Part shown: one piece after another, positions 1 to 64,000 of the stretch
How the letters are laid out: each line of letters starts with the position of its first letter
How positions within the stretch are numbered: the first letter of the stretch is position 1
IMG/VR virus record: IMGVR_UViG_3300047471_000541
Coordinates: 1-64,000 of that record
Length of the DNA stretch: 64,000 bases
DNA from: a virus
Direction: 5' to 3' (one strand)
Program-made: the position numbers and the translations under genes
Notes under the pieces: generated by a model
The model's database searches: none
Told to the model about the DNA's origin: nothing
The model's input: only the letters and a program-made list of their open reading frames with translations

Positions 1-188
1 ATGGCGATGCGTTGGGCATTACGCACGCCGGAAGCGCCGGAGGCAACGACTTCCTCGACGATTGCGGTAGCGAAGCCTGCGCGTGGGGGTGGGGCTTCTT
101 CGATGGTGTCGCGGTAATCGGTTTTAGCCTTGCCTGTGCGCTTGGCGGGGTTGTGGAAGTTATCGAGTTGCTTGGCGTCGGCGCTCAT
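1..188 (-). CDS. Partial leftward gene, N-terminal 62 residues, unknown function
   Basis: Translation begins at the ATG at 188 (MSADAKQLDNF...) and is still open at the window edge, so only 62 residues are visible. The sequence is hydrophilic, has a Pro-rich stretch near residues 32-35, and shows no motif I recognise. No clear Shine-Dalgarno sequence precedes the ATG. The gene is divergent from the rightward block. If the genome is circular or terminally redundant, this gene could lie upstream of the terminase large subunit seen at the right edge, which would make a small terminase subunit a possible identity. That is an inference from position only. Confidence 0.6.
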   Translation of the reverse strand, partial: MSADAKQLDNFHNPAKRTGKAKTDYRDTIEEAPPPRAGFATAIVEEVVASGASGVRNAQRIA

Positions 189-236
189 GGCTTAGAGGGT
201 AAATGGGGGCAGCGAAAAAAAAACGAAAAAAGTTAC

Positions 237-265
237 TTGACTAGGGGGACAAGTAGAGCGATAAG
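237..265 (+). promoter_or_regulatory. Promoter P1 (TTGACT - 17 bp - GATAAG)
   Basis: The -35 box TTGACT is at 237-242 and the -10-like box GATAAG at 260-265, exactly 17 bp apart. An A-rich tract at 215-230, like an UP element, lies just upstream. The same -35/-10 pair with the same spacing recurs at 3538-3566 and 6378-6406, each time followed by a hairpin leader, which supports a genuine promoter family. Confidence 0.75.
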
Positions 266-270
266 GGGGT

Positions 271-294
271 GCGGGGTGTAATCCAGCACGCCGC
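271..294 (+). promoter_or_regulatory. Leader hairpin, loop TAATCCAG
   Basis: GCGGGGTG (271-278) can pair with CACGCCGC (287-294) with one mismatch around the loop TAATCCAG. It lies in the 5' leader made from P1, just before the ribosome-binding sequence AAAAGGAAAACC and the ATG at 311. The same stem and loop recur behind P2 and P3; the P3 copy pairs perfectly. Confidence 0.6.
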
Positions 295-310
295 GAACAA
301 AAGGAAAACC

Positions 311-490
311 ATGAAAATAACGATTGAGGGCGGCATCCTCAAGATAGAAATGCCGATGCAGACGCCGACGCCTTCGGCGAGTGGGAAAACGCTGGTTGTA
401 GCGACGACGCGGGGCAACGTGAAAACGGGTGCGACCGTGGACGGGAAGCCGATAACGCTGGGATTAAACGCTTACATTGCGAACCGATGA
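311..490 (+). CDS. Small conserved-type phage protein, 59 aa
   Basis: The product begins MKITIEGGILKIEMPM and ends in LGLNAYIANR. Start chosen at ATG 311 because AAAGGA lies 6 bases upstream inside the shared leader AAAAGGAAAACC. The sequence is beta-rich with a central TPSASGKTLVVATTRGN segment; I associate this layout with small uncharacterised phage proteins but know no function. It is the first gene of the P1 unit and its stop overlaps the next start (ATGA). Confidence 0.75.
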   Translation: MKITIEGGILKIEMPMQTPTPSASGKTLVVATTRGNVKTGATVDGKPITLGLNAYIANR

Positions 491-696
491 GGGTGTTTAC
501 TGAGCAACAGGCGCAGGAGGCCGCGAGGGCGGAAGTGATCTGGGCGGGGATGGACAAGAACGAGCGCGCAGGGGTGCGGTTTGGGCTGTTTCCTGCTGGG
601 AAGATGCACGAAGCGGAAAAGGAAGGGTTCGACTCGCACGGGCTAGTGTGTGCGCTGATGGATTGCGCGCAGAGGGCTGGGGGGATGCTGGCGTGA
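487..696 (+). CDS. Hypothetical protein, 69 aa
   Basis: Second gene of the P1 unit. Its ATG at 487 overlaps the preceding stop (ATGA), indicating translational coupling. The product MRVFTEQQAQEAARAEV... is soluble and mainly helical, with two cysteines (VCALMDCAQ) near the C-terminus. No domain recognised. Confidence 0.7.
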   Translation: MRVFTEQQAQEAARAEVIWAGMDKNERAGVRFGLFPAGKMHEAEKEGFDSHGLVCALMDCAQRAGGMLA

Positions 697-887
697 TTCT
701 TTCGGAGGTGAAGGAGCGCGCGGATGGGAAATGGAGTTGCACGATAACATTTAGCGGGGGGCGAAACGCCTTTGGGGGGCGCGAGTTCGGGAAAAGTTAC
801 CGCAAGATTGTGGATCGCGAGAAGCTGGAACATTACAAGCGGCTCCACGCACAAACGGCGGAGCAGGAGCAAGCGAGAGAGGGGTGA
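693..887 (+). CDS. Hypothetical protein, 64 aa (GTG start)
   Basis: Starts at GTG 693 within a GTGA overlap with the preceding stop, giving MILSEVKERADGKW... An upstream in-frame start at 648 is less likely because it would overlap the previous gene by about 50 bases. The product is charged, with a Gly-rich centre and a helical C-terminus (KIVDREKLEHYKRLH). Last gene of the P1 unit. No known family recognised. Confidence 0.65.
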   Translation: MILSEVKERADGKWSCTITFSGGRNAFGGREFGKSYRKIVDREKLEHYKRLHAQTAEQEQAREG

Positions 888-891
888 TTGA

Positions 892-950
892 TGCGGTCAG
901 GCGCTGGGGGTTCGATTCCTTCGGCGCTTGGACGCAGTAATTAAGCTGCG
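892..950 (+). promoter_or_regulatory. Structured leader with T-arm-like sequence and AATTAA-loop hairpin
   Basis: Two elements lie in this 82-base gap. First, GGGGGTTCGATTCC (906-919) resembles a tRNA T-arm. Second, CGCAG (933-937) pairs with CTGCG (946-950) around the loop TAATTAAG, directly before the leader GAACGAAAGGAAACC and the GTG at 969. The hairpin fits the pattern seen before other genes of this block. No complete tRNA cloverleaf could be built. Confidence 0.5.
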
Positions 951-968
951 AAGAACGAAAGGAAACCT

Positions 969-1640
969 GTGGAGAAAACGATTGAATTATTGGAGTACAC
1001 GAACCCGCGAACAAGCGCGGTTATAGAGGGGTGGCCGTGGGGGCAGAAGTTGAGGACAACGGCGCGCTTCTTTATTGAGGCGAACAAGTACGGGGAGCGC
1101 GCGGGGCGCATATTGGTTGATCCGAGAAGCGGGCGCGATTGCGCGCCGAAGTTTACGACCTACGCGAAAGCGGCGCGGATTGTAGATGGATCGGATGGCA
1201 GAACGTACATTGCGACGCTTGGTCAATTCAACTTCTCGCTCCAAATCGTGTGCGGGGACATGAAATACACGCGCGAATATCCGCCAGCGGGGGGCGCTGG
1301 GACGCCGGAACACGAGAGGCACGCTCAAATCTTGGCGCTCTTTAGCGCCGAGGCAACGCCCACTGACCCGCCGAAAGGCGGGGAGGTGGCGGGGTTGGAG
1401 CGCGATCTGGGCGATATGCGGGCGATCACCGACGACAGCGAGCCACTGGCGCAAGCCAACGCCGAAGGGCGCGACATAACGCTAGGCGAAGGGTTGGACT
1501 TTTTGCGAGGCGCGGGCGTGCAGGTGGTCGTCTTGGACGATCCCGACACGGTGGCCGAGAAATTGAGCGCGGCCTTTGGAGCGCCAGCGGCGCAGGGCGA
1601 ACCGATCAAGGGGACAAGCGGCGAAGGCGGTGCGGCGTGA
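969..1640 (+). CDS. Uncharacterised phage protein, 223 aa (GTG start)
   Basis: Start GTG 969 follows the leader AACGAAAGGAAACCT. The first 120 residues hold a compact domain (WPWGQKLRTTARFFIE..., then PKFTTYAKAARIVDGSDGRTY); I associate this pattern with an uncharacterised phage family. The C-terminal 100 residues are acidic and low in complexity, ending in Gly/Ala, and probably disordered. The stop overlaps the next gene (GTGA). No enzymatic motif is visible. Confidence 0.75.
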   Translation: MEKTIELLEYTNPRTSAVIEGWPWGQKLRTTARFFIEANKYGERAGRILVDPRSGRDCAPKFTTYAKAARIVDGSDGRTYIATLGQFNFSLQIVCGDMKYTREYPPAGGAGTPEHERHAQILALFSAEATPTDPPKGGEVAGLERDLGDMRAITDDSEPLAQANAEGRDITLGEGLDFLRGAGVQVVVLDDPDTVAEKLSAAFGAPAAQGEPIKGTSGEGGAA

Positions 1641-2050
1641 TTCTCGATCTAGCGCCGAATGAGTTGGAGCTAGTGTTGCGGGCGCTCAGTGATTACGTCA
1701 GCGACACGCGCGAACAGGCCGCGCGGGTTGTGGTCAGGCTCGCCGATCCAGAGGAGGGACACGAAATGGCGCGCTTTTTCCGGCAGGAGTGCGCGGCTGC
1801 GGCGATCCTCCGCGATGCGATCCAGAGCGGCGGGCGCGCGGTGGCCGCGCTTGGGACGCGCGAAGCGTTCAAGGCAGCGGAACACGCGGGCGAAATTGTG
1901 AAGGGCTGCGAAAGCGTGGACGAATTAGACGAAGCGAGCAACTACGAGGGCGCGCTTGCGAATTGTCCCGCCGACTTCACACAGGAGCAGAAGGAACTAG
2001 CGCAAGCGATCATCTTGCGAGCCTTCGAGCGGGCAATCGGGAGAACGTGA
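1637..2050 (+). CDS. Hypothetical helical protein, 137 aa (GTG start)
   Basis: GTG 1637 sits in a GTGA overlap with the previous gene, so the two are probably translated together. The product is Ala/Glu-rich and almost entirely helical (LAPNELELVLRALSDYVSDTREQ..., ending in a QEQKELAQAIILRAFERAIG helix). No catalytic motif or known domain was recognised. Confidence 0.7.
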   Translation: MILDLAPNELELVLRALSDYVSDTREQAARVVVRLADPEEGHEMARFFRQECAAAAILRDAIQSGGRAVAALGTREAFKAAEHAGEIVKGCESVDELDEASNYEGALANCPADFTQEQKELAQAIILRAFERAIGRT

Positions 2051-2065
2051 AAAATTAAACCCACA

Positions 2066-2106
2066 GCGCGCCGAGAAATCGGCGCGCGAGGGTGGAATTA
2101 ACCACC
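2066..2106 (+). promoter_or_regulatory. Tandem leader hairpins before 2126 gene
   Basis: GCGCGCCGA (2066-2074) and TCGGCGCGC (2079-2087) form a perfect 9-bp stem with a GAAA tetraloop. A second stem, GGTGG (2091-2095) with CCACC (2102-2106), encloses the loop AATTAA. No T-run follows, so these are more likely leader structures than a terminator. They precede AACAGGAGGAAACCT and the ATG at 2126. Confidence 0.6.
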
Positions 2107-2125
2107 GAACAACAGGAGGAAACCT

Positions 2126-2416
2126 ATGGGATTAAAAATCAACATTGAAACGGACAACGCGGCGTTCGAGGACAACGCGGGGATTGAGTGCGCGCGAATC
2201 CTGCGAAAAGTGGCGCAGAAAATCGAGGATTGGAGCGGGGCAAATGATTTCTCGCTTGGGCTGCTGGACATAAACGGCAACCGAGTCGGCGAAGCAATCG
2301 GCGAAGCTCAGGAGGAGGAGCGCGAAGTACGCGAGTTCACCAGCGACGACGAGGACGCGCCGCGCGAAGTGCGGGCGTGGAACGAAGGCGAGAGCGACGC
2401 GGAAAGGAACCGATGA
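2126..2416 (+). CDS. Small phage protein, 96 aa
   Basis: Starts at ATG 2126 behind a strong AGGAGG sequence. The N-terminal 60 residues (MGLKINIETDNAAFED..., ARILRKVAQKIE, LLDINGNRVG) have the layout of a widespread small phage protein of unknown function. A very acidic tail follows (QEEEREVREFTSDDEDAP), which is unusual for that core. The stop is joined to the next gene by ATGA. Confidence 0.75.
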   Translation: MGLKINIETDNAAFEDNAGIECARILRKVAQKIEDWSGANDFSLGLLDINGNRVGEAIGEAQEEEREVREFTSDDEDAPREVRAWNEGESDAERNR

Positions 2417-2787
2417 GCCGCATCATTTCCGAACCAGTGGACAGGGAGAGCGTGGAATTTTCCCTTTTCTTCGAGAACCCCGAAAGCAAGGGGAGCGGTT
2501 ACAGCTTTGACAGTGACGAAGCGGGGAACGTGGACGCGGAAAAGCTAAACGAAGTCGCGCGGGCGAACTTCGAGCGGATGCTGGCGGGCGACTGGCCGCG
2601 CGATGTTCGGCGCTTCGAGAGCCACTGGCGCGAGCCAGCGGTAATCGAGTGCGACTGCGGGACGCACCTAGAGCTTTATAGCTCGTGGGCGAACTCCTGC
2701 CAGCGGTGCGGGCGCGAATACAACGGGAGCGGGCAACTGCTCGCTCCTCGGAGTCAGTGGGGAGAGGAAACCGGAGAGAGGTTTTGA
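2413..2787 (+). CDS. Zinc-ribbon phage protein, 124 aa
   Basis: ATG 2413 lies in an ATGA overlap; the longer reading from 2377 would overlap the previous gene. Residues about 88-106 carry two Cys pairs (CDCG ... CQRCG), a probable zinc ribbon, followed by REYNGSGQLLAPRSQWGEET. I recognise this C-terminal block from uncharacterised phage proteins. Function unknown; nucleic-acid or protein binding is possible. Confidence 0.75.
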   Translation: MSRIISEPVDRESVEFSLFFENPESKGSGYSFDSDEAGNVDAEKLNEVARANFERMLAGDWPRDVRRFESHWREPAVIECDCGTHLELYSSWANSCQRCGREYNGSGQLLAPRSQWGEETGERF

Positions 2788-2802
2788 TTGACGCTAACAG
2801 GG

Positions 2803-2849
2803 GCAGCCGCCGAAGGGTTGGCTGCTCTTGTGGGCGGGAATTAACCCGC
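2803..2849 (+). promoter_or_regulatory. Tandem leader hairpins before 2869 gene
   Basis: GCAGCC (2803-2808) pairs with GGCTGC (2820-2825). GCGGG (2834-2838) pairs with CCCGC (2845-2849) around the loop AATTAA. The second hairpin is followed directly by GAGGAACGAAAGGAAACC and the ATG at 2869, the same arrangement as at 2091-2126. Confidence 0.6.
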
Positions 2850-2868
2850 GAGGAACGAAAGGAAACCA

Positions 2869-3240
2869 ATGCAGATTAGCAGATGCAGGAAGAACATAAT
2901 GGGGACGGTGAGCTTTGACGGCAAATGCTCAGGGATGCGGAAAGCGCAGGACTTCATCGTTTACCCGATGCAGGACAGCGGGGAAATCATCACGATCCAG
3001 AGCGACCACCGATTCGGGCAGATAGACCTAGCCAACGGCAAGGGGATATTGAGCGCCAACACGACCGGACACGCGGGCGCGGCGTGGCTTGGGTTGAGTG
3101 TGATGAGAAAAACGGCGGTGGACGTTGAGCTTGCGGCGGAAGATTTGCAGACGCTTCGCCAGTGGGTGAAATCAACGGGCGGGATTCTGGTGGGTTCGTC
3201 CATCGTCAAAAGCGACAATACGGGCGCGCTGGCCTTATGA
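2869..3240 (+). CDS. Hypothetical protein, 123 aa
   Basis: Starts at ATG 2869 after the leader AACGAAAGGAAACCA. The product MQISRCRKNIMGTVSF... is a soluble alpha/beta protein with the segment FIVYPMQDSGEIITIQSDHRFGQIDL and a helix near the C-terminus (AEDLQTLRQWVKSTGG). No domain recognised. Its stop overlaps the next start (ATGA). Confidence 0.75.
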   Translation: MQISRCRKNIMGTVSFDGKCSGMRKAQDFIVYPMQDSGEIITIQSDHRFGQIDLANGKGILSANTTGHAGAAWLGLSVMRKTAVDVELAAEDLQTLRQWVKSTGGILVGSSIVKSDNTGALAL

Positions 3241-3473
3241 GTAAGCGCGCAAACCACGCGCACACGCACCCCTGTTGGCGGCAGGGGTGCGACATGGCGG
3301 CGATCTGTCACCGGAGAGACTGCCACAAAAGCGGCGGATATTGCCGAGCGCACAAACCGTTGCCAGAAGTGGCGACGGTGCGCTGTCCCGATCACCGCAA
3401 CGGTGGCGCGACCAGTTGCCCGCGCGGAGGCGCGGCGCTGCAAATCTGGCAGCGCCGCCAGTGGGGCGACTGA
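3237..3473 (+). CDS. Cys/His-rich small protein, 78 aa
   Basis: ATG 3237 is in an ATGA overlap with the preceding stop, so I prefer it to an upstream in-frame start at 3162. The product has seven cysteines and seven histidines in 78 residues (HPCWRQGC, CHRRDCHKSGGYCRAHK, CPDHRNGGATSC), suggesting two metal sites. It is basic and ends WQRRQWGD. Function unknown; a zinc-binding accessory protein is the most one can say. Confidence 0.65.
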   Translation: MSKRANHAHTHPCWRQGCDMAAICHRRDCHKSGGYCRAHKPLPEVATVRCPDHRNGGATSCPRGGAALQIWQRRQWGD

Positions 3474-3491
3474 CCGGAGAAAATCCTGGCG

Positions 3492-3520
3492 GGCGCGTCC
3501 GAAAAAAAATCGGGCGCGCC
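3492..3520 (+). other. Strong GC hairpin with A8 loop upstream of P2
   Basis: GGCGCGTCCG (3492-3501) pairs with CGGGCGCGCC (3511-3520) with one G-T pair; the loop is AAAAAAAAT. It lies between the stop at 3473 and promoter P2. An A-run rather than a T-run follows, so it is not a standard rho-independent terminator on this strand, although it could still separate the two units. Confidence 0.5.
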
Positions 3521-3537
3521 GGCCAAAAAATAAATTC

Positions 3538-3595
3538 TTGACTGTCGCTTTACTTAGTGCGATAAGAGAGCGCGGGGTGTAATCCAGCACGCCGC
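3538..3595 (+). promoter_or_regulatory. Promoter P2 and leader hairpin
   Basis: TTGACT (3538-3543), a 17-bp spacer and GATAAG (3561-3566) repeat P1 and P3. The spacer CTTTACTTAGT is identical to P3. An A-rich tract (3525-3535) lies upstream. Downstream, GCGGGGTG (3572-3579) and CACGCCGC (3588-3595) form the leader stem around TAATCCAG. The unit then reads AACGAAAGGAAACCA and ATG 3612. Confidence 0.8.
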
Positions 3596-3611
3596 AAACG
3601 AAAGGAAACCA

Positions 3612-3851
3612 ATGTTTAACTCGCACTATAAAGCGAGAAGCGAACGAACCGACGAAGCGGAGCGGGGACTGATCCCCGCGATCCGCCGAACCTACGCGCC
3701 GGAGATTACCCTTGGCGACATGGCCGAGGCGCTCGGCGTGGAATTACAAGCGGAGGACGAACGCCTAATTGAAGCGATGCGCGGCGCGGAGCAGTTGCCG
3801 TACACCTTCGAGGAGGCGCTGGCGCGCAGAGAGGAGGCCAATGTTGATTGA
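3612..3851 (+). CDS. Hypothetical protein, 79 aa
   Basis: First gene of the P2 unit, starting at ATG 3612 after AACGAAAGGAAACCA. The product has a basic N-terminus (MFNSHYKARSERTDE) and then helical segments (ITLGDMAEALGVELQAEDERLIEAMRGAEQ). The phrase LGDMAEALGV could be part of a small helix-turn-helix, but it is too short to assign. It overlaps the next gene by 11 bases. Confidence 0.7.
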   Translation: MFNSHYKARSERTDEAERGLIPAIRRTYAPEITLGDMAEALGVELQAEDERLIEAMRGAEQLPYTFEEALARREEANVD

Positions 3852-4239
3852 GGAAACTGTGGCTTGGTTGCGCGACTACGTGAACGACTGCGAGGAAAAC
3901 TCGAAGTCAGGAAACGAGGCGCGCGAACTGGCCGACGCATTGGAAGCGACCATCGAGGACACGCAACTTTACTTCGTGTGTCCAGATGGGCGCGACGATT
4001 GCGAAATACCAACTTCACCCGATCCAATGCCGCTCTGCGAAGTCGGGGCGCATATTGCGATCCTGCGGAAGATGTATCTCCGGCAGGGGTATTTCTCCAA
4101 CGCGAGGCAAGAGCGAATAGCGCCGAGCGAGCTTTGTTTTAAGCTCGTGCCATACGAGGAAGAACCCGAACGAGTAGCCGACGGCGAAGATGCCGAGGAA
4201 TGGCAGAAGCGCACAGACAGGGAAGGAGGTAGAGGATGA
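3841..4239 (+). CDS. Hypothetical acidic protein, 132 aa
   Basis: ATG 3841 is preceded by GAGAGGAGG, a strong Shine-Dalgarno sequence, so I choose it over the upstream start at 3769. The product MLIEETVAWLRDYVND... is acidic and soluble, with a conserved-looking middle (YFVCPDGRDDCEIP) and a polar tail. No family recognised. The stop is joined to the next micro-gene by ATGA. Confidence 0.7.
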   Translation: MLIEETVAWLRDYVNDCEENSKSGNEARELADALEATIEDTQLYFVCPDGRDDCEIPTSPDPMPLCEVGAHIAILRKMYLRQGYFSNARQERIAPSELCFKLVPYEEEPERVADGEDAEEWQKRTDREGGRG

Positions 4240-4316
4240 GCGACAAGTGGAAAGCCTTTTGGCTCGCTGTGGGGCTGCTGGTGGCGATTGGAATAATTGT
4301 CGCCTGTTGGAGTTAG
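4236..4316 (+). CDS. 26-residue membrane microprotein
   Basis: The reading frame MSDKWKAFWLAVGLLVAIGI ending IVACWS starts at ATG 4236 in an ATGA overlap and has a near-ideal GGAAGGAGGT sequence just upstream. About 17 hydrophobic residues form one membrane segment behind a short N-terminus with two lysines. The strong ribosome site and the coupling argue that it is translated. Role unknown; small phage membrane peptides often act on host envelope proteins or in lysis timing. Confidence 0.6.
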   Translation: MSDKWKAFWLAVGLLVAIGIIVACWS

Positions 4317-4327
4317 TCAGTCGCGGT

Positions 4328-4357
4328 CTGAGCGCGTGGCAGGTGCTACGCGCTCAG
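4328..4357 (+). promoter_or_regulatory. 10-bp leader hairpin
   Basis: CTGAGCGCGT (4328-4337) and ACGCGCTCAG (4348-4357) are perfect inverted repeats around a 10-base loop. It lies between the micro-gene stop and the leader AACGAAAGGAAACC of the 4400 gene. No T-run follows. A weaker stem around AATTAT lies at about 4363-4380. Confidence 0.55.
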
Positions 4358-4399
4358 GACGCGGCGGAATTATCCGTCCGTAAACGAAAGGAAACCTAG

Positions 4400-4999
4400 A
4401 TGAAAAAACTGAACATAGGCGGCGCAACAACCGAAGCGCCGTCGAAGTCCAAGTCAAAACACCCATCGGTAAAAGTAGGCGGGCGACTCGAAGAATTGCT
4501 CAGGCAGTTCGTCGTCGTCAATCCGCAGTTCAAGACCTTGAAGGCACAGCAAGAAACGCTTTCCCGCGATATTGGCGGGGAAACGCGCCCGCTGTTCTTC
4601 GAGTACTTTGCCGGAGTAGTGCCGGAAAGCTCGACCATGCTGGCGAACGTGGGAGGCCGCGACGTTAAGCTGATCGTCAAAGACCGCTACAGCCAAATGT
4701 TGACCGACGACAAGCGCCTGCGCGCTGCGATCGGCGACGAAGTGGTGGACAAGTGGTTCCACTGGCGCACCAAGTACGGGATTGATTACGACAAAATCGC
4801 GGAGGACAAGCAGGAAGCCTTCGCCGCTGGCGTTGAGGAGTTGCGGGTGAAGTTGGGCATCGCTGCCGATGCGATCACCGCGAAACAGTTTGTCGAGCCG
4901 AACGCGGGCTTTCACGAGTCGCGCACAATCACGCTCACACCGGAGCAGAACAAGGCGCTCGACGCTTTGTTGCCTGTGACGGCTTACCCGATGCTCTAA
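4400..4999 (+). CDS. Uncharacterised protein, 199 aa, before the ligase-like gene
   Basis: ATG 4400 follows AACGAAAGGAAACCTAG. The first 25 residues are Lys/Ser-rich and likely flexible. The rest is an alpha/beta domain (VGGRLEELLRQFVVVNPQFKTLK..., DRYSQMLTDDKRLRAAIGDEVVDKWFHWRTKYGID). It overlaps the ligase-like gene at TAATG, so the two are probably co-expressed and may act together on DNA ends, but that is inference. No domain recognised. Confidence 0.75.
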   Translation: MKKLNIGGATTEAPSKSKSKHPSVKVGGRLEELLRQFVVVNPQFKTLKAQQETLSRDIGGETRPLFFEYFAGVVPESSTMLANVGGRDVKLIVKDRYSQMLTDDKRLRAAIGDEVVDKWFHWRTKYGIDYDKIAEDKQEAFAAGVEELRVKLGIAADAITAKQFVEPNAGFHESRTITLTPEQNKALDALLPVTAYPML

Positions 5000-5667
5000 T
5001 GGAAACACTGACGATTGACGCGCTGGAGTTCTATCCCCCAGCGCCGAGCAACGGGGGCGAATTAAGCGAACTAACGCCGCCCAAGGTGGGCGAGTGGGTT
5101 TGGCAACCGAAGGTGGACGATTGGCGCGGAGTAGTGGACGCGCCGAGCGGGGTGGTGTGGTCGCAGTATGGCGATCTGTCCACGATAGCCTTGCAAGGCA
5201 AAATCAAAGCGGCGCTGGCGATCCTGCGGGCGAAGTGGGGCGGTTCAACCGAGCCGTGGCAACGCTTCGACGTTGGACTGATGGAAAACCGTCACGACCT
5301 GATGCGCGGAAGCATCATCATCTTCGACGTAATGGATTCGTGCTGGCCGCACCATGAGCGGCGCGCATGGCTGGAGAGCAAGTTTCCTGTTCTGCCGCTG
5401 GCTCACATCATGCTGGCCGGAGTGGCGAACGTGCGGGACGAAGTGTTCCTGATTAACGAGTGGCGAGAGGATACAAAATCGGAAAAGATGTTTCCGGTTC
5501 CGCTTGAGCCGCTGGCCTTGCAACGCCTACTCAAGCGCGAAAATGACCTCGTGGGACACAAGTTTTACGAGGGTTTGGTGGCGAAGCGCGCCGACGCGCT
5601 TTATCCGGTCGCCACGAAGGCGAAGCAGAAAACGGCGGTGTGGGTAAAGCACAGGTTCGACCAATGA
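4999..5667 (+). CDS. ATP-dependent DNA/RNA ligase-like nucleotidyltransferase, 222 aa
   Basis: Members of this superfamily activate a 5'-phosphate with ATP through a lysine-AMP intermediate. Visible motifs: motif I KVDDWR with Lys38 (the usual form is KxDGxR, so Gly is replaced by Asp); motif III-like IIIFDVM near 106-112; motif IV EGLVAKR at 191-197; motif V WVKHRF with Lys217. The protein ends right after motif V, so there is no OB-fold domain. A minimal ligase, an RNA ligase or an mRNA-capping-like enzyme remain possible. Start ATG 4999 overlaps the preceding TAA. Confidence 0.7.
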   Translation: METLTIDALEFYPPAPSNGGELSELTPPKVGEWVWQPKVDDWRGVVDAPSGVVWSQYGDLSTIALQGKIKAALAILRAKWGGSTEPWQRFDVGLMENRHDLMRGSIIIFDVMDSCWPHHERRAWLESKFPVLPLAHIMLAGVANVRDEVFLINEWREDTKSEKMFPVPLEPLALQRLLKRENDLVGHKFYEGLVAKRADALYPVATKAKQKTAVWVKHRFDQ

Positions 5668-5873
5668 GAGCGCGCTTTCGCATCTACGAGGTTGAACATC
5701 AGGGCGACGAAGCCGAGTCACTTCACGATCTTAGAATAGCGGGGTGTGACAACATCGAGGTTTTGTCGAGGGATTACGAGGGGGAGGAGTCAATCGCGGT
5801 GGCGGTTGACCTCCCCGAAGGCATGACGAATTTTCGCGAGCTAGAACCCAAGCTCGAGTACGCCTGTCTGTAG
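5664..5873 (+). CDS. Hypothetical protein, 69 aa, coupled to the ligase-like gene
   Basis: ATG 5664 is in an ATGA overlap with the ligase-like gene. The product MRARFRIYEVEHQGDEAESL... alternates strands and acidic turns and looks like a small beta-rich domain. Coupling suggests a partner or an independent small early protein. No family recognised. Confidence 0.7.
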   Translation: MRARFRIYEVEHQGDEAESLHDLRIAGCDNIEVLSRDYEGEESIAVAVDLPEGMTNFRELEPKLEYACL

Positions 5874-5884
5874 TTTGTTCCTGT

Positions 5885-5949
5885 CTGCTGGCGGAATGAG
5901 AGAGCGCCTGTGAGCGCCGACCGCCAGCAGCAGGGAGCAATCCAGCTCC
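5885..5949 (+). promoter_or_regulatory. Two leader hairpins before 5968 gene
   Basis: CTGCTGGCGG (5885-5894) and CCGCCAGCAG (5921-5930) are perfect 10-bp inverted repeats around a 26-base loop. GGAGC (5934-5938) and GCTCC (5945-5949) then enclose AATCCA, the loop also found behind P1, P2 and P3. The leader AACGAAAGGAAACCA and ATG 5968 follow. Confidence 0.6.
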
Positions 5950-5967
5950 GATAACGAAAGGAAACCA

Positions 5968-6171
5968 ATGCGAAGAAAGAACAACCAACCAACACCGTTG
6001 ATGGATCGGCTGAAAGCCCAAATCCTAACGTTGGGTGGAGAAATCCCCGCGCCGTGGCCGTGGGCAATAACCGGCAGGAAAGTCAGCAGAGGCAAAGTCG
6101 AGGTCGATGTTGCCCTGTACAACCTGCAACTACTGGAACTGCGGGACGACCTGCTCAAAAAGGCCGCATGA
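5968..6171 (+). CDS. Hypothetical protein, 67 aa
   Basis: ATG 5968 follows AACGAAAGGAAACCA. The product has a basic N-terminus, a Pro/Trp-rich middle (GGEIPAPWPWAITG) and a C-terminal helix (ALYNLQLLELRDDLLKKAA). No domain recognised. It is joined to the next gene by ATGA. Confidence 0.7.
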   Translation: MRRKNNQPTPLMDRLKAQILTLGGEIPAPWPWAITGRKVSRGKVEVDVALYNLQLLELRDDLLKKAA

Positions 6172-6368
6172 CCATCAAGGAAGCGATTGAGAAGGCCGTC
6201 CGCGAGCGCAACTCGGCGCTCGCGGGGCGGATCTGTGACAAGATGCGGTTCGAGCTTGGCGCGACTTACGCGGACGTTGAGTCCAGGTTTGTCGAGGCCG
6301 GGGCTACCAAGAGCGATTTCGAGGCGCTGATGTATTACGCGGATCAGGACGGCGTTCCAAATTCGTAA
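6168..6368 (+). CDS. Hypothetical helical protein, 66 aa
   Basis: ATG 6168 lies in an ATGA overlap. The product MTIKEAIEKAVRERNSALAG... is a small helical protein; the segment ATYADVESRFVEAGATKSDFEAL has a helix-turn-helix-like rhythm, but I would not assign DNA binding on that alone. Last gene before promoter P3. Confidence 0.7.
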   Translation: MTIKEAIEKAVRERNSALAGRICDKMRFELGATYADVESRFVEAGATKSDFEALMYYADQDGVPNS

Positions 6369-6377
6369 AAATAATTC

Positions 6378-6406
6378 TTGACTATCGCTTTACTTAGTGC
6401 GATAAG
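6378..6406 (+). promoter_or_regulatory. Promoter P3 with embedded inverted repeat
   Basis: TTGACT (6378-6383), a 17-bp spacer and GATAAG (6401-6406). TATCGC (6383-6388) and GCGATA (6399-6404) are perfect inverted repeats spanning the spacer and the -10 box, where a dimeric repressor could block polymerase. P2 has the same element with one mismatch. The A-rich GTAAAAATAATTC lies upstream. Confidence 0.8.
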
Positions 6407-6410
6407 ACGA

Positions 6411-6438
6411 GCGCGGGGTGTAATCCAGCACCCCGCGC
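6411..6438 (+). promoter_or_regulatory. Perfect 10-bp leader hairpin, loop TAATCCAG
   Basis: GCGCGGGGTG (6411-6420) pairs perfectly with CACCCCGCGC (6429-6438) around TAATCCAG. Compared with P1 and P2 the stem is longer and the mismatch has been repaired on the 3' arm while the loop is identical, a pattern that fits selection on pairing. AACGAAAGGAAACAC and ATG 6454 follow. Confidence 0.7.
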
Positions 6439-6453
6439 AACGAAAGGAAACAC

Positions 6454-6807
6454 ATGGCAGACAAAATCAAAGACGCGGAACTTCTCAAATCCGCATTAGC
6501 GATGGGCAGCGTGACGCTCGCCGAAGATTGGCGACTAATCACGATCCGAACCATCAGCCCGCGAGTTGTAGATCAACTTCCGTGGTTCGATAGCGCGAAC
6601 GTCGAGGGGTTAATGACGGTCGCCTTCGAGAAACTGGAAACCGTTGGCTTGTCGGAGAAAAGTTACTGCCTCGTGGTTCGCCACGATGGGCAACTCGGCA
6701 AGATTCGGCCTCTTAACTTCCTGATGTGGCTCCGGTCGCATCAACACATGGACGCCGACACGGCACAGGCCGTTCTCCGCGCGCTTCCGCAACTGTTCGA
6801 GGTCTAA
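6454..6807 (+). CDS. Hypothetical protein, 117 aa
   Basis: First gene of the P3 unit, ATG 6454 after CGAAAGGAAACAC. The product is a soluble alpha/beta protein (EDWRLITIRTISPRVVDQLPWFDS..., SYCLVVRHDGQLGKIRPLNFLMWLR). No motif recognised. Its TAA is followed directly by the next ATG at 6808. Confidence 0.75.
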   Translation: MADKIKDAELLKSALAMGSVTLAEDWRLITIRTISPRVVDQLPWFDSANVEGLMTVAFEKLETVGLSEKSYCLVVRHDGQLGKIRPLNFLMWLRSHQHMDADTAQAVLRALPQLFEV

Positions 6808-7032
6808 ATGGAAGAACCAACCAACGGAAACGGGCATCGTATGTCGCGGGTAATCAACCGTGACTACGTGAAACGATGGGCGCTGGATTACTGCCGCGAC
6901 CACGAAATGGTGAGCCGCAGGAAATTCAAGCGGGTCAGTGAAGCGTTCCTCAACATGATCGAGGCAGCAACCAAGAGCGCGATCATTCACCGGATCGAAT
7001 CGCACCCATCGAAAGGACAGACACTCCGATGA
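6808..7032 (+). CDS. Small basic helical protein, possible histone-fold, 74 aa
   Basis: Starts at ATG 6808 directly after the previous stop. The layout is helix (INRDYVKRWALDYCRDH), basic loop RRKFKRVS, long helix (EAFLNMIEAATKSAIIHRIE), then HPSKGQTLR. The order short helix, RVS loop, long helix, and a Gly-Gln/Lys-Thr loop resembles the start of the histone fold (compare the RVS and GRKT loops of archaeal histones), but the third helix is missing. This is a sequence-pattern inference; an ordinary helical protein is equally possible. Joined to the next gene by ATGA. Confidence 0.7.
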   Translation: MEEPTNGNGHRMSRVINRDYVKRWALDYCRDHEMVSRRKFKRVSEAFLNMIEAATKSAIIHRIESHPSKGQTLR

Positions 7033-7574
7033 AGCCACCAACCGACGAATCGGGTTTCTTCCCGACAATCGCGCAGGACTTCGCGGAACAGGCACAGGCC
7101 GACGCGCTCAGGGATCGCCTTGAGCGCGTGGCTCGCCACATCGAGTCGATGCTTTGCTGCTGGGAGGAGTGGGACGGCAACACGGCGATTGTAGTAGGCA
7201 CACGGATCGAGATTGGTTCCACCTTCTCGAAGCTGGCCGTGGACGCGCCGAATTACGACATAGGCTTGCAACCGAAGTTCGCGGGGACAGGCGTTTACGC
7301 TTACATGGCTCCCTGCTTTATCACGGAGGTTCGGGACGCGGAAACATTCGTCGCCCAAATCGATTACCCGCCGGAGGTGACGCACTGTCGCCACCTAAAC
7401 GGCACGAAGCTCCTTCTGGATATTCTGGACGTATGGCCTCCGGTGCGGCTCCTGAGCGCAGACAGGCGGCAAGAGTGCCACCTGTGCGCTCGGGAGCTTC
7501 CGAACCGCGTGGGTAATTGCTGTGTGTGCGGGAAAAACTTGGACGGCGTAATGCCGATCCTCGCGCAAGCATGA
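7029..7574 (+). CDS. Protein with C-terminal zinc ribbon, 181 aa
   Basis: ATG 7029 is in an ATGA overlap. Residues 1-145 form an unrecognised alpha/beta domain (MLCCWEEWDGNTAIVVGTRIEIG...). At about 150-168 two Cys pairs (CHLC ... CCVCG) form a likely zinc ribbon. It may bind nucleic acid or a partner protein. The stop overlaps the following small gene (ATGA). Confidence 0.7.
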   Translation: MKPPTDESGFFPTIAQDFAEQAQADALRDRLERVARHIESMLCCWEEWDGNTAIVVGTRIEIGSTFSKLAVDAPNYDIGLQPKFAGTGVYAYMAPCFITEVRDAETFVAQIDYPPEVTHCRHLNGTKLLLDILDVWPPVRLLSADRRQECHLCARELPNRVGNCCVCGKNLDGVMPILAQA

Positions 7575-7708
7575 GCGCCTACGAGAGAAGATACCACCGA
7601 ACACGCAACGCGCGCCTCCGGCGTTGCGTGTGGTGGCTCCTGCGGGAACTGGGGCGCGATCTGCGAACACTTTTACAACAACAAACCAACATGAAAGGAA
7701 ACCAATGA
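7571..7708 (+). CDS. 45-residue Arg-rich protein with hairpin in its coding sequence
   Basis: MSAYERRYHRTRNARLRRCV... starts in an ATGA overlap (7571) and ends in a second one with the next gene (7705-7708), so coupling on both sides supports translation. Ten arginines in the first 32 residues suggest nucleic-acid binding. Bases 7601-7611 and 7621-7631 within the gene are a perfect 11-bp inverted repeat, possibly the leader hairpin of the next gene. Confidence 0.6.
   Translation: MSAYERRYHRTRNARLRRCVWWLLRELGRDLRTLLQQQTNMKGNQ
7601..7631 (+). promoter_or_regulatory. 11-bp inverted repeat inside small gene
   Basis: ACACGCAACGC (7601-7611) and GCGTTGCGTGT (7621-7631) pair perfectly around a 9-base loop; CCACC (7594-7598) and GGTGG (7632-7636) can extend the stem past a 2-base bulge. 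It lies 70 bases upstream of the ATGAAAGGAAACCA leader of the 7705 gene. Confidence 0.55.
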
Positions 7709-8169
7709 GATTAGACGACAAACCCACGCTCAAGAAATTGCGTGAGGCAATCGACGCGGCACTGATGCTCGCGCGAGTGCCAGAAATGTTCGGCCTGACT
7801 TCGCTCAAAGCTGGCCGGATCAGTTACGATAGCAACGGCCTGAGCGCCAAGATCACGCTCGAAGCGGAAGCCAAATCCGAGGACGGCAAATCCAAGGACG
7901 AAGTGAACTTCGAGAAGTACGCACAACTGTTCGGACTGAAACCCGAATGGCTGCGTAGCAGCTTCAAGCGCGGGCTGGACTCGGTGGAAATCATCGGGCT
8001 TCACCCCAACCGGAGCAAATTTCCGGTTCTGGTGCGAAGTAGCGAGACAGGAAAAAACTTCCTGATCACCGCCGACGAAGTGAAGCGGAAACTCGGCGCG
8101 AAATCAGCGCCACAGGTGTTCGCGGGTTCAATACTCGTGCCACCGTTGGGGAAGGGAGGTGGCGCGTGA
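7705..8169 (+). CDS. Uncharacterised phage protein, 154 aa
   Basis: ATG 7705 follows the leader GAAAGGAAACCA, so I choose it over an in-frame start at 7624. The order KPTLKKLREAIDAAL, a beta segment with SAKITLEAEAKSEDG, a YAQLFGLKPEWLRSSF helix and IIGLHPNRSKFPVLV matches a layout I associate with a common uncharacterised phage protein. It ends GKGGGA; the DNA behind this tail, GGGAGGTGGCGCGTGA, also supplies the ribosome site and GTG start of the next gene. Confidence 0.75.
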   Translation: MRLDDKPTLKKLREAIDAALMLARVPEMFGLTSLKAGRISYDSNGLSAKITLEAEAKSEDGKSKDEVNFEKYAQLFGLKPEWLRSSFKRGLDSVEIIGLHPNRSKFPVLVRSSETGKNFLITADEVKRKLGAKSAPQVFAGSILVPPLGKGGGA

Positions 8170-8813
8170 GCGCCACTTCCGACCAGCCGTCAGGCGAATG
8201 GACGGAAAACACAGTTCGTGAATTAGCTAGTCATCACGATGGAATGAAGCGAGTAGCCGACGCGCACACCACCGCACTCGCCGCCGAGCGGGAGCGAACA
8301 AGGCATTTCGAGTATCAGATGGACTTGCGAATCAAAGACATCCAGCAACTCCGCGAGCAACTGGCGTTAAACGAACATGCGGCCACAGATACAATCGCAA
8401 CATTAGAACGACAACTGGCGGCAGCAGAGAAAGACTCCAATGAGTTACACGAAAAGTTAAAAGATACGCACCGACAATTGGCGGCAGCACAGGCGGAAGT
8501 AGATGCTCATGTCACGCGATGCCGTAACTTTGAAGGCGCACTCGACGCAGCCATAGCCGAAGCAACCAAGGAACTGGCAGATGAACTAAAGTCCACAACG
8601 ACGCAACTTGCCACGGAGCGGCATAATGCAGCCGCAGCACAGAAGTCGCTTGTGGATGCGCTGGAATGGGCGTGGACAATCATAGCCAACGCTGGCGGTG
8701 GCGACTGGACAAAAGAAAGCCAAGACTGGCAAGACGCCGCAGCTAAATGGCGCGACGAGGCATGGCATCCTACACTCGACAAGCTCGCAAAGGTGAAGGG
8801 AGGTGGCGCGTGA
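8166..8813 (+). CDS. Coiled-coil protein, 215 aa (GTG start)
   Basis: GTG 8166 lies in GTGA behind GGGAGG. Residues about 45-165 are a long heptad-rich coiled coil (ERERTRHFEYQMDLRIKDIQ, ATLERQLAAAEKDSNE, KELADELKSTTTQLATERH). A short C-terminal globular part has WAWTIIANAGGGDW and ends in the same KGGGA tail as the upstream gene. Probably a dimeric structural or scaffold-like early protein; no specific function. Confidence 0.75.
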   Translation: MSATSDQPSGEWTENTVRELASHHDGMKRVADAHTTALAAERERTRHFEYQMDLRIKDIQQLREQLALNEHAATDTIATLERQLAAAEKDSNELHEKLKDTHRQLAAAQAEVDAHVTRCRNFEGALDAAIAEATKELADELKSTTTQLATERHNAAAAQKSLVDALEWAWTIIANAGGGDWTKESQDWQDAAAKWRDEAWHPTLDKLAKVKGGGA

Positions 8814-9061
8814 AGCAGGGGCGCACGCGCTTCGGCAATCAACCGGTGCCGACCTATATCCTCGACATGATTCACGATGCAATGCGCGACCTATCGGTCG
8901 CGCGGCGCATCCTACACAACCAACAACGAAAGGAAACCAATGGGAAGAAAAGCACCAAAGAAAAGAACAGGCCGGATAAGTCGCTGGCGCACCAAACGAG
9001 CAGCGCGTCGTCTAGCCAAGAAACGGTGGGGGAAATGAGGCCGCGTGAAGTGGACTGCTGA
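8810..9061 (+). CDS. Hypothetical polar protein, 83 aa (GTG start)
   Basis: GTG 8810 is in GTGA behind GGGAGGTGG. The first 45 residues (MKQGRTRFGNQPVPTYILDM...) look like a real small domain. The rest (QRKETNGKKSTKEKNRPDK, then Ser-rich) is the out-of-frame reading of the next gene's leader and coding region and may be tolerated rather than functional. It overlaps 8940-9038 completely in another frame. Confidence 0.5.
   Translation: MKQGRTRFGNQPVPTYILDMIHDAMRDLSVARRILHNQQRKETNGKKSTKEKNRPDKSLAHQTSSASSSQETVGEMRPREVDC
8884..8903 (+). promoter_or_regulatory. 8-bp hairpin, loop TATC
   Basis: GCGCGACC (8884-8891) and GGTCGCGC (8896-8903) pair perfectly around TATC. It precedes AACGAAAGGAAACCA and the start of the tiny basic gene at 8940, matching the hairpin-plus-leader arrangement of this block. 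Confidence 0.6.
8940..9038 (+). CDS. 32-residue highly basic protein
   Basis: MGRKAPKKRTGRISRWRTKR... (32 residues, 16 of them Arg or Lys) starts at ATG 8940 directly behind AACGAAAGGAAACCA, the best copy of the block's ribosome-binding leader, with a hairpin 37 bases upstream. These signals argue for real translation despite its size and its location inside the 8810 frame. The charge suggests nucleic-acid binding or condensation. No family recognised. Confidence 0.6.
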   Translation: MGRKAPKKRTGRISRWRTKRAARRLAKKRWGK

Positions 9062-9239
9062 ATACGTGCAGGAGTTGAACCGGAAAGGTTGCCAGCACAC
9101 AGCCGACGTACACAACGACGAAATGGAACGGGTCGAGAAAACCATTCACCAAATCGCGCAATTAGTAACCAACACAGCCGGAGCAATCCATAACCGGATC
9201 GGCGAACTAGAAAGGATAAAGCATGTTAAGCACTACTGA
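9045..9239 (+). CDS. Helical protein, 64 aa (GTG start)
   Basis: GTG 9045 gives MKWTAEYVQELNRKGCQHTA... The product is helical with several histidines (HTADVHNDEMERVEKTIHQ) and may form a coiled coil. It overlaps the end of the 8810 frame and, by 17 bases, the next gene. No Shine-Dalgarno is obvious; GGGGGAAATGAGG lies upstream. Function unknown. Confidence 0.55.
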   Translation: MKWTAEYVQELNRKGCQHTADVHNDEMERVEKTIHQIAQLVTNTAGAIHNRIGELERIKHVKHY

Positions 9240-9423
9240 GTTAGTCCAGAAATACGTGGGCAAAAAAGTCCTGTGGGAGCCGCTGGCCGGATTGAAGGTG
9301 CAGGTCGAAACAGCAGACGTTCGGCGCGCCTTCGGGCGAATCGACGTCCTGATCCGACCGCTACTGGATCACGGCACAGGCGAAGCGTGGGTTGACAGTA
9401 ACAACATCGAGTTGCAGGGTTAG
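9223..9423 (+). CDS. Hypothetical protein, 66 aa, last rightward gene
   Basis: ATG 9223 is preceded by AAAGGATAAAGC. The product MLSTTELVQKYVGKKVLWEP... is a small beta-rich protein ending DSNNIELQG. No family recognised. A rho-independent terminator follows 20 bases after its stop. Confidence 0.7.
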   Translation: MLSTTELVQKYVGKKVLWEPLAGLKVQVETADVRRAFGRIDVLIRPLLDHGTGEAWVDSNNIELQG

Positions 9424-9442
9424 CACAACGTTTCAGCGATTG

Positions 9443-9474
9443 AAGGGCGTCGGAGGCAACTCCGGCGCCCTTTT
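9443..9474 (+). terminator. Rho-independent terminator ending the rightward block
   Basis: AAGGGCGTCGGA (9443-9454) pairs with TCCGGCGCCCTT (9461-9472) with one G-T pair around GGCAAC, followed by TTTT (9471-9474 overlaps the stem end). It lies between the convergent genes ending at 9423 and 9480. The opposite strand lacks a comparable T-run after the stem, so it mainly serves rightward transcription. Confidence 0.85.
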
Positions 9475-9479
9475 CGCGT

Positions 9480-9839
9480 TTACCTCGGTGGAGGTGGCGG
9501 CGTCGGTTTCGGTGGTTTTGGATCTTCTGTTGCCATGTTATTACCTCCTTTCGCCTCTGAATCGCTTTCGGCGGCGGCAGCGCGTTCATCCTTGGGATGA
9601 AACAGGAGGCGTAAGTGTTCCATCGCCGCGTTCTCGATGTGCTGACACCACTGGCGCATCTCGAAGCCCACGCACTCGCAGCTCGGCGGCCGTAGCGGGT
9701 AATCGAAGCAACCGGACACATCGACGCGATAGCTTTTGCCCGGTTCAGTTCGACTGCGGTGCTGATAGCGCCCGTGGCCGAGGTAGGTCACAGGATCGTG
9801 CCTGGGGTTAGTGAGCTTGCGTTTGAGTGCCACTTTCAT
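9480..9839 (-). CDS. SWIM zinc-finger-like protein, 119 aa
   Basis: Residues 54-67 hold CEC ... CQH, the CxC-xn-CxH signature of SWIM zinc domains, preceded by the usual strand region (SYRVDVSGCFDYPLR). The C-terminal 35 residues are charged and Pro-rich (PKPPKPTPPPPPR). SWIM domains bind DNA or proteins. ATG 9839 starts MKVALKRKLTNPRHD; a longer reading up to 10064 is in frame but would overlap the upstream gene deeply. Last gene of the leftward transcript. Confidence 0.65.
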   Translation of the reverse strand: MKVALKRKLTNPRHDPVTYLGHGRYQHRSRTEPGKSYRVDVSGCFDYPLRPPSCECVGFEMRQWCQHIENAAMEHLRLLFHPKDERAAAAESDSEAKGGNNMATEDPKPPKPTPPPPPR

Positions 9840-10326
9840 GCGACTGCTGAGTCGCGAATGCAGGTATGCACCTGCTGGTATCCAGGTGCACTTGACGTTT
9901 CCAACGCCACACGAGCTGGTGGCGATCCGCCCAGTTCCAATAGCGCCAGAGCAGGTCAGCGTAGCGCGGGGAGAGAGCGAAAAGGATGCCCGAACGTAAC
10001 GAACTCCTTTTGGCGAATTCCACGCCGCGGTTGCGAACGTGGACGACGAATTGGAGCCGGACAATCTTCCGCATACGCCACGCTCGGGTCCACCAGTGGC
10101 ACTTCTGGTTCTTACAGAAGCGCGTCACGTAATCGTTGAGGAGCTTCATCGCCTGCAACTCTTGAATAAACGGCGTGTAGCATTGGCGACGAACGAGGAA
10201 CCGGCGCTGGATGCCGGTGCGAGTAAGCGTTTCATCGATCGCGAACTCGAGCTCAATCGTTTTGAGGCGATTAAAGTGTTCCTCAACGCCGCACCCGCAG
10301 TCGCAAACCAGTTTGCCGGCGCTCAT
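9808..10326 (-). CDS. Hypothetical Cys/Arg-rich protein, 172 aa
   Basis: ATG 10326 overlaps the stop of the spike gene (ATGA). N-terminal CDCGCGVEEH and central FCKNQKCHWW look like metal-binding clusters. The first 110 residues look genuine; the C-terminal third is Arg/Trp-rich with low similarity to normal protein composition and could be an out-of-frame extension. It overlaps the SWIM gene by 32 bases. Function unknown. Confidence 0.5.
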   Translation of the reverse strand: MSAGKLVCDCGCGVEEHFNRLKTIELEFAIDETLTRTGIQRRFLVRRQCYTPFIQELQAMKLLNDYVTRFCKNQKCHWWTRAWRMRKIVRLQFVVHVRNRGVEFAKRSSLRSGILFALSPRYADLLWRYWNWADRHQLVWRWKRQVHLDTSRCIPAFATQQSHESGTQTQAH

Positions 10327-12053
10327 GGAAAACAGCGTCCCAAAAATGCGGTGAAATCATCAGCCAGTGCCTGTGTGAAGTTCGACATATCGCCGTGATC
10401 GCCTGTGGTGACGATGCAGGTGTTTTCAAGGGCGTGTCCTGCGGCCTGAGCCATCAGCTTCTGCCCATGCAGATTAACTGGAACCACGGTATCGGCCAGC
10501 GATCCCATGCAGCGCAGCCGCAGGCCGTTGAAGACCGAGGCGGAAAAGAGCATTGGATCGCGCCCTGCAGTTCCAGCAGGGAAGCCGGGGAACGCCGCAT
10601 CAATGGACGCCTTCAGCGAAGGATGCGTTTCAGCCAGCGCCAGATCACACACAGGAAAAATGCCGTGCCAGCCCTTAACTGTCGCGCCCGCGAATCCCTG
10701 CGTGGTCTTTAACAGTCCGACTGGACCGCCCGCGCTGCCGCCGAACATTACGACCTTGGTCACACCGTAATTGGCTACCAGGTATGCCACTAATGCTTCC
10801 ACTGCTGCCTGTGCTGTAGGATTGTCCCAGTTGTAGCCAAAGGCGTTGCACGCTGCTACAAGATGACCTGCTCCTATGCCAGCGTAGCTGTAAACCGTGT
10901 TGGGAGTAAGATTGATGTCCTTCTCGCTGCCACCCATGCCGTGGCACCAGATCAGCGCGGTACCGGACACCCGAGTAAGAGGCGTCATAATCCTCACGTT
11001 GTCGCCTGACACCGTGGTATCCTTCATGGTGAATGGCGGCGATGCCAGAGCAGAAGCCGAGAGCCAAAGCATACATGGCGCGCCACTGAGCGTGGTGGGG
11101 TCCATGGCAGCGGTGCCGTCCACTGGCGGCAAGCCATATCTGCCCAGAAAAAAGTTCGACACTCCAGACCTTTCAAACGGTCCGGTTGTCAGTAATTGAC
11201 GGTTAAGGAAGCAAACCTCGCAAAGGTCGCCATCGGAAAAAGTGGAATCGAATCCCCTGTAACCAACCTGATCAAAATCTCCAGTGGAAGCAGAAGCGAA
11301 TCCGGTCGGCCCGACGCCAGCTCCGTCAACGAAAAAAGCTGCTCCTCCAGCATTGTCAAAGGTGCCATTGAAAACGTGGAACACTCCCTTGTATGGGTTC
11401 GGCGTAATGTAGGCGGCGTAAGCCTTGCTCTGGGCAAACAGGTAATCAATGTCCAGCTCGCAAACACCGAGCGGGCCGTTGCCGAGACTTGAGCAGAGAG
11501 AGTAAACGGTCTTGCCCGCAGAGGGCTTCATCACTACGAACATTTCCCATGGGCCGTTGCCCGAAACCGGAACGCTGAGATTGAACCCGGAACTGCCGGA
11601 AAGATGAACTGATGGCTGACCACCAAAAATGTTCTTCTTGAAAATCGGAGTGCCGATCTTGTGAGCGTCGTTGGCATGGCCGCTAACATCTGGCCAAGTG
11701 ACAATAGTGTCGCCATCGTTGAGTGGCGGGTTGCCAGCCCCGCCGCCACCGCCCCCGCCGCCTTGCAACGTGACCGCGCCGATTAGCTTGCGCGAATCCG
11801 AAATCCGGAAAGCTGTGCCGTCGTCGATCAGGACGCGACCGATCACTTTGTCCGAGTCACTGGTACGAATCTCCGTGCCATCAGCGATCTTCACATGACC
11901 GATCAATTTGCGGCTGTCACTGGTTCGGATGCCGGTTCCGTCATCCTGCACGACAACGCCGATCAACTTATTGGAATCGCTGCCTTTCTCGCCTTGACCA
12001 TCGGTGATGACCGTCCCGATCACTTTATTGGAATCACTAGTGGGTGTGGGCAT
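10323..12053 (-). CDS. Tail-spike-like protein with alpha/beta-hydrolase domain, 576 aa
   Basis: Residues 5-95 are five copies of a ~20-residue repeat (SDSxKLIGxVxxxDGTxxRx). A poly-Gly linker (about 101-108) leads to a LamG/concanavalin-like region (WPDVSGHANDAHKIG..., about 118-300). The C-terminal domain (about 355-576) is an alpha/beta hydrolase: CHGMGG near 371, nucleophile elbow GGSAGG near 440, acid Asp near 521, and GDHGD histidine near 552. This fits a virion esterase or deacetylase acting on surface polysaccharide. The start overlaps the BppU-like gene at TAATG behind TTAGGAGAT. Confidence 0.7.
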   Translation of the reverse strand: MPTPTSDSNKVIGTVITDGQGEKGSDSNKLIGVVVQDDGTGIRTSDSRKLIGHVKIADGTEIRTSDSDKVIGRVLIDDGTAFRISDSRKLIGAVTLQGGGGGGGGAGNPPLNDGDTIVTWPDVSGHANDAHKIGTPIFKKNIFGGQPSVHLSGSSGFNLSVPVSGNGPWEMFVVMKPSAGKTVYSLCSSLGNGPLGVCELDIDYLFAQSKAYAAYITPNPYKGVFHVFNGTFDNAGGAAFFVDGAGVGPTGFASASTGDFDQVGYRGFDSTFSDGDLCEVCFLNRQLLTTGPFERSGVSNFFLGRYGLPPVDGTAAMDPTTLSGAPCMLWLSASALASPPFTMKDTTVSGDNVRIMTPLTRVSGTALIWCHGMGGSEKDINLTPNTVYSYAGIGAGHLVAACNAFGYNWDNPTAQAAVEALVAYLVANYGVTKVVMFGGSAGGPVGLLKTTQGFAGATVKGWHGIFPVCDLALAETHPSLKASIDAAFPGFPAGTAGRDPMLFSASVFNGLRLRCMGSLADTVVPVNLHGQKLMAQAAGHALENTCIVTTGDHGDMSNFTQALADDFTAFLGRCFP

Positions 12054-12394
12054 TAATCTCCTAAATCGCGCAGGATTTCGACTGTGTTGAAGTCCTGATT
12101 AGGGACCGTGAGAATCTTGCCGTCAGGGAACGTAACCTGCCACTCGTGATCGAAGATGCCTTCCTGAGCGACGTCAGCAGCGACCGGCTGGTATTCGACC
12201 CCTCCAAGAGTGGGATCGCCGGCAATCGCGGCAGGGCGGATCAGGGTTTCGGGGCTTCCGGTGGAACGTCCGCGCCGGCGTATAAGAAATTTGATTGTGC
12301 AACCGGTGAGATTAACAGGCACTCCGTCAAGCATCAGGGTGTCGATGAATTTCCCCTTGGTATCGTTGCGCTTGATTTTAACGCTGCTTGTCAT
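12053..12394 (-). CDS. BppU-N-like baseplate/fibre attachment protein, 113 aa
   Basis: The pattern KRNDTKGKFIDTLMLDGVPV, LTGCTIKFLIRRRG and a final FPDGKILTVPNQDFNTVEIL is that of the BppU N-terminal (DUF2479-like) beta-sandwich that links receptor-binding proteins to the baseplate. It sits between repeat-fibre and spike genes, which supports the role. ATG 12394 overlaps the upstream stop (ATGA). Confidence 0.6.
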   Translation of the reverse strand: MTSSVKIKRNDTKGKFIDTLMLDGVPVNLTGCTIKFLIRRRGRSTGSPETLIRPAAIAGDPTLGGVEYQPVAADVAQEGIFDHEWQVTFPDGKILTVPNQDFNTVEILRDLGD

Positions 12395-13809
12395 TGAACG
12401 TACTGAAGGTTGCCGTCCGATTTCTGCATTATCAAGCTAGAAATGGCTTGCTCGACGGCGAGAGCTGACGCGGCCACCTGCATAGAGAGGATTGAATCGG
12501 CCTCCTGGACGGCGAGTTGCGAGGACGAAACCCATGCCACCAGAGCGCCGTCGCTGATCGGCCCGACCAAAACGCTGATCGTCACAACGTCATGATCGAG
12601 GTCATCCACGATCCGGAAGTCGCCGGTCGCGATCTGAGCTACCAGATTCGACTCAACCGGTAGGTTGCCGGTAGGAAAGGGCAGCAGATAAACGAAGGGA
12701 CCGGCCAGCCGTACCCGAGTCGCCAGTTCGCTGATGTGCAAAAACTCGACCGCGCGGCGCGTTTTATTCGCTCCTTCAACTTCCGCATCATCGGAAATTT
12801 GCAGGAATTCGGTAGGGTTACGGCCCAGCGCCTCTCGGAAAAACGCGACCAGCGTGATTGTGAGCACCTCGTTTGCGGTGCGAGCAATAACGTGAGCCGC
12901 GACATTGGCCGTTGCGCTTTCCGAGGTCGAAAGAGCTTCGGACGCCGAGCGGTGCAGGTGCGCGATCCGCCTGAGTGATTCGGATACAACCAGCGATTCG
13001 GAAGGCACTCTGCCCTCGCCCCCGAAAAACATGACGCTCTGGATGGTGCCGAGCGATTCCGAGCAGGAGCGTTTAAAAACTCCGACGCGACTGACGAATT
13101 CGGAAACGCTCAGTGTGTCGGTGGTCGAGCGGATCCGAGCAAACCCAGCCGTGGCCGACTCGCTAATCGTGAGCGTGTCGGTCGCAAATCGATAGGGAAC
13201 ACTCTGCGCGCTCTCCGAGATTGTTAGAGAATCGGTGACGAATCTTCCGGTAAGGAGCGTTCGGGAAACGCTTTGACTAATTACGAGGCTTTCGACGCAC
13301 GAACGAACCGGTCCTAGTCCGTGAATGTAGATGCCGGGGTTGCGCCAGCCCGAGCTAAACTGAGCGTCGGCATAGCGCCGGAGCGTAACAGCCGCCTCGT
13401 CGATCCTGAGTGACTCAAAAGCGCTGCGTCGGATCGCGCCGGTGCCTGTCGTTTCTGAGGTATGAAGTGAATCCCACGCAAACGAGGACACCGAATGAGC
13501 GGAATGGAAATAGAGGCCGACATTGCGCCACGCCCGACTGAATTGCGCGTCAGCGTAGCGGTTAGCCGACACCGCAGCCATGTCGACCATGAGCGCGTCG
13601 CTCGCGCCGGCCCGCAAGCTACCGGACACGCGGATCGTTTCAGAGGTCGAAAGCGCGTCAGTGGCAAAAGCCGTCTTGGGCGTTTTCTCGTGAAGATAAA
13701 TCCCGCCGCGCCCAGCCCGACCAAACTGAGCGTCGGCGTAACGGTGGACGGACGCCGCCGCCATGTCGACCAGGAGCCATTCGGTGGCGGTGCGAGTTAC
13801 CGCTGCCAT
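12391..13809 (-). CDS. Repeat-rich tail fibre protein, 472 aa
   Basis: Two repeat types. Three N-terminal copies of RYADAQFxRxxRxxGxYxH (about residues 22-160), then a dozen or so divergent copies of a ~20-25 residue unit around TDxLTxSESxxR. At about 373-392 comes PFVYLLPFPTGNLPVESN, a motif shared with the 14910-16193 product, then a C-terminal domain of about 80 residues. Ser/Thr repeats and position next to other fibre genes suggest a fibre shaft. Starts at ATG 13809. Confidence 0.6.
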   Translation of the reverse strand: MAAVTRTATEWLLVDMAAASVHRYADAQFGRAGRGGIYLHEKTPKTAFATDALSTSETIRVSGSLRAGASDALMVDMAAVSANRYADAQFSRAWRNVGLYFHSAHSVSSFAWDSLHTSETTGTGAIRRSAFESLRIDEAAVTLRRYADAQFSSGWRNPGIYIHGLGPVRSCVESLVISQSVSRTLLTGRFVTDSLTISESAQSVPYRFATDTLTISESATAGFARIRSTTDTLSVSEFVSRVGVFKRSCSESLGTIQSVMFFGGEGRVPSESLVVSESLRRIAHLHRSASEALSTSESATANVAAHVIARTANEVLTITLVAFFREALGRNPTEFLQISDDAEVEGANKTRRAVEFLHISELATRVRLAGPFVYLLPFPTGNLPVESNLVAQIATGDFRIVDDLDHDVVTISVLVGPISDGALVAWVSSSQLAVQEADSILSMQVAASALAVEQAISSLIMQKSDGNLQYVQ

Positions 13810-13814
13810 TTTTT

Positions 13815-14015
13815 CTACTGGATCAGGGTTTTGACGAACGTAGCCGAAGGCGCTTGATCTGAGGCAAGCCGAATCATGTCCTCCCAGCCCGTGGCAAAGA
13901 GGTGGTTGTAACCGAGGCCAAATTGCGCCGCGACGAAGTGCGTTGCGTCAATCAGCGCGCTTTTGACAAACGTCGCAGAAGGCGATTGTTCGCCGTGGAG
14001 TGGAATGACTCTCAT
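13815..14015 (-). CDS. Small fibre-related protein, 66 aa
   Basis: The product contains SPSATFVKSALIDATHFVAA and again APSATFVKTLIQ, an internal repeat of PSATFVK. The HFVAAQFGLGYNHLF part resembles the RYADAQFxRxxR units of the neighbouring fibre gene. ATG 14015 follows the upstream stop directly (TGAATG). Probably part of the fibre assembly or a degenerate copy of the repeat. Confidence 0.55.
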   Translation of the reverse strand: MRVIPLHGEQSPSATFVKSALIDATHFVAAQFGLGYNHLFATGWEDMIRLASDQAPSATFVKTLIQ

Positions 14016-14900
14016 TCACGCGACTGCTATAAAGAGGGTTGCTCGGGCGCGAAGGTTGAGTGAGGCCGAGTTGTCAGTAACTGCGATCCAGCTATGGCCG
14101 TCGTAACTGATCGCCGATTCGCTGCCCCACGCATCATTCATCACCATGGCATCGTACATTTGCCCTTGGATTTTGGCTTCGGCGCCTACGCCTGTGGTGC
14201 TCCACAGAACAAGCGGCTCGTAGGCTGGCAAAGTTCCGTCCTGCCAACGATACCATGAGGTTGTGTCGCCGGTGTAACCGCCCTGCCAGTTCGCAATCGA
14301 GGGACCGCCTAAACTGGTCGACCACCCACTCATGTTTTGCAGGTTGGAAACTGTCATGCCCGAAAACAAACCCGAGCTGCTGGAATTATCGTAAGACGCA
14401 AGCGTTGTGCGCCATGAATACTTGGCTGTCACATCGGCGTCGGATGTGCCAGTGCCGTGAGCAAAGGCCAGCGCGTCACCAGCGGAATAGGGCAAAAACG
14501 GCGGCGTCCAAAGCGAACCGGCGCAAACAAAATTGCGTGGCGTAGTACGCGTGGCGCTGCCGCTAACAAAAGCAAAGAAGTGAAACTTAGTGGCTACGAC
14601 CCGCCATGTTTGTGAGCCAGGAAAACCGTAAAATGTCTGAGAGGTAGGCGATCCGCTGCTGTGCCGGATGCCAGCTTGACCGCAGTTACCGGTGCCGGGT
14701 TCAAGCACTATGACGCGGATCTTCTGTCCCGAATTACCGGAAGCGGTTTCTACCACAACGGTCGAGCTTCCGATTGGCCCGCTAATTAAATTCCAACCGG
14801 CATCAACACAGGCTTGCGCTATGAAATCGCACCAGTTCTGTCGTGTCGCCAGTGCCGCTGTTCGATTGATGTAAGTGCCGCCAGAATATTGAAGGCTCAT
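14016..14900 (-). CDS. Probable virion protein, 294 aa
   Basis: Beta-rich, Gly/Ser/Thr-rich product starting MSLQYSGGTYINRTAALATR with QNWCDFIAQACVDAGWNLISG; this N-terminal style resembles phage structural proteins that begin by describing a sample of a surface (inference from composition and context). It sits between two repeat-fibre genes. No enzymatic motif. ATG 14900; no clear Shine-Dalgarno, the upstream stop is 9 bases away. Confidence 0.55.
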   Translation of the reverse strand: MSLQYSGGTYINRTAALATRQNWCDFIAQACVDAGWNLISGPIGSSTVVVETASGNSGQKIRVIVLEPGTGNCGQAGIRHSSGSPTSQTFYGFPGSQTWRVVATKFHFFAFVSGSATRTTPRNFVCAGSLWTPPFLPYSAGDALAFAHGTGTSDADVTAKYSWRTTLASYDNSSSSGLFSGMTVSNLQNMSGWSTSLGGPSIANWQGGYTGDTTSWYRWQDGTLPAYEPLVLWSTTGVGAEAKIQGQMYDAMVMNDAWGSESAISYDGHSWIAVTDNSASLNLRARATLFIAVA

Positions 14901-14909
14901 AGGGTTATT

Positions 14910-16193
14910 TCATGGGTCAACGTATTGGAGTTCGCTCATAACAGGCGAATTGCCGGTTGGAAATGGTAGCAAGTATTCCCATGGCCCACCGACCTGCACG
15001 AACGCCGCGCACTGGTCAACGATAAAAAGGTGATCGAGCGTGGTGCGGCTCCGTGCTTGCCCCGCTGCAGGACTATCCACGGCCTGGAGCGCGTCCTGCG
15101 TATTCCGCTGAAACGTGACAGTCTGAGTCGCGGCCTCACTCACCGTGAGCGCGTCAGTGGCGCCGCGTTCGTCCTGATCGAAGCGCAATGCGAGTTCGGA
15201 AACATTGAGCGCCTCGACGGTCACCCGAAGCGCCTGCAAGAGCCGCGCAGCCAGGTCAGTCGTTGCAAGCGAGTCAGCACCAGTTCGAGTAATTGCGAGG
15301 GTACGCGCAAGGATTTGAGCAACCGATAACGACTCGGAAGTCGTACGATTGAATACGCCGAACTTGGTGGCGCTGGCTGACTCGGACGTTGCCAGTAGCT
15401 CGGTAGCCGTACGTAACGGAGTGACGAGCCGCGTAAGCGATTCAGCGGTCGAAAGGGATTCGCTTGTCGCGCGCGTGAGGGGGCCGGACTTGGACGCCTG
15501 CGCCGATTCAGCCGTAGCCAGCGCGTCAACGGCTGTGCGGCTATGAACCGTCCCCTCGGCAGCGAATTCCGCCGTGGTTAATATGTCAGTGATCGCGCGA
15601 ACGAGGGTCAGGGATCGCGCCGCGCTCTCAGTGGTGGTCAGGCTTTCACTGGTTGTCCGGTTGAGTGACGGAGTGGAACGAGCTGTGGTAGCGACTTCCG
15701 CAGTTGAGAGCGCCTCAGCAGCGGTCCGCGCTTCACTGAACCGGCGCGAAGCAGATTCACTGGTTGCGAGAGCATCAACTGCGCTTAGAAGCCTCGCCAG
15801 CGTGCGAGCCACGGCCTCAGTAAGCGTCGGAGCGTCAGAAGTGGCGCGGAGTAGCGCCGCCAGCCTTGCGACGTTCTCTAGGGTCGTTGGTGCGTCCGAG
15901 GCGGTTCTGGCTGCGGCCTTGGCTTGGGACGCAACTTGGGCGCTTGAAAGTGCGTCAGTGGCCGAGCGTTTGAGGTTCTGAGTGCTGGAAAGCGACTCGG
16001 ATGTTTTGACGCCGGTTTCGGACGTGGAGCGTTTGAGTTGCCCAACCCGAGCCACGCTCTCCGCTGTGGTTGGCGCTTCGGTCGTGTCGAGCGTGGTTAG
16101 CTCGGTGGACTCGGTGGCTAAAAGGTCAGTGCCGTTCTCCGCGAGTTGGCGATCACCGCTCTCGTAAAGGAGCTTGTCGAGTACGACGGCCAT
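14910..16193 (-). CDS. Tandem-repeat tail fibre protein, 427 aa
   Basis: Residues 30-390 are built from about 16 divergent copies of a ~21-22 residue unit, consensus R(T/A)xx(E/D)(A/S)LxTxESxAR. The protein ends GGPWEYLLPFPTGNSPVMSE plus six residues, matching the LLPFPTGN motif of the 12391-13809 product. An alternating helical or beta-helical fibre shaft is likely. The repeat arrays could change length by recombination. Starts at ATG 16193, 6 bases after the upstream stop. Confidence 0.6.
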   Translation of the reverse strand: MAVVLDKLLYESGDRQLAENGTDLLATESTELTTLDTTEAPTTAESVARVGQLKRSTSETGVKTSESLSSTQNLKRSATDALSSAQVASQAKAAARTASDAPTTLENVARLAALLRATSDAPTLTEAVARTLARLLSAVDALATSESASRRFSEARTAAEALSTAEVATTARSTPSLNRTTSESLTTTESAARSLTLVRAITDILTTAEFAAEGTVHSRTAVDALATAESAQASKSGPLTRATSESLSTAESLTRLVTPLRTATELLATSESASATKFGVFNRTTSESLSVAQILARTLAITRTGADSLATTDLAARLLQALRVTVEALNVSELALRFDQDERGATDALTVSEAATQTVTFQRNTQDALQAVDSPAAGQARSRTTLDHLFIVDQCAAFVQVGGPWEYLLPFPTGNSPVMSELQYVDP

Positions 16194-16199
16194 GATTCA

Positions 16200-16835
16200 T
16201 CACGGGATTTTTAATTCCGATTGCACCAACTGGACTGTACCTACAAAGCTCGTGCCACCGAGGACGCTCACGCCGATCTTGGTCGCCGTTGTGGAATTAA
16301 ACGTCGTCGTGGCTGCGCCGATACCTGGAATGCACTGAACCGCGGTAGCGAAAAATCCAACCGCTGTAGCGGCAATTCTCATGACGTTTACGAGAGCCGT
16401 AATCGTGGCGGCGGTCCCTGTTGTCCTAACGTTGAGTAAAACTTCAAACCGTCCCTGATCTGTTGCGGCGGTTTGCGCGACGCCGGCAGTCCAAGCCAAA
16501 ACAGCGGCATCGCTATTGGTTCCGGACGTCCCGATTCGGACGTTGATTTGCAAGATGGCAACACCAGCGGCGGTTTTAGCCATGTCCCACACGCACCAAT
16601 AGCTCGTTCCAGCCGTCCAGATACCGGCAGGAACAGTGATCCCCGAGCCGGTCAAATAAGCCTCGGCAGCGCCGGTTACCGTTTGCGCGGAAGTGCTGGC
16701 GTTAGTGGAAGCGTTCGCCTTGGTGACGAGGCTCGCGGTGGCCTGTTTACTAACGCCGCCCTGGGCGACACAAATTAAGTCAGCGGGCGATACCGAAGTC
16801 GCAACTGGTAGAGCTGAGTATTTGGTATCAGCCAC
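16200..16835 (-). CDS. Tail fibre/virion structural protein, 211 aa (GTG start)
   Basis: MADTKYSALPVATSVSPADL followed by VAQGGVSKQATAS is a typical opening of phage tail fibre proteins. The remainder is an Ala/Thr/Gly-rich beta domain. GTG 16835 lies 5 bases after the upstream stop. Its placement before the repeat-fibre genes suggests that it is a fibre head or trimer component. Confidence 0.6.
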   Translation of the reverse strand: MADTKYSALPVATSVSPADLICVAQGGVSKQATASLVTKANASTNASTSAQTVTGAAEAYLTGSGITVPAGIWTAGTSYWCVWDMAKTAAGVAILQINVRIGTSGTNSDAAVLAWTAGVAQTAATDQGRFEVLLNVRTTGTAATITALVNVMRIAATAVGFFATAVQCIPGIGAATTTFNSTTATKIGVSVLGGTSFVGTVQLVQSELKIP

Positions 16836-16840
16836 ATCGC

Positions 16841-17059
16841 TTAACGCCTGTTGAGCGCCCGTATAACGGCGTCACCGTTCCCACGGACTGGCACAATCTC
16901 AGCGCCCTTCTCCTTGTCCCGAGCGTGATCCTCGTCGATCGCTTTCTCGGCCAGTTTGAGCATGGCGTAAGAAAGCATCCGGTCTTTGATTGGACCATTC
17001 ACGTTGACCTGCTTACTGGCAGGATCAAACGTGATAGTCAGTGTGATCCTTGGATCCAT
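16841..17059 (-). CDS. Hypothetical protein, 72 aa
   Basis: MDPRITLTITFDPASKQVNV... then a helical C-terminus (YAMLKLAEKAIDEDHARDKEKGAEI). I choose ATG 17059, one base after the upstream stop; a longer in-frame reading to 17281 would overlap the upstream gene by 220 bases. Layout of a small beta-strand plus helix protein in a tail gene cluster; function unknown. Confidence 0.6.
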   Translation of the reverse strand: MDPRITLTITFDPASKQVNVNGPIKDRMLSYAMLKLAEKAIDEDHARDKEKGAEIVPVRGNGDAVIRALNRR

Positions 17060-17060
17060 C

Positions 17061-17852
17061 CTATCCGGAGAGCGTGATCGTGTCAGTGACCGTGAGGGTA
17101 TCGCCGTTGCCAACCGTGGCGTCCAGGTTGAGGACAGTCTCAAAAACCATGATGCCGCCACTCGTGCCGCCGGCGGGGAGCGCGTTGGTGAAAAGTCCCA
17201 TCTTGTGGAGCGCCGTGATCGTGCCGGTGATCGTGTAAACGACCTGCATCGTGTAGGTCGCCGTGCCGCCTGTGTGCGCATAGGTGGACTTGGTACGGGA
17301 ACAGCCGTTGGCGTTATTCTCAGTCGCCAGAACCGTGTCCGCGGCGTTCGCTGCGGCCGTGTCGGTGGTCAGGGCCATGAATCGCGGGATGCAAGTAGGG
17401 ATAATCGAGTAGCCGTTGGTCGAAGTCGGGGTCGCAGCCGCCGCGCCGTCTGCCGCGTTCCACCACTGATCCACCGTGAGCACCGTGGTCGAATTGTCAC
17501 CGATGTTGCCGTAGGTGGGTTCGGTGGCGAGCGCGGTTTCCGCGCAATAAACGCGCCAGCCTTTGTACTGGCTCGCAGTCATGCCGCCGCCACTGGGTGT
17601 CGCGCTCGTGGCCGTGGTAGCCGTCAGCGAGCCGCCTTTCATGGGAGCATGACCGAACGCTGCCGCCCAAAGGTCGCGGCCAGAGTTGGTGAGCAGGTTC
17701 TGCGAAATACCGAGGTCGTCTATGTCGCCATTTTTGCGCCGGATATAGGCGTGAACGTGGTTGGGGCCAAGGCGCAACTTTGTGACCGGTTTTCCTTTGC
17801 GGAATACAGTGAACAGTGAGCCGTCTTTAAGGGGTTCGATTAGGTGGTTCAT
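17061..17852 (-). CDS. Probable tail structural protein, 263 aa
   Basis: Starts MNHLIEPLKDGSLFTVFRKG, then a long Thr/Ala/Gly-rich beta region ending VGNGDTLTVTDTITLSG. Composition and neighbours point to a virion component (minor tail or fibre base). No catalytic motif. ATG 17852 follows the upstream stop by 6 bases (TAACCAACCATG). Confidence 0.55.
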   Translation of the reverse strand: MNHLIEPLKDGSLFTVFRKGKPVTKLRLGPNHVHAYIRRKNGDIDDLGISQNLLTNSGRDLWAAAFGHAPMKGGSLTATTATSATPSGGGMTASQYKGWRVYCAETALATEPTYGNIGDNSTTVLTVDQWWNAADGAAAATPTSTNGYSIIPTCIPRFMALTTDTAAANAADTVLATENNANGCSRTKSTYAHTGGTATYTMQVVYTITGTITALHKMGLFTNALPAGGTSGGIMVFETVLNLDATVGNGDTLTVTDTITLSG

Positions 17853-17858
17853 GGTTGG

Positions 17859-18098
17859 TTAGCCTCTGTCTTTGGAGCCCAATCGCTCGGTGACGGTTGC
17901 TGTTTTTTTCTTACCCGCAGGTGGCCCTGCGACGCTTGCCTTGTGCGTGGACTCAGACAGGACTATCCAGTTACCCGGATCGCCGTCACCCTTCCGACAG
18001 ATACGACACGATCGCGGCACCGGATTTTCGCCAGCCGCCGCAGCGATTTCAAAAGTGCCACAGTTCTTACACTGGAACGCGAACTTGGTTTCTGCCAT
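17859..18098 (-). CDS. Zinc-ribbon protein, 79 aa
   Basis: I choose ATG 18098 (MAETKFAFQCKNCGTFE). Two Cys pairs, CKNC near residue 10-13 and CRIC near 34-37, define a small zinc ribbon; the tail is Lys-rich. It lies between the endonuclease and tail genes. A role with nucleic acid is possible but unproven. Confidence 0.65.
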   Translation of the reverse strand: MAETKFAFQCKNCGTFEIAAAAGENPVPRSCRICRKGDGDPGNWIVLSESTHKASVAGPPAGKKKTATVTERLGSKDRG

Positions 18099-18143
18099 TA
18101 GTGAGCGCTTTTGCCGCAGCGTCGAAATTAACGCAAGCAAATT

Positions 18144-18638
18144 TTATTGGATCCTCGTCCATCTACCCTCCTTGTCGCGCTGGTGCATTTCAAAGTCGAA
18201 CCACGGCCACGCAGCTCGACAACCTTTGAAACGCACCATGTCGCGTTCACTGATCCACGGTCCTTTGACCTCGACCAGCGTGAAATGCGGTTCTGCCCAT
18301 TTGCTTCCACGTAACGCAGGCGGCGCCAAAAATATCCGAAGCTCAACAAAATCCGGTTTATACCACATCGCGGCGCCGGTTTTTGGATCTTCGCCCCACT
18401 TGAGGCGCATCCCCTCGAATTGATACCAATGGATTTCACCGGCCCGCTTCTGCGCTTCGAGGATCAACGAATACTCCCGCTCTGGCCTTGTCATGGAGCG
18501 CCGCGGCCTCGCGCGTTTTGCCTCGGCTGGGGGTTCCACGAACGAGGACTGCTCGAGGAACTTCGGGAGTTTGATGTGTCCCTTCGCCGCCAGTTTCCGC
18601 TGGTGCGCTTCGGCTTCCGCTCTCGTCTTTATCTGCAT
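18144..18638 (-). CDS. PD-(D/E)XK-type phage endonuclease, 164 aa
   Basis: The core EFEGMRLKW-like region is followed by WYKPDF (Asp96) and LVEVKG (Glu123, Lys125), the D...ExK signature of PD-(D/E)XK nucleases, with an upstream Glu53 in the helix RPEREYSLILEAQKRAG. Phage enzymes of this type resolve branched DNA or process recombination products, which suits its place beside replication genes. ATG 18638 follows AAGAAGGAAACCG. Its first 200 bases overlap the upstream gene in another frame. Confidence 0.7.
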   Translation of the reverse strand: MQIKTRAEAEAHQRKLAAKGHIKLPKFLEQSSFVEPPAEAKRARPRRSMTRPEREYSLILEAQKRAGEIHWYQFEGMRLKWGEDPKTGAAMWYKPDFVELRIFLAPPALRGSKWAEPHFTLVEVKGPWISERDMVRFKGCRAAWPWFDFEMHQRDKEGRWTRIQ

Positions 18639-18819
18639 CGGTTTCCTTCTTTTTTCTGAACTCTGCTGCGTCGGGACAGGTCGCCCAGTGAGGCATGTGC
18701 CGGTCCCGACGAAAATAGTAGTCGCCCTCCTTCACGGTGTTGGCGTTTACCGGCATATTCGCGCCCTTGAGGGTTTTGAGCCACACGATTGCGGCTCCGC
18801 AGCGTTTGCATTGGCTCAT
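18436..18819 (-). CDS. Zinc-ribbon protein with long out-of-frame C-terminal overlap, 127 aa
   Basis: ATG 18819 gives MSQCKRCGAAIVWLKTLKGA..., a CxxC...C zinc module (second site CPDAAEF) spanning about 60 residues. After KKKETDADK the frame enters the endonuclease coding region and continues for about 65 residues before a stop at 18436. That tail is probably a by-product of the overlap. A heptamer AAAAAAG lies just before the overlap. Function unknown. Confidence 0.55.
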   Translation of the reverse strand: MSQCKRCGAAIVWLKTLKGANMPVNANTVKEGDYYFRRDRHMPHWATCPDAAEFRKKKETDADKDESGSRSAPAETGGEGTHQTPEVPRAVLVRGTPSRGKTREAAALHDKARAGVFVDPRSAEAGR

Positions 18820-18826
18820 ATCGAGT

Positions 18827-19285
18827 TCACCAATCGGCATCGTCGGGATCGGTGGGGTTGCACCCGGGGATCGGTAACGCGCCTGCCATGTGAAATGGAT
18901 CAGATTTGCGATATTGGCGCCCCAGTTCCATCTGACGCTCGGTGAGAGCGGCGCGGGGTGTCTCACGGCTTTTCTCGTGCGTGACAGAAGCCCGCGCCTT
19001 TTCTCCTTTGTCGGTTGCGATAGAAGCGTTGGGGAACACAGTTTTCACCAGTTCCAAAATTTCCGCATCGGTTTTTTCGGGCAAGTTCATCGAGTTAGCT
19101 TTGAGGCCGAGTTGCGCCGCCAGTCGCAAGCGCCCGTTTATTTTGGATCCCAGCAGCTTGCCGCGCGTCGCCTCACAAAACATTCTGAATTTGACGACGC
19201 TACACTTGGCCGCAATCTCCACCGGCGTCGCGGCCAACAGATTGAGCGCAAGCTGCCGCAGGGTCTTTTCTTCGCTCTCAGTCAT
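18827..19285 (-). CDS. Hypothetical protein, 152 aa
   Basis: N-terminal half helical (MTESEEKTLRQLALNLLAAT..., FRMFCEATRGKLLGSKINGRLRLAAQLGL), a pattern compatible with a helical DNA-binding domain but not diagnostic. C-terminal half is polar and Pro/Asp-rich. Coupled to the upstream gene by ATGA. Located in the replication module. Confidence 0.65.
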   Translation of the reverse strand: MTESEEKTLRQLALNLLAATPVEIAAKCSVVKFRMFCEATRGKLLGSKINGRLRLAAQLGLKANSMNLPEKTDAEILELVKTVFPNASIATDKGEKARASVTHEKSRETPRAALTERQMELGRQYRKSDPFHMAGALPIPGCNPTDPDDADW

Positions 19286-19587
19286 CCTTTACATTCCCCT
19301 TTGTGCTCCTCGTATCCACCACACGCAGGACATAACATCGAGCCCGAATCCTCGTCGCGCAGGAGTTTGGCCTTCTCCTGCCGGAGCCGCCAGATCGCCA
19401 CGGCTTCCTGCGGCGTCATGCCGCAAATCATGTAAGCGAACACCTGCTCCTTGCCGCCTGGGGACTTCGGGAACTGGATCGACATGTAGGTCTGCCCGCC
19501 CAAATGGATCGTCACCTGTGGCGGTCGCTTGGTCGTGTAAACCTTGTGGCCGTCCTCCGGCCCGCCGATTATGTCGTACTCAATCAT
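19282..19587 (-). CDS. Small protein with C-terminal zinc knuckle, 101 aa
   Basis: MIEYDIIGGPEDGHKVYTTK opens a beta-rich domain; the C-terminus has CPACGGYEEHKGEC, a compact Cys3 (CxxC...C) metal site. A helix (PQEAVAIWRLRQEKAKLLRD) lies between them. It overlaps the upstream gene by 8 bases. Function unknown. Confidence 0.65.
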   Translation of the reverse strand: MIEYDIIGGPEDGHKVYTTKRPPQVTIHLGGQTYMSIQFPKSPGGKEQVFAYMICGMTPQEAVAIWRLRQEKAKLLRDEDSGSMLCPACGGYEEHKGECKG

Positions 19588-20056
19588 TGAATGGAAATTC
19601 GTCCTGTTCGTCTGCTTCTAGCTGCCTTCTGGCTTGGTCTGCATAGTCGCCGTGGTATTCGTAGCCGCCGCTGACGATTCGGAAATAGATTTGATCGCCC
19701 TCGAACCGAATCACTTTTCCGCGCTTGGTCACGGCGTACTTCGGAATGGTAATCTCGCCACGGACAAAACTGCAACCTTTGTCGGTAATCTGCCACCAGC
19801 CGCGCTTGAGTACCTGTTGCTCGGTTTCAACCACCGGATCGGCCAGTCCCCAATAGCGTAGCTTCTGTGAATTGGTGCGTTGCGAGTAAGTAAGATCGAG
19901 GCTGTCAGTTCGCACCGGCTTCATTCCGGCCTCAAAGAGCAAGCCCAAAAACCGCGCCAGCGCCTTGTTGAAACCGAACCGATATTCCACCAAGAGAGCG
20001 CCACACGACTCGCAACGCGGATGGTCGCCACCGTTATCTGGCGAAACTGTTGTCAT
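19580..20056 (-). CDS. Hypothetical protein, possible winged-helix, 158 aa
   Basis: A CESCGA pair sits near residue 15. The middle, QKLRYWGLADPVVETEQQVL, followed by GWWQITDKGCSFVRGEITIP, has the helix-then-wing rhythm of a winged-helix domain. The tail is acidic (DEQDEFPFND), recalling protein-interaction tails of replication proteins. ATG 20056 overlaps the loader gene (ATGA). Confidence 0.6.
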   Translation of the reverse strand: MTTVSPDNGGDHPRCESCGALLVEYRFGFNKALARFLGLLFEAGMKPVRTDSLDLTYSQRTNSQKLRYWGLADPVVETEQQVLKRGWWQITDKGCSFVRGEITIPKYAVTKRGKVIRFEGDQIYFRIVSGGYEYHGDYADQARRQLEADEQDEFPFND

Positions 20057-20721
20057 GGCGACCTCAAGTTGTAATCCTCGGTGTCCACATCGACGACAAC
20101 GCTCCCGCCGCGAATCAAGCGCGAGGAAATACGCGGATCGAGCAGGTCGCCCATCTGTTCAACGGTTACGTTGGCCGTCAATACTGTCCACTTCCCCAAA
20201 CGCCTTTCCAGCACATAATAGAGCTTGGACGCCGACAGTTCGCGGTGCTTCTCGTACTCGCTGATAAGATCGTCGAGAGCAAAGAAATCGTGTTGCGCTA
20301 CGTCCCGCAAAAAATCGAAGTCGCCTTGCAGCATCCGATCATTGACCGCGCTGCCCCAGTTAAGAAAACCGCCACGCCAACGAATGACGCGACCTTTGCA
20401 ACCCTTCTTCTCTGTTTCCTTGCTGCGCTCCCAATCAATCGCGCCATGCCTGTGATCACGGAATAAGTGCCAGATACGTTTTGCCAGCATGGTTTTCCCG
20501 ATGCCAGCGGGGCCGAGTAATGTCAGCCAACGCGGGTTCCGGTTGTTGAATAGATCGTCAATGAAGCCCACGGCCTCATTTTTCATCCGTTCCAACTGGT
20601 GGTCGTTGAGGGTCTGAAAGTCCTCGAACTTGCCCCACACCTTTGTAGCGTGAGGCGGTTCCTTCGAGGGCTGTTCCTGCGGTTCTGCGATTTTCTCTAG
20701 TATTGTGCTTATGTGTTCCAT
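20053..20721 (-). CDS. DnaC/DnaA-like AAA+ helicase loader, 222 aa
   Basis: Walker A GPAGIGKT near residues 72-79, Walker B FALDDL near 152-157, sensor-like TAN and a final DPRISSRLIRGG arginine-finger region identify a DnaC-type AAA+ ATPase. Such loaders place the replicative helicase at the origin. ATG 20721 is preceded by CACAGGAAACCA, the block's ribosome leader; the longer frame to 20739 is less likely. It overlaps the replication gene for 146 bases. Confidence 0.75.
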   Translation of the reverse strand: MEHISTILEKIAEPQEQPSKEPPHATKVWGKFEDFQTLNDHQLERMKNEAVGFIDDLFNNRNPRWLTLLGPAGIGKTMLAKRIWHLFRDHRHGAIDWERSKETEKKGCKGRVIRWRGGFLNWGSAVNDRMLQGDFDFLRDVAQHDFFALDDLISEYEKHRELSASKLYYVLERRLGKWTVLTANVTVEQMGDLLDPRISSRLIRGGSVVVDVDTEDYNLRSP

Positions 20722-21328
20722 TGGTTTCCTGTGGTTCAAAGATGCCCGTGTATCCCTGCTCGATTGAAAAGTTGATTGCCGCGATTGCGCGTTTCTCGCC
20801 CATGGCCGTGAGCTTGGCGCGCTGGCGCTTCACCGCTTCGGGAGTCAACGATTGGCGTTTGTGTTTGCGGTGGCTTTCCCATTCCGTCCAAGCCGCTTGA
20901 AGCTCTGAATTTTCAAAGGGGGTAGGGGGTTCATTCTTGGTACTCTTCTCATTCTTAGTATGTCGCCCTGAAAAACCGTCGTCGGGTTTTTCAGGGCGAC
21001 GGTTGGGTTGCGGATTTTCAGGGCGACGGTCGAGTTGCGATTGGTCGAACACTGTCCAAAACCGACCAGTAATTTTTCCGTCCGCTCGGCGTTCCGTGGT
21101 CAAAACAGCATAACCGCACGCCTTTAATTCCCCGAAAGCAGCGATAACGGCATCGCGTCCTTCTTTTGCCCGAGCAACAACGTCGTCAGTTTTAACCGTC
21201 CAATCATTCGGTTTGCCAAGCAGGTAAGTTAGAATCCCCTTTGCTCGCCACGAGAGCCGCTTGTCGTTCAAGATTTCCTTCGGCATCCGCGCGAAGGGAT
21301 CGGCTCGTTTCTGGACGCGAATAATCAT
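20576..21328 (-). CDS. Winged-helix phage replication protein (O/DnaD-like), 250 aa
   Basis: ATG 21328 (MIIRVQKRADPFARMP). Residues about 15-80, ILNDKRLSWRAKGILTYLLG, NDWTVKTDDVVARAKEG, IAAFGELKACGYAVL, form the winged-helix typical of phage replication initiators. A linker rich in Arg/Pro/Asn and a C-terminal DnaD-like helical part (TEWESHRKHKRQSLTPEAVK) follow. The last ~48 residues overlap the loader gene in another frame and are probably not conserved. It pairs with the loader to start replication. Confidence 0.7.
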   Translation of the reverse strand: MIIRVQKRADPFARMPKEILNDKRLSWRAKGILTYLLGKPNDWTVKTDDVVARAKEGRDAVIAAFGELKACGYAVLTTERRADGKITGRFWTVFDQSQLDRRPENPQPNRRPEKPDDGFSGRHTKNEKSTKNEPPTPFENSELQAAWTEWESHRKHKRQSLTPEAVKRQRAKLTAMGEKRAIAAINFSIEQGYTGIFEPQETNGTHKHNTRENRRTAGTALEGTASRYKGVGQVRGLSDPQRPPVGTDEK

Positions 21329-21486
21329 CGCCCGAAGTGACGCGCTCCTGCGCTTTCGCCGTCCACGGCTGTTCGGGGGAGGAAACCTTCTCGCCGGACA
21401 AGATGTACGAGAGAAAGAAACCCCGAACGCCACAAGGTTTTAGCCTTGAGCGAACCGCCTAGAAGCGCGTCATTTCGGGCGACCAT
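21325..21486 (-). CDS. Possible small protein, 53 aa
   Basis: MVARNDALLGGSLKAKTLWR... runs from ATG 21486 to a TGA that overlaps the replication gene start (ATGA at 21325-21328). This coupling is the only support; there is no clear Shine-Dalgarno and other frames are open across the same 160 bases. It fills the gap between the SF2 helicase and the replication gene. Confidence 0.3.
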   Translation of the reverse strand: MVARNDALLGGSLKAKTLWRSGFLSLVHLVRREGFLPRTAVDGESAGARHFGR

Positions 21487-21506
21487 TGGAAGTGGACTTT
21501 CATTGG

Positions 21507-23285
21507 TTAACGTGTATCAGACTCGACAAAATTGACAACACCAATCTGCTCCATGTGCTTCCAGATTAGCGGCCAGCTTTCCCGCACCCAATCCTGATCG
21601 GAGAGCCAGTGCCAGTAGCCCGCGTCCACCTGTCCAAGCGTGCGCGCGGTGCGAGCTGGTTTGCCGAAGGGGAAGGGGTAATCCTCTCCCAAGCGCCGGT
21701 AGGCTTGCTCCTCGCTGTAACGCTCCGCGCCGACCACCTTAGCCTTTTCCAGCGCGTTCATGGTGCGGAAGGAGCAAAGCCCCGCGTTTTTGCGTTGCCA
21801 TAGTTGCTCGGTAAGCGCCGAGGCGTGGCCGCGATCCTTTACGCTCTCCGGATCGATCCCGTTCCGCATCAGATATTCGGCTTGCGCCTCGGTAATCTTT
21901 AAGCTATGCCAACCACTTACGGGTTCGTAGTCGATTAGTTTCTGGTCATGAACAAGAGCTGCATAGAGTCGAGCATCCACCAGTCCGATCGCGCGCCGTT
22001 TGGCCGCGCGTTCCAGTTCCTCACGCAGCTTGGCTTCCCTTTCCGCCTGCACATCGCGAACCAACCCCTCTAAATCCAACTCCTCACCTTCGGCATCTAA
22101 CAGAGCTTTTTTAATAGCCTGCCGTTCAGCCACGTTAGCCGCCACGAGGTCGGCTGGCCCCTGAACACCAAACCGGTCGGCATGGTACAACAAATCAAGA
22201 ATAAGGGCATCTGGCTTACACGACGCGGCTATTGCAGCGCGCCTGTCATTCGCATTTCTGAGCCCATCGACGACCCCAGGCAGTACCCGCCCGATGCGAC
22301 CTACCTTCTGGAACCACGCCACGAGCGATCTGGTCGGGGTCAGGTTCAGCAGGCAATCGCACGCCGGACAATCCCAGCCGGTCGTAAGAAGGCTGGAATT
22401 AGAAATCAACTGGAACTTCCGCTCGCCAAAAGCCTGCGCCGCTTCCTTGCGGTCGATTGATTTGTGGTCAACGTGCCGCGCTGCGATCCCTTCGCGCTGG
22501 CAAATCTCGGTGAACAACTGACTCGATTTGATAAGCGGCAGGAAGGCGACGATCTGCCGGCCAACGCAATGTTCTTTGATCAGCTTGGCGATCTGGCGGT
22601 AGTGCGGCGCCATGAGGTTGTGCAGGTCTTCCTTGTCGTAATCCTGCTCCCCGAAGGATTGGCTCTGGTGAACGTCGCTCAGGTCAATGTGCACCGGCAT
22701 CGTCAGCACCTTGAAAGGAACAATGAAGCCCTGATCGATCAGCGAAAAGAGTTTCAGTTCGAAGGCGACGGTCTGGTAGTAAGCCGAGAGGTCTTTTAAC
22801 TTGGCGCGGAAGGCCGTCGCAGTTTGGCCGCATACCTTCGCCGTGTGGAAATAGTCGGTAACGGCTTTGGCCTGCTCAACAGAGCGGTGAGCTTCGTCGA
22901 CGAAGATGTATTTGAAATGGTCACGGGGATACCGTGCCAACCGGTCCTCCCGGCAGAGAGTCTGGACGCTTCCCACCACGACCTGAGACATTCGACTGGC
23001 CTTACTATCGGCTTTGTCCAAGTCGGCGTGGATCCCAAGGAGCCGCCAGAACTTGTCGAGGGGTTGCGCGCACAGTTCGTCGCGATCCGCCAGATACAAA
23101 AAGCGGCCGCGCTTCGACACGCTCTCGCACACCAAGCCCGCCACCACGGTTTTCCCGCTGGACGTTGGGATATTGAGGACACAGGAACGATACGTTTCGC
23201 CCTCCTTGTACCACGGCTTTTCGCCCCACGTTGCGAGAATCTTCGCTCGCGCTTCGTCCTGGTAGTCTCGCGGTTGAACGTTCAT
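21507..23285 (-). CDS. SF2 DNA/RNA helicase (DEAH, ResIII/UvsW-like), 592 aa
   Basis: ATG 23285 (MNVQPRDYQDEARAKIL) overlaps the upstream stop. Motifs: Q-like RDYQ, Walker A TSSGKT, DEAH in FVDEAHRS, motif III GQTATAF, motif V TTGWDCPACD, and motif VI QKVGRIGR. The order matches type III restriction/UvsW-type SF2 helicases, which unwind or remodel branched DNA during replication and recombination. A C-terminal ~200-residue extension of unknown fold follows. Confidence 0.85.
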   Translation of the reverse strand: MNVQPRDYQDEARAKILATWGEKPWYKEGETYRSCVLNIPTSSGKTVVAGLVCESVSKRGRFLYLADRDELCAQPLDKFWRLLGIHADLDKADSKASRMSQVVVGSVQTLCREDRLARYPRDHFKYIFVDEAHRSVEQAKAVTDYFHTAKVCGQTATAFRAKLKDLSAYYQTVAFELKLFSLIDQGFIVPFKVLTMPVHIDLSDVHQSQSFGEQDYDKEDLHNLMAPHYRQIAKLIKEHCVGRQIVAFLPLIKSSQLFTEICQREGIAARHVDHKSIDRKEAAQAFGERKFQLISNSSLLTTGWDCPACDCLLNLTPTRSLVAWFQKVGRIGRVLPGVVDGLRNANDRRAAIAASCKPDALILDLLYHADRFGVQGPADLVAANVAERQAIKKALLDAEGEELDLEGLVRDVQAEREAKLREELERAAKRRAIGLVDARLYAALVHDQKLIDYEPVSGWHSLKITEAQAEYLMRNGIDPESVKDRGHASALTEQLWQRKNAGLCSFRTMNALEKAKVVGAERYSEEQAYRRLGEDYPFPFGKPARTARTLGQVDAGYWHWLSDQDWVRESWPLIWKHMEQIGVVNFVESDTR

Positions 23286-23476
23286 CGCCTCTTGAAGTGT
23301 GAACAGCCTTGGCAGCAATATCCTCGCCCATTGTAATGCTCAGAGCGCTGATGCCCGCACCGCGCGCATTGATCCGGCTTGAGTCGCAACCGGCGCTGCA
23401 CCAAATCGGCCAGCACTTCGACGCTCTGACAGTAGATCGGGTCGCGCCTGCCCGAGTATGCTTCGGAGTGACTCAT
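23282..23476 (-). CDS. Zinc-ribbon protein, 64 aa
   Basis: MSHSEAYSGRRDPIYCQSVE... begins at ATG 23476 within an ATGA overlap. Its C-terminus CARCGHQRSEHYNGRGYCCQ plus GCSHF forms a CxxC-xn-CC..C zinc ribbon. Coupled on both sides inside the helicase operon. A helicase partner role is possible, but unproven. Confidence 0.65.
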   Translation of the reverse strand: MSHSEAYSGRRDPIYCQSVEVLADLVQRRLRLKPDQCARCGHQRSEHYNGRGYCCQGCSHFKRR

Positions 23477-24306
23477 CCTTTCACCTTGGTTGCGAGCGCG
23501 TGGCAAGCTCGGCCCGTATAGTCCACGCCGTTGACTGACCATGTGTAGTAAAGACCGGGAGCGGCCAGAACGTGATTGTGAATCTCGGCCATTTTGGTTT
23601 GACTGGTCGGAATCGAGTTCACGAACTTAAACGCTTTCGCTACGTCCCAGTGGTTGCCGATAACGAGGTAATGGATCGCCTTCATCCGGCTCTCGTGGAA
23701 GGCCGCGAGCGCGATAATGTCCTTGCGGGAGTGTCCGGTCGTGCCTTCCTGTATCGCCTTGCGATCTTTGTGACCGTACACGCTCTCGATCCTGTCCAGC
23801 GCCCTCGCCATATCAGGGTCAGCCTCCAAATCCTCTCGTGACCAGCCGTCCTCGCCTCTGGTGCGACTGGCGCGCGTGGACTTGTCGTTATCGCGGAACC
23901 ACCGGTCCACGTAGGTTTCGTAATTGCGCTCGATGGGTTTTGGGAAATCACGCTTCACAAAATCGAACACCTGCTGTTGCGCTTCGGCGCTCGGGAGCCG
24001 CGCCAGAACCCACGCATGAGTGGCCGGCAGTTCGATCCCGAGGTTCGCTTCGACTTCGGCGCGATCCAGAAGCCGCTTGGTCTGCATCGTGTGACCCAAC
24101 CGGCGTTCGTCCAAGCTCCGGCAGTAATCGTTAAACGAGTCGTACCCGAGCGCGGCGTAGCCCTCGCGGTCTTTCATTTCAATTACCAGCGGCGCTACCT
24201 GCCGGTAGAAGTCGTCCGAGTAGCCCAAGATGCGGGCGTCAATCGCTTCGGCTTCGTGTTTGGTCATCATTCGTTCTATCACTCGAGCTTTTTGCACAGT
24301 TTTCAT
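23473..24306 (-). CDS. Hypothetical protein, possible ParB-HTH-like, 277 aa
   Basis: ATG 24306 has a strong AAGGAG six bases upstream. The N-terminal 110 residues (EMKDREGYAALGYDSFNDYC, LGHTMQTKRLLDRAEVEANL, PATHAWVLARLPSAEAQQQV) resemble helical DNA-binding regions found in ParB-related phage proteins, but no ParB nuclease motif is visible. The C-terminal half has His-rich segments (FHESRMKAIHYLVIGNHW). Role unknown; in the replication operon. Confidence 0.55.
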   Translation of the reverse strand: MKTVQKARVIERMMTKHEAEAIDARILGYSDDFYRQVAPLVIEMKDREGYAALGYDSFNDYCRSLDERRLGHTMQTKRLLDRAEVEANLGIELPATHAWVLARLPSAEAQQQVFDFVKRDFPKPIERNYETYVDRWFRDNDKSTRASRTRGEDGWSREDLEADPDMARALDRIESVYGHKDRKAIQEGTTGHSRKDIIALAAFHESRMKAIHYLVIGNHWDVAKAFKFVNSIPTSQTKMAEIHNHVLAAPGLYYTWSVNGVDYTGRACHALATKVKG

Positions 24307-24329
24307 TGTAACTCCTTATCGTTAAACGA

Positions 24330-24342
24330 CCACGGACCGTGG
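24330..24342 (-). repeat. 13-bp palindrome between helicase and 23473 gene
   Basis: CCACGG (24330-24335), one central base, CCGTGG (24337-24342). It lies immediately after the SF1 helicase stop and 25 bases before the next start. A protein-binding site or a small hairpin is possible. Confidence 0.45.
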
Positions 24343-24343
24343 C

Positions 24344-25921
24344 TTAAAGTCCCATCTCCCCAATAAATCTGCTTGGCTTGGCCTCCACAATATCGCCCCA
24401 TTTCATCGTGCGCTTCTGCGCGTAGCTGATGTGCAGCGCGCTCCTGGCCCTTGTGACGGCCACGAACGCCAGCCGCCGTTCCTCCTCGATGTTCTGCTCG
24501 TTCATCTTGGTTTCCTCGAACGCTGGGAGGAACACCACATCGAACTCGCGACCTTTGGCGGAATGGATCGTGCCGATAAAAACCGAGTCCTGTGTCGGCG
24601 CACGCCGGAATTGCTCTCCCGAATAGAGGTCTTGGAGCAAATCGGAAATCTGCGCGTCCTGCGGTATCACCCGGGTTCGCTCCTCGATCAAGCCAATCGT
24701 GCGCTTCTCTATCCCGCAAATCGCCAGCCATTTTAGGATGCCAATGCGCGGATCATACTTGGGCAACCTGTCGGACAAATAGGTTCCAGTGGCTTGCGCT
24801 TCCAATTTCCAGTCGGCCACCAAAACGGGATCGTGTTCAAGGCACAGGAGCTGCTGGGCGATTACCTCGTTGTACGGGGACGCGGCCAGTCCCACAGTGA
24901 GAAGCGCTCGCCGCCAATCCGCAGGAATCGCCTCACGCTCGTCGGCTCTGAAAATGTTGACCAGTCCCGCAGCGTAAAAGAAATTGTAAGCGCGATTGAG
25001 CTCGTGATTCGTCCGGAACAACACGGCGATACCGAGCTTGGCGTCCGCCGTCAAAAGCCGCGAAACGTGAGTCAACTCCTCCCACGCATCGCCGAATCCT
25101 CTGACCACGATGGAACCGGTTTCGCCTGTAGCCGAGATGGTATCCTTCTCATAACGTGACTCGTTGCAACGGATCAACTTGTTCGCCGCTTCGCAGATCA
25201 CCTTGGCGCACCGGTAATTTTCTTCCAACTTGATGACAGTCGAGGCGCTAGTGTTCGCCAGAGCGAGGAAGCCCGCAGGATACGCCTGCCGAAACTCGAA
25301 AATCGCCTGGTCGACGTCGCCGATAACAAACCGGTTATCCGCAGGGATCGCCGCGTAAATCTGCCAATCGATTTCTGCCGAGTCCTGCGCTTCCTCGATG
25401 ATCAGGTGCTCGATCCTGACTGCCGCGCGCACCTCGTTGAATTGCAGGAGCCGCAGGCCGTCACGCAAAATCCGGTCGTAATCGACGAGGTTGTTCTGCT
25501 TGAGCGTAAAATAGTATTCGTCCAAAATCCGCTCCTCGCTGTCTTTCAAGCGCGCCTCGATCTGCTTGAACAACGCTTTACTGTCAGACTCGGGGAGCAG
25601 CGCCACGTTGCCGTGGCCGTAACCGATCAGCCGCCCGAACTGGCGAATTAAGCGAAAGCAATACGAGTGCAGCGTGCCGCAAAACTCGAGCCGCTGCACT
25701 TCGCTCACGCTCCTGATGCCGGCCACGCTCTCGGTCATTACGCGGTTCCGAAACTCGCGCGCCGCGGCGTTAGTGAAAGTGAGAACGACGATGGACTTGG
25801 ACTTGAGGCGCTTCACGCGCTCCACGGCGACGCGGGTTTTGCCGCTACCTGGGCCGCTCATCACGACGACCAGTTTCTCGTCGGCCTCGACTGCGCGCTT
25901 CTGTGATGGGTTAAGAATCAT
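24344..25921 (-). CDS. UvrD/Rep-like SF1 DNA helicase, 525 aa
   Basis: Motifs in order: SQKRAVEADE; Walker A GPGSGKT; Ia TFTNAAAREF; II IIEEAQDS (Glu replaces the usual Asp of DEAQD); III FVIGDVDQAIFEFR; IV LFRTNHEL; V GTIHSAKGREFDVV; VI RLAFVAVTRAR. This is a 3'-5' translocase of the UvrD/PcrA/Rep type acting in replication or recombination. The length is shorter than full UvrD, so the 1B/2B subdomains are reduced. Coupled to the upstream gene by ATGA. Confidence 0.85.
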   Translation of the reverse strand: MILNPSQKRAVEADEKLVVVMSGPGSGKTRVAVERVKRLKSKSIVVLTFTNAAAREFRNRVMTESVAGIRSVSEVQRLEFCGTLHSYCFRLIRQFGRLIGYGHGNVALLPESDSKALFKQIEARLKDSEERILDEYYFTLKQNNLVDYDRILRDGLRLLQFNEVRAAVRIEHLIIEEAQDSAEIDWQIYAAIPADNRFVIGDVDQAIFEFRQAYPAGFLALANTSASTVIKLEENYRCAKVICEAANKLIRCNESRYEKDTISATGETGSIVVRGFGDAWEELTHVSRLLTADAKLGIAVLFRTNHELNRAYNFFYAAGLVNIFRADEREAIPADWRRALLTVGLAASPYNEVIAQQLLCLEHDPVLVADWKLEAQATGTYLSDRLPKYDPRIGILKWLAICGIEKRTIGLIEERTRVIPQDAQISDLLQDLYSGEQFRRAPTQDSVFIGTIHSAKGREFDVVFLPAFEETKMNEQNIEEERRLAFVAVTRARSALHISYAQKRTMKWGDIVEAKPSRFIGEMGL

Positions 25922-26250
25922 AATCTCTGAGCTGGCCCGCGTGTCAGGAGAATCACGCCTTCGCTTTCCCTGTCGCGGTGGAACGTCAGCCCGTGGTAGG
26001 TGTTCTCGAAATCGTCGTCCGGCAGCGCGAGTTTAATCGCCGTTGGTGCGTACTGTGCAAATTCCTCGCGCAACTTGAGGCACGCTTTGCGCCCAAAGAT
26101 TACGTCAGTGGGTTGCTCGCCCGCCTGCCGCATCCAATCGACAACGCCGTTGGCGACCAAAGCGTTCAAGGTTATCTCGACAGGCTTCCAGCCTTCGTGA
26201 GTCTGCTCGCGTGTCAGCGGCCATTCGTCGTCTTTTTTAACGAGGATCAT
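25918..26250 (-). CDS. Hypothetical protein, 110 aa
   Basis: MILVKKDDEWPLTREQTHEG... is a soluble alpha/beta protein; segments TDVIFGRKACLKLREEFAQY and FENTYHGLTFHRDRESEGVI. ATG 26250 is in an ATGA overlap. No domain recognised. Member of the replication operon. Confidence 0.65.
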   Translation of the reverse strand: MILVKKDDEWPLTREQTHEGWKPVEITLNALVANGVVDWMRQAGEQPTDVIFGRKACLKLREEFAQYAPTAIKLALPDDDFENTYHGLTFHRDRESEGVILLTRGPAQRL

Positions 26251-26396
26251 TTCGCTATGGTTTTCGCCAATTCCTCAACGACTTGCTCTAACGCGGACGC
26301 TTCTTGTTCGAGGATCTGGCGATACGGTTTCGGGAAATGCTTTGCGAGCCGCATGAGGCGAATCTTCACGAGTCCAGCGAGAGTCTTGGCGCTCAT
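26247..26396 (-). CDS. Hypothetical helical protein, 49 aa
   Basis: ATG 26396 (MSAKTLAGLVKIRLMRLAKH) is in an ATGA overlap; the longer frame to 26432 would overlap the upstream gene more deeply. Almost entirely one or two helices, basic then acidic. Coupled on both sides, so it is likely expressed. Unknown role. Confidence 0.55.
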   Translation of the reverse strand: MSAKTLAGLVKIRLMRLAKHFPKPYRQILEQEASALEQVVEELAKTIAK

Positions 26397-26716
26397 TTCG
26401 GGTACTCGAGTAATTTGTCGATGCGCGCACAAATCTCGCGCACATCGGCTACGTCAGAGTCGAGCCGAGCGTGCATGAGCGCCTTGGCTTGCAGTTCCTT
26501 GATCGGTCCGATCAGTTCATGGTAGGCGCCAGCCCAAATCGCCTTGCGAACTTCACGCGCCATTTTGAGGCGAAACTCAGCGGCGTTCTCCACGTACAAT
26601 TTCGACGCTCTGGACATGGTGAAGCAAGCTACCAGTGGCAACGTGGCTACAACGCGCGTTTCCTGCGTCGAATCGAAATCGGTTGTTTGATACTGCGTTT
26701 TGAGGAAGTCGATCAT
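26393..26716 (-). CDS. Hypothetical protein, 107 aa
   Basis: MIDFLKTQYQTTDFDSTQET... with helical C-terminal half (HELIGPIKELQAKALMHARL, DVREICARIDKLLEYPK). ATG 26716 in ATGA with the J-domain gene. No motif recognised; possibly a small regulatory or structural helical protein of the operon. Confidence 0.65.
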   Translation of the reverse strand: MIDFLKTQYQTTDFDSTQETRVVATLPLVACFTMSRASKLYVENAAEFRLKMAREVRKAIWAGAYHELIGPIKELQAKALMHARLDSDVADVREICARIDKLLEYPK

Positions 26717-27279
26717 TTCACTAGCTCCAATGCCATTTCCCGCGCCTCGGTCAGTTGCCGGAAGGCGTCGGCGTTCCCGCCCGTGTCAGGGTGCGCTTCG
26801 CGGAGCTTTGACCTATAGGCGGATTGAATGGAGTGCTGGGTCGCGCCAGAGAGCGAAATGCCGAGAACGTCCCAACAAGACGGTCCCGTTTTTTCTTCCA
26901 GCGCGGTGAACCCGCTGAACATGGCGCGAATCATGTGCTTGGCGCCCCACCGTTCCATGCCGCGCATGGCCTCGATGGTGAGCGCGATCGCGCGCACGTT
27001 GGCTTCGATCCGGTTCCACCGGTCGCACGGCATCGCCACCTGTTTGCCCTCGTAGTCGAAATAAGCGACGACACCCGACTCCTTCGGGTTGGTGTTCCCC
27101 AGCGTGTAGTTGCTGGATAACACCACGTTTTTACCGCCCAGCCGGCGCACTTCGTCGTAGAGACTTTGAAGTGCGCCGGCCACTGTCACCTTCTGGAAGC
27201 GCGATCCGGATTCACGCTTGCCAGCTTCGGTTTTCGGCCAGCCCCTCGGCCACTGTAAGGGATAGGCTCGCGCGCTCAA
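26713..27279 (-). CDS. J-domain (DnaJ-like) protein, 188 aa (TTG start)
   Basis: The C-terminal 34 residues are a J-domain fragment with HPD at 163-165 (KLREAHPDTGGNADAFRQLT). HPD stimulates the ATPase of host Hsp70 (DnaK). The N-terminal 130 residues (AYPLQWPRGWPKTEAG, YDEVRRLGGKNVVLSSN) form a separate domain seen in phage J-proteins. TTG 27279 overlaps the upstream stop (TTGA). It likely recruits DnaK to the replication complex or virion assembly. Confidence 0.7.
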   Translation of the reverse strand: MSARAYPLQWPRGWPKTEAGKRESGSRFQKVTVAGALQSLYDEVRRLGGKNVVLSSNYTLGNTNPKESGVVAYFDYEGKQVAMPCDRWNRIEANVRAIALTIEAMRGMERWGAKHMIRAMFSGFTALEEKTGPSCWDVLGISLSGATQHSIQSAYRSKLREAHPDTGGNADAFRQLTEAREMALELVK

Positions 27280-27506
27280 ATGGTTCGCGTGGACGACGCA
27301 TCGCCGTCCTCGCCCTCAATTTCGTAGTCGAACATGGGATGCGCTGCGCTTGGCATCGACAACTTGATCCGCTTGGCCTTTATATTTCTGGCTGCGATTT
27401 CGATGCGCGTGACTTCGCTCGGCAACATCAGCTCGAACATTCCTCGGATTTGCTTCTCGATTCCTGCGCGAGTGCAATCGACGTTGCTGTGAGGCCAGTA
27501 GTTCAT
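27276..27506 (-). CDS. Hypothetical protein, 76 aa
   Basis: MNYWPHSNVDCTRAGIEKQI... starts at ATG 27506 in an ATGA overlap with the SbcC-like gene. A reading back to 27764 is in frame but lies inside that gene. Soluble alpha/beta, acidic C-terminus (EIEGEDGDASS). Unknown. Confidence 0.6.
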   Translation of the reverse strand: MNYWPHSNVDCTRAGIEKQIRGMFELMLPSEVTRIEIAARNIKAKRIKLSMPSAAHPMFDYEIEGEDGDASSTRTI

Positions 27507-29401
27507 AGCTCGATCAGTTGAATATCTGACGCGATGTGGATAGGCAGGGAGTCTTTGGTCCCAGCGATGATCCACTGGTCGATCCAGCCGTCCTCTAACG
27601 CGCGGTGAAGCACGTTCATCAAGAGCGCCCGCCGCGCCTCGTCCAGCCGTCCCATCTCGTCGAAGATGAGCAACCGGATCGGAGCGCCTTGGGAGAGCGC
27701 AGCCGCGATAGCGACGAACGTGAGCGCCTGCTCGGTGCCACTGAATGTCTTGTGACTGATCCACTGGTGCTTGTTCCAGCGCCCGACCTCGCCCTCGTGG
27801 AAGGCCAGATCACTCGGCAAAATTTCGCCGACGATCCCGTTGGCTACGTGGAGCAGATCGCCAAACACCTTTTCAACCAACGCAGCTTGCTTCTCTCGAA
27901 GTACCTTGCCGATTGCCTTAATGACGACAACGTGCGCCGCCGCCGTCCGGTGTTCCAGTTCAGCCTGTGCCGCGCGCTTAATGTCCTGCTCCAACAACTC
28001 GGAGAACCTGAGCTTCGTGCGCGCTTCCTTGTAATCGGTTTCCGCCTTGGTGTTCGCGGCCTCCGCTGCGGCCAGTTCTTCGCTGGCCACCGGTTCAACC
28101 GTCGTTTCGGCCAACTCCTTCTGCTCGCGTTCGAGTACTTCGTTGCGCTGTTTTTGCTGCCGTTTCGCTGTATCGATTTGCCCCTGCCAGTTGAGGATAT
28201 TCCCGTTAAGCACTTTATTGTGCGCCAACTCCTCGCGCACTCGGCGCACTTCGGCTTCGGCCAACTCCATTTCAGTCTTGCGCTCCTCAAGGGTAATGGA
28301 GGCACCTTTCAACGCGCCATCGTAAAAAAGGATTCCCTCTCGCAACTTTTCGCCAAGATGCTCCTTCCAACCGCGCGCTTTGGATTCGCAATACGGGCAG
28401 GCAGTTCGAGTTTCCAGCTCCTCCTGTTGCTCCTTCCGGTTTCGCAGTTCGGTCGAATATTCGTTGAACATCCGTAGCGCCTCGGAGTGCGCCCACTTGA
28501 ACGCCCCAAGATCGGCCTCGCTGTATTTGGCTTCCACGTTCGGCTTGAGCTGTGCGGTTGCCTCCTTGATCCGCAGTTCCAGTTTCTCGATTTCCGAGGT
28601 GTCGTTTGACGCTTCGGCCAATCGCTTCATGCTCTCCCGGCGCTCTTGGAACTTCTGAGCGTCGATTGCGCGCCGCCTGAGCAGGTTTAAGGCGTCCCAG
28701 GCGTCCTTAGCGACCTGCATGGCCGCTCGTTCGGCTTCGCCGAACTGCTTGGAGTTTCCCGCCATAGCCTCCTGCTGGTTCTTGAGTTCGGTCAACACTC
28801 GGATCGCCCCTTGCGTGTCTTTCGAGCGAGCGTTGGACTGCTTGAAAAGCTCGGCCATTTTGTCGATCGCGCCCTGTAACCCTTCTTGAATCGAGCGATT
28901 CACAAAAGCGTCGGCGACGTAGTTAATCATCGATTTCTTGGCTTCCTCTGTGCCGCTCTGCTCGAAGTGAATGTCCCTGAGTGTGTCACAAACCGCCTGA
29001 GCGGTGAAGCTCTCGGGCGTCTTGGAGATATTGAACACGTACTGGTAACGCTCGCGCTCGGTCATACCGAAGTAGGCCGATGCGTTAAGAAGCGGAATCT
29101 CTTTTCGATTCACCAGCCACGGCAATTCGTGTTCCTGTGTCTCGTTGATTTCAAAGTTGGCGTTGGCTGCGCCGTTATCCAACTCCAAGTGGACCGACAT
29201 GAATTCCCCGCTCATCAGTTGGCGCGTGGCTTTCGGGAGCTTACCCAGCTCCGGTAGATACCCGATCAACGCGAGCCTGATCGCGTCGATGATGCTGGTC
29301 TTGCCAGTGAAGTTTTCGCCCACGATTGCCGTTTCTGGCGACAGATCGAAGGCGAAACTTCGGCCTTTAAGGTTTTCGGCCCGAACCTGCGTGATACGCA
29401 T
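27503..29401 (-). CDS. SbcC/Rad50-like ATPase with zinc-hook, 632 aa
   Basis: Walker A GENFTGKTS near residue 32; Walker B LLIFDEMG near 580; ABC signature-like FSGTEQALTF near 560; a long coiled coil between, with CPYCE near 334 as a one-chain zinc-hook. This is the SMC-like ATPase that with an SbcD-type nuclease cuts DNA ends or hairpins. No SbcD partner is visible in the window. ATG 29401 overlaps the SSB-like stop (TGATG). Confidence 0.75.
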   Translation of the reverse strand: MRITQVRAENLKGRSFAFDLSPETAIVGENFTGKTSIIDAIRLALIGYLPELGKLPKATRQLMSGEFMSVHLELDNGAANANFEINETQEHELPWLVNRKEIPLLNASAYFGMTERERYQYVFNISKTPESFTAQAVCDTLRDIHFEQSGTEEAKKSMINYVADAFVNRSIQEGLQGAIDKMAELFKQSNARSKDTQGAIRVLTELKNQQEAMAGNSKQFGEAERAAMQVAKDAWDALNLLRRRAIDAQKFQERRESMKRLAEASNDTSEIEKLELRIKEATAQLKPNVEAKYSEADLGAFKWAHSEALRMFNEYSTELRNRKEQQEELETRTACPYCESKARGWKEHLGEKLREGILFYDGALKGASITLEERKTEMELAEAEVRRVREELAHNKVLNGNILNWQGQIDTAKRQQKQRNEVLEREQKELAETTVEPVASEELAAAEAANTKAETDYKEARTKLRFSELLEQDIKRAAQAELEHRTAAAHVVVIKAIGKVLREKQAALVEKVFGDLLHVANGIVGEILPSDLAFHEGEVGRWNKHQWISHKTFSGTEQALTFVAIAAALSQGAPIRLLIFDEMGRLDEARRALLMNVLHRALEDGWIDQWIIAGTKDSLPIHIASDIQLIEL

Positions 29402-30168
29402 CAAAATGGGATTTCGTCTTCGTCGGGTTCCGGTGGTTGCGGTGGCGCTGGCCGTCGCGGAGGCGGTGCTGCTTGTTTGTGCGATTCCGGTTCCGGTGGC
29501 CGTCGTCGTGGCTTGGCTGGCGGCTGCGGTGGCGGAATTTCGGATTCGGGTGGCGCTTCGTTCTCGTCAGGTTCCGGCCACTCGTCGCTCTCAGGCGGGC
29601 TCCCGCCCCCGGGCGAACCGTTCCACTCCTCGCTCGCCATGATCCGCTCTTGGATCCATTCGGGCAACTTGGCGAAAGTTTCGCTCTCGCCGTCCTCAAT
29701 GTCGTAGAGAAGAACGTCGAGCGTTGGCTTGGGGCAACCCATCCCTTTCGGGAGCGGGGTCACACTGGCGACCTGATGGTAGTCGCGTTTCTGCGCCGAC
29801 TTCTTATGAATAATGTTCACGAGGCAGGCTTTTTTGAGCAGGATTTTGAGGTCAAACCCTTTGAGTTCCTCCTCGGTGAAATCCCGACCGCGCCACGATT
29901 CAAGCATGTGCCGGAGATTGGCGCGTTCCCCAAGGGAGAGCGTGTAATCCTGACCGCACACGAAACTTTCTTCCCCGCGCTCCTCGTCGAAGATCGCTTT
30001 TTCGTTGGGAAGCTCCCAACCGACTCGCACCTTGCGAATCAGTTTGGGTTTACCCTTGAACGCATCGCGATGCGTTCCAAGGTCGATGATCCAAATGCAC
30101 CGCGCCGCATGGGTGCCTGGGGGCGGAAGCTGAAAACTACCGCCGCCCTTGTCTGTTGCTACTGGCAT
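29401..30168 (-). CDS. Phage ssDNA-binding protein-like, 255 aa
   Basis: The N-terminal OB-like region (FQLPPPGTHAARCIWIIDLG, GKPKLIRKVRVGWELPNEKA) matches phage single-stranded-DNA-binding proteins found beside recombinases. A long acidic Pro-rich linker (about 185-245) ends in PDEDEIPF, the acidic DxxIPF-like tip that SSBs use to recruit replication proteins. The leader AACGAAAGGAAACCAATCAA precedes ATG 30168. Confidence 0.7.
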   Translation of the reverse strand: MPVATDKGGGSFQLPPPGTHAARCIWIIDLGTHRDAFKGKPKLIRKVRVGWELPNEKAIFDEERGEESFVCGQDYTLSLGERANLRHMLESWRGRDFTEEELKGFDLKILLKKACLVNIIHKKSAQKRDYHQVASVTPLPKGMGCPKPTLDVLLYDIEDGESETFAKLPEWIQERIMASEEWNGSPGGGSPPESDEWPEPDENEAPPESEIPPPQPPAKPRRRPPEPESHKQAAPPPRRPAPPQPPEPDEDEIPF

Positions 30169-30325
30169 TTGATTGGTTTCCTTTCGTTTGTTTGATCGGC
30201 ACGAGCTTCCGATGCTTTTCGAGGTATTCCGCGAACGCCTGTTGCGCCAGCCAGTTTACGCTGCGCTCCATGTCCTCCGCGAGATACCGGAAAGGCAAAG
30301 GAATTTCGACTGCTACCCGCGCCAT
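30137..30325 (-). CDS. Possible small protein, 62 aa
   Basis: MARVAVEIPLPFRYLAEDME... is helical; the last 20 residues are read from the SSB-like leader. ATG 30325 has no Shine-Dalgarno; a palindrome (30327-30341) lies directly in front. It overlaps the SSB-like gene by 32 bases. The N-terminal 40 residues look plausible as protein. Confidence 0.45.
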   Translation of the reverse strand: MARVAVEIPLPFRYLAEDMERSVNWLAQQAFAEYLEKHRKLVPIKQTKGNQSNASSNRQGRR

Positions 30326-30326
30326 T

Positions 30327-30341
30327 GGTTCAAATTGAACC
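30327..30341 (-). repeat. 15-bp palindrome upstream of 30325
   Basis: GGTTCAA (30327-30333), one central base, TTGAACC (30335-30341). It stands at the boundary between virion and replication genes, just before the start at 30325, where a repressor or activator could bind. No -10/-35 pair was convincing near it. Confidence 0.5.
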
Positions 30342-30361
30342 GTCGCGGTTCAGGGCGCAAG

Positions 30362-31102
30362 CTATTTCTTTTTGAGCCACCAATCGACGGCGCGCTGAAC
30401 TGACATACCACCCGTAGCCGGACAAAGATTGATGTTTCCGTTGAAAGAGCAGGTTCCCGAGAACCAGTTTAAGAGTTGCAGGTCGAGAGTAGCACCAGCA
30501 GGCAGAAAAAGAGAGTAGGACACAGTGTGCGCCCCGTTGTTTCCGTTGCTGCTTTCGCACAAGCAACCCGAGCAATCATCGAACGCGAACTCACCGGCCT
30601 GCGTGATTACTCCGTTCACCATCAGGTCGTCGTCAACTTCTCCCGAAATACTCACGTTCATGTCCGTTACCCAAGGGCCGTAAGAAGCGGAATCTACCGT
30701 GGCCGCGCATCCAGTGAAAGGACCCGGCCCGAGACTCACTGGAATGTTAATACAGCCGCCGCAAGGGTTAGGCTCGCAAGGTGAACCGTCGCCCTGGTAA
30801 ACTCCTCCAAGAGCCGCGCAGTCGCCAGACGTAACAATCGTGCAGGTACCATCGGGTTTACAACACGCACCGGTCAAAATAGGGCCAACGCTAGCACCAC
30901 CTTGTCCCGACGCTGGCTCAACCGAGGTGGCGCTCTGCGGCTTCATGCGAAGCCCGAACTTCTCGACCTCAGTTTCGGTCAGGGTAACGGTAATTTCGGG
31001 CGGCTTGGGGATGCCGGTAGAGGTAGAAGCGGATTTCGCCAGTTGCGCAGCAAAATCGCGGGCAGCCTGATCGGCTTCGTCGCGGATTTCATCGGGCGTC
31101 AC
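30362..31102 (-). CDS. Virion-associated protein with Cys-rich motif, 246 aa (GTG start)
   Basis: N-terminal EIRDEADQAARDFAAQLAKS, then GIPKPPEITVTLTETEVEKF, parallels the 31513-32328 product, so the two are paralogous at this end. At residues about 78-115 is GACCKPDGTCTIVTSG...GGVYQGDGSPCEPNPCGGC; I associate this CxxxDGxCxxxxxxxC...GDGxxCxxNPC pattern with PVC-phylum surface proteins. A beta-rich C-terminus follows. GTG 31102 is in GTGA. A host-binding or decoration role is likely. Confidence 0.6.
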   Translation of the reverse strand: MTPDEIRDEADQAARDFAAQLAKSASTSTGIPKPPEITVTLTETEVEKFGLRMKPQSATSVEPASGQGGASVGPILTGACCKPDGTCTIVTSGDCAALGGVYQGDGSPCEPNPCGGCINIPVSLGPGPFTGCAATVDSASYGPWVTDMNVSISGEVDDDLMVNGVITQAGEFAFDDCSGCLCESSNGNNGAHTVSYSLFLPAGATLDLQLLNWFSGTCSFNGNINLCPATGGMSVQRAVDWWLKKK

Positions 31103-31332
31103 GGCCTGACCTTGGGAACCAACTTTTGTTTTTGCAGTTTTTCCAGAGCTGTTGGCGAACTAGGTTGAGTCGGCACTGGCGTTTGTATGTTGGCCGGCTG
31201 CACGCTAAGACCGATCGAAGTCACGGCTTTTTCCTTCGAGGTGGTGAGTTCAACTGCTTGTTCCGGCGTGTCACACTCGACCCCTAGCGTCCTTTGAACC
31301 ACGAACTTCATTTTTGGCTTTTCGTTTTTCAC
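31099..31332 (-). CDS. Hypothetical protein, 77 aa (GTG start)
   Basis: GTG 31332 is preceded by GGAGG with a 6-base spacer, stronger than for the in-frame ATG at 31311. The N-terminus MKNEKPKMKFVVQRTLGVEC and the middle suggest a small beta domain; the tail is Thr/Pro-rich (QPANIQTPVPTQPSSPTAL). It overlaps the Cys-pair gene by 62 bases. Unknown, in the Cys-rich virion gene pair. Confidence 0.55.
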   Translation of the reverse strand: MKNEKPKMKFVVQRTLGVECDTPEQAVELTTSKEKAVTSIGLSVQPANIQTPVPTQPSSPTALEKLQKQKLVPKVRP

Positions 31333-31516
31333 TTTTTTCCTCCTCTGTTTCTGGCCACCAACGATACCGGATCGCTTGAGCCATTGACATTCCGTTATTC
31401 AGATTGAGCTGCATCTGGTTACACCCCGCGCAATTTTGTAGATCAGTTCCCACCAGAAAGTCGATAGTTTTCGCCACCGGTTTCGCTACCACAGCAATCT
31501 TGTCGCCTTTTTTCAT
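31271..31516 (-). CDS. Small Cys-pair protein, 81 aa
   Basis: ATG 31516 overlaps the upstream stop (ATGA). NCAGCNQMQLNLNNGMSMAQ carries a CxxC pair, a layout I associate with small phage proteins. The C-terminus is very basic (EKSEKRKAKNEVRGSKD). It sits between the two paralogous virion genes. Confidence 0.6.
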   Translation of the reverse strand: MKKGDKIAVVAKPVAKTIDFLVGTDLQNCAGCNQMQLNLNNGMSMAQAIRYRWWPETEEEKSEKRKAKNEVRGSKDARGRV

Positions 31517-32328
31517 GTGACGTTGATGTAAAAGTACAACCCGAACCCGAGAATGATCGTCTTGGGACCGCCAAAGCAATCGCATTCACCAGCCGCAAAG
31601 TCGATGCTCCAAAACCCGTTGTAACTGAACAACTGCGTGCCAACCGCGGCGCACCAGTCTGGCACGACAATATCAGTCGGAAGCGGTGGCAACCCGTTCA
31701 CGGTGGAATCATAAGTCGCAGCGACCACGACAGGACTTCCGTCGCATATTCGAGTGGTAGCAACTGATGCGTAGTAGGTGTTGGTGTCGTACTCGAAATG
31801 CAAGGTGTGACCACCAACGAGACTCATCTTGACACCTGCGTACCAATTACACACGGATGGATCGACTTCCTCTCCGCAAGACTCCCAAAGCGTGCAAAGC
31901 GAATTCGACCAACCAAGGGTGAAATTCTGGCTAAAAGTCGATACACACGGAAGTATATCGACTTCGTATGGCACGTCGTACGCCGAGCCGTGGAACCCGC
32001 AGTCCCATGAAGTTAATCCGGCGTTAGGGGAACAACCATCGCTCTGAATGTTTCCGGCGCACCGGAACTTGATCGACAGGTGACGCGAAGCGCATGGATC
32101 ACACGGCGGCGGCCCACCGCCAGGAGGTCCCTGTGTCACAGGCGCTTCACTCGCGCTTTCGGGTTCCTCGAAATTGAGGCCGAAGGGATCGACGTCGGTT
32201 TCGGTTTCGGTTACTTCAATTCGCGGCGGGCGCGGGATACCGCTGGTTTCCTGCCCGAGACTAGCGACTTCTTCCGCGAAATCCTGTGCCGCCTGATCGG
32301 CTTCGGCGCGAATGTCATCTCGCGTCAT
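31513..32328 (-). CDS. Virion-associated protein, paralogue of 30362 product, 271 aa
   Basis: MTRDDIRAEADQAAQDFAEE... GIPRPPRIEVTETETDVDPF mirrors the N-terminus of the 30362-31102 product. The C-terminal 190 residues, with many Cys (CDPCASRHLS, CSPNAGLTSWDC, CTLWESCGEEVDPSVCNWYA), form a beta-rich, probably disulphide-linked or metal-bound domain unrelated to the paralogue. ATG 32328 in ATGA. Suggests a shared anchor with exchangeable ends. Confidence 0.6.
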   Translation of the reverse strand: MTRDDIRAEADQAAQDFAEEVASLGQETSGIPRPPRIEVTETETDVDPFGLNFEEPESASEAPVTQGPPGGGPPPCDPCASRHLSIKFRCAGNIQSDGCSPNAGLTSWDCGFHGSAYDVPYEVDILPCVSTFSQNFTLGWSNSLCTLWESCGEEVDPSVCNWYAGVKMSLVGGHTLHFEYDTNTYYASVATTRICDGSPVVVAATYDSTVNGLPPLPTDIVVPDWCAAVGTQLFSYNGFWSIDFAAGECDCFGGPKTIILGFGLYFYINVT

Positions 32329-32945
32329 GGACCAAGGTGCCAGCCGGGAAATTCCCACGGCCCACCCCACGGAGAGTTGACGCCCGCGGTGCGAAGCGTG
32401 TCGTTTATGGTCGGCCCAGCTGAAGGCGTAGCGCCAGTTGCGGCGTTCAATTTATTCAGAGCGCCGGTTGTATTCTCCACTCTCGGCAAGTTCCCGAGCT
32501 CGCTGTAAATATCCCCGACAGCTCTATTCGCATTTGGATCGCCCCCGCCGCCTTGCAACGGACTGATCCGGTTAGCCGGTGGATTGCCGCCCTTGTAAAA
32601 CGATCCCTCGCGGTGAGTAGCCGTGGCTGGGTAATCGTTGTGGAGATACCCGCCAGCGGGAAGCGAGTAGTGGTAATTGGACAGCCCCGCCGCTATTCCA
32701 GCCGCTGCGGCCGGATCGGCGAAGCGATAACCAAAATTTCCTCCGGCGCTCTGAGAATTTGCGCCCACGATTCCGCCCCCAGGCAGATCGTTTCCTCCTT
32801 GAAAGTTAGCGACAGAACTCACCGGATTGTCTTGAGGCGAAGAAATGCCTCCTTCAATCTGCAGTGATTGAGCTGGCGCAGCCGGAGCTACCGGAGCCTG
32901 CACCTGGGCTTGGCCTTGTTGTTGTTTCTGAATATAGGAAGCCAT
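32325..32945 (-). CDS. Probable virion protein, 206 aa
   Basis: Gly/Pro/Asn-rich, mostly low-complexity product starting MASYIQKQQQGQAQVQAPVA with motifs GGNFGYRFADPAAAAGIAAG and NYHYSLPAGGYLHNDYPA. It lies between the repeat virion protein and the Cys-rich pair. No domain recognised; structural role inferred only from position. Confidence 0.55.
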   Translation of the reverse strand: MASYIQKQQQGQAQVQAPVAPAAPAQSLQIEGGISSPQDNPVSSVANFQGGNDLPGGGIVGANSQSAGGNFGYRFADPAAAAGIAAGLSNYHYSLPAGGYLHNDYPATATHREGSFYKGGNPPANRISPLQGGGGDPNANRAVGDIYSELGNLPRVENTTGALNKLNAATGATPSAGPTINDTLRTAGVNSPWGGPWEFPGWHLGP

Positions 32946-32950
32946 TGGTT

Positions 32951-35596
32951 TTAGGTTGGAGTTGGGAAGTTTGCTGCGTCAACGATAATCGCGTGAAACT
33001 GAACGTAGCCATACTTGTAGGGCGACGCGTCGAGCTTGTACAAATGAAGTCCACCTGCCGGCCAACCAGTGCTCCCGGGAGAAGCGGGAATCCCGTAGTT
33101 ACCCGAAGTTTGGTTGTAAATTTCGGCGGTCACCGAATCGGGTTCCGTGTGATCCTCGTCCGGCCCAAGATCAGTAGCTACCGCATGAGCGTGCGCGGAA
33201 ATCGGTTGAGTAAGCATGTGCGGGCCAGCAATCGTCAGATCCGAATGGATCGTCGGACTTATCCTTACCGTTTTTACGTTCAACGACTTTTCGTGCGACC
33301 ATCCTGTTCCACCGGCTGAGGTCGAGGTGGTGCTCGGGCAAGTTGTTCCACAGGTCGAATTCGACGCGGTTCCCTGACTGCTCGCGGTCGATTGAACTGA
33401 CGCCTTCATCCCCTTGGCGGTAATCGTTACGCTCTTGGGCGAAAACTTCGGCCAAGACATGACAGCTCCACCGACAATCGACGATAGTTTGGCCGCAACC
33501 AGAGCGGGCCAGGTCGAGGGATCGGCTGGCTGCGCGATATAAAACCCGTAGTGCATACAGTCCAAGTTGTTCCCCCAAAACTGCACAATCTCCGGAGTCA
33601 CATCAGGGATCATGCTGGCACTGGATTGCGCGGAAGCTCTTAACGCCATGGACACCGAGTAATTGATGCTCACGCCGGTATCGAACGCTCCGGTTTCCTG
33701 ATTCACGCCTTCGCCATAGGCCGTTTCGATGATGCCGACGACGTTGAGCAAAATGTCAGGCATATCGATGTTCACCTTCGAGGGATAAGACAACACGTAC
33801 TCGTCGAGAACTGTCGCGACCGCAGTCAGATCAACCTGCCGCTCATCCTGTTTCCACTGGTCGCGCGGCTTAATTTCCATTCGCGCGGTTCCAAGATCGC
33901 TGCCAGCCGCCCGGGTACGCGTCGTGAAGGGAATAATGACGTTCAGATGTTCGTCGTATTCCTGCCCGTTGAGCGTCGGCCACGGCGTGTTATCCGCGCG
34001 CTCAGTGGAACGCACATCGTAACCGTTACCCAAATCCATGACGTCGCTTTTGAGAACGAACTGACCCGTTTCCACAGGTAGCGAACCGTGAGTGTTCAGC
34101 GTGTGAGTGGTCGTCGTCGTGTCGCCACCGTTTTGCTCGGTAAATCCGTGATCCTGTATGGTCACACCGCCGCTTGGGATCGTGCCGAGTTTCTTGGTGA
34201 TGATGCGCTTTTTCCAGAGCGCGGTGCGCTTCTCGGTGCGCTCGAACTCGCCTGGGAGCAGCGTGGGATTGGTCGAAACGTCCGGTGGAATCGCCGAATC
34301 AATCGAGGTTTCCGTGAGCGGGATCGCCGCCCGCAGCTTCTCGGGGATCAGGTTGAGGATCGACTTGGTGTAACTGTCGTCGGGGAACACGGAAGGAACG
34401 TTGGATTCGGTTTTGAGCGAGATGCCGTTACCCAAATCTTCCACCGCCGATTCGACCGTGAGCGGGCTGGGGGTAATCGTTTGAAGGCCGGATTGAAGAC
34501 GAGCTACTTGAGTAGCAACCTGTTGTTGTCCGGTCATGCGGTACTCTGTAATTTCTACAGGCAACGCCGTTATATCGCGGAAAACGCGCGTGTTCTTAAC
34601 CACGAACACGTTGACCTGCTCGCTCGTGCGTTTGAGGTCGCCGTCCACCATCGTTGGGTCGGCAGCTATTCCTTCGGTGACTGACGACTGCGTTTTAACC
34701 GGAATCAGTGCCTTGAACTTGTGGGGAGTAACGTCGGTCAGTTCGCGGTCGAACTTTTGCTCAGTGAAAAGAGTGTCGACGAAATCGTGTTCCTCGATCG
34801 CTGCGCCGTTACCGAGGTTCTGCCACGTAACGTCCAGCACCGAAGTCGGCAGGGTTGGTGTAACAGTGGAAAGTTGAAGCGTTTTCTCGATCTGCTCGAC
34901 CTGCTTGTCCTTGGTCGTACGGGAGCCGGTGATCGTAATTGGCAGTACCCCGGGAGCGAAGAAATCTTGCGCTCCGGTTTTCATCCGGTGCCGGAAAACG
35001 TCGATCTGTTCGTCGCTGGCCGAGGTGGTCCCAGGCGGAAGCGGAAGCGGGATCGGACCAGCAATCCCCGCCTCAGTGAAAGTGTAACTCGCTTCGGGAA
35101 CAAAGAACCCGAACTCCGAAGGGATCAATAACGACCGGTTAACGTCCCAGCGCTGGTTGGGGAACACGTACGGCACAACTCCGTAGGTAAGAAGGGACTT
35201 CCCATCTCCCAGCGCCTCTTGGCTCATGGTGGTGACCAGCGCGTTTAACGGAGGCGGTGGATCGGTTTCTTCTACCAACCGCTCATTGAGCGTTTCGGTT
35301 TGCGCGTCCCCTGTGCGCTTGTAACTGATCAGATCGTTGCCAGCTAAGAGAATCTCGTCAATCGTGGTGAGAGTCGCGCCCTCGTACTGGTTGTCGTTCT
35401 GGTTAAGATCGATGTAGGTGCGATCCCCATTGAGCGTCGTAGGGAAGCTGTAATCGGCCTGCACGCCCTCGCGGAGCGTGACCACCTTGAGCTGGCGCCG
35501 GAACTTCGCGGGCGTGAGCTGCGGCGAACCAATGGTTTTTCGGTACAGCTTGTTGCCGTCAACCACATCTGTCCCGCGGCCTCGTTTGAGTCCCAT
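32951..35596 (-). CDS. Large virion protein with four-fold internal repeat, 881 aa
   Basis: Four divergent units of about 130 residues, each led by (D/A)LG(N/D)G near residues 131, 264, 392 and 524, with an aligned IPxxF/IP...T stretch and a final charged KRT/R-Q-V segment. The C-terminal ~290 residues form other domains (CGTTCPSTTSTSAGGTGWSH, then SAHAHAVATDLGPDEDHTEP). A tail, tape or ring protein made by duplication is likely. ATG 35596. Confidence 0.6.
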   Translation of the reverse strand: MGLKRGRGTDVVDGNKLYRKTIGSPQLTPAKFRRQLKVVTLREGVQADYSFPTTLNGDRTYIDLNQNDNQYEGATLTTIDEILLAGNDLISYKRTGDAQTETLNERLVEETDPPPPLNALVTTMSQEALGDGKSLLTYGVVPYVFPNQRWDVNRSLLIPSEFGFFVPEASYTFTEAGIAGPIPLPLPPGTTSASDEQIDVFRHRMKTGAQDFFAPGVLPITITGSRTTKDKQVEQIEKTLQLSTVTPTLPTSVLDVTWQNLGNGAAIEEHDFVDTLFTEQKFDRELTDVTPHKFKALIPVKTQSSVTEGIAADPTMVDGDLKRTSEQVNVFVVKNTRVFRDITALPVEITEYRMTGQQQVATQVARLQSGLQTITPSPLTVESAVEDLGNGISLKTESNVPSVFPDDSYTKSILNLIPEKLRAAIPLTETSIDSAIPPDVSTNPTLLPGEFERTEKRTALWKKRIITKKLGTIPSGGVTIQDHGFTEQNGGDTTTTTHTLNTHGSLPVETGQFVLKSDVMDLGNGYDVRSTERADNTPWPTLNGQEYDEHLNVIIPFTTRTRAAGSDLGTARMEIKPRDQWKQDERQVDLTAVATVLDEYVLSYPSKVNIDMPDILLNVVGIIETAYGEGVNQETGAFDTGVSINYSVSMALRASAQSSASMIPDVTPEIVQFWGNNLDCMHYGFYIAQPADPSTWPALVAAKLSSIVGGAVMSWPKFSPKSVTITAKGMKASVQSTASSQGTASNSTCGTTCPSTTSTSAGGTGWSHEKSLNVKTVRISPTIHSDLTIAGPHMLTQPISAHAHAVATDLGPDEDHTEPDSVTAEIYNQTSGNYGIPASPGSTGWPAGGLHLYKLDASPYKYGYVQFHAIIVDAANFPTPT

Positions 35597-35598
35597 TT

Positions 35599-36597
35599 TT
35601 AGATGTACCTTGCGCGAGTGAGCGTTTGCTGCGGATTAAGGGAAGCGCCGTTTTTGAGTCTCATGTAGGCTTCGTCATACTCGGTTTTCAGGGATCCGCG
35701 CACCTCGCGGTTTTGGACGTTCGGATGCGCGGCCACGTACTTCCAACGGGCAATCGGGAGCAAGTACGACTCCACCATGTCAGGATCGAGCGCCTTAACC
35801 TCCGCTTCGGGATCGTCCCCGCCCTGCTCGTCCAGATCGGCGCGGGTAATCAGGATCGGTTTGCGGTAAACCTCGAAGGTCAGGTTCGCGGGCGCGAGCG
35901 GCATCGGGTTAATGCTCAGGTAAATCGAAGTGCCTGTGCGTGCGCTGTCCTGCAACGCTTCCACGCGGAACTCTTGTGGCACACCGGTCACCTTTTCCCA
36001 CAGCGTGTAGAACGGATAATAACAGCAGCGCCGGCCACTGATCGGACACGACCAGTAATAGGTGGACAAAAAATCGACCTTGCTCTGCGCGGGCCGCAGT
36101 CGCCACGTTCGCGCCAGGGTCACCGGTTCGAGAACGGCAGCAACGTCGGCGTCCATGAGGAAACAGTCACCGTAGATCGTGGCCTGCGGCGTCCCACTGG
36201 CTCCGGTTAACGCACGCAGAAAAGTAAAAGTCGAGGTAGGAGCCGGGGCATCGTTGCCATTGTAAGTAATGTCCACGATCCGGTTGAGCATCTGCTCGCC
36301 ACCGATTAACGCCGAGCATCCGCGCATCCACTCGGCGAACTGTCCCACCATTGTCGCCGTCTTTTGTCCCTGCGTCGTAGTGAGCGTGATGTTGGTAGTC
36401 GGATTGATGTAGGCGCTGCGGGAACCGTACTTCAGCGACTCCGGTCCATCGCGATAGATAATCTGGATCGATTGATTGACCGCGCCGACGGCGCGCACGA
36501 TTTCGCTCTCGTCTTCTCCGTTGTCCGCGCCCCCCAGCGAGAACCCGTAAATGTTGGCGTAAGCTAGAAGATCGAGGACAATCTCTTGTACGGTCAT
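35599..36597 (-). CDS. Probable connector/tail protein, 332 aa
   Basis: I prefer ATG 36597 (MTVQEIVLDLLAYANIYGFS), with AAGG eight bases upstream; an alternative TTG at 36633 overlaps the upstream stop. The sequence has a helical start, then beta regions and CPISGRRCCYYPFYTLWEKV. Position between capsid-side and large virion genes suggests a head-tail connector, but I did not recognise a family. Confidence 0.55.
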   Translation of the reverse strand: MTVQEIVLDLLAYANIYGFSLGGADNGEDESEIVRAVGAVNQSIQIIYRDGPESLKYGSRSAYINPTTNITLTTTQGQKTATMVGQFAEWMRGCSALIGGEQMLNRIVDITYNGNDAPAPTSTFTFLRALTGASGTPQATIYGDCFLMDADVAAVLEPVTLARTWRLRPAQSKVDFLSTYYWSCPISGRRCCYYPFYTLWEKVTGVPQEFRVEALQDSARTGTSIYLSINPMPLAPANLTFEVYRKPILITRADLDEQGGDDPEAEVKALDPDMVESYLLPIARWKYVAAHPNVQNREVRGSLKTEYDEAYMRLKNGASLNPQQTLTRARYI

Positions 36598-36629
36598 GCT
36601 GCGCGCCTTGCCGAAAGCGCGGGGAATTG

Positions 36630-37004
36630 TCAAACAGGAAAGCCGAGGGCTTCCTTCATTTCATCTTCGCTCATGCCCTTTTTCCACACGCCAGCGTCCC
36701 TGGCGCGCTGCTTAATCGTCCTCTCCGGAGGCGGCGTATTGATTTGCACCAACTCAGGATCACTGATCGCTACGTCACTTTCTTCCGCTTCGTAGAACTC
36801 TGGAACCCACTGCTGTTGGAACAGCACTTGACCTATTAGGTCAAACTTGTCGCGCTCGTAATCCTCGAGCGACATTTCAAACACGAACCCACCAAATTCC
36901 GGCCGCAAAACCGCTTGCCCGTAGTTTTTGAGACTTTTTCCACAAATCGGGTACTCCGTACGTCCATGAGAGAGAACCCTGTTAATCAATCGAACTTTGA
37001 ACAT
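36630..37004 (-). CDS. Hypothetical virion-cluster protein, 124 aa
   Basis: MFKVRLINRVLSHGRTEYPI... begins at ATG 37004. Mixed alpha/beta, Glu-rich middle (PEFYEAEESDVAISDPELVQ), C-terminal helix with KKGMSEDEMKEALGFPV. Sits in the capsid-connector cluster. No family recognised. Confidence 0.6.
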   Translation of the reverse strand: MFKVRLINRVLSHGRTEYPICGKSLKNYGQAVLRPEFGGFVFEMSLEDYERDKFDLIGQVLFQQQWVPEFYEAEESDVAISDPELVQINTPPPERTIKQRARDAGVWKKGMSEDEMKEALGFPV

Positions 37005-37083
37005 GGCCCGTGATAACAGAAAGGCGGTTGAGCTGTCGAGCCCAACCGCCTCTATGAACTATCTGTGCCTTAACCGGCTGAGT

Positions 37084-37572
37084 TTACGTGCCGAGGGCGA
37101 CAATATCAACCGGCTTGAACTCTTTGGCGACTCCATGCTGGTTGTAGAAGATTTGCCCATCCCTGTCCTGACCAAACTTGCGCTTGGCCGCTTCGGAGAT
37201 GAGGAACTCCTGACCGCGCCCGCTCTGGACAAACACCAGATGGTCGTAGTCTTTACCGTCGTCGGGCATCGCTCTGACGTTGCTGCCGTCAAGAACGGTC
37301 ACCAGTACTTGGTTGCTCGGCGTGACTTGATCGATGATCGGTTTCGTTCCGTCGATCACTGGATCGGCGAAACCCTCGTAGGGATCGGGAGGCGGTACGT
37401 CCTCCACGACTTCCTGCTCCGGAGCCGGAACTGACTTTCCTTTCGCGCCGTTCTTGTCGTCTTTTTTCAGTAGCGCGATCAACTCGTCTTTCTTGGCGTC
37501 GTGAGCGTAGTCGAGGTTGCGGCTATCCGCTTCCTCTTTCAACTCAGCCACCGTCATATTTGCGTAATCCAT
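37084..37572 (-). CDS. HeH/LEM-like domain protein, 162 aa
   Basis: Residues 5-38, MTVAELKEEADSRNLDYAHD then AKKDELIALLKKDD, have the helix-extended-loop-helix pattern of HeH/LEM/SAP-like domains, found at the N-terminus of some phage head or tail proteins. A Pro/Glu linker leads to a small C-terminal domain (QVLVTVLDGSNVRAMPDDGK). Directly downstream of the capsid gene. Head completion role is possible. Confidence 0.6.
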   Translation of the reverse strand: MDYANMTVAELKEEADSRNLDYAHDAKKDELIALLKKDDKNGAKGKSVPAPEQEVVEDVPPPDPYEGFADPVIDGTKPIIDQVTPSNQVLVTVLDGSNVRAMPDDGKDYDHLVFVQSGRGQEFLISEAAKRKFGQDRDGQIFYNQHGVAKEFKPVDIVALGT

Positions 37573-37594
37573 AATGAATTTCTTTCGGGGTTGT

Positions 37595-37626
37595 GGAGCG
37601 CCGCCCCCACTTCTGAACGGCGCTCC
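37595..37626 (-). other. 9-bp hairpin after capsid gene
   Basis: GGAGCGCCG (37595-37603) and CGGCGCTCC (37618-37626) pair perfectly around a 14-base loop, between the capsid stop and the next start. No T-run follows on the transcribed side, so it may stabilise or process the capsid message rather than stop transcription. Confidence 0.5.
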
Positions 37627-37641
37627 GGTGTTGCTCCAAAT

Positions 37642-39276
37642 TTAGGTGACTGTCGGGAAACCGTCTGCCGGATACGCCGACTCGATCACAATGAAATTCG
37701 GGTACTTCCCGTCTGCTCGTTGTGTCGCACAACTGCCAAACACGGTTTCCACTCCGATACCGTGATCCATTCCGTGGTTGCGATGTTCCTCGGTGCGCGC
37801 AGCGCGAGCGTTGCGTCCCTTGAGTGAACCGTAACCGCAGATACCAGCCATTTCTCCCAACCCCAAGGTGTAGCAGAAGGGAACGCCGAAGGCGTTGACC
37901 TCCAACACCAGCGATCCGACAGGGTGCGAATCGGTGAGATTCGCCAATAGCCACGGAGCCACGTTCCACGTAATTCCCGAACCGGGGAAGGTCGTGACCG
38001 CGATACCGCCAGCCGCAGCTCGGAGCCTGCTCGCCATCGTCAGCTTGTTGCCGTTATTCACCGTGTAGGTGTAGAGGCCGATCTTGCCGGCGTTCGCGCC
38101 GGTCAGGTTGTAGATCGCCACATAACGAACTGTCGTCGTGTCAGCCGGGATTGTGTTGCCGTTCGTGTAAACGTAGGGCGCGTTCGAGAAGGACTCGAAG
38201 TAGTTGGGAGCTGGAACCAACGCCGCACCGGTAGCGTCGCCGCCGCCAGTAATATCGTAGGCGTTGTTATCAGCAGGGATCGCCGCGCCAAGGAAGGCTC
38301 GCGGTTGCAGGACTGAGCCGACCGGTCCGTAGGCTTCGTGGTCGCGGATGTACCACCGATAGATGCCGTGGCCGTTCCAATCCACAAAGTCGCCACGGAA
38401 GATCGGGTTCCCTTTCCCGCGATTCTCCGCGTACTGGAGCGCCTGCAAGTAGGCTGACTCACTCCCGAGAGGCGCGAAGGCGTACTGAGTTCCGAAGAAT
38501 AGGAACTGCTCGACCATACCACCAGCGGAATTCTTGATTGTCCCTACAGGTTTGCCGCCCATACCGGACAACACAAGGCCACCCTTGGTGATTGTGTTCG
38601 TGGAAAGTACGTCTGCACTTTTCAAGAGGTCGCGGCCACCTCTGAAGTTAGGCCGCACCATGTTTAGCCCCGCTGTTCGAGCAGCGTTGACCAAGCTCAT
38701 CATCAAGTCCTCGCTGATCTTTCGGCCCAGCCGCTGCCGAAGCAGTTTATTGGACAGATTATCGAACTGAGAACCGATAACGGTTTCTTCCTCCGCGACG
38801 TCGGTGATACCGAGGCCGAACCATTGGCGCCCAATTTTGCAGGGGAAACCGCCGATACGCAGTTTTTCTTCGTTACCGCTTCGGTCGCCTTCACCTTGCG
38901 CGCCTGGACCGCCCAAGGGAGCGATGGTCGGAATGTTGATCGTGTTACCGTCAACTTTCGTCAGGTCATCGTACTGGACGAAAGGCTTTCCCGAACCGGG
39001 ACCGCCGATCATTTCGTCACTGAACACGTTGGCCTGCTGTGCGCCCATTAGGATTCGCTTTACCCAAAGCTCCTCCGCCGCCTTGGCGTTTTGTGCGACC
39101 ATGTTGCCATAGGTCGTCACGTTGATTTTGTTGTATGCCGCCCCGAGTTGGGCCGTCATTAACGGGTTTACTGCCGCCACCGCGAAAAATGCTGCGGCGC
39201 TTTGCGTCGCAAACAAGACCACGAGGGCAGTACCCAAGTGTAATCCGGCGATTAACCGGCGTTTAGTTAGATTCAT
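37642..39276 (-). CDS. Major capsid protein, N4-gp56-like, 544 aa
   Basis: The segment LWVKRILMGAQQANVFSDEM..., KPFVQYDDLTKVDGNTINIP, GNEEKLRIGGFPCKIGRQWF and DNLSNKLLRQRLGRKISEDL matches the order seen in N4-gp56-type capsid proteins. ATG 39276 has AGGAG eight bases upstream. Unusual: residues 1-36 look like a signal peptide, with basic MNLTKRR, a hydrophobic core and AAVNP. Position after the scaffold agrees with the role. Confidence 0.7.
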   Translation of the reverse strand: MNLTKRRLIAGLHLGTALVVLFATQSAAAFFAVAAVNPLMTAQLGAAYNKINVTTYGNMVAQNAKAAEELWVKRILMGAQQANVFSDEMIGGPGSGKPFVQYDDLTKVDGNTINIPTIAPLGGPGAQGEGDRSGNEEKLRIGGFPCKIGRQWFGLGITDVAEEETVIGSQFDNLSNKLLRQRLGRKISEDLMMSLVNAARTAGLNMVRPNFRGGRDLLKSADVLSTNTITKGGLVLSGMGGKPVGTIKNSAGGMVEQFLFFGTQYAFAPLGSESAYLQALQYAENRGKGNPIFRGDFVDWNGHGIYRWYIRDHEAYGPVGSVLQPRAFLGAAIPADNNAYDITGGGDATGAALVPAPNYFESFSNAPYVYTNGNTIPADTTTVRYVAIYNLTGANAGKIGLYTYTVNNGNKLTMASRLRAAAGGIAVTTFPGSGITWNVAPWLLANLTDSHPVGSLVLEVNAFGVPFCYTLGLGEMAGICGYGSLKGRNARAARTEEHRNHGMDHGIGVETVFGSCATQRADGKYPNFIVIESAYPADGFPTVT

Positions 39277-39332
39277 TTGTCTTTCTCCTAAGTTGGGTTG
39301 GCAGAGGAAAAAGCGGCCTTGGCGAAACGTGG

Positions 39333-40454
39333 CTACCGAATAGCGGCAGCAAGCCCATCTTTCGCGCCGGCAAACTCATCCAGCTCGTCCAACGAGGCTT
39401 TTTCGCTGAGGTACTCATAGCTCTTTTTGTCGTCTTGAGCCTCTGCGGGTTTCCCCGGGACGGCAGTTTTATTGCCGGATACCGGAGTGGCCTTCTTTTG
39501 AACGGGCGTTGGCGGAAGTGCTGGCTTGGATGGAGTTTTAGGCTTGGCAACGATCCCGAGTTCCTTGGCGACGATTTCCGTCACCCGCTCCGGAGCGGTG
39601 TCCGCATACAAAATGGGATGCTCAGGGTGACTCGGGTCTTTCATTTCCTCGAATCGTTTGGTGATCGCTTTCCCTAGCGGGGTATCAGCCTTGGCAGCGT
39701 CGGGATACTCAGCAAGTGCGCGAGTTTTTGACGCTTCGCGCGCTTGCTTCTGTTGCTCGACAGCCGTCAACCGCTGGCCTTCGCGTTGGTACTGCAATCC
39801 CTCCAACCGAAGTTCCGTCTTGATAAGTTGGGAGCGCTTCTCGGCCAGAGCGACCGTCGCTGCGCGCATCTCCTTAGTGGACAGAATCTCGTCCGAGTCT
39901 TCGGGTGGATCGATCTGAGCTTCCAGAACAGCGATTTCGTTTTGCAACGATTCAAGCTCTCCGGTGACCGCCGCGACTGGATCGACCTGCGGACCTTCTG
40001 CGCGTGGCGCAGTTGGTTCGCCTCTTACCCGCCGCTCGGCTTCGCTCCAAGTGATCGGTGTTCCTGCAACATCGGCAGCTTTCTTGACCGCGGCGATTGC
40101 GCGATCGGTCGGATCCTTGAACCGGAAACGCTCAGGGATTTCTCCTCTTGGTTCCTCTGGCTCAGGAGCCGCTGTCGGCGGTTCGCCTTCCGCTGGCGGG
40201 GTTTCCTCTCCAGTAGGAGGAGGAGTTTCCGCAGGCGGTTCGGTTTCTGGTGCTGCTTCTGCTACAGGTGCCTCTGATTCGGCTCCTGTGCCTTCTCCAC
40301 CGCCAGCTACTCCCGCGATCCTGGCTCCCTCGGTCTGAACTGCATCGAGGTCTTCCAGACTCGCATTTTCAAGAGTCGGCTGTGGTGTACCCGCTTCCGT
40401 TTCGGATGCGGCCGTCGCTGGATTTGTCTCGGCTTGCGCCTGAGTTGGGTCCAT
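39333..40454 (-). CDS. Probable scaffolding protein, 373 aa
   Basis: Acidic, Pro/Glu/Ala-rich N-terminal 130 residues, then a long helical middle (AAVTGELESLQNEIAVLEAQ, KEMRAATVALAEKRSQLIKT), and a C-terminus with KKSYEYLSEKASLDELDEFA. Composition, length, and the position directly upstream of the capsid gene fit a scaffold. No protease motif. ATG 40454. Confidence 0.6.
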   Translation of the reverse strand: MDPTQAQAETNPATAASETEAGTPQPTLENASLEDLDAVQTEGARIAGVAGGGEGTGAESEAPVAEAAPETEPPAETPPPTGEETPPAEGEPPTAAPEPEEPRGEIPERFRFKDPTDRAIAAVKKAADVAGTPITWSEAERRVRGEPTAPRAEGPQVDPVAAVTGELESLQNEIAVLEAQIDPPEDSDEILSTKEMRAATVALAEKRSQLIKTELRLEGLQYQREGQRLTAVEQQKQAREASKTRALAEYPDAAKADTPLGKAITKRFEEMKDPSHPEHPILYADTAPERVTEIVAKELGIVAKPKTPSKPALPPTPVQKKATPVSGNKTAVPGKPAEAQDDKKSYEYLSEKASLDELDEFAGAKDGLAAAIR

Positions 40455-40493
40455 GACGCCGCGCTCTGGCGAACATGGTAAAAAGATGCAAGC

Positions 40494-40634
40494 CTATTTT
40501 TTCCGGTTCCTGCGCGCCCAGTCGTCCCGCACCTGTTGTTCATGCCGGTGAGCTGGGCTTTGCCGGAGGAAGCGGGTTAGGCGTTTTCCCATCGCAACTA
40601 CGCCGATAGGCGAAGCGCAATCGTCGCGATCCAT
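40494..40634 (-). CDS. Small basic protein, 46 aa
   Basis: I favour ATG 40634 (MDRDDCASPIGVVAMGKRLT), because the longer frame to 40694 would begin within the -10 box of the promoter at 40694-40722. The end, RHEQQVRDDWARRNRKK, is strongly basic. It would be the first gene of the scaffold-capsid transcript. No family recognised. Confidence 0.5.
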   Translation of the reverse strand: MDRDDCASPIGVVAMGKRLTRFLRQSPAHRHEQQVRDDWARRNRKK

Positions 40635-40693
40635 CGTTTTAAGGCCACTTCGTTCATTCAGATCGACTTGGATCGCGCGGGCCACGAATAACA

Positions 40694-40722
40694 CTTATAA
40701 GGCTAACTCCTAGGAACTTCAA
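40694..40722 (-). promoter_or_regulatory. Leftward promoter for the scaffold-capsid genes
   Basis: On the leftward strand TTGAAG (40722-40717), a 17-bp spacer and TATAAG (40699-40694) match the sigma-70 form well. It lies after the 40719 gene and directly before the small gene, scaffold and capsid. It differs in spacer and boxes from P1-P3, so it may be regulated separately. Confidence 0.6.
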
Positions 40723-40910
40723 CGGGCTATATCGACCTTGGTCTTAGATTGCCCGTTCCAACCTGCGTCGTGCGCGTCCTCCTCGCACTCATGGAGGGTG
40801 TCGAAGCCCTTGCGGCACTCCTCAACGATCCGGTTCTGGATCGGGCTCTTACGCTTCCAACGCCACTTGTGTCTTCTATCTTTGTAAAATTTCCAAGTGT
40901 CCTCACGCAC
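40719..40910 (-). CDS. DUF1508/YegP-like small protein, 63 aa (GTG start)
   Basis: VREDTWKFYKDRRHKWRWKR... NRIVEECRKGFDTLHECEED resembles the YegP/DUF1508 pattern (W-FY-D--G-WRWR, then G-x-CE). GTG 40910 lies two bases after the amidase stop; an ATG at 41009 in the same frame would overlap the amidase by 98 bases. Function unknown. Confidence 0.5.
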   Translation of the reverse strand: MREDTWKFYKDRRHKWRWKRKSPIQNRIVEECRKGFDTLHECEEDAHDAGWNGQSKTKVDIAR

Positions 40911-40911
40911 C

Positions 40912-41943
40912 TTATTCGAGAGGGTAAACCTTGCCTGCCACCGTAGCTGGCAGTCCCGGCCACAGTTCGTAAAGATAAAGGCGTCGCTTGTCGCCCGAGT
41001 TGTAGTCAATCATGGGATTCACTATCTTGGCAGCGCAATAGGCCGCTTCACCGGTCTTATCTTCCGGCCCAATCTCACCAGTCACAGCCGCCGTCCACGC
41101 GCCGGTCTTCATGTTAGTCAGACGCGCCTGACAACCCATCACCTTGAGCTTCCGTGGCTCCAAGAGCTCGCGCACCTGTGGCGGGATCACAATGTATCGG
41201 TCCTCGTCGGCGTTGAGGTATTTCCCCTTGTTGTAATAGGCCGTCATCGGCTGATAACTCACATCGTCGTGGTCGGGGCCGCTCCCATCGTTACAAATGT
41301 CCAGATCGCTACAGAAAGTCACGTAGCCGCCACCGAACGCCTGCCAGATAGACACAGGATCAATGATGAGGAGCTTGCTCGGATCAAAGTCTTCCGGCTG
41401 CGCCGGCGTCGGCCCTGGCACTTCGGCGGGCTTACCGGTAATCGCTTCACTGATCGCCGCACAGATCGGGTCGAAGTGTTTGTGGTACAAGTCGGCGTCG
41501 GTCGTGGAATCGACAAAGCACACCTCGATTAGAAGCGCCGGCTCCTCCGTCTTGTTGAGGAAAAACAGGTCGGTGCGCTTCTTCGGTCCACGATTGATCA
41601 GGCCGGAGGCGGCAGCGATGCTCGCGGAAACCTCGGCAGCCAGAACCTCCTGCGTCACAAACAGGCACTCGGTTCCCATCGGCTTACTGGTGTCCTGGTA
41701 GGCGTTGAAGTGAACGCTAACGTCCAAATCCCGGGATTGGGCGTTGTGGAAATTGACGATCCTGTTCAGGTTCTCGTTCTGCGTGGTCGAAATGTCGTCG
41801 TGAAAGCTCTGCACGCTCACACCGGCTCTCAGAAAATAAGCTGCGACTTGTTCGACCACCTTGCGCGCCTCGTCCACTTCGTCCAGCACACCGCTGGCGC
41901 CCCTGACTTTTTTGCCATGGCCGCTGGAAATAACGATGTTCAT
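40912..41943 (-). CDS. N-acetylmuramoyl-L-alanine amidase with C-terminal chitosanase-like domain, 343 aa
   Basis: Residues 1-165 are an Amidase_3 domain: SSGHG (His9), Glu25 in DEARKVVEQ, SVHFNA (His78), and ALLIEVCFVDS (Glu140), the zinc ligands and catalytic Glu. A Pro linker leads to residues 170-343, with SDLDICNDGSGPDHDDVSYQ, MTAYYNKGKYLNADEDRYIV and TGEIGPEDKTGEAAYCAAKI, a layout like GH75 chitosanases. A two-domain endolysin is likely. Its neighbour encodes a small membrane protein. Confidence 0.7.
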   Translation of the reverse strand: MNIVISSGHGKKVRGASGVLDEVDEARKVVEQVAAYFLRAGVSVQSFHDDISTTQNENLNRIVNFHNAQSRDLDVSVHFNAYQDTSKPMGTECLFVTQEVLAAEVSASIAAASGLINRGPKKRTDLFFLNKTEEPALLIEVCFVDSTTDADLYHKHFDPICAAISEAITGKPAEVPGPTPAQPEDFDPSKLLIIDPVSIWQAFGGGYVTFCSDLDICNDGSGPDHDDVSYQPMTAYYNKGKYLNADEDRYIVIPPQVRELLEPRKLKVMGCQARLTNMKTGAWTAAVTGEIGPEDKTGEAAYCAAKIVNPMIDYNSGDKRRLYLYELWPGLPATVAGKVYPLE

Positions 41944-42209
41944 CGTGGTTGTGGTTGCTTGGAGGGTTCTAGTTGCACCTGCGGCATAATGAGCATATTC
42001 GGACGCCCCAAAAGCTCGGCCAAATCCTTAACGTCGACAGTGCTCCCGCCCCTGTATTTCCCTTCCTGATTCGCGAAAAGCACGCGCACCCTGTTCGAGG
42101 TCAGCACGACTCCCTCGCGTTTCAGAATTTCACCGATTGCGGCTTCGGCTCGTTTAACTCGAGCCTGCTCGCTCCTGTTGGCTCCGTTGGCAGATGGTTT
42201 CTTTGGCAT
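41940..42209 (-). CDS. Hypothetical protein, 89 aa
   Basis: ATG 42209 (MPKKPSANGANRSEQARVKR). Basic N-terminus, then IGEILKREGVVLTSNRVRVL and a Pro/Gln-rich end. It lies between the amidase and the membrane protein and is coupled to the amidase by an ATGA overlap, so it probably belongs to the lysis cassette transcript. No motif recognised. Confidence 0.6.
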   Translation of the reverse strand: MPKKPSANGANRSEQARVKRAEAAIGEILKREGVVLTSNRVRVLFANQEGKYRGGSTVDVKDLAELLGRPNMLIMPQVQLEPSKQPQPR

Positions 42210-42248
42210 TAGCCCGCGCTCTGAACCACATCGGTTCAAAAGGCAAGG

Positions 42249-42572
42249 CTATTTGCGTTCCAACGTCAGTAATCGCTCCTTAATGTCCGAGATTTCCTTG
42301 TCGTGAATATCCTGTCGCAACCGCTCTAACTCATCCCATTGGCGCTTCTGTGTTCGCAGGTATTCATCGTGGAAAATCTCGAATGAGTTGGTCCCCTTGG
42401 CATCCATACGCTCGATGCGCGGAGCAGTCTCAATCTTCCAATCCACAACCTCGGCGATTTTCCCGCCGCGCTGGCCGATGCCATAGATGAAACCAAGCAC
42501 ACCGACGATAGCGATGGCAAGCGGAAGGCCAATAGCCACCCACCTGTGTTTGCCGTTGCCGTTCTCAGCCAC
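42249..42572 (-). CDS. Membrane protein of the lysis cassette, 107 aa
   Basis: One hydrophobic segment (WVAIGLPLAIAIVGVLGFIY, residues about 11-30), then a coiled-coil-prone C-terminus (EIFHDEYLRTQKRQWDELER, DIKERLLTLERK). Topology like a small holin-associated or i-spanin-like protein. Position beside the amidase supports a role in lysis, but a typical holin with two or three segments is not seen here. Confidence 0.6.
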   Translation of the reverse strand: MAENGNGKHRWVAIGLPLAIAIVGVLGFIYGIGQRGGKIAEVVDWKIETAPRIERMDAKGTNSFEIFHDEYLRTQKRQWDELERLRQDIHDKEISDIKERLLTLERK

Positions 42573-42610
42573 GCCAGCGCAACTGGCGAAACCACCCGCT
42601 CAAAGCAAGC

Positions 42611-42859
42611 CTAGAGTTTAAGGCCGTCGGCGGGCGGCTCAACAACGTTGCTGGCCGGATCGTAGCTGTGCGGATAGGGAGTCGGGTTCCCGAGGCGTTT
42701 CAAGTCCATCCCCAGCCACATGATCGCTTCCTGCAATTTGGTGATCGTCAGAGCGCGCTCGCGGCTCGGGGTCAACTCCTTGAGTGTCTGCAACTGTTCG
42801 TCGAGATTTTTCCGGAGTTGCTTGTCGGCCTTGATGTTTTCGTCTTGTACTTCGGTCAT
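42611..42859 (-). CDS. Possible Acb2/Tad1-hairpin (cyclic-nucleotide sponge-like) protein, 82 aa
   Basis: Two helices with the core SRERALTITKLQEAIMWLGM flanked by NLDEQLQTLKELTP and a Pro-rich end (NPTPYPHSYDPASNVVEPPA). The pattern SR-x-AL-x-xT-KL-x-EA-x-MW is, to my memory, that of small phage proteins grouped with the Acb2/Tad1 hairpin domain, which bind CBASS or Thoeris signalling nucleotides. Family membership is an inference and not every member has been tested. Coupled to genes on both sides. Confidence 0.5.
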   Translation of the reverse strand: MTEVQDENIKADKQLRKNLDEQLQTLKELTPSRERALTITKLQEAIMWLGMDLKRLGNPTPYPHSYDPASNVVEPPADGLKL

Positions 42860-42861
42860 AG

Positions 42862-43278
42862 TCAGTGAAGGTTGAGGCGCGCACGAATCTCGTCAAGGTG
42901 CGGGTCTTTAGGATTTAAGGAGCGCCGGTGTTCGATTTCCCGCTCGTCGAGCCAACGGGCGATTTTGCGCCACGTTTGGAAGATCGACACGAGTCGCATG
43001 ACTGCCTTTGGGGTGAGCTGAGTAATGTCAACCTCCTCCAAAAGATCGCGAGATTCCTTGAAACCTCGCTCGATACAGGTACTCGAAAACCACTGGAACG
43101 CGGAATTTTGCCGGAGGCTTTCAATGTCCCCGAGTTCGTCGAGAGCCCGTTTTTCGTTTCGTTCTCTGGCTCCTGGCTCGCCGGCTGGATCGGCCCTGAA
43201 TCCTCCGGCGACGGTTCGGACAAGCTCATTGTCAGTTAATCGCCGGATCGGCGGGGTTGGATTGGTGTCATCAGCCAC
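42862..43278 (-). CDS. Hypothetical protein, 138 aa (GTG start)
   Basis: MADDTNPTPPIRRLTDNELV... GTG 43278 lies 12 bases after the portal stop. Helical throughout (LLEEVDITQLTPKAVMRLVS, FQTWRKIARWLDEREIEHRR), charged. Immediately downstream of the portal; may be a small head protein. No family recognised. Confidence 0.6.
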   Translation of the reverse strand: MADDTNPTPPIRRLTDNELVRTVAGGFRADPAGEPGARERNEKRALDELGDIESLRQNSAFQWFSSTCIERGFKESRDLLEEVDITQLTPKAVMRLVSIFQTWRKIARWLDEREIEHRRSLNPKDPHLDEIRARLNLH

Positions 43279-43290
43279 ACGGGCAGTTAA

Positions 43291-45837
43291 TCACTTCTTC
43301 TGACCGTTTGTCGAGCCTGCTTTCTTCGCCGCAGCCGCTTTCTGGCGAGCCGCTTCTTCCGCTTGCTTCATTCTCAGTGCGTGTTGCTCGGTCGATTGCT
43401 GTGTCGAAACCTGCGCCTGATGAGTTGCTACCTGCGTCTTGAGGTTCGCCTCCCGAACCGCCGTTTCTTGCTTGAGGCGCGAAGATTCAATCGCTGTCGA
43501 AGCCTTGAGGCGCGCGGCCTCAGTCTGTTGTCCCATCTTCTGCTCGTGGAGCTGCGCGCTTTGCTCCATCTTCTGTTGGTGCTCCTGCCCCTTCATCGCC
43601 ATTTCCTGTTGGGGATCGCCTTGCCCTGCGGTTTTCTCCGCAGTTTTGACCTGTAGGTCTTGCTGGACTTTCTGAGCGACTTCTTGAGGACTCCCCGGCG
43701 AGATACCTTCCCGCTGCAAAACCTGCACCTGCTCGCTGCGGAGAAGATCGGGGTATTTGGTGGCGATGCTCGTGCGCGGCGGGAGCTTCGCGGCCTGTTG
43801 CTGCTCCTGTTTCCACTGTTCGACCTCCTGATCGCTGACTTTCCGCAGCAACCGGTCACTGTCCTGCACTTCCAGAGCGCGCAACTGGCGCACGTATTCT
43901 TCGCGGAGGAGGTTTTGTTCCTCTGGATTCAGCGCCTCGTAGTACTCACGGCAAAGCTGAACAACCATGCGGGCAGTCTCAATCGTTTCCGTCGATCGGG
44001 AACGAGTAAGGAGAAGTCGAGTGTGCCGACCAAGATTGCGGATTTCTTCTCTCGAAAGAGTGAGGAGCGACTGCGTGTCCTCGTCGTACAAGACCTCATT
44101 TGGATCCATGTGTTCTAACACGCAATCCACGACCTGATCAAGCACCTGAGTTACGCCGTCGCCTTGCGCGGCCTCGGTTTCTTTCATCAGGACGTTGGCA
44201 GTTCGCTCGAGCGATTTGATGCCGGTGGCGAGCTTGGTCGTATCCAGGCCAGCCATGTTGCCATCGTCGGGGCCGACCATCCCAACCTCGGTGGACGCGG
44301 CTTGAAGCATCAGCTCGATTAGCTTCATCGCGTTCTCGTCAATGTCCGTGAGTTGGACTTGGAAAAGTGGCGGGTTGGACGCGGTGAAACGCGGGTCGTC
44401 AACGTCGAGCACCTGATCGTCGCCGAACACCAACTCCTGACCGGCCTTCCATTGGCTCACGGCGTTCCGGTTGCGGAAGCGCACGCTCGAATTCTTTGAG
44501 CTCTTGAAGTTGACGCGGTTAAACTGCGTGTCGATGTAGAGCTGCTTGTGGTCGAGCATTTCAAATACACCCGTTCCATACCAGCGATCGGGGACCTGCT
44601 CGATGCCGACGATAACGTCAAAGGGCCGCTTTTTGAGGTGAGCGCCCATGTAGTCATACCAGATCGCTTTCTTGTTCTTGCGGTCGATGACAACCCAAAC
44701 TTCCTCCTCGATGCCGTCGTCGTCGACGTCCATTCTCATGTAGCAATCCGCTGCGTTCACGATTTTGAGCGCCTGACTGCCAGCCTCTACTTCGCCGGTC
44801 ACTTCCTGCTTTGATTCCTTCGCCGCCTTCGCACCGCTAAGGTAAGGCTGGTTCACGTAGTCTTTGCTGACCTCGAACATTCCGTAGATCATCACCAGTC
44901 GTTCCCACTGTTCATCGAAAAGATGAACGCAAATGTCGGCCTCGTGGATCGAAGCGACGTTGAGCGGGCAAAGAAAATCACGGAAGTCCACTGGTCGCAG
45001 ATCAACGCCTTCCTGATGGGTTAACACCTGATCGAGCATCGGGAAATCTTCGTACTCGGGCGTAAAGCGCATCGCCACGTTGGGCTCTTTGCGGAGGCGG
45101 AACTGACCTTGCACGTTGGGATCGGGGATGAAGTCGTCCTGCTCGTAGATGTAGTTGCCGCGCGGCGTCATTACCGGTTCGCCTTCCGGAGTAAACACTT
45201 GGCCTCCCGGTCCCTCGTAAACGAAGGGACCAGCGGCCACGCGGGCTGGGCCACGGAACTTACTGGTGTTGGCGACGTAGGTAATCTTCATCACCTGTTC
45301 GTTGCGGATCAGCGCGCATTTAAGCCCAGTCGCCAGCGAGCGTTTCACGTTGCTCTGGCGCACCTTCATTTGCAGGAACTTCTCGGCGCTCATGCTCACC
45401 TGGGTATCCTCCACGCTCACGGCCTCCGGCATGATCGCGAAGAAAGGGTCAGTTCCACACAAGTCATCACGCGACTTGGCCGACATGAGGCGCGCGTAAC
45501 GCTTGGAAATGTTGATCGAGAAGTTGGAGAACTCGAAGATGCCGCCTAGCGCCAACCGCCATTGCCAGTCGTTGTCATACTGGTCTTGGTTCTTCTGACG
45601 GACACCCATCCACCGCGTCGGATCAACCCGACCTGTGCCGTCAAGGTAGAGTCCCATTTGTGAGGACAACTCGTCGATCCGCAAGATCGCCCGCTCAACC
45701 ATCGCGTCCACCTGTGAAGGCGTGAGAACGAGGTTGGATTTGATCGGCTGGATTCCGTCAAGCGGGTTAATCTCCGGCGCTTGATCGTTCGGTTCCACCG
45801 CTGCCGGCGCTGTCGTGTTAGGGCTTGGGGTCGTCAT
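43291..45837 (-). CDS. Portal protein, 848 aa
   Basis: Length, and the order of an N-terminal helical region (RYARLMSAKSRDDLCGTDPF), beta middle and PDRWYGTGVFEMLDHKQLYI, IDTQFNRVNFKSSKNSS, match large podovirus-type portals. The C-terminal 180 residues are a Gln/Ala-rich coiled coil (MKGQEHQQKMEQSAQLHEQK), consistent with a portal barrel extension. ATG 45837 follows the giant gene's stop with no gap (TAAATG). The gene links capsid to the packaging motor. Confidence 0.85.
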   Translation of the reverse strand: MTTPSPNTTAPAAVEPNDQAPEINPLDGIQPIKSNLVLTPSQVDAMVERAILRIDELSSQMGLYLDGTGRVDPTRWMGVRQKNQDQYDNDWQWRLALGGIFEFSNFSINISKRYARLMSAKSRDDLCGTDPFFAIMPEAVSVEDTQVSMSAEKFLQMKVRQSNVKRSLATGLKCALIRNEQVMKITYVANTSKFRGPARVAAGPFVYEGPGGQVFTPEGEPVMTPRGNYIYEQDDFIPDPNVQGQFRLRKEPNVAMRFTPEYEDFPMLDQVLTHQEGVDLRPVDFRDFLCPLNVASIHEADICVHLFDEQWERLVMIYGMFEVSKDYVNQPYLSGAKAAKESKQEVTGEVEAGSQALKIVNAADCYMRMDVDDDGIEEEVWVVIDRKNKKAIWYDYMGAHLKKRPFDVIVGIEQVPDRWYGTGVFEMLDHKQLYIDTQFNRVNFKSSKNSSVRFRNRNAVSQWKAGQELVFGDDQVLDVDDPRFTASNPPLFQVQLTDIDENAMKLIELMLQAASTEVGMVGPDDGNMAGLDTTKLATGIKSLERTANVLMKETEAAQGDGVTQVLDQVVDCVLEHMDPNEVLYDEDTQSLLTLSREEIRNLGRHTRLLLTRSRSTETIETARMVVQLCREYYEALNPEEQNLLREEYVRQLRALEVQDSDRLLRKVSDQEVEQWKQEQQQAAKLPPRTSIATKYPDLLRSEQVQVLQREGISPGSPQEVAQKVQQDLQVKTAEKTAGQGDPQQEMAMKGQEHQQKMEQSAQLHEQKMGQQTEAARLKASTAIESSRLKQETAVREANLKTQVATHQAQVSTQQSTEQHALRMKQAEEAARQKAAAAKKAGSTNGQKK

Positions 45838-48800
45838 TTAGAATCCTGTGAACATCGTTCTGCCACCACCTCGGCGGTAGCTCCCTGCACGCTTGCGTTC
45901 CAAAATGGAAGTCATTTGTTCGCGCTCCCGTGGTTCGGCCAAGGCATACACCTTCTCGGCTTCGGCCAGTGGCAACCGGTCAACCGCGCTGGCGATGGGA
46001 CCGAGCCGCGCCCGCTTGTAGAGCTGGGAAATGTCACGTGGATGGATCACACCGGTATTGATCGCCTTGGTAATGTCCGGAGCTTCACCACGACGAAGTT
46101 TCGACACGAGGTCGCGTTTACCCTTCTGAATCTCGAACTGCTCAGGAGTAATGCCTTCCTGCGGGTTGTGCGTCTTGTAGTAAGCGTCCAGTTCGGCCTG
46201 CGCTGGCGTCTGCGTAAGCGCGCGCGGAGCTGGCATGACGCCGACAAGGGGCAGCACCTTCTCCGGAAAGCCTTTTCCGCGCTCCTTGGCGCGCTGGGAG
46301 CCGCGCCACCAGAAGGGCTGGAACGCCGAAATGATATGTTTACCGCTCTGGTAGGCTTGCTTGATCACGCTGGCGTCGGGATCGCGCACTTGAACGCCGT
46401 AATAATCGCGGTTCTTGATGATTTCCCCAAAGAGCGAAATGGCGGGGTGCGTCTTATTCATGATCGTTTCGCCCGGGTGTTTCCCGTAGGCGTACAAATC
46501 CTTCATGTAAGTCGGCAGCACGAAACGCTCGGGGTTGCCATGTTCGTCCTCGCGCCCTGTCCGGAACGCCCAGTAATCCTGCCCCTCCGGTTTCTTGCCA
46601 GAAAAGAGGTAGGTCAACGCCGCGTTCATGACGGCGGTCATCAGCACGAGGGAAATCGCGTAGGCGGTGCGCGGAGGCAGGTCTTTAGGCAGGCTACCGG
46701 TGTCGTGCCATTCCTTGAAGAAGTTACCGGCGTCTTTAACAGCGCCGCCGAGCTGTAGGATCGTGCCGCCAGTCCAGCCAGGAGCGCGCACGAACATCTG
46801 CAGAACGTTTTTCGCAACGTTATTTCCAAACAGCCGCTTGTACTGAACCTGCCCCAGCCGCGCGTCGATGGTCGTCCAGAGCATCGAAAATTGCGGAGCC
46901 AGTTCTTCGAGAGTTTTGCCGGGGTTCATGTCGATAATGCGCCACGCTTCGTGCGCGAAAACGCCCAGCTTCTGGCGCGGCACGAGGAAATCCATGATCG
47001 GTTTCGCCATGAGTTCGATAAGCGCCACAGGCGAACGCACCGCCGCCCGAATCTTCCGCCCGCTGTAGAAATCCTTGTAGGCCGCGTCGATCTGGTCGGT
47101 GCGAAGTCCCTTCTCGATGGATACTCCGGCGCCGGCCAACTCCGCAGCGCGCACGACCTGATTGATACGCGGGTCCTGTGAGGGAGTTTTGCTGACATAA
47201 GCGTTGAGAACCGCGTCGCCAGCTTTCGGCACCGAATACATCGCGGTAGGCTGTTCTTTCAAGACGCTACCTAGATCGCCCATCGTGCGATTGCCGCGCA
47301 TCACTCCATAGACTTCCTGTAACAAGCGCGCGAGGCCGCTGATCTGAGCTTCCATCGAAGTGAAACCAGCGTGGAACGCGCTCCCGATCCCGAGCTGCGT
47401 CTGGTTGAGCAGGTTGGCGAAGGCCATCCACGCGCCAAAGGGTTTGCCGAAGTAACGGCTCTCGTAAAGCGAGTCCGAAAGGTAGTTCTCGATAATGTCG
47501 GCGTATTCGTTAGGCACGATCCGTTTGCCGACCAGATTCAGACCGTAATCCGCACTTTTCGCCCACACCTTCCCGAAGGGATCAGGGAATTCCCGCCAGC
47601 CGTCCGGTGGCTTGGCCGTCGGCGGGATGATCTTCATGTTACCTTCCTCAGTCCACCGCTGGATAATCTTGTTCGCCATGATCGACTGATCCAGTTCGTG
47701 GAGCTTCGCCATGATCGCATCGGCGGGGTTGGGCATCGTCGGCTCGAGTCCGAACTTCTCGGCAGTCAACTTGTCAGTGAACACCATTTCGTGACGAAAC
47801 TTCTCCGGCCCTTTAAGCGGGTGCTTCGCAAACGCGCTCATCCAGCCCTGATCACTGCCCTTATCGGAATTCTGTGCGATTAACTCCTTAACGCGCGCAC
47901 GAATCTCGGCCATTTTCGCTTCCGAGGTGTTATTGGCGTCGAACTTCTCCTTTTCCTTGTCGGTCAGGATTTCGTCGATCGCTTGATTGAAAGCGCGTCG
48001 GCTTTGGACGGTCCAGTAACCGGGGAAATAATGTTGCTTTACCGAACTCAGTGGCGCGTCGGCACGCTCGGCCTGCCTGATCCGGTCGTCGAGCAGCTCC
48101 TTGTAGAGCTTTGCGGCCGCATCGAGTTCAGGCGGATACAAAATGTCGAGAGCCTGATCGGGCGTCATCTTGTTGACTTCTTCCTGTGTGTGACCGCGAG
48201 CCAAGAGAGCGGCCTCCAACTTCCGTCCGGCTGGCGTCACCATTGAAGGAATTGTGCCTCTCGGGCGCACCGGTTTCCCCGTGGACATGGCGTGAGCGAA
48301 CTCGGTGCCTGGGTGATACTCATAGGGAATGTCCGTCCGGTCGGCCCCCATCTTCACAAACATTCTCCACGAACCGCCCTTTGCTGGGAACGAGGGCTGA
48401 ATTTTACGCTTGGCGATTTCGGCTTGCCTGTTTCGTTCGCCCAAAAACTCGCGCACATCGTTCGCGGCCTGTAGGTGCATACCGCCCTTGGAAGTCGGCG
48501 CCAGTCCAGCAACGTCCGAGAGCGCGCCTTTCGCCCAATCCAAGCCGGAACCTTTCGACACCGTAGCGAACACGCCGCGAAGTTTTTTGCGTTGCGCGGG
48601 CGAAAGCATCCCGAGCGTGAACTCGTTGGGGATCCCAATTCGCGAGGGATCATTCGGATCCTCCGTTCTTACCACATGCTCAATCGCTTCTCGCGTAAGG
48701 TCACGCCCGTAACGCAACTCGGCCAGCTTCATGCTGTATTTGTCCATCGCGTGAAGCAGAGCGTTATCATCGCCGAAAGCGGCTTCGTGTTCGAGATACT

Positions 48801-51800
48801 CAGGCAACCGGCCTTCCTTGATCGCCTTTGCTATTGCCGCAACGGGAGCGGGACCACCGAACGTGAAAGACTCAGCGAGTGCTTTGATTTCTTTCGGGTT
48901 TTCCGGTGTCCATTTGTCATGGAAAACTTCGGCAAAGAGTTCGGTGTAGTCAGCCTTGTCGAGCTTCAAGTCAGCTCGCTTCTCTGTGATCGGTCGGCTT
49001 TGCCCAACGCGCGCACGATGCCACGTCGCGTCAATAGAGAGCTGGGTGCGCGGCGATACCAGTTTCAATGCACGGAGGTATTTGTCGTTGGGTTTGGTTT
49101 CACCCAACCCCAGCAGATGAACCGAGGTTGGCTGGCTCTGCTTAAAGAACCGCAGAACGTCTTGCTTGGGGGTGGCGTCCATGTTCGAGGGTATGCCAAT
49201 CGCGATGTTCGGCCCGAACTTCTCTTTGTAGTGGGCATACTGCTCGCTAAGGGAAAGTTTGCCGTTCTGAGCTGGCAGGATCGCGCGCGCACCCGAAGCG
49301 ATGAATTTCTTTATCTCCGCTTGGTAATGATCGAGTAGTTTTAGGGTTGTATCCTGTTCGCCTAAAACGTCGGGCATCACCAAGCTCAGATTGCCGGCAG
49401 AATTCCCGCTTTGCTCAACGAGGCTCGAGTACTTCTCGAACACCTTGTCGAAATCGACCGTCCCGCCGCGCCGCTTCACGCCAAACGCACCGGAATCGAC
49501 AAACACCTTACCACCGGCCTGCGCGTAATCGGCGAGCTTGGTGATGTGCCGCGGCTGCGCTGACTGAATGTCGACGCCGATATTGCTCTTGGTGTTGCGG
49601 TAGGCGTCAATGATCGAATCGGTGTTCGCCCCGCTCTTGAAAGCCGTTACCGGCGTCTTGGGCGCTTGCATGTAAAGAAACTCAAGGCGTGAACCGTGAA
49701 CAGGGTTCCTGACGTACACCGTGTTCCCCACACTGATCGCTTCATCTGCACGAACCACCGGTTCGTCGTTGGTCTTGTCGTAAAAGTAGCTGTGCTCCAG
49801 CGGATCGAAGCCTAGCGGTGTCCACTTGCTCAGATCGTTAATGTCAGAGGGCAGCGCGCGGTCAGGGTTATACTTGCCTTCCGCTGCGGCGATTGGTGCC
49901 TTGCTGATGAGTTGATCCCTGATCTTCGCGGAAGTTCCCTCGCGAACTGTAAAGCTAACGGGACCGTCCAGGCGAACAATCGAATCATATCCGATGTTTT
50001 TCCCCAGTTTGGGGGCGTGAACGGTTTGAGCGTATGTCCCTGAACGTAAAAATGAGGGAATGTCGATTCGGACACTGACAGGAGTGCCTTTCGGTAAAGT
50101 CCGGTTAGCACCAACCAAAGGCGCTTTGTTACTCGTCAGCGCAGCGGCCAGCTTCTCATCCGAAACCGGCTGTGGCTGCTTGAAACTAGGGTCATACCTC
50201 AGCGGTACGCCGCCACCGCGTCCAGTGGCGATTTCGCCTTGGCCTTTTTGGGTTTCACCTTGGCGGGCAATTTCCCCGGGTTGTCGAAGTGATGCTCCCT
50301 CGCCCACTTCTCCCCCTTCACCCCGAACGCCCACTCCCTCTGCGCTTGTGATTTCGCTGGCATATTTTTTTTTCCCTCTCGGTTGCTGCATTCCCATCGT
50401 TTCCGGTGGCGCTTCCTCGCCTTCTGGTGGCGTATAGGGATGCCAAACGGACCTGCTGCCTTGACCTGCTCCTGCCAAAAGCGTCCTCCTCAGTTCGCCT
50501 ATCACTTCGTCGTAAGGCGCTTTTCGCAAAGAGCCGGTTCGCTGATACAACGTCCACATATTTTGCCCCGGAACGCCGATCGTACGTTGGTAAAGCGCAT
50601 AACCGCCGCCCTTCCGAGGGAGAATGTAAAAATGATGCTTAACGTTTCCGCCCTTCTCCGTTTCGGTCGCTATCGGGCGATCCTGCCCGGGTGTGATCGC
50701 GCCTCCCATCGACTTCGGGAGCTTCTGGCCAGTAAGCGCGAGCTGGCCCGCGTACGGCGCGATTGCCTCGGTGCCGGAAGGTAGCGGTCGAGCGCGCGGA
50801 GTAACATACTCCTGCACAGTGGAAAACTTCGCCGCGCCCTGAGCTGGCGGCTTTAACACCTGTGGCCGGATTCCTGCCAGTGAATTGTAGATCGACGCCT
50901 TGTGCCGGAGCCAGAGTTCCGTTTCGCGTCGGCTCAAACCCTTTGGCGGATTGGTGCTGAGGAGAAGCGAGGAGCGATCGGGATAAGAATAGTCGATGTG
51001 CTTCGCTTCCTTTTTCAGATCCAAACCCTTCTCGTAAATCGCGAGCAACCCTGACTCTCGGGTTATGTCTTTCCTACGCCGCATCATTTCAAAGTTTCGC
51101 TTGTACTGGGCGATCACTCGGTCGTGCAGCCGCGCCAGAATTTCCCCAGGCACCCGCTTATCGTAGAGGTATTGGGCGAAGCTCTCGGCGAAAAACTCAT
51201 AGACGTTATTGGAGTAATAGCGCGACTTGGAGGTTGAAGCCTGCGGGGTTCCTTGAACGAAATAAGCCTGTGTTCCGCTGCGGCCACCGAGCTTGGCGTA
51301 CAGACGCGCCACGGCCCTGCGCTCAGGCACGGTCAGTAACACAAAATAAGCAACGTGACCGAACTCGTGCAGGAACACTTTTCCCTTGTCGTTGGAGAGG
51401 ATCGCATTGTGGCGCGCCTTCTTTTTACCTCGCTGCAACGTGAGGCTTCCCCGCCCGCCGTAGGTTCCGCCACCTGTCCCCAACGCCTTCATTCTCGGGT
51501 TGCTGGCGAAATCGATCCGCTGCAAGAACTCGCCCTTCATTTGCGCAGCCAACGCCCGTATCATTTCAGCGTGCGTAGGGAAAATCGTGTTTTCCTTAAC
51601 GAACTGTTCAAGCTCGTGCTGCAAATAAGCGTGACCGGGACTCAAAGCTGAGAACTTCGCTGGGTCGTCCACCAGCTCCATGATTTCGTCCTCGCTCATC
51701 TGGTTCGCGTTGTTGCGCTGCCGGTCGGTTTCGTCCTGAATGTCCTTGAAGAACTTGTCAGCCTTGTCCTGCGCGTCTTTCCTGACCGCTTCGTTAGGTG

Positions 51801-54800
51801 ATTGCAGTCGCTCGCGCGCTTCCTGCTCGCTGATGTATCCCGGCTCACCGGTTCGCATCTGGCGCATGATCCTCTGGAACTGTGGCTCGCGCTTGAACAC
51901 GGTCATTACCGCCACCGCATCGTCGTTGAGTTTGATTTCCGCGGTGCGCTGCGACAGCGGTTTTAAGTTCTTCAAATCGCCGCTCACCATGGCCGAGAGC
52001 GTGACCAGTTTGTGAGCGAAAATATCGATGTTCCACGTATCAACCGGATGGTCGACGAACAGGAACTCCACATGCGCTTTGGATTTCGTGGTCAGGCGGT
52101 TGACGCGCCCGATGTTCTGAATCCCCTCGATTGCGCTCAGGGGCGCGGTCACGATGATCAGGTCGCGAGGAACGCCTCCGTGAATGTCGTCCAGATTGAT
52201 GCCGGTTCCCGCACTGTTAGGCGTCCCGAGCATAACCTTGATTTCGTTGCGCTGAAAACGGTCAATGTCGCGCAGGGAACGCTTGTTATCGCCGCCGTAC
52301 ACCCTGCCGATGGTGTTTTTCCCGTAAATTTTCTCCAGAGAGGCGTGAATCTTATCCAGCGTCCCCTCAATTCCCTGCTGGTAGCTCCCCGCCGTCCCTT
52401 CTTTGATTCGGGAAGCGAACACGATGACCTGGTTCCCTTTCTTGGTCGATTCTTGGACCTTTTTGATTACGGCTGGAATCTTCTGATTTTCCAGATACGC
52501 GCGCACCGTCATTCCAGCAACGCCACCCGCGTTCTGCGCGCTCTTTACCTTCACTCCCTCGTAAATCCGGCGATACATGGCGTCGGCGTGAATGAAAGCC
52601 TCGTCACTGATAGGAACTTCGACGAAGTTCACCTCCACGTTGTCCATCGGGACGTTGCGGCTAATCATCTTCCCGTTGCGCGTTAGCTCGTCAAAGATCG
52701 CCTCCTTAACCCGCTCAATGTCCTGCGCCGTGATGTTGTCGGGGTACTTGAAGCGAATGTCGACCTCGCCCGTTTCGGGGTTCACACTCCGCTTCCATGT
52801 GATGCCGAGACTCCCGTAAACCTCTTGAACCGCGGCGTCGCCAACCAGAGGAGCCAGATAAACAATCTGCTCGGGCTTATCGAAGGGCGTAGCCGTCGCG
52901 TACATTACGTGCTGCGCCACCGAAGAAAGATCGCTGCCGGCCAACGCCTGAGCTGTCTCGTATCCGGCGTTGCGTAACCCCTGCGCCTCATCAAAAATGA
53001 TCGTTCGGAACGTCCCCTTCTTCACCAAGCCCGAACGCACATCGTTGTAGGTCGCCAGATACACGCGATCCGGCTTCACTTCGTCGCCCCTGTAACGCCA
53101 CGCATCGATTCCCAGCATTTCAGCGTCTTTAGCGAAAGCGTTGTGAACAATCCGCTCGTTCTCGGTCACGATCAGTGTAGCGTGAACCATGCCTTGCTTG
53201 AGCGGCCTTCTCTTGGGCGAAAGACCGTTTTCTTTGCTGTAGTTGTTTTTTTCGGGATCGTACGGGAGCGCCTTGGTATTCGCCATCACTTGACCGACCG
53301 CGAGCTGCTGGACGGTCTTGCCGGCGCCGGGGCCGTCGTTGTTCAAAAACCCTGTGCCACCGTCAAAAGCCCACAGCGCGAGGTTAGCTCCCCATTGTTG
53401 GTGGGGCTTCATGATTTTCTTAAAACGCTCCGGCAAAAACTGAACCCTGCTCTTTTGAGTCATCCCACTCCGGTTCATCACCAAGGAAACCGGCTTACTT
53501 TTTTCGCCAGTTGGTTTCTCGACCTTCTCGCCAGTGAACAGTTCACCCTGATCCTTGGACTCTTTAGCCTTGGGTCCCTCTAGCTTGTAGCTCTCACGAC
53601 GATTGGGGCGGTTCTTGTTATCCGCTTTCCACATCGCCAGATGGGTTTCAGCGGCCTTCTTCGCGTCGTTGAAAGTGGATTGCTCGCCTATAGCGTCAGC
53701 CCCACCGCCTTCGGGGTTGAAAAAGTGGATCGCAAACACCGACGGCTGCACCTCGGAAATCGAGTAGGAAACACCGGTAGATTTCGAGAGTCCGTCCCAA
53801 TGTCGGATAACGTGTTCGCCTTCCCCGGGCGGTTCCTCGCCTTCCTCGGGTTCCTGTATTGCGCCTTCTTTCCAGACAATCTCCGGAAGGTTATCCATCC
53901 CTGGCAGCGAATCGGTTTGCTTCGCGCCCTTCACCGGCTTCGCCATGAACAATACTTCCGGCGAGTACTTGGGATAAAGCCGAGTCGCAGATAAAACGGC
54001 GTCAATCCGTGAATCATGTTCGTCGTGACCGCTCGGCGTCCAATCCCCCGGCTGCATCTTCATCACCATTTGGTCGGTGAGTTGCGGCACCATCGGCCTG
54101 TGGAACGTAGTCGTGCGCCATTGACCGGCCTTGGTCGGTCGAATCAAAGCCCCAGGCACTTTGGATTCCAACGCCGTTTCGGTACGCGGCACAACCGGCG
54201 TTACGACAGAAACATTGTTCGGGCGCTCTGGATTAGTGAAAACGATCGGAGCGTTCTCGGGGATCTGGCTCGCCCAGTTTTTGAGTTGGTCCCAGTACTG
54301 ATCGCGTTTCTGGATATGCTCGGAAAACGGTTCACCTGTAACAGTCGGCGGGTACTTCGGTGGCTGAGGAACCGCCATCAGCTTCGGCTTCTGCATGAAC
54401 AGCGTCTGCTGACCACTCTTGTCTATACCAGGAGCCAGAATATCCAACTCGCTCTGACCGCCCAAGACAGCGCGCTTGGGTTCTGGCGGCTTCTCGTCCA
54501 GCGGAAACTCGTCCTCCGACTCCTGCAATTTGCGCGGAGTCTTGTTCGGATCGATGAGCAACTTTTGCCCCAGCTTCTTCTCGTACTTAAGCCGCAGATC
54601 GTGTTCTGCCGGCGTCAACTTTTTACCCGAGTCCTCTTTCTTTTTGAGCGCCTGCAACACCCGCTCCTCTGCCGTCATGCCGCCGAATTTTCCCGGCTGC
54701 ATCATCGAAAGGGTTTTCAAGTTCTTGTCGCGGATCAACCCTTCGCCAAGATCAATGTTCTGAGACATTAAATCCTCGGCACCTTTTTCCAGAGGGAAGT

Positions 54801-57800
54801 AGTCGTTGACCGCCTTCTGGAACGCCTTTTTCGCCTGCGGCGTTTCAAAACTGTGGAACCACTCGAAGATCGCCTCAATGTCGAGGTAACGACGATCAAA
54901 CAAATTCTGCTCCAAGTCCTGCAAATACTGGATCGGCTTTATCCCCAGCTTCGCCCGTTCCTGCTCCATTTTGAGCATCGCCGTGAACTTGGTCATGTCC
55001 TGCCCGCGCCGCTTCATGGTCATCAGCGACGCAAGCCCGTTGATCATTTTATTCAGAGCTTTGGTCTTGTTGACCAGTTGGAGGGTTTCAACGTCGTCGA
55101 TGATGTGACCGACCAGTACCAGCCGCGCGAATTTCGCACCCTGCTCGGTGAACCCGCCGTTGTCAGCGATAAATTTCGACCGATCGGTTTCACGCAACGC
55201 ACCGTCCTTGAACATCGCGTTGACCAAATCTTCCGCCGCGGCCTCTTTCAATGCGGTCAACGGCGGCTTGTTCAAATCCCTCTCGAACAAGTGACCGGCT
55301 GTATCGAGGGTTTCAGGAGTCAACTGGCGCGCGGCGCTGATCGCTTCAAATTCCTCGATCTTGGGCTGCTCCAAGGTCGTATTGAGAACGCGCCCGATTG
55401 CTGCTTCCTGTTCGGGTTCCAGAATGTCGTCGACAACGGCCATGAGGTAAGGCCAGCCGCCTGCGTCCTGCATATCCTTGACGAACTGTTTGTTTATTCC
55501 GAACGCCTCGATCCGCTTTGGAAGCTCCTCCTCGTATTTCGCCCTCTCGATCAGATCGCGATAATGGCGGCGATGCCCGCCCAGCTTCATATACCGGCCT
55601 TCAACAAAAACAGCTACGCCGGGACCCTGTAAAAAACTCGGGTCTTTCGTGAAAGGAAAACGCCTGTCATACCCCGGCTTATTGTCGGTTCGCTCTCCTG
55701 TCGTCTGTAGCAGGTAATCCTGAGTCTCCTTGAAGCTGGCGTCTGGTTGCTCGTTCTCAGGATTATCAACAACCATGCGGCTATCGACCAGCATGTAGGT
55801 GACCGCGATCTGGTCACCGTTAGGCATCTGAATGTACTCGTGGCCCAAGTCACCCGATCCCTCGTGCGATGGGATAACTTCGGCTTGGCTAATGTCAGTG
55901 TCCGAAATCGGGCCAGGACCACCAATCTCTTTGGGAACAGTAGGCGGTCTGCGAGGAACCTTGGACACTATCTGCGGCTTTGGCGCTATGACCACAGGCT
56001 TAGGATCGTTTTCCTGTTCCTTGGCGAGCTCGACCGCTTCGCGGAACGCATCCAGACTCAACTCGTGGTCGGTTCCTGTCGTATGAACGTAATCCGGTGG
56101 CGCGGTATCTACTGCGGCCACCGCTTCCTCCACGGTGTCGTAACCGTCGAGCGCATCCTCTAGCACCGCTTGTTGCGCTTCGGAATCTGATAGATCCTCC
56201 TTTTTGGCGTGAAACTGGTAAAGCTCGTTGAGATCATCGCTCCGGAACGGCAGTTCAGTGTCCTGCTTGGTCAGGTCGTCCATCGCGCGCAGGCGCGCCT
56301 CGATCCACGGCGTTTCCGGCTCCTGTAAGAACGGGAGCAGTTTCGCCCACGCTTCGGGTTCAAAGTCAGCTTCCTCGGGAATGATGCCGTGAGCCAACTG
56401 GAACCTCATCCGTTGAAACTCAGCCGCCATTACTATATCCCTGAAATGTTTGGGACCGGTCCAGTTATAGACCTCTGGCATCAACGCCTTGATGCGCGGA
56501 TTGAGTTCCTTCCAGACGCGCTCACGATCCTTGTCGACGTTAGCGCCCGAAATGATGATTTCTCGAATGTGGCCGGCTTCGCCAGCCATTCCACGCTCGA
56601 ACGCGCTCAGAGCTATCGCCCTAGCTTCCTCTGGCGTTTTCCCGAGCGTGATTTGGTTTTCGGTTGCTATGTCAAGCGTGTCCGCTACAACCTCGGGAGC
56701 ATAAACAATGTCGAGCGCGCCAGTTGATTTAGTGAAACGCGCCCCAATGCCACCACCGGGAATTTTGTCGGGCGCGACGCGAGTTAGCGGAACGCTTTGG
56801 CCGGAGAGTTTACTGACGCGGATGCCGCGTGGGAGGGCGTCGTGGTACTCTTGGACAATCTTCTCGGCCTCTGCATGGCGGTGTAACGCATTATCTGGTT
56901 CTGCCGGTCCACCCACTCCGGGTTCGCCTTCGCCTGTCGTTGGAGGCGTTTCAGTAGGAGGTAGTGTTTCCGGCCCAGTGCCACGAGAAGGAGGTTGCGC
57001 CCCTTTTTCCAATTCCGCAATCTTATTGTTCGCACCCTCCTTGGAACTGAAATAACCGTGATTAACGCCGGTGGAGTCGTGCACCTCGAAGCCGTCCTGA
57101 GCTGGGACGACGCTGTATGTCACTTTGGCCGGAGCTTCTGGCGGCTTAGGGCCAACCGTAGGATCAAACTTTACGTGATAACCCGCTGGTTTTCCGTCGA
57201 TGGTGACCGGCTCAACCCATGTTCCAGGTCGCTCGGCGGCGAACTCGTCAGCTTCCGCTTTTGTGCGGAACGGTTTGGTCAGCCAATTTTCACCTTTGCG
57301 CGGTGCTGGCTTTCCCTTGGGCTTCTCCGGTGGCGCACCATGCTTCTCTGCCGCCTTTTGGAACTCCGCTTTAGCCGCCTGATAAGCGTCCCACGCTGCG
57401 ACTCGCTTGGGATCAGTGGACAGTAGATGCGCCAGCGCCTTGTAAGCGTTGAAAGCGTCGGTCTGCTTCTGGTAAAGCTCCTGCGGCGTCGCTACTTTGG
57501 GCGCTTCCTCTGCCGGCGCTTCGGCCTTGGGTTTCCCGTAGACAACGGATCCCTTTTTAACGATTTTCCAGCCGTCGCCAGAGCGTTGCACTTCTGCCGG
57601 TGTGACCGACGTAATGTCTTTCGAGTGCAGGATCGCTGGATCGCCAGTGTTGTTGGTGACGTCTAAGAGCGCGTCCAGATCAACTTTTCTCGAGTTTTCC
57701 CCGCTCAGAGCGTGCGGCACCGCGTAGTGTTTGCCTCCGACGCTGAGAACTTTCGCTCTTGCGGTGTCGAGAAAAGTGGGAGCGGCTTTGTCTTTTAGCT

Positions 57801-60800
57801 CGGGCGAGTGGGAAGAACGATCCCAGTACACCGTGTCGCCCTTGTCCAGAATTTCCGTGTGCGCTGGCGCTTCGCCTTTGGCTTCTGCCGGTGGAGTCGG
57901 CTCCGGCACCTCCGCTGTCGGTGGCCGCTCGACCGGAGCTGGCTCAGGTGCTCCCGCTCTCTCGACTGCGATTTTTCCTCGGCCTATATTGAAATTAATG
58001 TCAGCCGTAGGTAGAACAGTCTGTTCACCGTTCTCCGGATTGGTCAAAACTGTGTGACCACCGTCAACTCCGTCAACACGCCAGCGACCAGCCCATTTCC
58101 CCTTGTCGATGGTAATGTGATCGCCAACGGCGTGAGTGTCTACGGCTGGAACGGCTGGAGGTTGGGCGGTTTCTTGCCCGGGTTGCGCCTCGGGAGCGGG
58201 AACCGGCGCTTGTCCACCTGGGGCGACGGTTGCGCCTGGGGCGGTGGTTGTGCCGCCGCCAGCGCCTCCAACGGGTTGTCCGGTTGTCCCTGCTCCTGCG
58301 GTTGTGGTTGGCCCTGCTGTGACAACTGGGGCGGGGGTAATTCCGCCTCCGGCTCCGGCATCGGCATCGACCGGCTGAGTGATCGTGCGTGGAGTACTTT
58401 CTGGTTTACCGGTAGGTTGTGTTTGCTGAACTGGCCCTTGCCCTTGCCCTGCCCCTTGCTGCTCACTTGGTACATTGGTTGGTTCTCCTGCGCCGATGGT
58501 TGGTGTGACCGGTGTAGCCGGTCCTTTCTCGACTGGTGGCGCTTCCCCGCCGCGAATATCTACTGTCGTGTTCTTGATTGGCTGACCGCCCTGCAAAGCC
58601 TGTCGCGCGCTCACTTCGACCGTATTTGGATCCATCGGGAGCTGGCCGGTTCTTTGCAATTCCAGCATCCGACGACCGAAGCCTTCATAAACTTCGACTT
58701 CCTTGGGAGTAAGCGGCTTTCGCATCGAAGCCAGCCTTGACGCACCGTCAGGATCGTTACCGAAGGAAGCCGCCATTTGCGCTTCCATCTGCGGCGTCAG
58801 GTTTTCGTTGAGGCCGATACCGTTATCCATGCGCGCCTTGCCGCGCATCACAATGTCGCCAACCTGCGTCTTGTTGTAGCCTTCAAACTCGAGTCCGTGA
58901 CCGGCTGCGAACGCACCGAGCAAAGCGGCCGCGCCAGCGTTTTGCCACGTTTCGCCCTGCGGCTGCAAACCCGCCGCGTGCATCCCTTCGTTGATAATTG
59001 TGTCAACGGCGACGTTGGTCGCTGCCGCCAGACCGACTTTGCCAATAATAGCTTTGGCTACTGCCGCCCTCACCGCGCCGGGATCAGCGTCACTCGCGGA
59101 AGCCGCTGTGCGAATCGCGGCGTCCTCTTTCAAGTTCTGGACGGTGTTCCACAAACCGCCGCCGCTTCCGTAGTAACTCCGCGCAATCCCGTTGGCGTAC
59201 CGCGCGGCTACGGACGCGGGGTCTTGCGCCGCCATAGTTTTCGACGCCCACGCTTGGTCAGCCGCAGACACAGGATCACCAGCGGCTGCGGCTTTATTGA
59301 TTGCCTGCGCTCTGCGGAAGTTGTTACTGATTGCTTCGGCGGTTGTTCCTTCTGCCGCCGACGCGCCAGCGAGCTTCCCGCCTATCGCTTCCACGCCACC
59401 GCTAATCGCCTTGGACGCGCCCTTGGTGAACGCGCCCGCGCCGAAACTAATCAGGTTGCCCGCCAGATCGTAGTTGGGATGCAGATCGCTTGAGGCCGAG
59501 AGCGAATGGATCGTGTCGTTGTAATCTCCGAGCTTCCTAATGAGCGCGCCTGCCGTGTGCTGCGCGATCCCGCCGCTGATCAATCCACCGACCGTTGCGC
59601 CAATAGGAATTGTCGCCCAATCGAGCGGTCCGCCTAAAGCGCCAATTTCCCCGCCGATACCAGCACCCACAGGAAATCCAGCCGCAAACGCGCTCCCTTT
59701 GACCGCACCATTCAACATCGCCTTGAGCTCAGGATTATCGCCCGCCGCGGCGATCAGTTTGTTCCGATCGTCCGTCGCCTTTTGTATGGCATCCAGTTGA
59801 GGTTTGACTTGCGCGTACCTATCGGGATCGATCACTCCATCTTTCGCGGCCTGCGCCATACTGCCCGCAATGTCTTTGGGGTTGAAGTGAACATTGTCCT
59901 GCGAATCCACCGCGTAAGGCTTACCGGAAGGGAAGACGTCAGGTGTCCCCATCTTGTCATGGTTGGCTTCGGCGAAAGCATTGGCTGACTCCGGCCCCAC
60001 GAACGTTCCAAGGTTCTTTCCGGTCTGCTTGTACTGCGCGACCGCCTCGTCGTGCGACATTTCGTGGCCGTCATCGGCAATCGTCGGGATCAACACTTCG
60101 CCTTTGTCGGTTCCAACCGAAATCGATTTGACGGTACTAGTCGTGCCGTCGGCGTTCGGGACGCGCGGGCGCGTGTTGTAGTCGATGTTCCCCGGCGCCG
60201 TCATGCCTGCCGCTTGCTGCGGCCCGTAGTTAGGTTGAATTCGAGCCGCTTCTATCGCCTGTTGCTGCGGCGTCACCTGCGGTTGGTCTGGTTGTCCAGT
60301 TGAACTTGTCCGAGGCGGCTGATCCAGAGGACCTGGCTGACCTTGTTGGTGAGCCATTAACGTGTCGAGAGCCGCGCGCTCCTGATCGCGACCAGCCTGC
60401 ACGCGGTCGCTCAAATCGCCCAGTTTGTCTTTCAGATCGTACAGACCGTTAGCCGTGTCGATCGCGTCGGCCTTGCGCTGATCAATGTGCGCGCGAAGTT
60501 GTGTCGCTGCAGGAGATAGGTCCTTGGAGAACCATCCGTTAGTCTCGTTCGCCTGCGGCTGCGCGTATTCACTGTCGAAATGGGTATTGATCGCTTTAAG
60601 GATCGTGTCGCGGTCAGCGCCTTCGAGTCGCGGGTCTTGGAGAGCTGGCACGCTCGCCGTTAACTCCTTCATCATCTGTTTGTGCTCGGCTGTGCCAGCG
60701 ACCAGATCGGCTTGATCCAACGTCAATTTTTTGCCAATCAACTGCGAAGTTTTCGCTATCGCTTTGTCTTTGGCCTCCTGCATCCGTTGATCGCGGATCG

Positions 60801-61572
60801 CCGGATCAACGCCCTGCCACTGCCACGGAAGTCCTTTGGCGACCTTGTACTGGTCGCCGGTTTTCATATCGGTTCGCAGAGGCAAACCCTCAAACGGATC
60901 GGTCAACTTCGGTTCGAGCGTGGTCGTCGGCCCCGCCCGCTGCTGATCCCTTAAAGCAGCCGCGCGCTCGAACTTGTCAGGGCTTGATCCCGGTGGTGGC
61001 GACAAATCTTGCGGTGAAATAAAATCGTCGGCAGGCTGTCGCGTGACCGGCTGGAAACTAATCTTCTTGGGGTTACCCGTTGAGTCGTAGGCGATGTTGT
61101 TGCTCTTGTCGTACTGCGTAAGTGGCGAGCCTGTATCGTCAGTGACCGCCGTTACCCCGCCATTGGCCTCTCGATAGGTCGGCACTCCGCGCGAGGCCAG
61201 ATCGGACGCTTGCAGTCTGTTTGCGCGATCTGTTTGCGCTTGCGCCGCGCGAGCTGCGGCCTGCGCTGCCCGCTGCGCCGCAATCTGGCCTTTCTGTGCA
61301 CGACCAGCCGCGAGCTCGTCGACAATCGGTTGGGTATCGACGTTGGTCTGCTGGAAGTTCTGGATCTGAGCAACCGGAGTGGCCTGCGCGACATTCGGTC
61401 CTGCCAAATCTACGTCGCGCGTGGTAATTCCGCCCGTGTTGGGAACAGTCGCTCCGGCTAAACGCCCCTGCGGCCCAGTTCCGTAATACTCATACGGCAT
61501 CGTCGGCGGCGGAGGAGGAGGCGGCTGCTCCTCCTGCGTGTAATCGCCTACCTCATCGAGAGGATTCGCCAT
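45838..61572 (-). CDS. Giant polyvalent protein, 5244 aa, multi-domain, probably injected
   Basis: One uninterrupted frame of 15.7 kb. Visible parts: Pro/Gln-rich N-terminus; SVGTDKGEVLIPT block near residue 475; Gly-rich hydrophobic region near 625-670; Pro/Thr-rich linkers to 1450; DdrB-like ParB region with KLGGHRRHY near 2000; SF2 helicase with GPGAGKT (about 2747), DEAQ and QNIGRVNR motifs; zincin with HEFGH near 3403 and YEFFAESFAQYL after it; LPD-type block RIDIPSF near 3836; TGT/DpdA-like TIM barrel with FVDSGAF (4026) and HLLGLG (4154); a C-terminal module with one membrane segment near 4979. This is the polyvalent-protein theme: enzymes carried in the virion and released into the host. 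Confidence 0.75.
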   Translation of the reverse strand: MANPLDEVGDYTQEEQPPPPPPPTMPYEYYGTGPQGRLAGATVPNTGGITTRDVDLAGPNVAQATPVAQIQNFQQTNVDTQPIVDELAAGRAQKGQIAAQRAAQAAARAAQAQTDRANRLQASDLASRGVPTYREANGGVTAVTDDTGSPLTQYDKSNNIAYDSTGNPKKISFQPVTRQPADDFISPQDLSPPPGSSPDKFERAAALRDQQRAGPTTTLEPKLTDPFEGLPLRTDMKTGDQYKVAKGLPWQWQGVDPAIRDQRMQEAKDKAIAKTSQLIGKKLTLDQADLVAGTAEHKQMMKELTASVPALQDPRLEGADRDTILKAINTHFDSEYAQPQANETNGWFSKDLSPAATQLRAHIDQRKADAIDTANGLYDLKDKLGDLSDRVQAGRDQERAALDTLMAHQQGQPGPLDQPPRTSSTGQPDQPQVTPQQQAIEAARIQPNYGPQQAAGMTAPGNIDYNTRPRVPNADGTTSTVKSISVGTDKGEVLIPTIADDGHEMSHDEAVAQYKQTGKNLGTFVGPESANAFAEANHDKMGTPDVFPSGKPYAVDSQDNVHFNPKDIAGSMAQAAKDGVIDPDRYAQVKPQLDAIQKATDDRNKLIAAAGDNPELKAMLNGAVKGSAFAAGFPVGAGIGGEIGALGGPLDWATIPIGATVGGLISGGIAQHTAGALIRKLGDYNDTIHSLSASSDLHPNYDLAGNLISFGAGAFTKGASKAISGGVEAIGGKLAGASAAEGTTAEAISNNFRRAQAINKAAAAGDPVSAADQAWASKTMAAQDPASVAARYANGIARSYYGSGGGLWNTVQNLKEDAAIRTAASASDADPGAVRAAVAKAIIGKVGLAAATNVAVDTIINEGMHAAGLQPQGETWQNAGAAALLGAFAAGHGLEFEGYNKTQVGDIVMRGKARMDNGIGLNENLTPQMEAQMAASFGNDPDGASRLASMRKPLTPKEVEVYEGFGRRMLELQRTGQLPMDPNTVEVSARQALQGGQPIKNTTVDIRGGEAPPVEKGPATPVTPTIGAGEPTNVPSEQQGAGQGQGPVQQTQPTGKPESTPRTITQPVDADAGAGGGITPAPVVTAGPTTTAGAGTTGQPVGGAGGGTTTAPGATVAPGGQAPVPAPEAQPGQETAQPPAVPAVDTHAVGDHITIDKGKWAGRWRVDGVDGGHTVLTNPENGEQTVLPTADINFNIGRGKIAVERAGAPEPAPVERPPTAEVPEPTPPAEAKGEAPAHTEILDKGDTVYWDRSSHSPELKDKAAPTFLDTARAKVLSVGGKHYAVPHALSGENSRKVDLDALLDVTNNTGDPAILHSKDITSVTPAEVQRSGDGWKIVKKGSVVYGKPKAEAPAEEAPKVATPQELYQKQTDAFNAYKALAHLLSTDPKRVAAWDAYQAAKAEFQKAAEKHGAPPEKPKGKPAPRKGENWLTKPFRTKAEADEFAAERPGTWVEPVTIDGKPAGYHVKFDPTVGPKPPEAPAKVTYSVVPAQDGFEVHDSTGVNHGYFSSKEGANNKIAELEKGAQPPSRGTGPETLPPTETPPTTGEGEPGVGGPAEPDNALHRHAEAEKIVQEYHDALPRGIRVSKLSGQSVPLTRVAPDKIPGGGIGARFTKSTGALDIVYAPEVVADTLDIATENQITLGKTPEEARAIALSAFERGMAGEAGHIREIIISGANVDKDRERVWKELNPRIKALMPEVYNWTGPKHFRDIVMAAEFQRMRFQLAHGIIPEEADFEPEAWAKLLPFLQEPETPWIEARLRAMDDLTKQDTELPFRSDDLNELYQFHAKKEDLSDSEAQQAVLEDALDGYDTVEEAVAAVDTAPPDYVHTTGTDHELSLDAFREAVELAKEQENDPKPVVIAPKPQIVSKVPRRPPTVPKEIGGPGPISDTDISQAEVIPSHEGSGDLGHEYIQMPNGDQIAVTYMLVDSRMVVDNPENEQPDASFKETQDYLLQTTGERTDNKPGYDRRFPFTKDPSFLQGPGVAVFVEGRYMKLGGHRRHYRDLIERAKYEEELPKRIEAFGINKQFVKDMQDAGGWPYLMAVVDDILEPEQEAAIGRVLNTTLEQPKIEEFEAISAARQLTPETLDTAGHLFERDLNKPPLTALKEAAAEDLVNAMFKDGALRETDRSKFIADNGGFTEQGAKFARLVLVGHIIDDVETLQLVNKTKALNKMINGLASLMTMKRRGQDMTKFTAMLKMEQERAKLGIKPIQYLQDLEQNLFDRRYLDIEAIFEWFHSFETPQAKKAFQKAVNDYFPLEKGAEDLMSQNIDLGEGLIRDKNLKTLSMMQPGKFGGMTAEERVLQALKKKEDSGKKLTPAEHDLRLKYEKKLGQKLLIDPNKTPRKLQESEDEFPLDEKPPEPKRAVLGGQSELDILAPGIDKSGQQTLFMQKPKLMAVPQPPKYPPTVTGEPFSEHIQKRDQYWDQLKNWASQIPENAPIVFTNPERPNNVSVVTPVVPRTETALESKVPGALIRPTKAGQWRTTTFHRPMVPQLTDQMVMKMQPGDWTPSGHDEHDSRIDAVLSATRLYPKYSPEVLFMAKPVKGAKQTDSLPGMDNLPEIVWKEGAIQEPEEGEEPPGEGEHVIRHWDGLSKSTGVSYSISEVQPSVFAIHFFNPEGGGADAIGEQSTFNDAKKAAETHLAMWKADNKNRPNRRESYKLEGPKAKESKDQGELFTGEKVEKPTGEKSKPVSLVMNRSGMTQKSRVQFLPERFKKIMKPHQQWGANLALWAFDGGTGFLNNDGPGAGKTVQQLAVGQVMANTKALPYDPEKNNYSKENGLSPKRRPLKQGMVHATLIVTENERIVHNAFAKDAEMLGIDAWRYRGDEVKPDRVYLATYNDVRSGLVKKGTFRTIIFDEAQGLRNAGYETAQALAGSDLSSVAQHVMYATATPFDKPEQIVYLAPLVGDAAVQEVYGSLGITWKRSVNPETGEVDIRFKYPDNITAQDIERVKEAIFDELTRNGKMISRNVPMDNVEVNFVEVPISDEAFIHADAMYRRIYEGVKVKSAQNAGGVAGMTVRAYLENQKIPAVIKKVQESTKKGNQVIVFASRIKEGTAGSYQQGIEGTLDKIHASLEKIYGKNTIGRVYGGDNKRSLRDIDRFQRNEIKVMLGTPNSAGTGINLDDIHGGVPRDLIIVTAPLSAIEGIQNIGRVNRLTTKSKAHVEFLFVDHPVDTWNIDIFAHKLVTLSAMVSGDLKNLKPLSQRTAEIKLNDDAVAVMTVFKREPQFQRIMRQMRTGEPGYISEQEARERLQSPNEAVRKDAQDKADKFFKDIQDETDRQRNNANQMSEDEIMELVDDPAKFSALSPGHAYLQHELEQFVKENTIFPTHAEMIRALAAQMKGEFLQRIDFASNPRMKALGTGGGTYGGRGSLTLQRGKKKARHNAILSNDKGKVFLHEFGHVAYFVLLTVPERRAVARLYAKLGGRSGTQAYFVQGTPQASTSKSRYYSNNVYEFFAESFAQYLYDKRVPGEILARLHDRVIAQYKRNFEMMRRRKDITRESGLLAIYEKGLDLKKEAKHIDYSYPDRSSLLLSTNPPKGLSRRETELWLRHKASIYNSLAGIRPQVLKPPAQGAAKFSTVQEYVTPRARPLPSGTEAIAPYAGQLALTGQKLPKSMGGAITPGQDRPIATETEKGGNVKHHFYILPRKGGGYALYQRTIGVPGQNMWTLYQRTGSLRKAPYDEVIGELRRTLLAGAGQGSRSVWHPYTPPEGEEAPPETMGMQQPRGKKKYASEITSAEGVGVRGEGGEVGEGASLRQPGEIARQGETQKGQGEIATGRGGGVPLRYDPSFKQPQPVSDEKLAAALTSNKAPLVGANRTLPKGTPVSVRIDIPSFLRSGTYAQTVHAPKLGKNIGYDSIVRLDGPVSFTVREGTSAKIRDQLISKAPIAAAEGKYNPDRALPSDINDLSKWTPLGFDPLEHSYFYDKTNDEPVVRADEAISVGNTVYVRNPVHGSRLEFLYMQAPKTPVTAFKSGANTDSIIDAYRNTKSNIGVDIQSAQPRHITKLADYAQAGGKVFVDSGAFGVKRRGGTVDFDKVFEKYSSLVEQSGNSAGNLSLVMPDVLGEQDTTLKLLDHYQAEIKKFIASGARAILPAQNGKLSLSEQYAHYKEKFGPNIAIGIPSNMDATPKQDVLRFFKQSQPTSVHLLGLGETKPNDKYLRALKLVSPRTQLSIDATWHRARVGQSRPITEKRADLKLDKADYTELFAEVFHDKWTPENPKEIKALAESFTFGGPAPVAAIAKAIKEGRLPEYLEHEAAFGDDNALLHAMDKYSMKLAELRYGRDLTREAIEHVVRTEDPNDPSRIGIPNEFTLGMLSPAQRKKLRGVFATVSKGSGLDWAKGALSDVAGLAPTSKGGMHLQAANDVREFLGERNRQAEIAKRKIQPSFPAKGGSWRMFVKMGADRTDIPYEYHPGTEFAHAMSTGKPVRPRGTIPSMVTPAGRKLEAALLARGHTQEEVNKMTPDQALDILYPPELDAAAKLYKELLDDRIRQAERADAPLSSVKQHYFPGYWTVQSRRAFNQAIDEILTDKEKEKFDANNTSEAKMAEIRARVKELIAQNSDKGSDQGWMSAFAKHPLKGPEKFRHEMVFTDKLTAEKFGLEPTMPNPADAIMAKLHELDQSIMANKIIQRWTEEGNMKIIPPTAKPPDGWREFPDPFGKVWAKSADYGLNLVGKRIVPNEYADIIENYLSDSLYESRYFGKPFGAWMAFANLLNQTQLGIGSAFHAGFTSMEAQISGLARLLQEVYGVMRGNRTMGDLGSVLKEQPTAMYSVPKAGDAVLNAYVSKTPSQDPRINQVVRAAELAGAGVSIEKGLRTDQIDAAYKDFYSGRKIRAAVRSPVALIELMAKPIMDFLVPRQKLGVFAHEAWRIIDMNPGKTLEELAPQFSMLWTTIDARLGQVQYKRLFGNNVAKNVLQMFVRAPGWTGGTILQLGGAVKDAGNFFKEWHDTGSLPKDLPPRTAYAISLVLMTAVMNAALTYLFSGKKPEGQDYWAFRTGREDEHGNPERFVLPTYMKDLYAYGKHPGETIMNKTHPAISLFGEIIKNRDYYGVQVRDPDASVIKQAYQSGKHIISAFQPFWWRGSQRAKERGKGFPEKVLPLVGVMPAPRALTQTPAQAELDAYYKTHNPQEGITPEQFEIQKGKRDLVSKLRRGEAPDITKAINTGVIHPRDISQLYKRARLGPIASAVDRLPLAEAEKVYALAEPREREQMTSILERKRAGSYRRGGGRTMFTGF

Positions 61573-61575
61573 GAT

Positions 61576-63135
61576 TTACACGTACTGGTCTGGTGGAGGC
61601 AACGGTGGTGGAACGTAAGGAGTTCGTTGAGGTGCGCCCCCGCCCAAAAACGCTGCCGTCGTCTGGTCGGTTTTGTTTATGTCCAGCTCCGGCGAAGTCT
61701 CGGTTTTCGCTATCGCGTTCTGATTGGTCGGCGTTTCAATGTCCGCCGCCTGCCGGTTGGAAACTCCCGCTGGCGTGGAACCGCCAGCCGACGCCTGAGT
61801 ATTCGGCGCGGCAGTCGGAACTGAACCACGGAAAGGAAGAACGACACTCCCCGCGTTAGCAGGTGGCGTCACCAGATTATCAATCGGCGCTTTGGGTTGC
61901 CCGCCATACTGCGGATCAGAAGGCAGGTGCGGCGGAAGAACGTCCGGCCCTTCGCCGGTTGCCGGTGGCATGAATCGCTGGCGTTCCTCGTCAGTCTGCG
62001 GCACACCCATTTTCACCGCCGCTGGACTGTGAAGCAGGTTATCGAAAAAGCCACCTTGCCCACGCGCCACCCGCTCCTGTGGCGTCAAATTTTCAATCGG
62101 CGTCATTACCCCGCCTTGGTTGAGGTAGCGGCTTTCGGGTTTCTTGTTGCCGTCGCCCACGCCAGCTTCACCCACGACTTTTCCAAGGTCAGGTTCTCCT
62201 GGTTTAATTCCAGCAGCGGCAGCGCCAGCAGCCATACGCGCCGCGTGATAATCGGGGTTCGGGTAAAACTCGTTGTTCGTGTGCAGGTAATCATGAACGT
62301 TGCCCGGGGTTCGATGAGCAATCACCGAATCCACGTTGTACGTTGCGCCCTTCGTTCCGTACACGCCTTCCTCGTCCCGCCACGGAACCGCCGAGCGCGT
62401 TTCAAAAGAGTTCGGACCAGTGATGACAACTCGGTGCGACCCCGGCTTGTTCGGATCGCCCATCGTGCCAGCTTCCACGCTCGGGAGCCGGTTGCCGTAC
62501 GGATCGCGGAACGGTCCGCGCTGATCAGCTCCACCGCCACCGCCCGCAACAGCAGCACCGCCGCCGGCAGTTCCACTGTTTATCCTTGCGGCTCGCGCGT
62601 CTTGGCCGGGATCATACCCGCGACCTGGACCGCCAATCAAAGTTTGTCCCTGCGGCGTCGAAGTCACCGCGTCCGCCGAAGGTCGTCCCGCGATAGCGTC
62701 GGCAGACAACGGGACACCCTGCACGTTGGCGACAGGCGTGCGCGTTCCGTTCCCGCTCGCCAGTTGCGCTCGACGCTGGTTGAGAGACGCCCCGCCAGCG
62801 CCGCCGCTTTCGACCTGCTTCAATCGCGCTGCCCACTCTTGGAGCTGCGGATCGGTGTGCATCCGGCTCGGGTCATTACTCATCCTCGCTGCGATATTGG
62901 CTCGCAACCACTTGGGATCATGCAACACATCGGTCTGCCCGTAAGCGTCCTTGTTCGTGGTGTACGCATCCTTGTTCGTGGTGTAGGCGTCTTTGTTTCG
63001 GTCGTAGGCCGCGTTGAGCCCCACCCCGCCACCGCCGATTCGTGGCGCTGGTGCTCCGCTGCCGCCCGCCGAGCTACTGGTTTGCGGAGCGTTCTCATCC
63101 GCTGGATCAATTAGCCGCCGTTGTCGTCGTGCCAT
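61576..63135 (-). CDS. Low-complexity Gly/Pro-rich virion protein, 519 aa
   Basis: I choose ATG 63135 (MARRQRRLIDPADENAPQTS), with AGAGGG six to seven bases upstream; an upstream ATG at 63153 and a TTG at 63171 are also in frame. Contains three tandem NKDAYTT/GQ repeats near residue 50, then long Gly/Ala/Pro-rich stretches and FFDNLLHSPAAVKMGVP. Probably an internal or ejection protein next to the giant gene. Only three bases separate its stop from that gene. Confidence 0.6.
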   Translation of the reverse strand: MARRQRRLIDPADENAPQTSSSAGGSGAPAPRIGGGGVGLNAAYDRNKDAYTTNKDAYTTNKDAYGQTDVLHDPKWLRANIAARMSNDPSRMHTDPQLQEWAARLKQVESGGAGGASLNQRRAQLASGNGTRTPVANVQGVPLSADAIAGRPSADAVTSTPQGQTLIGGPGRGYDPGQDARAARINSGTAGGGAAVAGGGGGADQRGPFRDPYGNRLPSVEAGTMGDPNKPGSHRVVITGPNSFETRSAVPWRDEEGVYGTKGATYNVDSVIAHRTPGNVHDYLHTNNEFYPNPDYHAARMAAGAAAAGIKPGEPDLGKVVGEAGVGDGNKKPESRYLNQGGVMTPIENLTPQERVARGQGGFFDNLLHSPAAVKMGVPQTDEERQRFMPPATGEGPDVLPPHLPSDPQYGGQPKAPIDNLVTPPANAGSVVLPFRGSVPTAAPNTQASAGGSTPAGVSNRQAADIETPTNQNAIAKTETSPELDINKTDQTTAAFLGGGAPQRTPYVPPPLPPPDQYV

Positions 63136-63136
63136 A

Positions 63137-63164
63137 AGCCGCCCTCTGCCCATAGAGGGCGGCT
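63137..63164 (-). promoter_or_regulatory. 11-bp hairpin covering the ribosome site of the 61576 gene
   Basis: AGCCGCCCTCT (63137-63147) and AGAGGGCGGCT (63154-63164) pair perfectly around a 6-base loop. On the transcribed strand the 3' arm holds the AGAGGG ribosome site and ends two bases from ATG 63135. Pairing would hide the site, so it may tune translation of the protein. Confidence 0.55.
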
Positions 63165-63180
63165 CTTGCAAGCAAAAAAC

Positions 63181-63396
63181 TTATTTCCCGATGGAAGGAA
63201 ATTTCGATTTTACTTTGGCACGCACCGCAGCCGCCACCGGTTTTCCGCTGCTCCGAGCCAGCGCATTTCGCGCGTGGCTCTTGTCCGGTATCGGATAACT
63301 CCCGCTCCCCGCTCCCTTGGGGCCACTCCCTTTTCCCGGCAACGCAAAATCACTCCTCGGGAGCGACTGCCTTCTCGCTGAACTTAGTTTCGCCAT
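63181..63396 (-). CDS. DUF6582-like small basic protein, 71 aa
   Basis: MAKLSSARRQSLPRSDFALP... YPIPDKSHARNALARSSGKP... KVKSKFPSIGK matches the pattern SARRxxLPxSDFALPG-YPIPDxxHAxNAL-R, then K-x-x-Y/FPSIGK, which I recall from phages and actinobacteria under DUF6582. ATG 63396 follows GGGGGTGATTAACA. The role is unknown. Confidence 0.6.
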   Translation of the reverse strand: MAKLSSARRQSLPRSDFALPGKGSGPKGAGSGSYPIPDKSHARNALARSSGKPVAAAVRAKVKSKFPSIGK

Positions 63397-63413
63397 TGTT
63401 AATCACCCCCTTT

Positions 63414-64000
63414 TCATGAGAACATCGCTTTGGCCAAATTGGGTTTCCGCACTTCCTTGAAAATTCCCTCCGGCGCCCTCGTGTACCGGCTCGCCCGCAC
63501 AATCTCTTTCATCCCTACCCCGATCGCTTCGGCGTCCCGTTTCACCTTGGAATTTCTGCCGTCCACCTGAAACATCTGCATCACACTCTCAATGTCCCCG
63601 ACGTCGAGCCGACCGTTACGGACAACCTCGGCCAGCGCGCCGATCCAAAGCGAACGGTTGTACTCGTTAGGTTCCCACCCGAACTGGATCATCGTGTTCT
63701 CTTTTCCGTGGCGGATGTGCTCGAAGTCCTCCTTCGCGTACACGCTCACCCCGGCTTTCAAGAGCTCGTCAATCACGTCGCCGCGTTCGTTCTGAATCGG
63801 GATCGTGTAGCAATCCCCGTAATACCTGGTCAGACTAAGAACACTTTGCGCCAGCGGTCCGGCATCCAGCCGACAAGGTTTGCGTACCTTTGCGACGAGT
63901 CGGGCAGGAGCGATGACGTCTTTTCCCTCGATCCTGCTTCCCTCGCTGTAACCGGCTCGCAGGACAATGACAACGTGATGCCCGAAGGCGTCGTCGTGCC
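63414..64000 (-). CDS. terL: Terminase large subunit, C-terminal 194 residues (partial)
   Basis: Open at the right edge. GHHVVIVLRAG, KVRKPCRLDAGPLAQSVLSL, YYGDCYTIPIQNERGDVIDE and IQFGWEPNEYNRSLWIGALA follow the order of the nuclease domain of phage terminase large subunits, where an Asp-containing strand, an E/Q-N-x-G turn, and a GWxTN-type loop recur. The ATPase half lies outside the window. Terminase cuts and packages DNA through the portal. Confidence 0.75.
   Translation of the reverse strand, partial: HDDAFGHHVVIVLRAGYSEGSRIEGKDVIAPARLVAKVRKPCRLDAGPLAQSVLSLTRYYGDCYTIPIQNERGDVIDELLKAGVSVYAKEDFEHIRHGKENTMIQFGWEPNEYNRSLWIGALAEVVRNGRLDVGDIESVMQMFQVDGRNSKVKRDAEAIGVGMKEIVRASRYTRAPEGIFKEVRKPNLAKAMFS

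What the first reader, a model, noticed from the sequence alone, without database searches (positions are those of the whole stretch)
237..8942. Recurrent RNA leader module: hairpin plus AACGAAAGGAAACC before about ten rightward genes
Directly before starts at 311, 969, 2126, 2869, 3612, 4400, 5968, 6454, 7705 and 8940 there is a stem-loop and then a near-constant leader (core AAAGGAAACC). Loops fall in two groups: AATTAA (933-950, 2091-2106, 2834-2849) and AATCCA (271-294, 3572-3595, 5934-5949, 6411-6438). Stems differ while loops stay fixed, and at P1, P2 and P3 the pairs change together, which is the signature of a conserved RNA structure. This could be a phage-wide translation or stability element, and the two loops could mark two regulatory classes.
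Basis: partly seen in the sequence, partly recalled or inferred. Interest (0 to 1): 0.7.

Follow-up and report, generated by a model that had tools for sequence, protein, structure and literature searches.

The report
Shared hairpin leader of phage early genes
In an uncultivated phage, and in one relative, almost every separately translated group of early genes starts with the same kind of small RNA hairpin just before its ribosome-binding site; it is a real, repeated control element, probably protecting or regulating early messages, but of a broadly familiar sort.

Summary
The element is real but narrower than claimed. Eight of the ten listed starts (311, 969, 2126, 2869, 3612, 4400, 5968, 6454) have a hairpin whose 3' arm ends 4-8 nt before an AAAGGA-type ribosome-binding site. 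The loop is AAUCCA (4), AAUUAA (3) or AAUUAU (1). Starts 7705 and 8940 carry only the leader: they overlap an upstream ORF. Dinucleotide shuffles give 1.1 hairpins of 10 (maximum 5 in 2000; observed 8) and 0.0055 AAU-hexaloop hairpins (maximum 1). The eight hairpins sit at the starts of all eight gene groups of the rightward early block. The linear 'leader' is essentially a Shine-Dalgarno site.

Two forms exist. At 311, 3612 and 6454 the hairpin lies at the predicted mRNA 5' end, 4-5 nt after a TTGACT-17-GATAAG promoter. The other five directly follow a longer GC-rich hairpin without a U-tract. A relative (52-67% protein identity) has both forms at all four of its long early gaps, with different stems and mostly different loops. 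Nothing matches Rfam; no module was found in the late genes or in more distant relatives.

Best reading: a 5'-UTR hairpin that shields each early translation unit and leaves its ribosome-binding site open. A loop-binding regulator is the main rival.

The parts
237..265 (+). promoter-like TTGACT-17-GATAAG, 5 nt before the hairpin of unit 1
   Evidence: recurs at 3538 and 6378, nowhere else in the window
271..294 (+). hairpin B of unit 1 (GCGGGGUGU-AAUCCA-GCACGCCGC, one G-G mismatch)
296..313 (+). leader AACAAAAGGAAAACC and start codon 311
897..931 (+). long hairpin A before the second hairpin (14 bp; loop UUCGAUU)
   Evidence: z -3.6 for the leader
933..950 (+). hairpin B of unit 2 (CGCAGU-AAUUAA-GCUGCG)
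954..971 (+). leader AACGAAAGGAAACC and GTG start 969
2066..2087 (+). long hairpin A (GCGCGCCGA-GAAA-UCGGCGCGC)
   Evidence: z -6.8
2091..2106 (+). hairpin B of unit 3 (GGUGG-AAUUAA-CCACC)
2111..2128 (+). leader AACAGGAGGAAACC and start 2126
2794..2833 (+). long hairpin A
   Evidence: z -4.4
2834..2849 (+). hairpin B of unit 4 (GCGGG-AAUUAA-CCCGC)
2854..2871 (+). leader and start 2869
3538..3566 (+). promoter-like TTGACT-17-GATAAG
3572..3595 (+). hairpin B of unit 5 (GCGGGGUGU-AAUCCA-GCACGCCGC)
3597..3614 (+). leader and start 3612
4328..4357 (+). long hairpin A (CUGAGCGCGUGGC-AGGU-GCUACGCGCUCAG)
   Evidence: z -5.6
4363..4378 (+). hairpin B of unit 6 (GGCGG-AAUUAU-CCGUC); its 5' arm can also pair with an outer stem of hairpin A
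4383..4402 (+). leader and start 4400
5881..5933 (+). long hairpin A
   Evidence: z -4.1
5934..5949 (+). hairpin B of unit 7 (GGAGC-AAUCCA-GCUCC)
5953..5970 (+). leader and start 5968
6378..6406 (+). promoter-like TTGACT-17-GATAAG
6411..6438 (+). hairpin B of unit 8 (11 pairs, loop AAUCCA)
   Evidence: z -6.1
6439..6456 (+). leader AACGAAAGGAAACAC and start 6454
7690..7707 (+). leader only (no hairpin B); start 7705 overlaps the upstream ORF
8925..8942 (+). leader only (no hairpin B); start 8940 lies inside ORF 8810-9061
9445..9474 (+). intrinsic-terminator-like hairpin followed by TTTT, closing the rightward block
   Evidence: read from the sequence; not flagged by the scan, which needs five T

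Best explanation
It is a cis-acting 5'-UTR cassette of the phage's early mRNAs: a short hairpin (B) directly followed by a single-stranded A-rich Shine-Dalgarno site. It marks the start of every early translation unit that has an untranslated gap in front of it. Most likely hairpin B is a structural shield. In the promoter-borne copies it sits at the 5' terminus of the transcript and would hinder 5'-end-dependent decay. In the tandem copies, the long hairpin A closes the upstream message and hairpin B guards the next unit after cleavage or in read-through RNA. The open Shine-Dalgarno sequence then gives each unit strong, independent initiation. Shown: position, structure beyond chance, two architectures, presence in a relative. 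Inferred: the 5' ends, processing between A and B, and protection.
For: All seven gaps between early units (75-138 nt) and the stretch before 311 carry hairpin B; genes inside units overlap or abut and have none. Observed 8 of 10 hairpins against 1.09 in shuffles. In the relative L061, 4 of 4 long-gap leaders have hairpins against a shuffled mean of 0.20. Three promoters TTGACT-17-GATAAG lie 4-5 nt before a hairpin and occur nowhere else in the window. Tandem leaders fold with z -3.6 to -6.8, with A and B adjacent (0-3 nt apart in most copies). The stems vary but stay paired. The Shine-Dalgarno site is mostly unpaired (0.67-0.96 in the window). 5' hairpins are known to stabilise bacterial mRNA by hindering RppH conversion (PMC3997798).
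Against: A pure shield does not need a fixed loop, yet within this genome all loops begin AAU while the stems differ. No 5'-end or half-life data exist. The host and its RNases are unknown, and no relatives were found in cellular genomes. Keeping hairpin B single-stranded in silico does not lower Shine-Dalgarno accessibility, so an 'insulator that opens the ribosome-binding site' role is not supported.
Confidence: 0.5

Rival explanations
1. Hairpin B is an operator for an RNA-binding protein, phage or host, that reads the AAU-type hexaloop and controls translation or decay of the whole early block together.
For: Within the genome, loops stay AAU(CCA/UAA/UAU) across six clearly different stems. 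The site is 4-8 nt from the Shine-Dalgarno sequence, where a bound protein would affect initiation. T4 gp43 operators also combine a hairpin of variable length and conserved loop bases upstream of the start (PMC3014915). Position 3 of the hexaloop is U in 11 of 11 aligned hairpins of both genomes.
Against: In the relative, loops differ (CGUCCA, UGUCCA, AAUGAC, AAGAA), so the loop is not conserved across lineages. No candidate RNA-binding family was recognised among the proteins tested.
Confidence: 0.28
2. The modules are mainly recombination or duplication joints (mobile regulatory cassettes, as proposed for T4-type PeSLs). Copies look alike because they were duplicated, and any regulatory role is secondary.
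For: The three promoter-borne copies are near-duplicates. The same gene (4400 and its orthologue at L061:10457) has a tandem module in one phage and a promoter module in the other. Similar modules (5934 and L061:11956) precede unrelated genes.
Against: Five of the eight copies have clearly different stems, so simple recent duplication does not explain them. Pairing was kept as the stems diverged, which indicates selection on the structure.
Confidence: 0.12
3. The hairpins act on RNA polymerase as antitermination or anti-pausing signals (nut, put or ANTAR-like).
For: They lie at the 5' end of early operons and recur along them. HK022 put RNA is also two adjacent stem-loops (PMC9378689). ANTAR targets are hexaloops with A at position 1 (PMC8934654).
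Against: The promoter-borne copies have one hairpin at the 5' end and no room for a boxA in front. ANTAR loops need G at position 4; it is C or U in all eight window loops. No ANTAR domain was found in the phage or relatives, though that search had no positive control. No strong U-tract terminators lie between the units for such a signal to overcome.
Confidence: 0.06
4. Chance hairpins in GC-rich gaps next to an ordinary Shine-Dalgarno site.
For: About 20% of 32-mers in the same region hold some hairpin of this strength.
Against: 8 of 10 against 1.09 expected; AAU hexaloops 0.0055 expected; 4 of 4 long-gap leaders in the relative.
Confidence: 0.01

Closest known systems
5'-terminal stabilising stem-loops of bacterial mRNAs (ompA, papA, bla with an added 5' hairpin, aprE)
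   Same: a hairpin at or near the mRNA 5' end followed by an open ribosome-binding site; the promoter-borne copies put it at about +1
   Different: repeated before every early unit, with a nearly fixed loop; tandem copies lie inside a polycistronic region; stability not measured
T4 and RB69 gene 43 translational operator (gp43 binding site)
   Same: a hairpin with conserved loop bases upstream of the ribosome-binding site of an early phage gene
   Different: a hexaloop AAUNNA/U rather than the UAAC-containing loop, eight copies in one genome rather than one, no known binder
T4-type PeSLs (promoter early stem-loops)
   Same: repeated promoter plus stem-loop cassettes in early gaps at joints where genes differ between relatives
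   Different: here the hairpin is downstream of the promoter and transcribed, has no U-tract, and five copies have no recognised promoter; the primary PeSL papers were not held, so this comparison rests partly on memory
HK022 put RNA
   Same: two adjacent stem-loops near the start of early transcripts (tandem copies)
   Different: promoter-borne copies have one hairpin; adjacent to a Shine-Dalgarno site; eight copies
ANTAR dual-hexaloop motif
   Same: hexaloop with A at position 1; tandem hairpins
   Different: position 4 is C or U, not G; the first hairpin is not a hexaloop; no ANTAR domain detected

Membership tests
5'-terminal mRNA-stabilising stem-loop | stem begins within a few nt of the transcript 5' end | tested here: inconclusive
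   Met by prediction for the three promoter-borne copies (stem starts 5-6 nt after the -10 hexamer, about +1). The five tandem copies would need processing. No mapped 5' ends.
5'-terminal mRNA-stabilising stem-loop | hairpin lengthens mRNA half-life | not testable with these tools
   needs RNA decay measurements
T4-type PeSL | early promoter combined with a terminator stem-loop | tested here: not met
   Hairpin B lies after the promoter and before the Shine-Dalgarno site, without a U-tract; five of eight copies have no promoter of this type.
ANTAR target RNA | hexaloop with A1 and G4, usually dual (PMC8934654) | tested here: not met
   A1 met 8 of 8 in the window, G4 met 0 of 8; first hairpins are not hexaloops
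ANTAR target RNA | an ANTAR-domain protein is present | tested here: inconclusive
   no PF03861 match in G000, G005, G007 or G009, but the control genomes rang nowhere; the host is unknown
HK022 put RNA | two stem-loops of about 70 nt near the early promoter | tested here: not met
   promoter-borne copies carry one hairpin; tandem copies are not promoter-proximal
lambda-type nut site | boxA followed by a boxB hairpin in the leader | tested here: not met
   in promoter-borne copies the hairpin starts at about +1, leaving no space for boxA (sequence)
T4 gp43-type operator | bound by a protein that represses translation | not testable with these tools
   no binder known; needs binding assays
any Rfam family | covariance-model score above the gathering threshold | tested here: not met
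   0 matches in the whole window; only chance-level weak hits with relaxed threshold

The most novel reading that the evidence does not exclude
The hexaloop hairpins form an early RNA regulon: one phage-encoded RNA-binding protein reads the AAU hexaloop next to the Shine-Dalgarno site of all eight early units and switches them together. In related phages the loop and the protein have changed together.
Probability: 0.2. Interest if true: 0.65.

Novelty: new variant of a known kind. Interest (0 to 1): 0.42.

Why it matters
If real in vivo, a whole early gene block is built from separately led translation units, each with the same transcribed hairpin. That would be an unusually regular post-transcriptional design, in a phage group without cultured members in the collections searched. 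It gives a defined, testable RNA element (stem, loop, spacing) and a possible small part for stabilising or regulating mRNAs.

Tried and rejected
Leader motif as a broad phage signal: 45 viral contigs with AACGAAAGGAAACCNATG share no common upstream hairpin. Gapped patterns AATTAA or AATCCA plus leader in viral contigs returned only one true copy, L085, which is identical to the window over the 2019 bases they share.

Distant relatives by major head protein (about 45% identity, L069-L079): hairpins near Shine-Dalgarno-like sites have unrelated loops.

The promoter scan of the standard tool found none, because GATAAG lacks the final T; the promoters are called by recurrence instead.

Intrinsic terminators: the long hairpins lack a U-tract. 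Kissing of the UCC loop with the GGA of the Shine-Dalgarno site: only 3 bp and absent from AAUUAA loops. A role in keeping the Shine-Dalgarno site open: constraint folding shows no gain.

Cellular hosts: two genome scans found no relatives. Phage records: the 4400 protein and the major head protein had no match.
Full report
Setting. The window is 64 kb of a 67,860-base virus record whose last 127 bases repeat the first 127, so the genome is probably complete at about 67.7 kb. Genes at 311-9423 run rightward. Nearly everything after 9.5 kb runs leftward (head protein, helicases, amidase, a 5244-codon ORF). No cultured relative was found: the 4400 protein and the head protein have no match in 50,697 phage records, and two protein scans of 84,980 species genomes found nothing. 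'Early' is my inference from the promoters and the small, replication-unrelated-looking genes; no time course exists.

Observation. I checked all ten starts. Eight have a stem-loop whose 3' arm ends 4-8 nt before the AAAGGA core. Loops are AAUCCA (311, 3612, 5968, 6454), AAUUAA (969, 2126, 2869) and AAUUAU (4400). Shuffling the ten upstream 32-mers while keeping dinucleotides gives on average 1.09 hairpins of this strength, at most 5 in 2000 trials; AAU hexaloops appear 0.0055 times on average, at most once. Among 8210 other 32-mers of the same region and strand, 20% hold some hairpin but none has an AAU hexaloop. The hexaloop hairpins are therefore not chance.

Where they sit. Translating the block gives tightly packed gene groups with overlapping or abutting ends: 311-887, 969-2050, 2126-2787, 2869-3473, 3612-4316, 4400-5873, 5968-6368 and 6454-9423. 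The eight hairpins stand at the eight starts of these groups, that is in every gap of 75-138 nt plus the stretch before the first start. The two listed starts without a hairpin, 7705 and 8940, lie inside the last group and overlap an upstream ORF. The leader sequence alone also occurs once on the late strand (30175-30188 minus) without a hairpin. Hairpin and linear leader are separable; the linear part is best read as a strong Shine-Dalgarno site.

Two architectures. (P) At 311, 3612 and 6454 a promoter-like TTGACT-17-GATAAG ends 4-5 nt before the stem. This pattern occurs nowhere else in the window or its remainder. The predicted transcript would begin at the base of the hairpin. (T) At 969, 2126, 2869, 4400 and 5968 there is no such promoter. 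A longer GC-rich hairpin A stands directly before hairpin B with 0-3 nt between (at 4400 an outer stem of A competes with the 5' arm of B). These leaders fold with z-scores of -3.6 to -6.8. Hairpin A has no U-tract and so is not an intrinsic terminator, whereas the end of the block (9445-9474) has a hairpin followed by TTTT.

Relatives. The head protein found 15 loci. One record, G005 (46,910 bases; L061), covers the early region, with orthologues of the 4400 protein (67%), the following ligase-like protein (58%) and the 7705 protein (52%). Its four long-gap leaders all have hairpins near the Shine-Dalgarno site: CGAGG-CGUCCA-CCUCG and GCCGG-UGUCCA-CCGGC after promoter-like sequences (P), GGUGG-AAGAA-CCACC and GGAGC-AAUGAC-GCUCC after a long hairpin A (T). 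Shuffles give 0.20 of 4, none reaching 4 in 2000. The orthologue of gene 4400 has a P module there and a T module here, and similar modules stand before unrelated genes, so modules and genes are partly exchangeable. L066 and L067 repeat the same leaders as L061 and add no independent evidence. More distant relatives (about 45% head-protein identity) show no such module.

Structure versus sequence. On an alignment of 11 hairpins, 98% of cells pair, with 15 double changes and a covariation score of 0.84 against 0.19 shuffled and at most 0.13 for slid versions. This is partly circular because the hairpins were found by pairing; the positional tests above are the independent evidence. Within the window the stems differ at most positions while the first three loop bases never do, which suggests that the loop matters. 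Between the two phages the loops differ, except for U at position 3 of every hexaloop.

Mechanism. The best-supported reading is a 5'-UTR hairpin that shields each early unit and leaves an open Shine-Dalgarno site. It is known that 5' hairpins hinder RppH conversion and stabilise mRNA (PMC3997798). The step from tandem hairpins to processing between A and B is inference. Predicted accessibility of the Shine-Dalgarno site is high with or without hairpin B, so opening the ribosome-binding site is not its likely task. The loop constancy keeps open an operator for an RNA-binding protein, analogous to but not shown to be like the T4 gp43 operator (PMC3014915).

Known kinds. No Rfam family matches. 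ANTAR targets need A1 and G4 (PMC8934654); G4 is absent from all eight loops. HK022 put RNA has two stem-loops (PMC9378689), the P form has one. A nut site would need boxA before the hairpin, for which the P form has no room. T4-type PeSLs combine early promoter and stem-loop and mediate shuffling (cited in PMC4503421; primary papers not held). The exchangeability is similar, but the hairpin here is transcribed after the promoter and has no U-tract.

Verdict. A real RNA leader element of early genes in a small uncultivated phage group, in two architectures, with one independent relative to support it. New in sequence, familiar in kind; its function is undetermined.

Noticed in passing
window 1-127 and L082:3734-3860: The record's last 127 bases repeat the first 127 exactly, so the contig is probably a complete, circularly closed or terminally redundant genome of about 67.7 kb.
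   Followed up: partly
window 897-931: The long hairpin before start 969 has a tRNA T-arm-like tip (GGGGGUUCGAUUCC). No tRNA gene is found in the window, whereas the relative L061 has a tRNA-Met at 5032-5103 minus.
   Followed up: partly
window 8940-9038 and 7571-7708: Small Arg/Lys-rich ORFs (MGRKAPKKRTGRISRWRTKRAARRLAKKRWGK; MSAYERRYHRTRNARLRRC...), possible nucleic-acid-binding peptides; the first has a perfect leader but no hairpin.
   Followed up: no
window 4999-5667: ORF with the look of a minimal ATP-dependent DNA ligase (motifs KVDDWRG, IIFDVM, YEGLVAK, VWVKHRF, recalled from memory); no Pfam hit at 0.001.
   Followed up: no
window 45838-61572 minus: One open reading frame of 5244 codons in a 68-kb phage.
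   Followed up: no
window 26713-27279 minus: Protein with a DnaJ domain at its C-terminal end (PF00226, above the cut-off).
   Followed up: no

What the first reader, a model, noticed from the sequence alone, without database searches (positions are those of the whole stretch)
45838..61572. A 5244-residue polyvalent protein taking a quarter of the window
It unites ParB-like, SF2-helicase, metallopeptidase, TGT/DpdA-like and LPD-type regions in one chain. It sits between a low-complexity virion protein and the portal, so it is probably packaged. I could not link several long stretches (for example about residues 680-1450 and 4200-4800) to any family; these are the best place to look for new activities.
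Basis: partly seen in the sequence, partly recalled or inferred. Interest (0 to 1): 0.8.

Follow-up and report, generated by a model that had tools for sequence, protein, structure and literature searches.

The report
Giant ejected phage protein carrying enzymes
This phage makes one 5,244-residue protein whose tail end belongs to a family of injection-apparatus-like modules that, in related uncultivated phages, sits behind many different enzymes, so the protein probably delivers a package of enzymes into the host along with the phage DNA.

Summary
The ORF is real and exactly where stated: 45838-61572(-), 5244 aa, open, with coding codon bias throughout. An SF2 helicase, an HEFGH metallopeptidase motif and a DpdA/TGT-like domain with three conserved DpdA motif residues are supported; ParB-like and named LPD regions are not. 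Neither "unassigned" stretch looks like a hidden enzyme. Residues 680-1450 are a hydrophobic segment plus Pro/Thr-rich linker. Residues 4343-5244 are an undescribed, almost all-helical module (AF2 pLDDT 84). About 30 IMG/VR contigs carry this module at the C-terminus of proteins of 910-4811 aa whose N-terminal cargo differs (InPase/RadC/LPD3; ddrB-ParB/Strawberry-notch helicase/PBECR1; GGDEF/ART; others). The module shows weak but converging similarity to T7 gp16, the inner-membrane ejectosome protein: profile score above all 199 shuffles, compatible register in structural alignments, a shared [N/T]Y-x-P-H motif, membrane-like segments flanking the cargo, and in two relatives the gp16 slot of the ejection operon. 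Residues 443-540 also match phage DNA-transfer/internal virion proteins (up to 54%). Best explanation: a gp16-type ejection protein stretched into an enzyme carrier, delivering cargo to the host cytoplasm with the DNA. No experiment shows virion packaging, and the gp16 homology is not individually significant.

The parts
45838..61572 (-). 5244-aa giant carrier protein
   Evidence: single open frame
60253..61572 (-). residues 1-440, low-complexity N-terminus rich in Q/P/A
   Evidence: composition; inference of disorder
59953..60246 (-). residues 443-540, domain shared with phage DNA-transfer / internal virion proteins
   Evidence: tblastn up to 54% identity, E down to 7e-26, 19 phage records
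59503..59691 (-). residues 628-690, glycine-zipper hydrophobic segment (candidate first membrane region)
   Evidence: hydropathy and G-zipper pattern; comparable segment before the cargo in L041
58993..59049 (-). residues 842-860, hydrophobic segment
   Evidence: hydropathy
57223..58575 (-). residues 1000-1450, Pro/Thr-rich linker, perhaps with small beta-rich beads (no family match)
   Evidence: composition; no hit in Pfam/PHROGs/NCBIfam
51976..53400 (-). residues 2725-3199, SF2 helicase
   Evidence: phrog_62 1.6e-19; motifs; the same helicase in relative L028, 29% over 492 columns
51013..51465 (-). residues 3370-3520, zincin-like metallopeptidase (HEFGH 3402)
   Evidence: motif only
49705..50190 (-). 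residues 3795-3956, segment shared with an unnamed 994-aa protein encoded after the portal of Podoviridae sp. ctYwJ313
   Evidence: 36% identity, E 6e-11
48853..49605 (-). residues 3990-4240, DpdA/TGT-like base-exchange domain
   Evidence: phrog_887 5.5e-7; hhalign to phage DpdA score 42.0 vs 24.9 best of 150 shuffles; motif counterparts D4026, H4152, D4181
45841..48546 (-). residues 4343-5244, conserved helical C-terminal carrier (ejection) module
   Evidence: in about 30 viral contigs; AF2 pLDDT 84, pTM 0.81; T7 gp16 / PhiM1 ejectosome similarity
48010..48030 (-). residues 4515-4521, YFPGYWT, the family's [N/T/H]YFPHxW motif
46603..46659 (-). residues 4972-4990, conserved hydrophobic helix 47-56 residues before LPTYxKD (candidate second membrane region)
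45841..45861 (-). residues 5238-5244, RTMFTGF C-terminal tail, found only in carriers next to this portal lineage
43291..45837 (-). portal protein gene directly downstream
   Evidence: phrog_1216
61576..63171 (-). low-complexity 531-aa protein directly upstream
   Evidence: no family hit

Best explanation
The giant is an ejection protein built as an enzyme carrier. Its C-terminal about 900 residues are a distant, helical relative of the T7 gp16 cytoplasmic/inner-membrane region; this module would place the protein in the head, near the portal, and take it through the portal into the cell envelope during infection (inferred). The N-terminal part holds a domain shared with other phages' DNA-transfer proteins and a first hydrophobic segment; a second hydrophobic helix lies in the module. 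The enzymes (SF2 helicase, zincin, DpdA-like base-exchange domain) lie between these two segments, the region that is cytoplasmic in gp16, so they would be threaded into the host cytoplasm with the DNA. There the zincin could release them (inferred), and the helicase and DpdA-like domain would act on entering DNA or host nucleic acid before any phage gene is expressed (inferred). Shown: the open frame, the domains, the constant module with variable cargo across many phages, the order of elements. Inferred: virion location, membrane insertion, cleavage, targets.
For: (1) The module is constant while the cargo changes: about 30 IMG/VR contigs, C-terminal in proteins of 910-4811 aa; cargo includes InPase, RadC and LPD3 (L041), ddrB-ParB, Strawberry-notch helicase and PBECR1 (L042), ResIII/SNF2-type helicase (L011), GGDEF and ART-PolyVal (L021), and the giant's own helicase type (L028). 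(2) gp16 similarity: module profile vs gp16-family profile, score 43.9, single-comparison P 9e-4, against a best of 26.5 in 199 local shuffles and 24.4 for the reversed alignment, matching NYFPHIW to gp16 TYVPHVYD. VIA-align of the AF2 model puts T7 gp16 first (Z 7.5, 221 aligned) and PhiM1 ejectosome second (Z 5.9), the next row 4.2. For a second model of a divergent member these two have the highest Z of the matches over 100 residues (5.0 and 4.6), in compatible registers. (3) In L030 and L035 the gene order is tail protein (phrog_376) - internal virion protein (phrog_418) - about 480-aa protein - carrier, the ejection-operon order of the review PMC8954989. (4) Residues 443-540 match proteins annotated as DNA transfer / internal virion / minor structural protein. 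(5) A hydrophobic helix 47-56 residues before LPTYxKD in most carriers, and a second one N-terminal of the cargo, parallel gp16 TMH I and TMH II flanking its cytoplasmic part.
Against: No virion proteomics. The gp16 link is weak by each single test: hhalign probability 23%, Foldseek against PDB finds nothing significant, single-sequence profile comparisons are at noise, and the tool warns that Z below about 13 can be chance for helical models. In the replicate, short HEAT-like importin matches rank above gp16. In the window itself the gene lies between terminase and portal, not in a recognised gp14-gp15-gp16 operon. The zincin rests on its motif.
Confidence: 0.68

Rival explanations
1. An ordinary phage polyvalent protein: packaged with the head and injected, but its C-terminal module is just another LPD-type domain (for example a divergent LPD38) without relation to gp16 and without a role in building the ejection channel.
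For: The best fold matches in the viral library are proteins named 'Large polyvalent protein associated domain-containing'; one module member touches LPD38 at E 0.11; Iyer et al. 2017 describe such proteins next to late genes (PMC5512222).
Against: No Pfam/PHROG model convincingly matches the module. It behaves as a constant C-terminal carrier, occupies the slot after the internal virion protein in two relatives, and its register to gp16 agrees between sequence and structure.
Confidence: 0.2
2. A non-ejected head-maturation or scaffold-like structural polyprotein, or an enzyme polyprotein made late in infection, whose enzymes act inside the producing cell during packaging.
For: Gene order terminase - 531 aa - giant - portal; the genome also encodes other helicases.
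Against: The domain at 443-540 is shared with DNA-transfer/internal virion proteins; relatives carry typical injected-effector cargo such as ART-PolyVal, PBECR1 and ddrB-ParB.
Confidence: 0.1
3. An assembly or frame artefact that fuses several genes.
For: Only residues 4463-5244 have an identical copy on another contig.
Against: Coding codon-position pattern through the whole frame; other phages have nearly as long (4715, 4811 aa) single frames with the same module at the C-terminus.
Confidence: 0.02

Closest known systems
Phage polyvalent proteins (Iyer et al. 2017, PMC5512222)
   Same: Many unrelated domains in one chain, next to portal/terminase genes, zincin motif, SF2/SNF2-type helicase; relatives carry ddrB-ParB, PBECR1, ART-PolyVal, InPase, RadC, LPD3
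   Different: The text searches of that paper found no TGT, queuine or deazaguanine terms; it states that polyvalent proteins do not follow the organisational plan of secreted toxins, whereas here a constant C-terminal module carries exchangeable cargo
T7 gp16 / podophage ejectosome proteins (PMC8954989; PhiM1, PMC11440229)
   Same: Large helical protein, two membrane-like regions around a cytoplasmic part, [T/N]Y-x-P-H motif, gp16 slot in relatives' ejection operons
   Different: About four times longer, no transglycosylase domain recognised by Pfam, multi-enzyme cargo inserted; similarity only at the weak profile and fold level
Phage DpdA / TGT-like 7-deazaguanine DNA transglycosylase (PMC6884629)
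   Same: DSGAF, the His equivalent to 9g H196, and S-[ICV]-D-[SA]-[ST] in order
   Different: A domain inside a putatively ejected giant rather than a free replication-cluster enzyme; no QueC, QueD-type PTPS or FolE gene found in the record
N4 virion RNA polymerase
   Same: Very large packaged protein with an enzyme, a zincin-like region and a C-terminal region required for encapsidation (PMC5512222)
   Different: No RNA polymerase domain was recognised here; the C-terminal module was not compared directly with that of N4

Membership tests
Phage polyvalent proteins | Several domains of disparate activity in one polypeptide | tested here: met
   helicase, zincin motif and DpdA-like domain in one frame
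Phage polyvalent proteins | Encoded beside virion/late genes with portal-terminase packaging | tested here: met
   portal, terminase-like and major head genes nearby
Phage polyvalent proteins | Homologous proteins carry named polyvalent domains | tested here: met
   ddrB-ParB, PBECR1, ART-PolyVal, InPase, LPD3 in module-sharing relatives
T7 gp16-type ejection proteins | Sequence-profile similarity | tested here: inconclusive
   score 43.9 vs best of 26.5 in 199 shuffles, but hhalign probability 23%
T7 gp16-type ejection proteins | Same fold | tested here: inconclusive
   gp16 and PhiM1 first and second for the giant's module, Z 7.5 and 5.9; again the best long matches in a second model, Z 5.0 and 4.6; Foldseek not significant
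T7 gp16-type ejection proteins | Last and largest gene of the ejection operon (gp14-like, gp15-like, gp16-like) | tested here: inconclusive
   met in relatives L030 and L035; in the window the gene sits between terminase and portal
T7 gp16-type ejection proteins | Two putative transmembrane regions | tested here: met
   hydropathy only: residues 628-690/842-860 and 4972-4990
T7 gp16-type ejection proteins | Present in virions and ejected | not testable with these tools
   needs proteomics; uncultivated phage
DpdA (phage TGT-like) | Motif residues: DSGAF Asp, His196 (9g) and second Asp | tested here: met
   D4026, H4152 and D4181 by motif order; only the DSGAF region is aligned by hhalign
DpdA (phage TGT-like) | Full-length TIM-barrel similarity | tested here: inconclusive
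   hhalign covers 57 columns only; phrog_887 match 43-124 of 509
LPD38 (PF18857) | Match above Pfam cut-off | tested here: not met
   only one of 25 module members, E 0.11; none
ddrB-ParB (PF18763) | Match of residues 1741-2140 to the family | tested here: not met
   no Pfam hit; no similarity to the ddrB-ParB region of L042

The most novel reading that the evidence does not exclude
A modular delivery chassis in uncultivated podophages: a constant gp16-type ejection module, with exchangeable enzyme cargo spliced between its two membrane segments, so that the machine that opens the DNA channel is covalently fused to a changing arsenal. In this phage the arsenal includes a virion-borne DpdA-like enzyme that could alter DNA or tRNA from the first moment of infection, using host preQ0.
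Probability: 0.4. Interest if true: 0.8.

Novelty: new variant of a known kind. Interest (0 to 1): 0.62.

Why it matters
Polyvalent proteins are thought to be injected, but what loads and delivers them is mostly unknown. A shared ejection-type module would give one answer, let new injected effectors be found simply by reading what precedes the module, and make directly testable how very large enzymes pass through a phage portal. It also makes testable the idea that a phage can carry a base-exchange enzyme in the particle rather than express it after entry.

Tried and rejected
Pfam, PHROGs and NCBIfam on the whole protein: only helicase and TGT-like matches. ParB-like and LPD claims: no support. 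Relatives of the helicase/peptidase region or of the DpdA-like region in IMG/VR by short peptide patterns: none. phrog_887 in 24 records, including 23 carrier/portal-relative records: only in this genome. PDB by sequence profile: nothing; by Foldseek: nothing significant. Single-sequence hhalign of the first module profile against the long ORFs of the fetched T7, phiKMV, SP6 and P-SSP7 stretches: T7 gp16 ranks first but within noise. A first shuffle control crashed and was rerun. No member of the family in 50,697 phage records with the short carrier L035 as query. preQ0 genes: none in the record. The R-x-x-F-T-G-F tail was first taken as a family signature; it is limited to carriers beside this portal lineage.

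Full report
1. The observation. A 5244-codon frame runs without a stop from 61572 down to 45838 on the minus strand. The window is the first 64,000 bases of a 67,860-base IMG/VR record. GC content by codon position keeps a coding pattern in every 250-codon block. A separate contig (L005) repeats residues 4463-5244 and the next gene at 100% identity. Upstream lie the low-complexity 531-aa gene and a terminase-like gene. Downstream lie the portal (phrog_1216, E 1.3e-5), an endolysin-type amidase and the major head protein (phrog_334). The frame is not an artefact in any test I could make.

2. Domains of the giant. The helicase is clear: phrog_62, E 1.6e-19, core motifs present. The metallopeptidase rests on HEFGH at 3402 and a downstream NVYEFFAESF. 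The TGT/DpdA-like claim holds: phrog_887 at E 4.6e-6 to 5.5e-7, and hhalign of this single sequence against seven phage DpdA proteins scores 42.0 (P 3.6e-5) against a best of 24.9 in 150 shuffles. Read by eye against that DpdA alignment, the motifs occur in order: DSGAF (D4026), DVLGEQDTT, VHLLGLG (H4152, the counterpart of 9g His196, which PMC6884629 calls conserved in DpdA but absent in DpdA2) and SIDATW (D4181). Beyond about 57 columns the barrel is not aligned, so activity is a prediction. The record holds no QueC, PTPS or FolE gene; singleton DpdA phages are known and may use host preQ0. I found no support for ParB-like or named LPD domains.

3. The unassigned stretches. Residues 680-1450 contain one hydrophobic segment (842-860) and a Pro/Thr/Gly-rich linker. 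Residues 4343-5244 are the key part. Four relatives of the neighbouring portal (56-76% identity; L006, L008, L009, L010) have at the same place a gene encoding a different large protein. The complete one (L009/L011, 3012 aa) shares with the giant essentially only the last about 900 residues (46%), with one other short match of 56 residues. A profile of this module found 30 IMG/VR loci and two genome contigs. In all where the end is seen the module is C-terminal, in proteins of 910 to 4811 aa. Cargo: L041 InPase, RadC, LPD3; L042 ddrB-ParB, Strawberry-notch helicase, PBECR1; L011 SF2/SNF2-type helicase; L021 GGDEF and ART-PolyVal; L028 the same helicase type as the giant. In several members an HE[IL]GH zincin lies inside the module, at about giant 4672-4677 for those whose break was mapped (L041, L042, L023, L028). 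The family matches nothing convincing in Pfam, PHROGs or the PDB by sequence, and the short carrier L035 finds nothing in 50,697 phage records.

4. What the module is. AF2 with 25 rows gives pLDDT 84, pTM 0.81, nearly all helices. In the viral structure library the best matches are proteins named 'large polyvalent protein associated' (E down to 4.8e-13). Among solved structures the two best VIA-align matches are T7 gp16 (9jyy_I, Z 7.5, 221 residues, rmsd 4.7) and the PhiM1 ejectosome protein (8vb2_A, Z 5.9), then a gap to 4.2. Foldseek alone sees nothing significant, and Z under 13 can be chance for helical models. I therefore tested it two further ways. A profile of 25 extended modules against ten gp16-type proteins gives score 43.9, P 9e-4, aligning the family motif NYFPHIW with gp16 TYVPHVYD; 199 local shuffles reach at most 26.5. 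A second AF2 model, of the divergent member L035, again has T7 gp16 and PhiM1 among its matches, with the highest Z of those over 100 residues (Z 5.0 and 4.6), aligned over gp16 residues 544-819 and PhiM1 534-906, which for gp16 is compatible with the sequence register; short HEAT-like importin matches rank higher.

5. Topology and operon. In gp16 the cytoplasmic DNA-clamping part lies between TMH I and TMH II (PMC8954989). Of 21 carriers examined, most have a hydrophobic helix 47-56 residues before LPTYxKD, and about 13 of those seen to their start have another near the N-terminus, before the cargo. So cargo lies where gp16 is cytoplasmic. In L030 and L035 the carrier follows a tail protein (phrog_376), an internal virion protein (phrog_418) and an about 480-aa protein, the gp14-gp15-gp16 order of the review. 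In addition residues 443-540 of the giant match phage proteins annotated as DNA transfer, internal virion or minor structural proteins, and the corresponding domain occurs in L013/L041.

6. Mechanism. Inferred: the module sits in the head near the portal; on adsorption the chain is threaded through the portal; the two hydrophobic regions cross or enter the inner membrane; the enzymes between them reach the cytoplasm with the DNA; the zincin may free them. Carriers beside this portal lineage all end in [RK][TP]x[FY][TS]GF (giant, L006, L008, L010, L011) whereas the other carriers do not, which suggests a tail matched to its portal. T7 gp16 also needs its last residues for infectivity.

7. Comparison and novelty. 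It fits the polyvalent proteins of Iyer et al. 2017 (PMC5512222). That paper reports no TGT-like domain in the terms I searched and says these proteins do not conform to the organisational themes of secreted toxins, which have fixed delivery domains. A constant ejection-type module with exchangeable cargo would be such a plan. Text searches for ejection proteins together with polyvalent proteins found no paper, though only open-licence papers were searched. I call it a new variant of a known kind. The weakest steps are virion presence (untested) and gp16 homology (converging but individually weak).

Noticed in passing
window 45841-45861 and L006, L008, L010, L011 C-termini: Carriers next to this portal lineage end in [RK][TP]x[FY][TS]GF even when the rest has diverged beyond BLAST (L008); the other carriers lack it. 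Possible portal-docking or packaging tail.
   Followed up: partly
L041 about 4017, L042 about 4074, L023 1622, L028 1712, L027 555 (protein positions): An HE[IL]GH zincin lies inside the C-terminal module, mostly at one insertion point; the giant has none there but has its own HEFGH at residue 3402.
   Followed up: partly
L021 4592-12322: Carrier with a GGDEF and an ART-PolyVal domain: a possible injected cyclic-dinucleotide synthase.
   Followed up: no
window 59953-60246 and phages SPN1S, Bas106, Klyazma, RHph_TM27A: About 95-residue domain with up to 54% identity found at different places of DNA-transfer/internal virion proteins, not significantly matched by Pfam or PHROGs.
   Followed up: partly
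L006 3-5501 and L011 1724-10759: Portal relatives at 65-76% identity have carriers whose cargo is almost wholly replaced, suggesting fast cargo turnover.
   Followed up: partly
window 61576-63171: Low-complexity 531-aa protein with NKDAYTT tandem repeats just upstream of the giant; position would suit a second virion protein.
   Followed up: no
L039 (JAJXWO010000002.1): A carrier on a 255-kb contig of a Deltaproteobacteria MAG, possibly a prophage and a hint at the host range of the family.
   Followed up: no
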